IMG/VR virus record: IMGVR_UViG_3300032308_002288
Span: 1-21,639 of that record
DNA: 21,639 nt
Reading direction: 5' to 3' (one strand)
Source of the DNA: a virus
The position numbers were made by a program, and so were the translations under genes. This document shows positions 1 to 21,639 of the stretch, piece by piece (positions within the stretch are counted from its first letter, which is position 1; the number at the start of each line of letters is the position of its first letter). Below the pieces are notes generated by a model. That model saw nothing but the letters and a program-made list of their open reading frames with translations. It did not search any database and was not told the origin of the DNA.

Positions 1-768
1 CTGCTGACCTACGCCCGGCAGGTCAAGGCGGGAAACGCACCGGAATTGCAACCGGCAGCGTTCCCGCGGCTCCTTGTCCCGTTCTACACGGGCGAGGAGC
101 AGATCGACGCGGCCAAGCAGGCGGCAAATCCCGACGCGCTGATTGACCGCACCTCGATGCCCGGGTTGTCGCTTGTCGACGCCCGGATCGCGGTGGACGA
201 TTTCGTGGCGCGGTCCATCGACGAGAACATGGCGTGGGAAGACCATCGTCCTGTTCTCGGCCAGATGGTTCCGAACCCGTTTCGGGACATGACGACGATC
301 AACATCAAGGTCGTTAATCCTGCCCGGAAGATCCTGCAGCGGCGTAACCTCACGCGCGCTGACGTCGTCACGCAAACCGTGCTCGACGAGATGGTTCACG
401 AGTTTTGGGTCGAGTCGGCAGATCATGACGTCCCGGAAGAAGTGATATACGACGCACTTCTTAACCCGGACGCCCCGGTCGCTGTGCCTACGCCGATTTA
501 CACGGCGCGGCGCAACATGCCGACGCCGGAATTTCTGGAAGCAGCCCGTGATGTAATCGGGCCGCTCGGTGACGCCGTGACGGACGACGATATCTTGGCA
601 GCGGTTGAAAACCCGCAGCAGGATATGTCGGCCACGTACCGGTCGAAAATCCAGATCTGTTCGGTGGAGGATCTGCAGGATCTTCCAGCGCCTTATGGCG
701 GCAGCGTGCTTCCGCCTGTAAACTGGAAGCCAGTGTCCCAGCAAAAGATCGCCCCGGCTATGGCGTAA
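1..768 (+). CDS. Unrecognised phage protein, 5' end outside the window
   Basis: The frame is open from base 1 to the TAA at 766-768. A TTG at 46 could serve as a start, but the frame continues without a stop to the window edge and no ribosome binding site precedes 46, so the gene most likely begins upstream. At least 255 residues are visible. The protein is soluble-looking and acidic, rich in Asp, Pro and Val, with no signal peptide, membrane segment or motif I recognise. The C-terminal third is proline-rich (residues around PAPYGG and PPVNWKP). It lies a few genes upstream of the portal gene and is joined stop-to-start to the next gene, so it is probably co-transcribed with it. Its position suggests a head or packaging role, but that is only inference from context. 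Confidence 0.7.
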   Translation: MLTYARQVKAGNAPELQPAAFPRLLVPFYTGEEQIDAAKQAANPDALIDRTSMPGLSLVDARIAVDDFVARSIDENMAWEDHRPVLGQMVPNPFRDMTTINIKVVNPARKILQRRNLTRADVVTQTVLDEMVHEFWVESADHDVPEEVIYDALLNPDAPVAVPTPIYTARRNMPTPEFLEAARDVIGPLGDAVTDDDILAAVENPQQDMSATYRSKIQICSVEDLQDLPAPYGGSVLPPVNWKPVSQQKIAPAMA

Positions 769-1062
769 ATGCGCTATTTCATTAAACCCAAAGACAGTAA
801 ATCTGTACCGGTATTAACGTGGCTCCTGCACATGGACGCCACGCCATCGGTGCTCCCGTCTTTTCCCGAAGACGGCGCGTTGGGTTTAGTGGTTGCGCAT
901 TTATTGTCCGGGAATGTGTTTGCCGAAGTGCTGCCAACCCCGGACAGCGTGGCCGAAGCCTGTGGCGAAGGGGTTCCTCTTGGCAGACTGTATTTCCAAA
1001 TCCCTCGGGATCGGCTATACAGTGTCTGCCCGGAGTTGACCCCAGAATCTTTTGGGGGGTAA
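769..1062 (+). CDS. Small unrecognised protein (97 aa)
   Basis: The ATG follows directly on the stop codon of the preceding gene, so translation is probably coupled; I see no clear Shine-Dalgarno sequence. The product has 97 residues and ends in TPESFGG. It has no recognisable domain, signal peptide or membrane segment. The stop codon TAA lies inside the stem-loop of a strong terminator, so this is the last gene of its transcript if the terminator is used. Another short open frame overlaps on the same strand and one lies on the opposite strand. I prefer this frame because it abuts its upstream neighbour exactly and stops at the terminator. Function unknown. Confidence 0.65.
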   Translation: MRYFIKPKDSKSVPVLTWLLHMDATPSVLPSFPEDGALGLVVAHLLSGNVFAEVLPTPDSVAEACGEGVPLGRLYFQIPRDRLYSVCPELTPESFGG

Positions 1063-1091
1063 GTGCTATGTAGCACGCCCCCTTTTTTTTT
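1055..1091 (+). terminator. Rho-independent terminator overlapping a stop codon
   Basis: GGGGG (1055-1059) pairs with CCCCC (1078-1082). An inner GTGCT (1063-1067) pairs with AGCAC (1072-1076) around an ATGT loop, and the two helices are separated by TAA on one side and G on the other. Nine T residues (1083-1091) follow at once. The stop codon TAA (1060-1062) forms the internal bulge, so a ribosome terminating there would cover the hairpin. The next gene starts only 17 bases after the T tract. Confidence 0.85.
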
Positions 1092-1098
1092 AGCTATC

Positions 1099-1102
1099 GG
1101 AG
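1099..1102 (+). promoter_or_regulatory. Shine-Dalgarno GGAG that decides the start at 1108
   Basis: GGAG lies five bases before the ATG at 1108. The same frame is open back to a GTG at 1063, but that codon lies inside the terminator stem and has no ribosome binding site of its own, so 1108 is the better start. Confidence 0.7.
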
Positions 1103-1107
1103 ATCGC

Positions 1108-2037
1108 ATGGACGGTTACCGCGACCCAACGCAGGAAAAACTTAGCAATGGTCGGTCTATGGCTGACCTCATGCGTGGCGGTGTAAAAGGTTTACGCGGT
1201 GTCGTGGTGGGGCCGGCAACGGCTGGCGGGGTTCCGGTTAACTTCAATCCGCACGACCGACACAAAATTGAGATCAATATCGAGCCTGACAGCCCGGGTA
1301 GTCGGACCGTGACACTCGATCAAATCACTGCGGCGAGCGTCGAAAAGGCTATGGCTGTGGCCACTGAAAAGTATCCGGCTGGCGACATTGACTCGATTAG
1401 GGAGCGGACGGCTATGGCATTTGAAGAACTGGCAAAGATTGCAAAATCAGGCGTGCAGCGAACACCCACGAAACAAGCGACTGCGCGGCAAGTCCCGCGC
1501 CCGCCCGTTCCCGAAGAGGAAGCAATTATCGAAGAATTACAGAACGAGTCGCAGGCGCTGGCGGCTACGGATCAGCCGCCTATGGTTGTTCCCGTTGAAA
1601 AAATTGACCGTAATTACAGCCCAATGGCGGCGTTCGGCTTAAAGAAATCCCCGCCGGCCCAAACAATGACAAATTCCGTGGTTACGAGTCAGCGCGTGGG
1701 CGCGCCGCAGAAACTGGCGTATTTCGAGAAGGAGGGTCTCGGCACAGTGCCAGCGTTCTACCATGATGTCATTGTCTCTGTTTCGCGGGACGATCCTGAT
1801 AATTATGACTACACCGGGTTCATGGTATTAGTTTACGACCTGCGATTTGAACAGAATGCTGCGCGCTGGTTTCCGCCCTCAAACGATCCGTATCAGCGTC
1901 CATGGGCTGTTTTGTTGAAAGGCGAGCAGCGGTTGTACCTTGTTCAAACGACCGGTTTTCAGTATGTTTATGATAACCGCGAATACTGTGTATTAAAGGT
2001 TGAGCGCGCTGTCATCGCCGCGGAAGCAGAGGTGTAA
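1108..2037 (+). CDS. Unrecognised phage protein (309 aa)
   Basis: Start chosen at the ATG at 1108 because GGAG sits five bases upstream; an in-frame GTG at 1063 would put the N-terminus inside the terminator. The protein has two visible parts. The first (about residues 1-130) is charged and includes a helical-looking Ala/Glu-rich stretch. A Pro/Glu/Gln-rich linker follows (about 130-200). The C-terminal part (about 205-309) is rich in Tyr, Phe and Val, consistent with a small beta-rich domain (for example around FYHDVIVSV and QYVYDNREY). No known catalytic motif is evident. It lies directly before a 50-residue protein and the portal gene, so an accessory virion or portal-associated role is possible, but this is only context. 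Confidence 0.75.
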   Translation: MDGYRDPTQEKLSNGRSMADLMRGGVKGLRGVVVGPATAGGVPVNFNPHDRHKIEINIEPDSPGSRTVTLDQITAASVEKAMAVATEKYPAGDIDSIRERTAMAFEELAKIAKSGVQRTPTKQATARQVPRPPVPEEEAIIEELQNESQALAATDQPPMVVPVEKIDRNYSPMAAFGLKKSPPAQTMTNSVVTSQRVGAPQKLAYFEKEGLGTVPAFYHDVIVSVSRDDPDNYDYTGFMVLVYDLRFEQNAARWFPPSNDPYQRPWAVLLKGEQRLYLVQTTGFQYVYDNREYCVLKVERAVIAAEAEV

Positions 2038-2038
2038 C

Positions 2039-2191
2039 ATGGAGAAGCGGGCTATCATCGAACCGGGTCGAACGCCAGAAGAACACCCGGAGCAGGTTTC
2101 CGCCCCGCAGCAAAAAAAGGCGGCGGTTGCGGATCTCGATAACGACTTCCGCAAACGGGCCGCTGAGGCTGCTCGCACAACTACGAAATAA
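2039..2191 (+). CDS. Very small charged protein (50 aa)
   Basis: The ATG at 2039 is preceded by GAGGTG at 2029-2034 with a four-base spacer. The same frame extends upstream to an ATG at 2000 inside the preceding gene, but that codon has no comparable binding site. The product is 50 residues, very hydrophilic, rich in Glu, Arg, Lys, Ala and Gln, and ends in AARTTTK. It looks disordered or helical, with no membrane segment. It fits exactly between the 309-residue gene and the portal gene with one base of spacing upstream, which supports it as a real gene despite its size. Function unknown. Confidence 0.6.
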   Translation: MEKRAIIEPGRTPEEHPEQVSAPQQKKAAVADLDNDFRKRAAEAARTTTK

Positions 2192-2202
2192 CGGGGCGCA
2201 GC

Positions 2203-5200
2203 GTGTCAGCAGGACCCACAGCATCGCCCGGGTACGGTAATGCACCCGGGCGCAGCAACATGGCCGACGAGCGGTTCCCAGACCCGTTCTGCGACGTGGC
2301 CAGCCTGTCGATGCCCGAGAGCATCCAGACGGCGCTGCGCTGGTGCATTGTGCCGGGCACGCCCGTGGAACTGGCAGATTTGTCGTTAAAAGCCATTGAA
2401 GACGTCTGTCCGGGCGATGTTGTTTTGACGCGCGGCGGGACCGCAGAGCGCGTTTTACGCTATAGCGTGCGTAATGTAGCGGAAGATATTGTTTCGTTGT
2501 CTTTTTCTGGCTTGGGAAAACGTACGCCGCTGCGTCTGACCGGCAATCACAATTTGTGGGTAATTCGCGCTGGCTCTAAAAAACCGTCACAAATTGCTGT
2601 AAATCTAAAAGACGCCGAAAAGATAGCGGCTGCGGAAGTTCGAAAAGGCGACTATGTTGCGACGCCGCTGCCTATTCGCGCGGCGGTTACTGCGCCAAAA
2701 TATGACGGGTGGTTAATCGGCATGTATCTCGCCGAAGGTTGCGTATGCCGCGCCGGCGATCGTGTTATGCGCGTGCGGTTTACTTGTGGTGCCGGCGACG
2801 CGGATTCGGGCGTGCTGGCAAAATTAGTCGCGGAACTGCGCGACGGAACGGGCCAAGAAGCCGAAATTTATACGCCGCCATCACGACCAGATGTGCGCCT
2901 TATAACGATTTCTGACGTCGAATTTCCTGACTGGGTTGCTGAGCATTGTCCCGGATTGGCCAAAACAAAAAAACTTTCTTCGGCTTGTTTGTCGTGGTCT
3001 GACGAAACAATACTCGGCGTCATTGGCGGTTTAATCGACGGCGACGGTAATTGTTCGCAAACGAAAAAAGTTTTTCGTGATGCGGCGGTTTGGTCGGCTT
3101 CGCGCACTTTGCTGTACCAATTACAGCGGCTGGCGCAACTTGCCGGGTTGTGCCCTTCGTTATGTGAGGTCGGCGCCAAGCGCGGTTACGGAAGCTACAG
3201 CAGTGACGTGTCATACTGCTTAAAGTTTTCAAAAACAGACTGCCAGCGTCTGACGCCATACAGCGTAAAAATACAGCAGGCGCAGCGAAACCTTGTCGGC
3301 TTTATTCCGGCGAAAGGCGCTACCGGCAAATCTTTTGTCCGCGACGGGTACGTGTTTCGTCGTGTGACCGCCGCGGCGCGAGCGTCGTATACCGGCCCGG
3401 TTCACAATTTTGAAGTCGAAAATGATCACAGTTACATTGCGGGCGGTGTGACGGTCGCTAATTGCGAATACATCATGAACGCCAACGGTGTCTACCGGCA
3501 GGCGATCGACCGGGTGGTGTCGTATTTCATCACCGACGTCGAAATTAACGATACTGGCGACAAGACGATTGGGCAGGAAGAAAAAGAAAAGTACAGTGTC
3601 TTTCTGGAAGACACGCTCGGCATTAAGAACGTGCTGCACACGGTCGCGTTGGATTATCTGACCTACGGCAATTCGTTCACCAGCCTGTTGCTGCCGTTTC
3701 GCAGGTATTTGTCCTGCAACAACTGCCGGCTGGAAATGCCGCTGGAGAAAGTGCACAACTCTACGCAGTGCGCATTTAAGTGGCAGGACTTTCAGTTCCA
3801 CGCCACCTGTCCGAACTGCAAAGTTACGGGTGTGTGGCGGCATATTGACCGGCGCAGCGGAGACGACAAAGGTGTCACTGTAAAACGCTGGAGTCCGCAT
3901 GAGATTGATATTCTTTGGGACCCGTATAGCACGGAGTGCCAGTATGTGTGGAAGATTCCGGAAGACTATCGGAATCAGATCAAGGCCGGGCACTTGCACT
4001 ACTTGAAGAACGCAAGTTGGGAGGTTATCGAGGCCATTAAAGATGGTAAGAACCTCATGTTTGATAAAGGCGTGCTGTACCAGTTGAAAGAAGACGGACT
4101 GGCCGGCATGCGTAACCGCGGCTGGGGCATCTCGCGCGTCCTGACAAACTTCCGGCAAGCGTGGTACGTGCAGATTCTGATGCGGTACAACGAAGCAATT
4201 GCGCTCGATTACGTTGTGCCGTTTCGGGTTATCACGCCGGCGCCCAAGGGCGGCGATGCAGCTTCTGGCGATCCGGTTCACAGTATCAATCTTTCAAGTT
4301 TTTCTTCCCGCGTGCAGCAAATGTTGCGAGCCCGCCGAAGTGACCCTGCCCGGTGGAATGTGCTGCCGTTCCCGGTGAACTATCAGGCACTCGGCGGAGA
4401 TGCCAGTCAGTTGGCTCCGCGGGATCTTATTGATCAGGGGCAAGAAACGCTCCTGAAGTGCATCGGCATGCCTGTTGAATTATTCAACGGCACACTGACG
4501 CTCCAAGCCGCCCCGGCTGCGTTGCGCTTGTTCGAAGCCAACTGGGGTCATTTACCACATAATTTGAATCGGTTCTTAAACGATCTGGCGGACAACATTT
4601 CTCGGTCCATGTCGTGGTCGCCCGTGTCGGCCAAACTCACCCGCGTCACGCACGCCGACGACCTCAACCGGCAGATGGCGAAACTGCAACTCATGCAAGG
4701 CCAGCAGATCTCCAAGACTACAGGGCTCAAGTCTGTCGGCCTCGATTACGAGGAAGAGACAAAGCGGATGCTCGAAGAGGAGAAGATTTACGCCGAAGAG
4801 CAGCAGCGTATGCAGGCAGAGATGGAACAGTCGCAGCAAATGCAGGCTATGTCTCAACCTGCCAATATGATGGCCGGCGTGGGCGATACTGGCTCAGGCG
4901 CTACGGGTATGCCGCAGGGTCAACCCGGCGCGGCTCCGGCCGGCGGCGGCGCGCCTGCGCCGGGTCAGCCGCCGATGTTGCCGGGTCAGGCGCCCAGCGC
5001 CGTCGACCAGTTCCTCATGCAGCGGCAGAACTCGCCGAGTGTGCCGCGCACGCCTGAAGAATTGCAAACACAAGCGCAATTAATTGCAAATGACCTGCTG
5101 TCGAAACCCGAAAGTTTGAAGGATTCTGAACTCATCAAACTCAAGCGGGCCGATGCCACGATGCACGCCCTCGTGACGAGTATAATCGACGATATTCGGC

Positions 5201-5277
5201 AGCAGGCCCGCTCGCAGGGTGGGGCCATGCTGATGGCGCAGCAGTACGGCCAAGGCGGGGCCGCACCGCCTCAATAA
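2203..5277 (+). CDS. Portal-like protein precursor containing an intein
   Basis: The 1024-residue precursor would yield a 651-residue protein after removal of an intein at residues 48-420. The host part resembles a tailed-phage portal protein, the dodecameric ring at the capsid vertex through which DNA passes. Supporting segments are an N-terminal region followed by LDYLTYGNSF, a WDPY segment, a central YNEAIALDYVVPFRVI stretch, and a late GMPVELFNGTLTLQ segment leading into a long helix-rich part, as in portals of large phages. A CX2C pair at C505/C508 and another at C536/C539 look like a zinc ribbon, unusual for a portal. The C-terminal part (about residues 845-1024) is a Glu/Gln/Met-rich coiled-coil-like segment, then a Gly/Pro/Ala-rich linker, then a helical tail. 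The GTG at 2203 is the longest start; the ATG at 2260 (residue 20) is an alternative. Neither has a convincing Shine-Dalgarno sequence. Portal assignment is by pattern only. Confidence 0.75.
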   Translation: MSAGPTASPGYGNAPGRSNMADERFPDPFCDVASLSMPESIQTALRWCIVPGTPVELADLSLKAIEDVCPGDVVLTRGGTAERVLRYSVRNVAEDIVSLSFSGLGKRTPLRLTGNHNLWVIRAGSKKPSQIAVNLKDAEKIAAAEVRKGDYVATPLPIRAAVTAPKYDGWLIGMYLAEGCVCRAGDRVMRVRFTCGAGDADSGVLAKLVAELRDGTGQEAEIYTPPSRPDVRLITISDVEFPDWVAEHCPGLAKTKKLSSACLSWSDETILGVIGGLIDGDGNCSQTKKVFRDAAVWSASRTLLYQLQRLAQLAGLCPSLCEVGAKRGYGSYSSDVSYCLKFSKTDCQRLTPYSVKIQQAQRNLVGFIPAKGATGKSFVRDGYVFRRVTAAARASYTGPVHNFEVENDHSYIAGGVTVANCEYIMNANGVYRQAIDRVVSYFITDVEINDTGDKTIGQEEKEKYSVFLEDTLGIKNVLHTVALDYLTYGNSFTSLLLPFRRYLSCNNCRLEMPLEKVHNSTQCAFKWQDFQFHATCPNCKVTGVWRHIDRRSGDDKGVTVKRWSPHEIDILWDPYSTECQYVWKIPEDYRNQIKAGHLHYLKNASWEVIEAIKDGKNLMFDKGVLYQLKEDGLAGMRNRGWGISRVLTNFRQAWYVQILMRYNEAIALDYVVPFRVITPAPKGGDAASGDPVHSINLSSFSSRVQQMLRARRSDPARWNVLPFPVNYQALGGDASQLAPRDLIDQGQETLLKCIGMPVELFNGTLTLQAAPAALRLFEANWGHLPHNLNRFLNDLADNISRSMSWSPVSAKLTRVTHADDLNRQMAKLQLMQGQQISKTTGLKSVGLDYEEETKRMLEEEKIYAEEQQRMQAEMEQSQQMQAMSQPANMMAGVGDTGSGATGMPQGQPGAAPAGGGAPAPGQPPMLPGQAPSAVDQFLMQRQNSPSVPRTPEELQTQAQLIANDLLSKPESLKDSELIKLKRADATMHALVTSIIDDIRQQARSQGGAMLMAQQYGQGGAAPPQ
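2225..2252 (+). repeat. GC-rich perfect inverted repeat (9-bp stem) at the start of the portal gene
   Basis: CGCCCGGGT (2225-2233) is the exact reverse complement of ACCCGGGCG (2244-2252), with a 10-base loop. It lies between the two candidate start codons GTG 2203 and ATG 2260, ending seven bases before the ATG. There is no T tract, so it is not an intrinsic terminator. It could affect translation of the portal mRNA, or it may just be coding sequence. Confidence 0.5.
2344..3462 (+). other. Intein with LAGLIDADG homing endonuclease domain (373 aa) inside the portal gene
   Basis: Precursor residues 48-420 form an in-frame protein-splicing element. Block A is CIVPGTPV with Cys48 as the N-terminal splice residue. 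Block B is LTGNH with the expected T-x-x-H (T113, H116). Two LAGLIDADG-type motifs follow: LIGMYLAEG at 171-179 and VIGGLIDGDG at 273-282, with acidic residues E178 and D279/D281 as likely catalytic positions. Block F is VHNFEVENDHSYIAGG. Block G is VTVAN, followed by Cys421 as the first residue of the C-terminal extein. The usual penultimate His is replaced by Ala419. Splicing would join Trp47 to Cys421. By hand count, G+C is 40% at 2461-2520 and 45% at 2941-3000 inside the intein, against 70% at 2281-2340 and 62% at 3481-3540 outside, suggesting separate acquisition. Confidence 0.93.
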
Positions 5278-5278
5278 T

Positions 5279-6322
5279 ATGCGAGTAGGCATATACACGC
5301 ATTACGCCCACTGTGACCAAACCTATTTGTGCGTCAGGTTGGTTGATTTTCTGCGCTCCAAGGGCGTGGAATTCGACATCTACGCCGACAACCAGCCCGG
5401 GCGGCTGCAGATCCCGTACGATAGCGCTGTGTCGTACAAGAACGTGATTAAGTTCACCGACTGGGCTAAAAAGCAGTCTGCGATTATTTGGACCCATGTG
5501 CCCAAACTTGAGCAGATTAACTACGCCAACCGGCTCGGGAAGGTGACGGTACTCGCGCCGATGTGGCAGGAACTGGTACCGCCATTCCGCAAGGCTATGC
5601 AGCGGGTGGATCGGGTCGTGGCGCTGTCCGCGGAGTGCCTTGAACTCTACCGCGATGTGTATCATGTTAAATCAGCGACGTTTATTCCGTACGACGCTGG
5701 CATGCCGCCCACCCGTAAAGACGCCCGGGTAGACGCAAAAAATGTGCGCATTTTACTGCCGTGGTTCGACAGGAACGCGCGCTGTGCAAATAGCGAATTT
5801 TTAAGCGGACTGGCTTATTTATTCGAGCGGATGCCGGACGGCCAACTAACGGTTGCCATATCGTCCAGCCGATTCTCCCCCGCTATCGCCAAGTTTTTCC
5901 AGACTCTCGGGCAAAAAACGGGCGGCCGGGTTAAACTGCTGCGCAACGTACCGCTATCGAAACGCGCGGTGCTCTTCGCCGAGCATGATCTCACGCTGTA
6001 CCCAGCAGAGTGCGATAACTACGGCGTATGCGCCCTGACGTCTATCAATTGCGGCACGCCAGTCTTGTCGTTTGCTCTTTCACCGCAGTCTGATTTCGTG
6101 TATCAAGATGCCAATGGCGTGCTCATCAAAACAAAGACAGATTATGACGAAAATGGCGTGCCGCACGCCGTTCCAGATTACGAGCACCTGCTCGAAGCTT
6201 TGCAGTGCATGATTGCGGAGCCGTGGCATATTGACAATCTAAATAAACGCATAACCTATAACCTCGTTACTCGGCGCAAACTATTTGAGCAAGGATGGCA
6301 ATCAGTTCTGCAAATTGAGTAA
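5279..6322 (+). CDS. GT-B glycosyltransferase (GT4-like)
   Basis: The 347-residue protein looks like a GT-B glycosyltransferase, which transfers a sugar from an activated donor onto an acceptor. The N-terminus MRVGIYTHYAHC starts like the first Rossmann strand of an acceptor domain, and the DFLRSKGVEFDIYAD stretch fits the first helix-strand turn. The strongest signature is in the C-terminal half, PAECDNYGV around residues 242-250 followed by INCGTPVLSF. This matches the Glu-x7-Glu-like donor-binding region of Glycos_transf_1 proteins, though the second acidic position is not conserved in the standard form. Length is typical. The ATG lies one base after the portal stop codon with no strong binding site, so it is probably translated by coupling. 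The target could be a virion protein, phage DNA or a host surface glycan; nothing here distinguishes them. Confidence 0.75.
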   Translation: MRVGIYTHYAHCDQTYLCVRLVDFLRSKGVEFDIYADNQPGRLQIPYDSAVSYKNVIKFTDWAKKQSAIIWTHVPKLEQINYANRLGKVTVLAPMWQELVPPFRKAMQRVDRVVALSAECLELYRDVYHVKSATFIPYDAGMPPTRKDARVDAKNVRILLPWFDRNARCANSEFLSGLAYLFERMPDGQLTVAISSSRFSPAIAKFFQTLGQKTGGRVKLLRNVPLSKRAVLFAEHDLTLYPAECDNYGVCALTSINCGTPVLSFALSPQSDFVYQDANGVLIKTKTDYDENGVPHAVPDYEHLLEALQCMIAEPWHIDNLNKRITYNLVTRRKLFEQGWQSVLQIE

Positions 6323-6346
6323 CGCGGTGGCACACGGAGGTGCCCC

Positions 6347-7111
6347 ATGAAAAAAACAGAAGGCTGGTCCGTCGAAAAAACAATGACTTTCGCCCAGCAG
6401 CAGTACGAAAATAAGAAAACGTTTACTGGCGAACTGCTTTTTGACCACTGTGTCGGCGTGTCAAAGCAAGCCGAAACCATTGCGGCTCGGCTCTATCAGG
6501 ACGTGCGAGCCGACTTTATGCCGGACAGCGCCAAGGAAAGCGTGGCGGCCATTGTGCAGGCGGCGGTCTTACACGACGTCTTAAACGTCAGTGCCTGCGC
6601 ATTTGAGCAAATTGCGGAAACGGCAACGGTGCAAATTGCCGCTATGGTAGCCGACGTCAGCCGCGATTTTCGGCTGGTCGAGACCAGACGCGATATGGAG
6701 TTTCGCGGCCGGTTGAGTCAAAGTCCGGTAGGTTCTCAGGTTGTCGTAGCGGCTGACGTGATCTGTACGGCGCGGGATCTCTTGCGCGCCTTGGCTGATC
6801 GCGGCCTTGAGATGGTTCCGCGGGCTAAAAAAATTCTTGCGCAATTAGACGGGGACCTACTTGCACTACACGCCGCCAACCGGTATTACATCCTGCGGTT
6901 ATACGTCCACGCAGCCCGAAACATGCTGTCGGAAGTAAGCCAAAAAATCAAAGACTGCCGACAAAAAGCCAAGATGGACAAACTTGTGGCCCAGACAACC
7001 AAACGGCTACGCGAATCTGTTGAGGCGGAAAAAAAGTCTAAGGCCAAGATCAGTAAAAAGAAGGAGGTGCGGTATGCCAGAAAGCGAACTGCTGAACCAG
7101 ATTCTGAGTGA
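6347..7111 (+). CDS. HD-domain protein resembling the RelA/SpoT (p)ppGpp hydrolase domain
   Basis: The start is supported by GGAGGTG at 6336-6342, four bases before the ATG. Residues 13-160 follow the order of an RSH-type HD domain: AQQQYENKKTFTGELLFDH with His34, then AAVLHD with His76-Asp77, then VVVAADV with Asp137. These are the four expected metal ligands. The Glu-Asp pair that follows HD in active (p)ppGpp hydrolases (HDxxED) is replaced by Asn80-Val81. About residues 160-205 are helical. The last 50 residues are strongly basic (Lys/Arg-rich). The family normally cleaves the 3' pyrophosphate of (p)ppGpp; a phage copy could lower the host stringent alarmone. The missing ED pair makes that activity uncertain, and another nucleotide or a binding-only role is possible. 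The 3' end overlaps the next gene by 38 bases. Confidence 0.7.
   Translation: MKKTEGWSVEKTMTFAQQQYENKKTFTGELLFDHCVGVSKQAETIAARLYQDVRADFMPDSAKESVAAIVQAAVLHDVLNVSACAFEQIAETATVQIAAMVADVSRDFRLVETRRDMEFRGRLSQSPVGSQVVVAADVICTARDLLRALADRGLEMVPRAKKILAQLDGDLLALHAANRYYILRLYVHAARNMLSEVSQKIKDCRQKAKMDKLVAQTTKRLRESVEAEKKSKAKISKKKEVRYARKRTAEPDSE
7061..7068 (+). promoter_or_regulatory. Full-length Shine-Dalgarno AAGGAGGT setting the start at 7074
   Basis: AAGGAGGT lies five bases before ATG 7074 and inside the coding region of the upstream HD gene. It is the best ribosome binding site in the window. It shows that the downstream gene starts inside its neighbour rather than at any earlier in-frame codon. Confidence 0.85.
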
Positions 7112-7394
7112 CTATATCGACGCCAACCCGGACGTCGATAAAGACCCGTTGAACAATTTCTGCGTGTATATCGCCGGTTGGCTGGTCGATCATCCCGTTA
7201 TTGGCGTGGGGATGACCAGCAGCGGTATGGCCCTGCGGCTAGCTGACGGGCGTGAAATGACCCTGATCGTGACGCCTGAGATGACAAATCCGGCTACCGT
7301 GACGCCGCCGGTCAGCATCACCGGCAATTCTGGTAGTGGTGTAACCCGCGGCACACTCGGCGACTCCCCGAGCGTGGCTATTACCAGAGGCTAA
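7074..7394 (+). CDS. Small unrecognised protein (106 aa)
   Basis: The start is fixed by the strong AAGGAGGT at 7061-7068. The first 38 bases overlap the end of the HD gene in another frame. Residues 1-45 are acidic and helical-looking (SELLNQILSDYIDANPD). The middle (about 45-75) alternates hydrophobic and small residues as in a short beta-sheet (GMALRLADGREMTLIV). The last 30 residues are rich in Gly, Ser, Thr and Val and probably flexible. There is no membrane segment or known motif. It lies between two enzyme genes and is presumably co-expressed with them. Function unknown. Confidence 0.75.
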   Translation: MPESELLNQILSDYIDANPDVDKDPLNNFCVYIAGWLVDHPVIGVGMTSSGMALRLADGREMTLIVTPEMTNPATVTPPVSITGNSGSGVTRGTLGDSPSVAITRG

Positions 7395-7412
7395 TCCGCG
7401 CCCGCACGTTGG

Positions 7413-7418
7413 AAAGGA
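7413..7418 (+). promoter_or_regulatory. Shine-Dalgarno AAAGGA that decides the thymidylate kinase start
   Basis: AAAGGA lies five bases before GTG 7424. An in-frame TTG at 7409 would place this site inside the coding region and would add five residues not seen at the start of thymidylate kinases. Confidence 0.7.
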
Positions 7419-7423
7419 TTCCA

Positions 7424-8053
7424 GTGTTCGTCTGTTTTGAAGGTATTGACGGAGCCGGGAAAACGACACAGACCCGCATGCTGCATCAGCGGCTGCGGGC
7501 TGCCGGCATCGCGGCCGAACTTGTAGCCGACCCCGGGACCACCAAGATCGGCACGGCAATCCGGCAGATTTTGCTGCACAATGATGAGCCGATTTCCGCG
7601 GCGGCTCAAATGTTGTTATTTTCAGCCGCTCGCGCAGAACTGGCTGAATATATTCGCGCACGACTGGCCGAGGGTGTAGTCGTACTCTGTGACCGCTGGC
7701 TGCTGTCGACGCTGGTGTATCAGGGCGAGATCAACAATATCTCGACCGAGTTAATTCTCAAGATTTTTGAGGAGACGTCGGCTATACACCCGGACGTCTG
7801 TTTCTTGCTCGACATCTCGCCCGCAGCCGCCAAGGTTCGCATGGGCGCGCCCAGCGACAGATACGAGCGGCGGTGCATGGCTGATCGGCAGCGTATGCGC
7901 GCGGCTTATTTAGATCACGCTCAGCATCGTGCGCACGCCGCTTGTGTGCACGTCATCAGCGCAAACGACTCACCGCAGGCCACGCACGACACTGTGTACG
8001 CGCTGTTTTCTGCGGCAAGGACGGTGAAACTTAGTCTTACGGAGATGCCCTGA
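7424..8053 (+). CDS. tmk: Thymidylate kinase (dTMP kinase)
   Basis: The 209-residue protein should phosphorylate dTMP to dTDP with ATP, supplying dTTP for phage DNA synthesis. With the GTG start at 7424 it begins MFVCFEGIDGAGKTTQ, the characteristic thymidylate kinase N-terminus with its P-loop (G7 to T14, catalytic Lys13). The substrate-binding segment DPGTTKIG stands where REPGGT usually occurs, so the normal Arg-Glu is changed to Ala-Asp. The DR motif is at Asp90-Arg91 in CDRWLLSTLVYQG, which matches the family well. SDRYERR near residue 145 fits the LID region with an Arg. Length is as expected (about 205-215). It sits among virion genes rather than replication genes. The GTG start may limit its expression. 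I am confident of the family; the altered REP segment leaves nucleotide preference open. Confidence 0.92.
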   Translation: MFVCFEGIDGAGKTTQTRMLHQRLRAAGIAAELVADPGTTKIGTAIRQILLHNDEPISAAAQMLLFSAARAELAEYIRARLAEGVVVLCDRWLLSTLVYQGEINNISTELILKIFEETSAIHPDVCFLLDISPAAAKVRMGAPSDRYERRCMADRQRMRAAYLDHAQHRAHAACVHVISANDSPQATHDTVYALFSAARTVKLSLTEMP

Positions 8054-8054
8054 A

Positions 8055-8573
8055 ATGGCAAGTGCCCTGCGCGACATGGTAAAAACTACACAAGCCGAGC
8101 GCGAAAAAGTTATTGCTACGGCGGTTAAAAAAGCCCGTAGATCAGAACTTGAATTACTGCAGACAATGGCGGGCGTTGGCATAATCGGTGAATTACGGCA
8201 AATTTGTGACACGTTGCTGGCAGTCGCGCAGAAGTATGTCCCCGCGTCACCGTCTGCGTTTCTAGACGCCGACAGCGTAACCCGCTGCGCGCGATCGATG
8301 CAGCGCATGGCGTTACAGCCCCGGCTCGCGCCGCAATTTAGCGCGCCTGTGGCTAGCACGGATTCTGCCGGCGTAACTAACTCTTTTGATTACAGGTATT
8401 TACGCAATAAGGCTATCGCCGGATTCGCTACAATAGCCGACTTAACAACAAAGTCGTCGGCTGTCGGTACCGCGGAGTACCAGAATGGCGTTCGCGAAGG
8501 GTATCGCCGCGCCAGCGAATTAGCCATTCTGTTTCTCAGCGACATCCAAGGCGGAGGTTTTGATGGACGCTAA
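8055..8573 (+). CDS. Unrecognised helical phage protein (172 aa)
   Basis: The ATG lies one base after the thymidylate kinase stop codon, with GGAG at 8041-8044 inside the end of that gene. The product has 172 residues. The N-terminal half is likely helical and charged (AEREKVIATAVKKARRSELELLQ), followed by ELRQICDTLLAVAQKY. A Ser/Ala/Pro-rich stretch (about 85-115) joins it to a C-terminal segment with EYQNGVREGYRRASELAILFL. There is no catalytic motif or signal peptide. Its stop codon lies 11 bases into the next gene, so the two are probably translationally coupled. A virion assembly or tail-completion role would fit its position but cannot be shown. Confidence 0.8.
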   Translation: MASALRDMVKTTQAEREKVIATAVKKARRSELELLQTMAGVGIIGELRQICDTLLAVAQKYVPASPSAFLDADSVTRCARSMQRMALQPRLAPQFSAPVASTDSAGVTNSFDYRYLRNKAIAGFATIADLTTKSSAVGTAEYQNGVREGYRRASELAILFLSDIQGGGFDGR

Positions 8574-8829
8574 ACGCGTACTGAATCAACTTTTGGATCT
8601 CAATCCGGAAGCGGTTTTGTTTGAAAATATGGACACGGCACTCGTCGGCGTGGGCTACATTGCCGGCGTCGATCCTGTCGCTGTTTACAGCAAAGCCCGA
8701 ATTTACAACAAATTACTCGCAGATTGCCTGTCGCCCGAGGACGCCGATGAGTACTACACAGGAACGTTTTTGTTTTTACGCGCCGGGCCGCAAACGCCTG
8801 TAATTCTTGATGACGCTCAGGAGGTCTGA
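8563..8829 (+). CDS. Small unrecognised acidic protein (88 aa)
   Basis: The ATG at 8563 has GGAGG at 8553-8557 with a five-base spacer and overlaps the preceding gene by 11 bases in another frame. A TTG immediately upstream at 8560 is in frame but too close to the binding site. The product is acidic with short helical and hydrophobic segments (RVLNQLLDLNPEAVLF and YSKARIYNKLLADCL). It contains LSPEDADEYYTGTFLFL near the middle. I recognise no domain. The tight overlaps on both sides and the good binding site support it as real. Function unknown. Confidence 0.8.
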   Translation: MDAKRVLNQLLDLNPEAVLFENMDTALVGVGYIAGVDPVAVYSKARIYNKLLADCLSPEDADEYYTGTFLFLRAGPQTPVILDDAQEV

Positions 8830-8834
8830 TTTCC

Positions 8835-9152
8835 GTGGCAACTGTTGTTGTTAACAAACCTGATCATATAGAATTTACAAACATCGCGCCGTCACCGGCC
8901 GCGATCGAGCAGGCACCAACGCTCGTCGTGCAGGCCGGCAACTGGGAAACAACGGGCGGCGGCCGCGGAGAAGCTGGAATCATTTTTGAAGCATACGGCG
9001 TAGAACTGCCTATTTTGACGCCTGCCGACGCACGGAAATTAGCAAAATGGCTGAATCGCGCCGCCGATGAGCTAGAGGGTGTACACAAGAAAAGCAACAA
9101 ACATAAGCAACAACGGCATTACGAGTTAGATGACGACGAAAATACGTACTAG
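8835..9152 (+). CDS. Small unrecognised protein (105 aa)
   Basis: GTG start at 8835, preceded by AGGAGGT at 8819-8825 with a nine-base spacer; the binding site lies in the end of the preceding gene. The first 75 residues alternate hydrophobic strands and loops, with a Gly-rich turn ([10 protein letters not shown]) and then [17 protein letters not shown], which looks like a helix. The tail from about residue 82 is highly charged: basic ([11 protein letters not shown]), then acidic (ELDDDEN). It is the last gene before the fibre block, nine bases upstream of the collagen-like gene. No family recognised. Confidence 0.75.
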
Positions 9153-9160
9153 GGCGTGCC

Positions 9161-10093
9161 ATGTCAAATAAAAAAATCACCGAATTACCGGAAAAAATAA
9201 CACCCTCTGGCGCCGATATCATTCCTATCGTCGACGTGTCGCTCGCCCAGCCCACGACAAAACGCACAACTATCGGCGCGCTTATTGACCTTATTGGTTC
9301 TGGGCCCGCCGGTTCAAACGGACAAACTGGCGCGACCGGCGCAACTGGCGTACAAGGTATTCAAGGTACGCAAGGTCCCGTGGGCGCCACCGGCCCGCGT
9401 GGCGCAACGGGCGTACAAGGGCCCACGGGTGTTGCCGGATCTGTTGGCGCGACAGGTTTGCAGGGTTTAGCTGGGCAGACGGGTATGCAAGGCCCGAGAG
9501 GGACTCAGGGTCAGACCGGCCTCGCGGGCGCGACGGGCTTTCGCGGCGCGACCGGCGTGCAAGGCGCGACAGGTGTTGCTGGCGCAATTGGGCCGCAAGG
9601 CGCAACTGGCGTTGTCGGCGTCACCGGCGCAATTGGCCCCACCGGCGTTCAAGGTTTGACTGGAGCTACAGGGCCGCAGGGGCCCGCCGGGTCAGGCGTC
9701 ATTATTAAAGGAATTGCCGCCCAGTGGCCGCCGGCGCTAAATCCTGTTGTAGGTGACATGTGGTTAGTTTCAACACCTATTCCGGGCGGTTTTCCCGTCG
9801 GTACCCAATCTGGTGACGGGTTTGTCTGGTCTGGTTCTGGCTGGATCAACGTTGGGCCCGTTCGTGGGCCGCAGGGAGTTACCGGCCCGCAGGGGCCATC
9901 TGGTGCAGTCGGCGTTCAGGGCGCTACCGGGCCGGCAGGTGTCAACGCGTCGGGTGTGACTGTCGCGGCGACAAAACAAATAACAGTTTCAAACACTCTG
10001 ACGTTATCGTCGGCTGACGGCGCGCCAGTTAATTTTGGCGGTGGCGGTACAGTCGTTTACACAAATTCCATCATTGACGGCGGCGCGTACTAA
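9161..10093 (+). CDS. Collagen-like phage fibre protein
   Basis: The 310-residue protein is built like a trimeric phage fibre. Residues 1-46 ([21 protein letters not shown]) match the N-terminal segment often found in phage fibres that begin with ITELP and then a Gly-Ala-Asp turn. Residues about 48-178 are an almost unbroken run of some 40 Gly-X-Y triplets rich in Gly-Ala-Thr, Gly-Val-Gln and Gly-Pro-Gln. A compact globular insert follows (about 180-235, with GDMWLVSTP and GSGWINVGP, the form that often separates collagen stretches in phage adhesins). A shorter second triplet run (about 236-260) leads to a beta-rich C-terminal segment. The triplets should form a collagen triple helix extending from the particle. 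Bacterial-type collagen lacks hydroxyproline, and Thr-rich triplets fit that. Only weak ribosome binding (AGGGCG) precedes the ATG. Confidence 0.9.
9302..9697 (+). repeat. Tandem Gly-X-Y coding repeats (collagen-like)
   Basis: The DNA is a degenerate nine-base-periodic array, with units such as GGCGCAACTGGC and GGCGTACAAGG recurring many times with small changes. The Gly codons fall every third codon throughout. Recombination or slippage here would change fibre length in whole triplets. The array also leaves several other frames open by chance. Confidence 0.85.
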
Positions 10094-10109
10094 GCAGGAT
10101 AAACGAACG

Positions 10110-12704
10110 ATGGCAAACATCATTAAACACAAACGCAGCGCAGTTTCGGGCGCGGTGCCAGCCGCGGATAGCCTGTCTGCCGGCGAGTTAGCTATCAATA
10201 CCGCCGACGGAAAACTTTTCACACGTAAAGCTGACGGCACAGTCATTGAGTTAACAAAAGCCACAGCAATCGATGGCGGTGAAATTGCCTACGACAGCCT
10301 GCTCAACGGCTTACAAGCTTTTTGGCTTTTTGATAACACTGTGGGCCACATTCCAGACGTATCCGACAACAATCACCCGTTGTTTGTAGCGGTGTCCGCG
10401 ACCGCGGCAGAAATCAGTGTTCAAAATAGGGGCTTGACGCTAGACCGCGCAAATTTTTTATACGCAGCGCATGCTTTTTCCACGCGCCGCACAGTGGCGT
10501 TTTGGTTAAAAATTTACGACGCGCCGCAAACAGATAAAACAATTTTGACGTTTGGTCCCTTTGGCGCAACAAGCGGTGTCGAATATTTAGCCCTAAACGA
10601 TGACAGAGAGTTGCGGTGGTATGGTTCGCCGCACACTAACGTCACGGTAGTTTCTACCGCAATTCCACTAAATGCTTGGACACACGTAACGCTTGTACGT
10701 GACGCGGTTTCAGACGCGGGTACGCTCAAGATATACATAAATGGCGCGCTGCAGTCATCAATCAGTGCCGCGCCAACTAATCCGCCGTCTAACGCGTCAG
10801 ACGTTGTAACTTTCGGCTCATTTGATCCAGCCGTCCGCGTAAGTTTTGACTGCGCTGGCATCTGGAACCGCGCAATCACACCCGCCGAAGTTGCTGCTTT
10901 GTTTAATGGCGGTGGCGATGCTTATTCGTTGCCGGCCGTTCCGGCAGTACCGGTAGATCCGGCAGCTTTCGTCAACGTCTTTGCAACTGCGCCCATTACA
11001 TCTTTGACGGCCTCGGTGGCTGGTTCTTCTGGAACCCTTTTTCCAGCATTTGATCCCGACATTTATGACTACGGCGTACTAACAAACTCGACAACGCTGG
11101 GCAGTACAGCTACCTACACCCTTACGGTTAACGGCACTCCGACAACCGATAGTTCTTTTGTCGGAAAAACAATTAAAGTGTCGTTCGGCGAAACAGCGTA
11201 TTACATTCGACTGTTGCCGTCGGACATGCCGTTAGGCGCCGTGGTTACCCAGCCGCAAGAAGGTTACGTGCCGGGTTACTACATCACCACGAGCCGCCGC
11301 GACATCAACGTCGGCAACTACAACATCGTGTATGACGAGCGCGGGGTTCCGGTGTGGTATGTGCAAAACGCAGGCACGCCGCACTTAGCGCAACACGGAA
11401 ATGATCGCAACAAAGTCGGCGTCAGTCGTAACGGCACCGGCCAGCGCTACTCAATGACGATCACAGATGACGCAATTGAAACGAAAGCGTTCAATTTTCT
11501 ACCCACTGTGCGGAACGGTAATACATATCAATACAACTTTGGCAATCACGAATTTTTAGAGATCACAAGTCCGCCGTCTGCGCGCGGCAACGTTATTTAC
11601 AACACGTTTGTAACGCAACCCGCCGCTGGTTCTCCGGCGATTACCGACAAAGCGTACGGCGTTTATATTCAAGAGCAGACGCCGCAAAACACGATTGGCT
11701 GGGAGTGGTGGACGAGTGATCGTTTTGACCAGACCGCGCTTGCTCGTAACGCGTCGTTCTTCCACATGAATTCTGTAGATATTCATCCCGTCACTGGCGA
11801 CATGCTTTTAAGCTGCCGGCAGTGTTCGGCGATTGTTTGCGTTGATCGCGCGACTAAAGACGTTAAGTGGGTGATTCAAGGCGCGTCGCAGCCGTGGGGT
11901 AACATCATTCAAACAGCGAACCAGTACACGCTTGATAACGCCAAGTGGCTCACGCTGGAAGACGAGCCAGAGTTAGAGGGTTATCAATACCTTGGCCCAG
12001 AAGGGCAGCATCATGCGCGCTGGGCGACGAATGTTAATCCGCTCACGCCCGGCAATCAAGTAATAGCTATTTTTGACAATCAGGCCGGCTTTTTCCCGGG
12101 CAGCACCAATTCGCCTAAAACGGTGAGCGCGCTGACACAGACCGGTACAACGGTAACTGGTACGGCCGCAGCGCACGGATTTACGACCGGGGCATACGTC
12201 CAAGTTGTCGGCGCTAATGAGTCGGTGTTTAACGGTATTTTTTCTGTTACGGTCGTAGACGCAAACACGTTTACTTACACAGTAACCGAAAGCGGATCAG
12301 CCACCGCGACAGGCACAATTACAGCCACGCGGGCTTTGACCTACTGGCCACACAGCGCCAATTCGCCGGCAGCGCGAGGCGTAATTTACGAAATCGACCT
12401 GACGAACAACAAAGCCATACACCGTGCCAGTGTGTTTGCGCCGAACGGGACGTCTGGTTATCTCGGTAGTTATCAAATCATGCGGCACGATAGCGGCGAA
12501 TATAGCCACGTGCTAAATTTTACGCAGCAGCATCCGCCGCTCGTGGAATACGGCGACTCGGGTGACGGCGCTTCTCCCACAGAAATCATTTTCGCGGTAG
12601 ACTTTCCCGGCGATCTTTACAGGATCACAAAAGTCTCAAAAGACTATTTTGATATTGATTACTTGCGCGCTACTGCTGGGTTACCCATAACCGTTGTATC
12701 CTAA
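10110..12704 (+). CDS. Adhesin with LamG-like and arylsulfotransferase-like domains (copy 1)
   Basis: Start at ATG 10110, with AGGA at 10095-10098 and no better upstream start; 864 residues. Residues 1-50 (LSAGELAINTADGKLF, then GTVIEL) are a short phage-fibre anchor module. About residues 65-274 form a LamG/concanavalin-type beta-sandwich (GLQAFWLFD, then NAWTHVTLVRD, then LKIYINGAL). About 290-370 resemble a small beta-sandwich with PAFDPDIYDYGV. About 370-864 resemble the six-bladed propeller of aryl-sulfate sulfotransferases (ASST, Arylsulfotran family). Candidate catalytic residues are His480 (NHEF), His552 and Arg570 (HMNSVDIHP to SCR, 18 residues apart) and His634 (GQHHARW). In the E. 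coli enzyme His356 and Arg374 are also 18 apart and His436 carries the sulfate. A beta module of about 90 residues interrupts the propeller. Family assignment is good; activity is inferred. Confidence 0.8.
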   Translation: MANIIKHKRSAVSGAVPAADSLSAGELAINTADGKLFTRKADGTVIELTKATAIDGGEIAYDSLLNGLQAFWLFDNTVGHIPDVSDNNHPLFVAVSATAAEISVQNRGLTLDRANFLYAAHAFSTRRTVAFWLKIYDAPQTDKTILTFGPFGATSGVEYLALNDDRELRWYGSPHTNVTVVSTAIPLNAWTHVTLVRDAVSDAGTLKIYINGALQSSISAAPTNPPSNASDVVTFGSFDPAVRVSFDCAGIWNRAITPAEVAALFNGGGDAYSLPAVPAVPVDPAAFVNVFATAPITSLTASVAGSSGTLFPAFDPDIYDYGVLTNSTTLGSTATYTLTVNGTPTTDSSFVGKTIKVSFGETAYYIRLLPSDMPLGAVVTQPQEGYVPGYYITTSRRDINVGNYNIVYDERGVPVWYVQNAGTPHLAQHGNDRNKVGVSRNGTGQRYSMTITDDAIETKAFNFLPTVRNGNTYQYNFGNHEFLEITSPPSARGNVIYNTFVTQPAAGSPAITDKAYGVYIQEQTPQNTIGWEWWTSDRFDQTALARNASFFHMNSVDIHPVTGDMLLSCRQCSAIVCVDRATKDVKWVIQGASQPWGNIIQTANQYTLDNAKWLTLEDEPELEGYQYLGPEGQHHARWATNVNPLTPGNQVIAIFDNQAGFFPGSTNSPKTVSALTQTGTTVTGTAAAHGFTTGAYVQVVGANESVFNGIFSVTVVDANTFTYTVTESGSATATGTITATRALTYWPHSANSPAARGVIYEIDLTNNKAIHRASVFAPNGTSGYLGSYQIMRHDSGEYSHVLNFTQQHPPLVEYGDSGDGASPTEIIFAVDFPGDLYRITKVSKDYFDIDYLRATAGLPITVVS
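12084..12368 (+). other. Extra beta domain inserted in the ASST-like propeller of copy 1
   Basis: Residues about 659-753 lie between DNQ and AARGVIYEIDLTN. In the paralogue the same flanking motifs (DNQ and ARGVVYEIDLTN) are only six residues apart. The inserted part contains TTVTGTAAAHGFTTGAYV, ESVFNGIFSV and NTFTYTVTESG, a small beta-rich module I have seen as a recurrent unit in phage structural proteins. A short Pro/Ser-rich linker precedes it. Confidence 0.75.
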
Positions 12705-12719
12705 TTTTATTAGCACATC

Positions 12720-15700
12720 ATGGCATCAAACATTCAATTTAAGCGCGGTACCGCTGCTGCGCTGTACGCTCTCAATCCCGTTCTGCTTCGCGGCGAGCCG
12801 GGGCTAGAGGTAGATACGAACAAAATTAAATACGGCAACGGTGTAACCCCGTGGCGAAATCTGCCTTACGCCAATCCGGCGCTTGAGGTGGTAGACGGCG
12901 GTGAGTTTACAGCCGGCGCCGTGCCCGCCGAGCCGGATATTTTTAGCCCGCCCACGATCGCTGGTTTAAAGCTATGGCTGGATGCGGATAACGCGGATTA
13001 CGTGCACCGTGTAAATAACCGCGTATCGGTATGGGAAGATGCGTCTGAATCCGGCGCCAAGTTTGTGCAGTCAAGCAAATCGTCGCGACCGCAAGCCACT
13101 AACCAGCTTGCCAGCAAAGATGTTGTGACGTTTGATGGCGATAACGACGTCATGCTTAGTAAGTTTGATCTGCCTGCCGAATTTACGTTATTAGTCGCTC
13201 TCCGGCGTCGCGGTCGAAGCACCAGCGGCAAACTAATCACCGCCTATACGACCGACAGCGCAACAGAACTCGTGTTATGCGGCACAGAAACCGGCACCAC
13301 ATTTGGCGTGCAGTTTGACGGTGATTATCTGGTGCCGCAGTCGGTTGATAATATGCAACCGGTTGTGTACACGCTGCAATTCAGCGCAGCCGGTATTTCT
13401 ACGCGCGCGAACGGTTCAGACACGCAATACGCGAACAGTATTTCTGTCTCGGGTCTGACGCATTTAGCGCTCGGCGGTGATCGCGTTGATTTTGCTTCTG
13501 ACAACTATAGCGGCGACATTGCCGAAGTCGTTTTATACGACAGCGTATTGTCGGCTGCAGATTTAATTGACGCTGAGAACTACATGTTGGCTCGCTGGGG
13601 CGTGGTTAGCGTTAATCACCCGCTGCTCACCGGGATGAGAGCGTTCTGGCGTCTGAACGAAGAATCTGGCTCGCGTTTAGGTATTACAGCGCTGCAAGTT
13701 CCGCTGACGCAGGTTGGCACGGTCGGCTTTTCTGCTGGCGTCATTAACAACGCGGCTGAATTGCCCGGCGGCAATAACTACCTGCAAGCGCCAAGCTCTT
13801 TTGCGCTCGCCGGCTCGTTTTCTGTTTCGGCGTGGTTTAAAGCTGCGTCGATGTCCGGCGGGCGTGCTGCGCTCGTGCAGAACTGGGCTGCTGGAAATGC
13901 GTCTGGGCAGCTAGAGATCGGTTTTGGTGACACTGGTTTAGATACCAATGCCGTATTTGGTCGCATCGCTACTTCTGCCGCCACCTACTCTGTCGTTGCG
14001 CCAGATTTGACTGCTAATTTCTGGCACCACGTTGTGCTGGTATACAGCGCCAGCGACAACACGCTTACGTTGTACATCAATGGGTTGCAGGCCGCGCAGG
14101 TAGCCACGAGTGGTTCTTTCAGTGCAGGAAACATTCCGCTGCGCGTTGGAATTGGCGATCAAACGGCTACGCAAAATAATCTTGCCTGCTTGGTTGATCA
14201 GCTTGGCGTCTGGGACCGCGTTTTGTCGCTGCAAGACGTTCAGATGCTCTACAACTACGAACTCGGCAAAGAAAATTTCACTGTCGACTTGGATGGCAAC
14301 AACGTTTCGCTGCTCCTACACATGGACAAGCCGGCGAACGCGCTAGCGCTCAACGCAGTCGACCCCTATATCAATAACGCTACGCTGCTGCTCCATTTCA
14401 ACGGGACTAACGGCAGCAAAAACATTGTTGATTCTTCTCCGCAAGACGGTGACGTCACAGTTGTTGGCGACATTCAAATTAGCACTACTCAAAGTAAATT
14501 TGGCGGCGCTAGTCTCAGGTGCCCTGATAGTTACAGCGACTATCTGGATGGCTTTGCGGACGTAGATCTGTCTACTGGTAGCTGGACTGTAGAGTGCTGG
14601 TTTTTAACCAACGGGCCAAACATCGGTAATAACCGGACTGTGCTTAGCGCCGGGTATCAAGATTATCCAAATCGGTGGATTATAGATATCTCTGTTAACG
14701 CTCTCGGTCTTTTGCCCCGTATTTACGGCGTTGGAAACAGCATTTACGCCGGCGGCGAACCCCCCAACAACGCCGGCGGCGGCGCGACACCTACGCCGTA
14801 TACCTACGGCACGTGGGCGCATGTCGCTTGGGTAAACGATTCAGCCGCTGATGAATTCGCTATGTATGTAAACGGTGTCCGGGTATACACTCGCGACGCG
14901 TTTAATCTACCAAAATACAATACGATTCAAATTGGCCAACAAGCGTCGGTGTTCGGCTCAGAAGAGTTCTATATTGACGAATTGCGCGTGCTGAATATCG
15001 CTGTATACACAGCTAACTTCAGCCCGCCGACAGCGCCATTTGGTAATTCGTTGCTGCCAGTGGCCGAGTTTATCGACACATCAAAGCATAACCACGCGGT
15101 GACACCGGCGGGTAACGCGCAACTTAGGTTTGAAAATAGCAAGTACGGTAACGCTAGCGGCGCTTTCGCGGCTGATGGGCATTGCGAACTAGAGATGGCG
15201 CCAGAGTTTGCGTTCGACGATGGCGATTTTACTGTTGAGTTCTGGGGCAAACTGAACTACGTCCAGTATTCTGCGGTGTTCTCTACGGCGTCCAGTGCGC
15301 AGGAACCGGGTACCTACATTATCGGTTTCCGTGACGACGCGAACATGTTTGGGTTTTGCTACGACATAGACAATTTTACGTTTATTGCAGCAAATATCTC
15401 AGCATATTACGACATGTGGACGCACTACGCGTTTGTGCGGCTTGACGGCGTGCTGAAGATGTATGTCAACGGCGTTGAAGCGGCATCCGCAACGACGGCT
15501 ATGAATTTAGACGGCGGCAGCCAGACAACCGCCGTGATCGGCCGCCGATGGACAAATGAAGACGAGCATTACCTTAACGGATTGCTTGACGACTTCAGAA
15601 TCACCAAGGGCGTTGCCCGGTACGCGGCCGAGTTTACCCCGCCTCCCCGTGCGCTCCCTGATCCGGTTATTCCGGCGCCGCCCCCGCCGCAAAACGACGC

Positions 15701-18470
15701 GCTGCCCGCCGAGTACGTTACACTACTGCTTCATATGGATGGCGCAGATGCCAGCACTACTTTTGTTGATAATTCGTATTTGCAGCATACTGTGACTGCC
15801 GAAGGCTCCGCGGCTATTAGCACAGCCCAGAGCAAGTTTGGCGGGGCGAGCGCGTACTTTGATGGAAACGCGTATCTCACCGTACCGCCTGAAAATTTAA
15901 CGCTGTCAGAAGATAATTGGACAGTAGAGATGTGGTTCTATCCGACAACGAATAGCGGATATATGGCGCTTTTTTCTCACAACATATGTGGAACGCAGCT
16001 GTTCGGTTACGAGATCACGCTGGACTTTGGCGGCTGGCAACCCGGCCGGCATGTGCGTGTATTTTTCGGCGACGGACCAAATGTTGGTTATGGCCCCGGC
16101 CACTCCAATCTTATGTTTCCGATACCAGACGAAAACGCCGACAATAAATGGACACATCTTGCAGTTACTAGAGCCGGCCAGTCAGTACGTTGCTTCTGGA
16201 ATGGAGTGCAAATTGGTCCCACAGCAACATCGAATCTTGCTGTTAACCCGCTAACCGGAGTCGACTGTGACGTGACAATTGGCGGAAGATTCTGCACTTC
16301 TCCGGGCTCTCTCGACGCCGGTTTTCAAGGGTACATCGACGATCTGCGCATCACGCCGGGCGTCGCGCGCTACACGGAAAACTTTACACTGCCCACAACG
16401 CCGTTCCCGAGCCCGTTTACACCTAACCTAACAGCGTCTCTCTTGCTGCACTTTGACGGCGAAAACGATAGTCCGGATTTTGCCGACAGCAGCCAGAACT
16501 CGCTGCAAGTGACAAGTAATAATGGCGCGGTTATTAGCACCGCGCAGAGCAAGTTCGGCGGAGCGAGCGGGTACTTTTTAGCCGGCAGTGGCAGTTACCT
16601 GTCGATTAATGCCAGCGATGCATTTGATTTTGACTCTGGCGACTTTTGCATAGAGGCTTGGATCAAATTGCAGACCGGAGGCAAGAGCATCTGCTCTGGC
16701 AATGCCATTGGCGACTATATGTTTGCCACGGGCGTATATGGTGCTGGCGACATCGGATTCGGCCGCAACGGATTAACGTGGGATTTGTTGGCAAGCAATC
16801 CCGGACTCACGTCGGAATGGAATCACGTTGCCGTCGCGAGGTCCGGCACAACGCTTCGCCTTTTCTGCAACGGCGTAGTCGTAGCGACGGGCAGCGGCAA
16901 TTCATTAGCGTACAACGTGCAAGATACCCTGTGGATTGGGGCGAGAGTAGACAGCGGCCCGGCTGAGTTCTTCAACGGCTATATCGACGAATTTCGCATT
17001 GTCAAAGGTAGTGCCGTCTACACCCGCAACTTCACGCCCCCGACCGCGCCGCTCAGCGCCACATCCGAAGTCACACCCACAGATGTCGCTGGTTGTGATC
17101 TGTGGCTCGACTCTACCGCTGAAATCGGCACGCTTAATGGCTCGATCACGGTGTGGCCCGACAAGAGCGGCAATACACGTCCAGCTACACCCGCTGACTA
17201 TGCGCCGGCGCCGACGTTGGCTGTTGGCGAAGGACTTGCCGGGCAGAATGTTGTGCGTTTCAGCGGCGACCCGAATGTGCTTGACGTGGCATACGAGTTT
17301 AATCTCAAGAATTCGTCTGGGTTTGTAGTACTTAAACAGCCAACGCCTTTGAATGCGCCACCCGGTTTTCAAAGAATTCTGGCGTTTCAGCCAACTACGG
17401 GAATCGACGCGCAGCAAAATGATGGTTTGGCGCTGGTGTTTAATAACTACACCACTGACGGCGTAGAGTTGTATTCCAACGGCGACCCCCCGATTGGTCA
17501 GCACGCTATGCCGCTGCCTGCTGATTGGACGCTGCTCGCGTACACAATTGATAATTCCGGCAATCTCTCTCTGCGCGTAAATGGCGAAGAAGTTGACACC
17601 GGCGTCAATGCAAGCATGGCGCAAACTGCTGGCGGCAATCTTTATATTGGTCACGGCGGCACGTTCGCCATCGACGAAGCCCTTCACGGCGACATCGCAG
17701 AGGTTGTAATTTTTGATCATGCGCTGGGCGACGCGGCGCTGATTGGACTAGAGCGCGGCTTACTGGCGCGTTGTTTGCCGCCCACGCCACCGCCGCCGCC
17801 CCCGCCGCCATCATACGACGGGCCATCGGCGCTTCTCCTGCACTTTGACGGCGAAAACAATAGCCCGGATTTTGCCGACAGTGGCCAGAACTCGCTGCAA
17901 GTGACAAGTAATAATGGCGCGGTTATTAGCACCGCGCAGAGCAAGTTCGGCGGAGCGAGCGGGTATTTTGCCGGCGGCTCGTGGCTGACTGCGCCGGCTT
18001 CGGCGGACTTCGCTTACGGGACGGGCGACTTCACCATTGAGATGTGGATGTACTTCGACGGCGCGAACATAGCTTCAGCGATACAAGTGCTATACGCCCA
18101 GAGCCAGTCTGGAAGCAATTACTGTGTTATCGCTCTTTTCTACGGATCTGTGGTGTTTCTTTATGGCTACGGTAACCCCGCAAATTACGTGTACGGGGTG
18201 TCCGGGTCTTCGGTGACCGCAAACGCGTGGCACCATGTCGCTGTGTGTCGCCTTAACGGGGTGTTTAAAGTGTATGTAAACGGCGTGAGCGGGGTTCCGG
18301 TTACAGACGCATTTGATTTTGACAACACGACCCTTGAGCCGACTATTGGATCATACGGACATAACCAGGGCTACAATTTTACCGGTTACATTGATGAACT
18401 GCGTGTCATTAAGGGTTACGCGGCTTACCCTGCAAACTTTACACCCCTAACAACTCCTTTTAACCCGTAA
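12720..18470 (+). CDS. Giant multi-LamG lectin-like adhesin (1916 aa)
   Basis: The first 58 residues (FKRGTAAALYALNPVLLRGE, then NGVTPWRNLPY) resemble the N-terminal domain of the Bordetella phage major tropism determinant (Mtd) and related fibres. The rest is a chain of concanavalin/LamG-type beta-sandwiches at about residues 77-294, 305-516, 550-777, 529-540 plus 778-980 (split by the previous one), 998-1233, 1239-1450, 1456-1687 and 1703-1916. Most carry LLLHFDG or LLLHMDG, ISTAQSKFGGAS, a WTHVAW-type strand, YVNGV and a final IDELRV plus YTxNFTPP edge strand. Domains 1 and 7 are a second type beginning GLKLWLDA / GCDLWLDS and ending GDIAEVVIFD. Proline linkers (PPPPPPP near residue 1695) join some domains. 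Such domains often bind glycans, so receptor binding is likely but ligands are unknown. The ATG has no Shine-Dalgarno sequence. Confidence 0.88.
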   Translation: MASNIQFKRGTAAALYALNPVLLRGEPGLEVDTNKIKYGNGVTPWRNLPYANPALEVVDGGEFTAGAVPAEPDIFSPPTIAGLKLWLDADNADYVHRVNNRVSVWEDASESGAKFVQSSKSSRPQATNQLASKDVVTFDGDNDVMLSKFDLPAEFTLLVALRRRGRSTSGKLITAYTTDSATELVLCGTETGTTFGVQFDGDYLVPQSVDNMQPVVYTLQFSAAGISTRANGSDTQYANSISVSGLTHLALGGDRVDFASDNYSGDIAEVVLYDSVLSAADLIDAENYMLARWGVVSVNHPLLTGMRAFWRLNEESGSRLGITALQVPLTQVGTVGFSAGVINNAAELPGGNNYLQAPSSFALAGSFSVSAWFKAASMSGGRAALVQNWAAGNASGQLEIGFGDTGLDTNAVFGRIATSAATYSVVAPDLTANFWHHVVLVYSASDNTLTLYINGLQAAQVATSGSFSAGNIPLRVGIGDQTATQNNLACLVDQLGVWDRVLSLQDVQMLYNYELGKENFTVDLDGNNVSLLLHMDKPANALALNAVDPYINNATLLLHFNGTNGSKNIVDSSPQDGDVTVVGDIQISTTQSKFGGASLRCPDSYSDYLDGFADVDLSTGSWTVECWFLTNGPNIGNNRTVLSAGYQDYPNRWIIDISVNALGLLPRIYGVGNSIYAGGEPPNNAGGGATPTPYTYGTWAHVAWVNDSAADEFAMYVNGVRVYTRDAFNLPKYNTIQIGQQASVFGSEEFYIDELRVLNIAVYTANFSPPTAPFGNSLLPVAEFIDTSKHNHAVTPAGNAQLRFENSKYGNASGAFAADGHCELEMAPEFAFDDGDFTVEFWGKLNYVQYSAVFSTASSAQEPGTYIIGFRDDANMFGFCYDIDNFTFIAANISAYYDMWTHYAFVRLDGVLKMYVNGVEAASATTAMNLDGGSQTTAVIGRRWTNEDEHYLNGLLDDFRITKGVARYAAEFTPPPRALPDPVIPAPPPPQNDALPAEYVTLLLHMDGADASTTFVDNSYLQHTVTAEGSAAISTAQSKFGGASAYFDGNAYLTVPPENLTLSEDNWTVEMWFYPTTNSGYMALFSHNICGTQLFGYEITLDFGGWQPGRHVRVFFGDGPNVGYGPGHSNLMFPIPDENADNKWTHLAVTRAGQSVRCFWNGVQIGPTATSNLAVNPLTGVDCDVTIGGRFCTSPGSLDAGFQGYIDDLRITPGVARYTENFTLPTTPFPSPFTPNLTASLLLHFDGENDSPDFADSSQNSLQVTSNNGAVISTAQSKFGGASGYFLAGSGSYLSINASDAFDFDSGDFCIEAWIKLQTGGKSICSGNAIGDYMFATGVYGAGDIGFGRNGLTWDLLASNPGLTSEWNHVAVARSGTTLRLFCNGVVVATGSGNSLAYNVQDTLWIGARVDSGPAEFFNGYIDEFRIVKGSAVYTRNFTPPTAPLSATSEVTPTDVAGCDLWLDSTAEIGTLNGSITVWPDKSGNTRPATPADYAPAPTLAVGEGLAGQNVVRFSGDPNVLDVAYEFNLKNSSGFVVLKQPTPLNAPPGFQRILAFQPTTGIDAQQNDGLALVFNNYTTDGVELYSNGDPPIGQHAMPLPADWTLLAYTIDNSGNLSLRVNGEEVDTGVNASMAQTAGGNLYIGHGGTFAIDEALHGDIAEVVIFDHALGDAALIGLERGLLARCLPPTPPPPPPPPSYDGPSALLLHFDGENNSPDFADSGQNSLQVTSNNGAVISTAQSKFGGASGYFAGGSWLTAPASADFAYGTGDFTIEMWMYFDGANIASAIQVLYAQSQSGSNYCVIALFYGSVVFLYGYGNPANYVYGVSGSSVTANAWHHVAVCRLNGVFKVYVNGVSGVPVTDAFDFDNTTLEPTIGSYGHNQGYNFTGYIDELRVIKGYAAYPANFTPLTTPFNP
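14352..15050 (+). other. LamG domain apparently nested inside another LamG domain
   Basis: Residue 529 begins VSLLLHMDKPANAL, the first strand of a LamG unit, but the next residues start a complete second unit (ATLLLHFNG). After that unit ends (FSPPTAPFGNS, residue 777) the sequence resumes as LPVAEFIDTSKHNHAVTPAG, the usual second segment of a LamG unit, without its own LLLHFDG strand. The simplest reading is one domain inserted into a loop of another. Confidence 0.6.
16446..16577 (+). repeat. Near-identical 132-bp direct repeat, copy 1 (LamG coding)
   Basis: This stretch aligns without gaps to 17838-17969, 1392 bases downstream. By eye there are about five mismatches, and 16492-16573 is identical over 82 bases to 17884-17965. 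It encodes LHFDGENxSPDFADS through KFGGASGYF of two LamG domains. Sequences outside it diverge quickly. Confidence 0.9.
17838..17969 (+). repeat. Near-identical 132-bp direct repeat, copy 2 (LamG coding)
   Basis: Second copy of the 16446-16577 repeat, in the last LamG domain of the same protein. The identity includes synonymous third positions, so it reflects recent duplication or gene conversion rather than protein constraint alone. More divergent relatives of the same motif occur near 14490 and 15815. Confidence 0.9.
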
Positions 18471-18476
18471 TTAACT

Positions 18477-20777
18477 ATGCCACCTATTGAAATTAGAGTT
18501 CGTCGCGGAACGGCGAGTTATCTTGCTGACCAAAACGCTGTTCTGGCTGCGGGCGAACCCTGCCTTGAAATTGATACTGGCAAGATCAAGTACGGTGACG
18601 GCGTCACGCCGTGGAATCAATTAACGTACGCCGTTACTGGCGACGAACTGCCCGGCACGAATAACGAAGTCACCGGCACAGACGGGTTTGCGGCAGGTGG
18701 TTCAGATAATCTTGCGAGCGGTACAGCCGCTGCAACACTGGCTGGTAAAAATAATACAGCTAGCGCCGCGCAGGCAGCAACGCTCGGCGGTAACGCTAAC
18801 ACCGCTGCCGGCGTTAATGCTGTTACGCTCGGCGGTAACGCAAATACAGCGAACGGTTTAAATAGCATTGCTGGCGGCAAAAACGCTGTTACTACAAAAG
18901 ACGCTCAATTTGCTTTGTCGGCCGGAAGCTTTTTTGTTCCCGGCGACGCGCAATTCTCTATTTACAACTTACGCGCAGCGACCGTAAACGATGTGCCAAC
19001 ACGCATGTACATCAACGGTACGACCGGCAATTTAACTTTGACGCCGGGCGCTGCGTGGGCATTTGAAGTCAAAGTGTCGGCATACGATGTTTCCGCAACC
19101 ACAGCCGGCGCGTGGACTATTCGCGGCAGCATTTATCGCGACTACGCAAATAACGTCAGCCTTTCCGGCGCGCCAGTAGTTGAATCTATTTCCGACTCGT
19201 GGCCCGCAGGCTCCGGTGTCGCGGTGTCTGCAGACGCTGTAAATAAAGCACTGGCTGTTACCGTAACCGGCGCTACCGCGCGTGAAATACAGTGGGTAGC
19301 CACAGTTTTGTCGACCGAGCTAATCTCGCCAGTGCAGCTAGAGTCGGACATGTTCGTGGAGCTTACTGCCAACGAAACGATTACCGACTTGGCGGTTTCA
19401 GTAGACGGAAACAGCATGCAGCCGGCTTTTGATCCGACCATCTACGATTACGTCGTGTGGTCGGATACTGATTTTTATAGCTCGTCAGAACGCAACTATT
19501 CTGTAACGATCAACAACGGCGATCCAGTTACCGGCACTGCGACTGTTAATAAAGCTTTGCGCGTCAAGCTAGGCCCGACAAGTTACTTTATTCGAATTCT
19601 TCCCAGCGATTTTCCAGCGCTGCCGACAATCGTTACAAAAACAAATCAGTACGTGCCCGGTTATTATTTAGCTGCGTGTACGCAAGCGATTGGGCCGTAC
19701 ATGGTGGTATACAACTCTAACGGCGTGCCGGTCTGGTACACATACAACGATGACTCGTTGTGTGAAGTTATCAGTCTGCACGCCGGTTGGGACACTAACA
19801 AACTGATTACTAACGGCAGCACGCACAACTGCGATCGATGGGATATCCATATTGGGCTGAATGAGTTGACTGCAAAACCGTATACGATGATTAATCCAAA
19901 CGGCAAAGGCAATAACGAAACGTGGGATATTCACGAGTCGCACGCCATCAAGGGGCCGGCAAATCGTAAGGGCAACATTATTTATGCAGCCTATACCGCT
20001 GTCGGCTTCTATATTCAAGAACAGAACCCTCAAAATCAAATCGTGTGGGAGTGGTGGACAGAGGATTATTTTGGTAATCGGTGGTCAGAGCTTTATCACA
20101 TCAACTCTATAGATGTGCATCCAATAACCGGAAACATTGTCGTCAGTTGCAGGCATAACAGCGCCGTATTCGCCATTGACTATGCAACAAAAGAAGTAAT
20201 CTGGATTATCGAGGGCGCAGTAAATTGCCACGGCGGCGGTTCTTTGTGGGGCGCGCGTATTCCGAACATGACGCAAAACACAAAGCTGCTCGTACTACAG
20301 GGCGAGCCAAGCCTATCGGGGAGTCAGTATGTGGGCCCAGACGCGCAACATGACGCCCGCTGGCATGTTGATGTTCCGCCGCTCACCCCCGGCAACGATA
20401 TTGTTTCTATCTCTGACAACCAAACATGTTCCGCGCGACCCGCCCGCGGCGTCGTGTACGAAATAGACCTTACAAACTCCTATGCAATTAACAGAATGCA
20501 AGTGGAGTCGCCCTACGGCAGTACTGGCTGCTGCGGGTCGTTTACGCTCCTGAAAGAGAACAATACAACCTACTCCGGCACAATGCTGTTAAACTCCGAA
20601 AACCCTAATACGGTAGAATTTAACTTGTCGTCGGCGGGTGTAAATCAGGGCGTCGTATTTGAAATGAACCTGCTGGGCTCGTGGTGGTATCGAGTTATCA
20701 AGGTTCGACCCGATTTCTTTGACTTGGATTACTTGCGTACAACTGCCGGGCGCATTCCAACCATTATTGGCGATTGA
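18477..20777 (+). CDS. Adhesin with Mtd-like anchor, beta-roll stalk and arylsulfotransferase-like domain (copy 2)
   Basis: The 766-residue protein starts six bases after the LamG giant, with no Shine-Dalgarno sequence. Residues 1-50 (RVRRGTASYLADQNAVLAAG, then YGDGVTPWNQLTY) are an Mtd-type anchor closely resembling the start of its upstream neighbour. Residues about 66-135 are 15-residue repeats (ATLGGNANTAAGVNA type) like the YadA head beta-roll. About 140-285 is a phage fibre beta domain (GDAQFSIYNLRAATVNDVPTR, then GAWTIRGSIYRD). About 300-385 contains PAFDPTIYDYVV, and 390-766 is an ASST-like propeller homologous to the gene at 10110. Candidate catalytic residues are His486 (DIHESH), His541 and Arg559 (YHINSIDVHP to SCR, again 18 apart) and His625 (AQHDARW). 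It lacks the inserted beta module of copy 1. Family well supported; enzyme activity inferred. Confidence 0.82.
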   Translation: MPPIEIRVRRGTASYLADQNAVLAAGEPCLEIDTGKIKYGDGVTPWNQLTYAVTGDELPGTNNEVTGTDGFAAGGSDNLASGTAAATLAGKNNTASAAQAATLGGNANTAAGVNAVTLGGNANTANGLNSIAGGKNAVTTKDAQFALSAGSFFVPGDAQFSIYNLRAATVNDVPTRMYINGTTGNLTLTPGAAWAFEVKVSAYDVSATTAGAWTIRGSIYRDYANNVSLSGAPVVESISDSWPAGSGVAVSADAVNKALAVTVTGATAREIQWVATVLSTELISPVQLESDMFVELTANETITDLAVSVDGNSMQPAFDPTIYDYVVWSDTDFYSSSERNYSVTINNGDPVTGTATVNKALRVKLGPTSYFIRILPSDFPALPTIVTKTNQYVPGYYLAACTQAIGPYMVVYNSNGVPVWYTYNDDSLCEVISLHAGWDTNKLITNGSTHNCDRWDIHIGLNELTAKPYTMINPNGKGNNETWDIHESHAIKGPANRKGNIIYAAYTAVGFYIQEQNPQNQIVWEWWTEDYFGNRWSELYHINSIDVHPITGNIVVSCRHNSAVFAIDYATKEVIWIIEGAVNCHGGGSLWGARIPNMTQNTKLLVLQGEPSLSGSQYVGPDAQHDARWHVDVPPLTPGNDIVSISDNQTCSARPARGVVYEIDLTNSYAINRMQVESPYGSTGCCGSFTLLKENNTTYSGTMLLNSENPNTVEFNLSSAGVNQGVVFEMNLLGSWWYRVIKVRPDFFDLDYLRTTAGRIPTIIGD
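18732..18866 (+). repeat. Three tandem 45-bp units coding YadA-like beta-roll repeats
   Basis: Units at 18732-18776, 18777-18821 and 18822-18866 each encode a 15-residue repeat of the form ATLGGNANTAAGVNA. The second and third units share ACGCTCGGCGGTAACGC exactly. A degenerate unit precedes them and another follows. Such repeats form trimeric left-handed beta-rolls in YadA-type heads. Confidence 0.85.
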
Positions 20778-20802
20778 GTAAATTTGCGGCAGTAGCTATA
20801 TT
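20774..20802 (+). promoter_or_regulatory. Candidate sigma-70-type promoter
   Basis: TTGAGT (20774-20779) and TATATT (20797-20802) are separated by exactly 17 bases, matching four and five of six consensus positions. The -35 box overlaps the stop codon of the preceding gene. Transcription would start about 20 bases before the gene at 20829. The host's sigma factor preference is unknown, so this is only a candidate. Confidence 0.45.
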
Positions 20803-20828
20803 GGTATCACACCTAACGGAGTAAAACG

Positions 20829-21173
20829 ATGAGCGTTCTCGACACCCCTGTTATCAATGAAATCACGCCCGCCCAGCGGCAGGCCAATCACCTCAAGCAG
20901 CAAGTGCGCACCGCATTTCACAGCATGACGGTAGCGTTTAATCAGGGCGCAAAACAGTTTTGGCGCAATCCGCAGGCAACGCCGTCGCAAATCGCTGCGG
21001 CGCTCGGCACAGACGCGGTTGAAGTTTTTCAACTGCATGCCAAACTTGGCGCGCTGCTGGCCGATGTTCGCCCCGTTGCCATTCAAGAGGGCATTGAAGT
21101 TGTTGGGCAGTTCACTCCTAACGCCGATGGCACCGTCACGATCACGCTGCCTGCTCCGGCGCCGACAACCTGA
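20829..21173 (+). CDS. Small unrecognised protein (114 aa), possibly virion-associated
   Basis: ATG at 20829 with GGAG at 20818-20821 and a seven-base spacer. The product has 114 residues. Residues 1-95 are mostly helical in appearance (AQRQANHLKQQVRTAFHSM, GAKQFWRNPQATPSQIAAALG and EVFQLHAKLGALLADV). The last 20 residues are a short strand-turn-strand with Pro-rich end (GTVTITLPAPAPTT). A helical segment containing a PQATPSQIAAALG-type motif recurs in small phage proteins near tail fibres, but I cannot name a family. A candidate promoter lies before it and a strong terminator after it, so it may form its own transcript. Function unknown. Confidence 0.8.
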   Translation: MSVLDTPVINEITPAQRQANHLKQQVRTAFHSMTVAFNQGAKQFWRNPQATPSQIAAALGTDAVEVFQLHAKLGALLADVRPVAIQEGIEVVGQFTPNADGTVTITLPAPAPTT

Positions 21174-21197
21174 AATGTTTGGCACATCTCGCAGCAC

Positions 21198-21241
21198 ACC
21201 CGCCGGGCCTCTCAACGATGCTCACTCGGCGGGTCTTTTTT
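21198..21241 (+). terminator. Rho-independent terminator after the gene at 20829
   Basis: ACCCGCCG (21198-21205) pairs perfectly with CGGCGGGT (21227-21234) around a 21-base loop. C and then six T residues (21236-21241) follow. It starts 25 bases after the TGA of the preceding gene, and the next gene starts 30 bases after it. Confidence 0.85.
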
Positions 21242-21271
21242 AGTTAAGTCCTGAGTTGCCGTAATTCATTT

Positions 21272-21639
21272 ATGCGTACTCTGCTTATTTTGTCGTTAGC
21301 TGTACTCTTTAGTGGCCTGCCGAGCGCGGGACACGGCGCCGATTTATTGATATTTAGCGCTGATTGGTGTTCAAGTTGTCAGGCGCTCAAAACAGCGATC
21401 GAGGACGACCCCGCGCTGGTTGATGGTTACGCTGTCAGCATTATTGATTTCGACAAAAATGCAGATCTTGCCAAAGGTTACAAAATCGAGTCTATTCCCA
21501 CGCTGTTGCACCTGCAGCCGGGCGGGAAGATTCGGCGCAAAGTCGGATTCAAAAACACGCACGAACTGAAACGCTGGCTTGAAGACAAAAATGCACAGCC
21601 TGCAAAATCGCGCAGAGCCACACGGCGGCTTAACTACCA
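21272..21639 (+). CDS. Exported thioredoxin-like protein, 3' end outside the window
   Basis: The frame runs from ATG 21272 to the last base, giving 122 residues with no stop. Residues 1-24 (MRTLLILSLAVLFSGLPSAG) are a typical signal peptide: one positive charge, a hydrophobic core and a small-residue end. The mature part is a thioredoxin fold: strand LLIFSADWCSSC with the redox pair Cys33 and Cys36, strand VSIIDFDKN, then ESIPTLL with the expected cis-proline after Ile, and a closing helix (HELKRWLED). It should act in thiol-disulfide exchange outside the cytoplasm or at the membrane. After the fold the sequence becomes basic (KSRRATRRLN) and continues beyond the window, so a second domain is possible. 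No Shine-Dalgarno sequence precedes the ATG. It follows a terminator, so it probably belongs to another transcript. Confidence 0.8.
   Translation, partial: MRTLLILSLAVLFSGLPSAGHGADLLIFSADWCSSCQALKTAIEDDPALVDGYAVSIIDFDKNADLAKGYKIESIPTLLHLQPGGKIRRKVGFKNTHELKRWLEDKNAQPAKSRRATRRLNY

Follow-up and report, generated by a model that had tools for sequence, protein, structure and literature searches.

The portal protein forms the ring through which DNA enters the virus head, and inteins are mobile protein inserts that remove themselves. Six portal inteins (PORT) have been described in cluster C1 mycobacteriophages by Kelley et al. (2016), and the same study reported that some class 1 phage inteins have the penultimate His replaced by Gly, Lys, or Ser (PMC5050341). 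We found that the portal of Eggerthella phage LE2-3 (QXJ36669.1) also carries an intein, with a LAGLIDADG_3 domain, and among the TerL and RNR inteins of phiCbK-like phages there is one with an uncommon C-terminal Gly-Gln (PMC3556154). Both portal inteins and inteins lacking the penultimate His were therefore known before the example described here. This intein resembles the PORT inteins in lying in a phage portal, but it belongs to a different phage group from cluster C1, and its penultimate residue, Ala, is not named among the His replacements in the 2016 study (PMC5050341). It resembles the LE2-3 intein in its LAGLIDADG_3 domain and its position toward the N-terminal side of the portal; however, the two are only 23% identical, and the LE2-3 intein has other flanks, another insertion point (MRA-C...HN-C, residue 106; hyphens mark splice junctions throughout), and a penultimate His. 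The phiCbK-like inteins are likewise large-phage inteins, but their hosts are TerL and RNR rather than a portal (PMC3556154). A preliminary description of this locus had called a portal host less usual; that was fair, although such hosts were already known in mycobacteriophages (PMC5050341), and LE2-3 provides another. As side observations, the LE2-3 "portal protein" (L089:559-3777) and a nearby "tRNA synthetase" (L087:2087-5197) each contain an intein that is absent from the product name, and in Tenacibaculum phage PTm1 (L090:1823-5235) the alpha subunit of RNR contains an intein domain and is spread over two open reading frames (ORFs) ~550 bases apart, which may reflect a split intein or a free-standing insert.

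The sequence analyzed, here called the window, is a 21,639-base virus record from IMG/VR. An ORF on the plus strand (2203-5277) encodes 1024 amino acids (aa), and we are highly confident that it is a tailed-phage portal gene interrupted by a class 1 intein that contains a LAGLIDADG homing endonuclease, for which splicing, cleavage, and homing are predicted. The N-extein (2203-2343, plus strand) comprises the first 47 portal residues, from a GTG start to the end ...ESIQTALRW. It is followed in frame by the intein (2344-3462, plus strand), which spans 373 aa (C1 to N373; residues C48 to N420 of the ORF product), and then by the C-extein (3463-5277, plus strand), the rest of the portal protein, which starts directly after N420 with the +1 nucleophile, C421. 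The spliced portal would have 651 aa (1024 - 373), the length that the preliminary description had predicted.

The empty site in related portals is the strongest evidence for the intein. When viral contigs were searched with the C-extein as the query, 80 relatives were returned, and the junction was readable in 77. No insert was found at the junction in 75 of these, some of them near-copies of one another, in which the N-extein directly abuts the C-extein with the conserved consensus ...ESIQ(T/A/S/V)ALR(W/C)-(C/T/S/V)E(Y/F)I or V.... The closest intein-free relative (L001) encodes a portal protein that is 93% identical and has M as its start where the window has GTG. Its DNA aligns to window positions 1 to 2346 and then from 3463, with only the shared Cys codon overlapping. 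Because this alignment breaks and resumes at the splice points, it fixes both intein boundaries independently of the motifs. Comparison with intein-free portals, as proposed in the preliminary description, thus showed its coordinates for the intein to be correct to the codon.

The splicing blocks and junctions (W-C and VAN-C) were likewise as the preliminary description had given them. Blocks A (CIVPGTPV, with C1) and B (TGNH, with T66 and H69) lie at 2344-2550 and blocks F (VHNFEVENDHSY, with H362) and G (GGVTVAN, with the penultimate Ala and the terminal Asn) at 3400-3462, all on the plus strand. The Cys nucleophile of block A, the TxxH of block B, and a terminal Asn followed by Cys (N373-C+1) are all in place. 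In an alignment of nine phage inteins (A3), C1, T66, and H69 were invariant, as were D234, N373, and D361, S363, and Y364 of block F. A profile of these nine matched solved inteins, with PI-PkoII as the best match (1.1e-21) and with PI-SceI and gp41-1 also found. The Pfam Intein_splicing model matched the window copy weakly (0.0076, short of the cut-off) and a second allele described below (L081) better (8.6e-05). A profile of the two alleles had no match in the PDB, and an AlphaFold model of the intein, built from a three-row alignment with too few relatives, had a pLDDT of 34 and was unusable. A class 3 intein (WCT triplet, with a block F Cys as the first nucleophile) was excluded, since position 4 of block F is Asn and Cys1 is present.

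The penultimate position departs from the usual pattern, being Ala in both the window and the second allele. Among 11 phage inteins, the residue before the terminal Asn was Ala only in these two portal alleles, His in 8, and Lys in 1. The penultimate His is usual but not obligatory, and it is not a defining intein feature. Both Ala alleles also have VHN in block F, with His replacing the usual Tyr or Phe of VYN; that this His bears on splicing is a guess. The preliminary description had suggested that inteins with another residue in place of His often splice more slowly. As a rule this is unsupported: in the Bethlehem RDF intein, restoring the His slowed splicing (PMC5050341).

Both LAGLIDADG motifs noted earlier are present with their catalytic acids intact, as is characteristic of LAGLIDADG homing endonucleases. 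Motif 1, LIGMYLAEG (2713-2739, plus strand; catalytic acid E131), is identical in the second allele (L081). Motif 2, VIGGLIDGDG (3019-3048, plus strand; catalytic acid D234), lies in a LAGLIDADG_3 domain (PF14528; E=2.8e-07, past the cut-off). The intein is patchily distributed among the related portals, which is consistent with the predicted cleavage of intein-free alleles.

The second allele was found in IMG/VR contigs 3300034198_030354 and 3300032271_002275 (L005 and L006; intein sequences L081 and L082), which match each other at 99.8% identity; a pattern search that required Asn at the codon preceding the conserved C-extein start returned the same two intein-bearing contigs only. Their intein lies in the same gene at the same site with the same W-C and AN-C junctions as that of the window, and its blocks F and G are identical to the window's except for one residue of block F. 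The intein is 70% identical to that of the window, and the C-extein is 84% identical. Between the two alleles, dN/dS was ~0.13 for the intein, 0.09 for its splicing part, and 0.15 for its endonuclease part, values that are rough because dS is near saturation, and on this measure the intein is under purifying selection. A tree of the exteins places the window beside the empty L001 (100/99) and L005/L006 beside the empty L002 (100/99). Since each intein-bearing lineage pairs with an empty one, at least two intein gains or losses are needed. Synonymous divergence between the alleles (pS) was 0.69 in the intein, compared to 0.57 to 0.73 in neighboring genes, which gives no indication that the intein recently homed or was otherwise exchanged from one lineage to the other. 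Instead, the divergence fits either long-standing common descent of the intein with later losses or separate gains long ago. The sole match of the two-allele alignment in bacterial genomes (L085) was a histidine kinase, in which YDGWLIG is shared by chance.

The identification of the host protein as a tailed-phage portal is well supported by modeling and homology. The only PHROGs match of the portal was a weak one to phrog_64 (0.004 to 0.005), and fold comparison was therefore used. A structure model was made from L001, a natural intein-free homologue, with a 22-sequence alignment; its mean pLDDT was only 55, which is moderate. Foldseek matched this model to the T4 portal (1.6e-05), and the 50 PDB matches listed were portal or neck structures (Z 9.2 to 12.8), lambda, Chi, and G20C entries among them. 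The annotated "portal protein" of Salmonella phage Arash is a homologue of the C-extein (tblastn, E=3e-53); it is intein free, and its site reads KW-SRYI. Vibrio phages also carry a homologue (tblastn). As a separate observation, the intein-free portal homologue of Vibrio phage D181 has on each side a free-standing gene with a homing endonuclease annotation (L088:6970-7593 and 11750-12367).

Base composition did not set the intein apart. The preliminary description had given it a G+C content of 40 to 45% against flanks of 62 to 70%; the actual values are 53.5% for the intein, 54.3% for the whole window, and 56.4% for the C-extein, with only the 141-base N-extein (68.1%) being that rich. The intein stands at the 44th percentile among 1119-base windows, near the window mean, and we rejected low G+C as a sign of foreign origin. 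Third-position G+C was 53% in the intein versus 81% and 69% in the exteins, a modest difference. Elsewhere in the window, arylsulfotransferase (ASST) domains occur in two large proteins, one with a LamG-like domain (10110-12701) and one starting with an Mtd_N domain (18477-20774), a layout as if an enzyme were mounted on tail fibers. Between them, a 1916-aa protein (12720-18467) that starts with Mtd_N and contains seven LamG-like lectin domains is probably a receptor-binding fiber, and a collagen-like protein with three Gly-x-y stretches is encoded at 9161-10090.

On the class 1 reading, the 1024-aa precursor would be made first, and C1, aided by T66 and H69 of block B, would begin an N-S acyl shift. 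The N-extein would then pass to C+1, and N373 would cyclize, with His362 of block F, possibly plus the extra VHN His, substituting for the penultimate His, so that the 651-aa portal would be set free. In coinfecting phages, portal alleles without the intein would be cut by the endonuclease at RW-C and would then receive a copy of the intein. It is plausible that capsid assembly depends on the predicted splicing, as had been suggested. We think it quite improbable, however, that the Ala-Asn end and the VHN His are a naturally evolved substitute for the penultimate His whose tuning makes portal supply, and with it head assembly, dependent on splicing. Also very unlikely is that slow, conditional splicing benefits the phage by timing portal assembly: both alleles keep Ala-Asn and the penultimate residue is able to tune splicing (PMC5050341), but 75 of the 77 relatives do without the intein, so such control is unnecessary in general, and there is no known controlling condition.

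That the intein is a decaying copy, splicing dead or cleaving at one end only through loss of the penultimate His, is an outside chance. Ala does replace a His that 8 of the 9 other phage inteins in the panel keep (the ninth has Lys), but the frame is open, every other catalytic residue is retained, and Ala-Asn is kept in an allele only 70% identical with a whole-intein dN/dS of ~0.13. Moreover, tailed phages cannot do without their portal. That inteins without the His splice (PMC5050341) argues against it as well. Finally, there is almost no prospect that the insert is a fixed, nonspliced portal domain, as its in-frame position might suggest (nothing else was found in favor), since intein blocks stand at both ends and residues 48 to 420, far from being kept as part of the portal fold, are absent with exact ends from the 93% identical portal and 74 others.

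As a class 1 portal intein, this example leaves the general picture of phage inteins unchanged. It is a clean portal intein with close empty alleles, which makes it a useful system in which to test both homing into a structural gene and splicing without the penultimate His.

Follow-up and report, generated by a model that had tools for sequence, protein, structure and literature searches.

Whether a phage can carry sulfate-transferring enzymes on its tail is the question raised by two adhesin genes in a 21,639-base virus record of an uncultured phage (IMG/VR record IMGVR_UViG_3300032308_002288), the whole of which is the window analysed here. The original prediction held that both proteins begin with a phage-fibre anchor and end in paralogous arylsulfotransferase (ASST)-like domains with an intact catalytic set, possibly active at the host surface. 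The two genes were present where they had been placed, at 10110 (gpA, 864 aa) and at 18477 (gpB, 766 aa). The features of the region are as follows.

9161..10093, + strand: collagen-like fibre protein, upstream neighbour of the adhesins (Pfam Collagen, 82.8 bits; PHROG tail protein/tail fibre matches)
10110..12704, + strand: gpA, 864-aa adhesin with a tail-fibre-type N-terminus, a LamG domain and a C-terminal ASST domain (ATG at 10110)
10110..10277, + strand: gpA residues 1-56, segment common to long-tail-fibre distal subunits (phrog_1699, 5.8e-10, and others)
10479..10895, + strand: gpA LamG domain, residues 124-262 (PF13385, 63.2 bits)
10962..12701, + strand: gpA ASST region, residues 285-864, N-terminal sandwich and propeller (PF05935, 42.3 bits; alignment)
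11547..11549, + strand: gpA His480, equivalent to E. coli ASST His252 (joint alignment)
11763..11771, + strand: gpA His552 and Asn554, equivalent to His356 and Asn358 of E. coli ASST (profile search of PDB sequences; joint alignment)
11817..11819, + strand: gpA Arg570, equivalent to E. coli ASST Arg374 (profile search of PDB sequences; joint alignment)
12009..12011, + strand: gpA His634, equivalent to E. coli ASST His436, the sulfated nucleophile (profile search of PDB sequences; joint alignment)
12099..12341, + strand: extra module within the gpA propeller, residues 664-744, missing in gpB (alignment; phrog_9998, 2.8e-11)
12720..18470, + strand: 1916-aa protein between gpA and gpB, with an Mtd_N domain and seven LamG domains (Pfam)
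18477..20777, + strand: gpB, 766-aa adhesin with Mtd_N, beta-roll-like repeats and a C-terminal ASST domain (ATG at 18477)
18492..18608, + strand: gpB Mtd N-terminal domain, residues 6-44 (PF18454, 36.9 bits)
18663..18899, + strand: gpB segment of GGxxNTA-type repeats, residues 63-141, beta-roll-like (weak: PF21300 under its cut-off; UspA1 3ntn, E 0.054)
19344..20774, + strand: gpB ASST domain, residues 290-766 (PF05935, 35.8 bits; model pLDDT 87; Z 31.5 to Cpz4 and 26.3 to E. coli ASST)
19932..19934, + strand: gpB His486, equivalent to E. coli ASST His252 (joint alignment)
20097..20105, + strand: gpB His541 and Asn543, equivalent to His356 and Asn358 of E. coli ASST (profile search of PDB sequences; joint alignment)
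20151..20153, + strand: gpB Arg559, equivalent to E. coli ASST Arg374 (profile search of PDB sequences; joint alignment)
20349..20351, + strand: gpB His625, equivalent to E. coli ASST His436 (profile search of PDB sequences; joint alignment)

The N-termini of both proteins matched known tail fibres and adhesins in Pfam and PHROG, gpB through its Mtd_N domain and gpA through a segment of long-tail-fibre distal subunits, in line with the fibre-type anchors proposed for them. It is these N-terminal domain matches that suggest docking of gpA and gpB on the virion. The two genes adjoin collagen fibre and LamG genes, and judging by domain content the collagen fibre, gpA, the LamG protein and gpB look like an adhesin cluster. 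According to the alignment, the gpA propeller contains an insert of about 80 residues (664-744) which gpB does not have. Relatives of the 1916-aa LamG protein in other contigs varied in length and in the matching of their repeats, so the repeats may be gained and lost.

Several further elements of the record were observed outside this cluster. Positions 2203-5277 encode a 1024-aa protein, portal-like by inspection only, in which an intein, with Hint and LAGLIDADG matches, occupies about residues 48-420; the counterpart gene of the 198-kb relative (L005) has no such intein. Genes for a glycosyltransferase-like protein (weak), an HD-domain protein (weak) and thymidylate kinase lie at 5279-8053, between the portal-like gene and the fibre genes, which is an unusual place for metabolic genes. 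An Rfam match to the abiF RNA was obtained at 21199-21234 (44.6 bits, cut-off 37). The match falls on a stem-loop rich in G+C with a run of T behind it, in sequence terms resembling an intrinsic terminator, and the next gene encodes a thioredoxin with a possible signal peptide. The presence of an Abi system at this site was rejected because of these two features.

The C-terminal domains of gpA and gpB were 39% identical (BLASTP, E 8e-77) and are by this comparison paralogues, as had been proposed. Both scored above the Pfam gathering score of 24.2 bits for PF05935 (Arylsulfotrans), with 42.3 bits for gpA and 35.8 bits for gpB; gpA also passed the PF14269 cut-off, and the PF05935 cut-off was exceeded in all eight related records (8/8). 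Phmmer searches of the PDB with the single gpA or gpB sequence returned nothing useful. A profile of nine phage sequences (hmmsearch) matched only three distinct PDB sequences, namely two of Streptomyces Cpz4 (E 2e-4) and that of E. coli ASST (3elq, E 0.086, weak alone). The 3elq alignment placed the phage HxNS, SxR and QH motifs on His356, Asn358, Arg374 and His436. The same motifs were covered when the phage profile was compared with a bacterial ASST profile in hhalign (96.9% probability, E 1.5e-10).

The predicted fold was consistent with this assignment. The gpA model, which included the insert, was poor (pLDDT 59) and still ranked ASST and Cpz4 first (Z 14.2); the fold comparison was moved to a model of the gpB ASST domain (pLDDT 87, pTM 0.89), which is predicted to fold by itself. 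The original prediction had named, as the outcome contrary to it, that the closest structural match would be a propeller family that lacks sulfotransferase chemistry. Instead, the top eight PDB entries for the gpB model were all sulfotransferases (Cpz4 and E. coli ASST). The model matched Cpz4 with Z 31.5 (rmsd 2.6 A, 315 residues) and E. coli ASST with Z 25.4-26.3, covering both the sandwich and the propeller; its residues 1-460 were superposed on residues 15-570 of 3elq with Z 26.3 and an rmsd of 4.7 A over 364 residues. The order of parts in the gpB model, a beta-sandwich at the N-terminus and then a beta-propeller, is thus that of 3elq. Foldseek, which the original prediction had proposed for this purpose, gave an E value of 2e-13 for ASST versus 1.5e-6 for the next family, and the best propeller outside the sulfotransferases was LRP6 (Z 20.3). 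In the model, successive strands each begin at or beside one of the three active-site histidines, a placement that would be expected of residues turned towards a propeller funnel. Among the predicted viral structures of BFVD, generic low-TM propeller-type matches came out on top (best 1.8e-6, query TM 0.37) and no ASST-type adhesin was found.

Published work places His252, His356, Asn358, Arg374 and Thr501 in the active site of E. coli ASST, where His436 is the nucleophile that becomes sulfated (PMC13426309). The residues proposed as its counterparts, His480, His552, Arg570 and His634 in gpA and His486, His541, Arg559 and His625 in gpB, were all found at those positions, and in both proteins the second His and the Arg were 18 residues apart. 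Their correspondence to E. coli His252, His356, Arg374 and His436 was borne out by the 3elq profile alignment and by an alignment that joined 11 phage sequences with 16 bacterial ones, in which the first His of gpA and gpB aligned with the conserved H(E/D) of bacterial ASSTs. The columns of His252, His356, Asn358 and His436 were identical in 27/27 sequences, and the Arg374 column held Arg in 25/27, the two exceptions being bacterial Lys. Across the phage set the equivalents of all five residues were invariant. Only nine of the 477 columns were identical in all 27 sequences and four of those nine were among the six published active-site columns, an overlap with a hypergeometric P of about 9e-7, which is only indicative because the bacterial rows were collected by homology. 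Eight of the 11 histidines in the gpB domain varied, and only the three active-site ones were invariant across the 11 phage and 16 bacterial sequences. By these alignments, the active-site match is more than chance. The alignment was poorly constrained around the position of Thr501, where the phages had Gly; Gly was also present in one bacterial group, so Thr501 is probably not a family-wide requirement. The assignment of gpA and gpB to the ASST family and the intactness of their catalytic set, as first proposed, are strongly supported by Pfam, profile comparison, fold and conservation.

A search of virus databases, suggested along with the original prediction, found related adhesins in seven other virus contigs. 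These contigs, of 205, 198, 152, 73, 30, 25.5 and 6 kb, encoded homologues of gpA or gpB, as did one MAG contig; the proteins of the 30-kb and 205-kb contigs were identical as printed. Two ASST adhesins were encoded in each of four contigs (205, 198, 73 and 25.5 kb). The 152-kb contig encoded a 1034-aa protein with ASST at the N-terminus followed by LamG, and here the active site was kept as well. The MAG contig (L015, 7.9 kb), found in a scan of bacterial genomes, carried a gpA orthologue adjoining a relative of the LamG protein and was taken to be a binned phage fragment. In the tree, which contained a small sample of bacterial ASSTs, the phage sequences formed one clade (100/100) on a long branch of 1.9 changes per column. 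The dN/dS values between orthologues were 0.05-0.17, which indicates purifying selection. The 198-kb relative encoded a family A DNA polymerase, a UvsX-like recombinase and a helicase, which identify it as a genuine large phage; its polymerase was about 25% identical or less in the best listed records, and by this measure the phage is only distantly related to cultured ones. In the same relative, the family A DNA polymerase is fused to a uracil-DNA glycosylase domain (L063 16012-19176, - strand). The relatives gave no match to the T4-type capsid (PF07068).

The phage ASST domains had no match in the 50,697 deposited phage records of INPHARED (tblastn), a search in which the LamG protein, used as a control query, retrieved 410 records. 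A bacterial ASST profile found no relative in the viral contigs. Bacterial ASST queries matched only Salmonella and E. coli records in INPHARED, either Salmonella enterica sequences of great length (98-691 kb) or small contigs that lack annotation and bear a phage label; these matches were read as host DNA and rejected as phage ASSTs. Records such as OR845375, OR851116, AGRM01000002 and AFYI01000004 resemble Salmonella or E. coli chromosomal DNA with bacterial ASST genes, and chromosome-like entries of this kind in a phage collection are a contamination caveat when phage ASSTs are counted. No description of a phage tail sulfotransferase was found in the open-access literature searched. The database and literature searches thus agree with the statement, made at the outset, that no such phage entry mechanism had been described.

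Homology, fold, conserved active-site residues, purifying selection and an adhesin-type architecture are the demonstrated elements on which a working model of gpA and gpB can be drawn. Both would be virion adhesins with their N-termini docked on the tail, and their C-terminal domains would be functional PAPS-independent sulfotransferases with the ASST fold. On contact with the host surface, a sulfate ester would give up its sulfuryl group to the last His (His634 in gpA, His625 in gpB), which would become a sulfo-histidine while the remaining His, Asn and Arg residues keep the group in place. Water or a different hydroxyl would then accept the group. In this way the enzyme would strip sulfate from surface glycans or phenolic groups, or shift it, so that the tail could recognise its receptor or cross the surface layer. 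That an enzyme sits on the tip is plausible. We lean, by a narrow measure, towards gpA and gpB being tail-borne PAPS-independent sulfotransferases that edit host-surface sulfate. The broader proposition, that a group of uncultured large phages enters its host with the help of active PAPS-independent sulfotransferases which tip two paralogous adhesins, work through a sulfo-histidine and shift or strip off host-surface sulfate, we consider evenly balanced. Of the original prediction, the ASST assignment and the catalytic residues have stood; the tip position, catalytic activity, substrate, virion attachment and entry role are what we infer. Known ASSTs need aryl sulfate donors (PMC13426309) and the host surface is not known to offer any, which counts against surface editing; the Gly aligned with Thr501 in the phage sequences may also count against it, though one bacterial group has the same Gly. 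The substrate may have changed along the long phage branch.

The main rival is a catalytically silent sulfate lectin. The gpA and gpB domains could be receptor-binding proteins derived from ASST whose former active site only binds its ligands, sulfated glycans or aryl sulfates, and leaves the sulfate where it is. Lectins are often derived from enzymes, the ASST domains sit on adhesins beside lectin-like LamG domains, and the conserved His/Asn/Arg pocket would bind sulfate anyway. However, a pure lectin would not need the nucleophile together with all of the binding residues, and these were retained in every phage homologue, at identities down to 31-44% and also where the architecture differs. 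That loss of the site is possible is shown by a bacterial paralogue (second ORF of L050), which reads HYIGANS, SLGG and QYD at the corresponding motifs. The lectin is disfavoured for these reasons, and we regard it as unlikely, at something like one chance among four. Less probable again is that gpA and gpB are active sulfotransferases with a natural role other than receptor editing, for example on soluble phenolic sulfates, other virion proteins or the lysing cell. In favour of this alternative, the ASSTs described take numerous small phenols and no natural substrate has been assigned to them (PMC13426309), but the fusion to virion-attachment domains and the clustering with collagen and LamG genes point to work outside the cell at the tail tip. 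A generic beta-propeller with a chance His/Arg match is very improbable and for practical purposes excluded: propellers often serve as binding scaffolds, and scores of about Z 20 are attained by unrelated ones, but this reading is largely refuted by the sulfotransferases lying 5 to 11 Z units above all other propellers, by the Pfam scores above cut-off, by the hhalign match to bacterial ASSTs and by the selective invariance of the active-site residues.

Virion enzymes known to clear the way to a receptor are mostly depolymerases and deacetylases, and a review of them makes no mention of sulfate chemistry (PMC5380687). If the editing of host-surface sulfate by gpA and gpB is true, sulfate would join the surface modifications on which phages act, sulfated glycans or phenolic groups would be indicated on the host envelope, and a class of phage entry enzyme not described before would be added. 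A receptor-modifying tail enzyme with a chemistry unreported for phages in the open-access literature searched is plausible. No natural substrate is known for ASSTs (PMC13426309), and a phage ASST might bear on what these enzymes act on in nature.

Compared with known systems, the best fold match to the gpB domain is Cpz4, a PAPS-independent sulfotransferase of caprazamycin synthesis in Streptomyces (PDB 9kf4, 9kf6; 18% identity). It has the HxNS and SxR motifs in common with the phage domains, but differs in being a single biosynthetic enzyme without fusion to a phage tail domain. E. coli ASST (PDB 3elq, 3ets, 3ett), which is periplasmic, resembles the phage domains in its N-terminal beta-sandwich and propeller, in five equivalent residues and in the spacing of 18 within the middle His-Arg pair, and differs in overall sequence (about 15% identity) and in Thr501, which is not kept in the phages. 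It is a free-standing secreted homodimer (PMC13426309), whereas the phage ASST domains are parts of adhesins. Mtd-type phage adhesins have the Mtd N-terminal domain (PF18454) in common with gpB and the LamG protein; their C-terminal domain has a C-type lectin fold, in contrast to the ASST propeller of gpB. The nearest functional analogue is the deacetylase tailspike of phage G7C, a precedent for editing a receptor glycan without cutting it: infection depends on this tailspike although the O-chain stays whole (PMC10743462). G7C gp63.1 and receptor-binding proteins with SGNH domains follow the logic proposed here, a tail enzyme that edits a glycan substituent while the chain stays uncut (PMC10743462, PMC13123978). 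They differ in fold and chemistry, gp63.1 being an SGNH hydrolase that hydrolyses acetyl esters, while the phage ASST is a propeller with predicted sulfuryl transfer.
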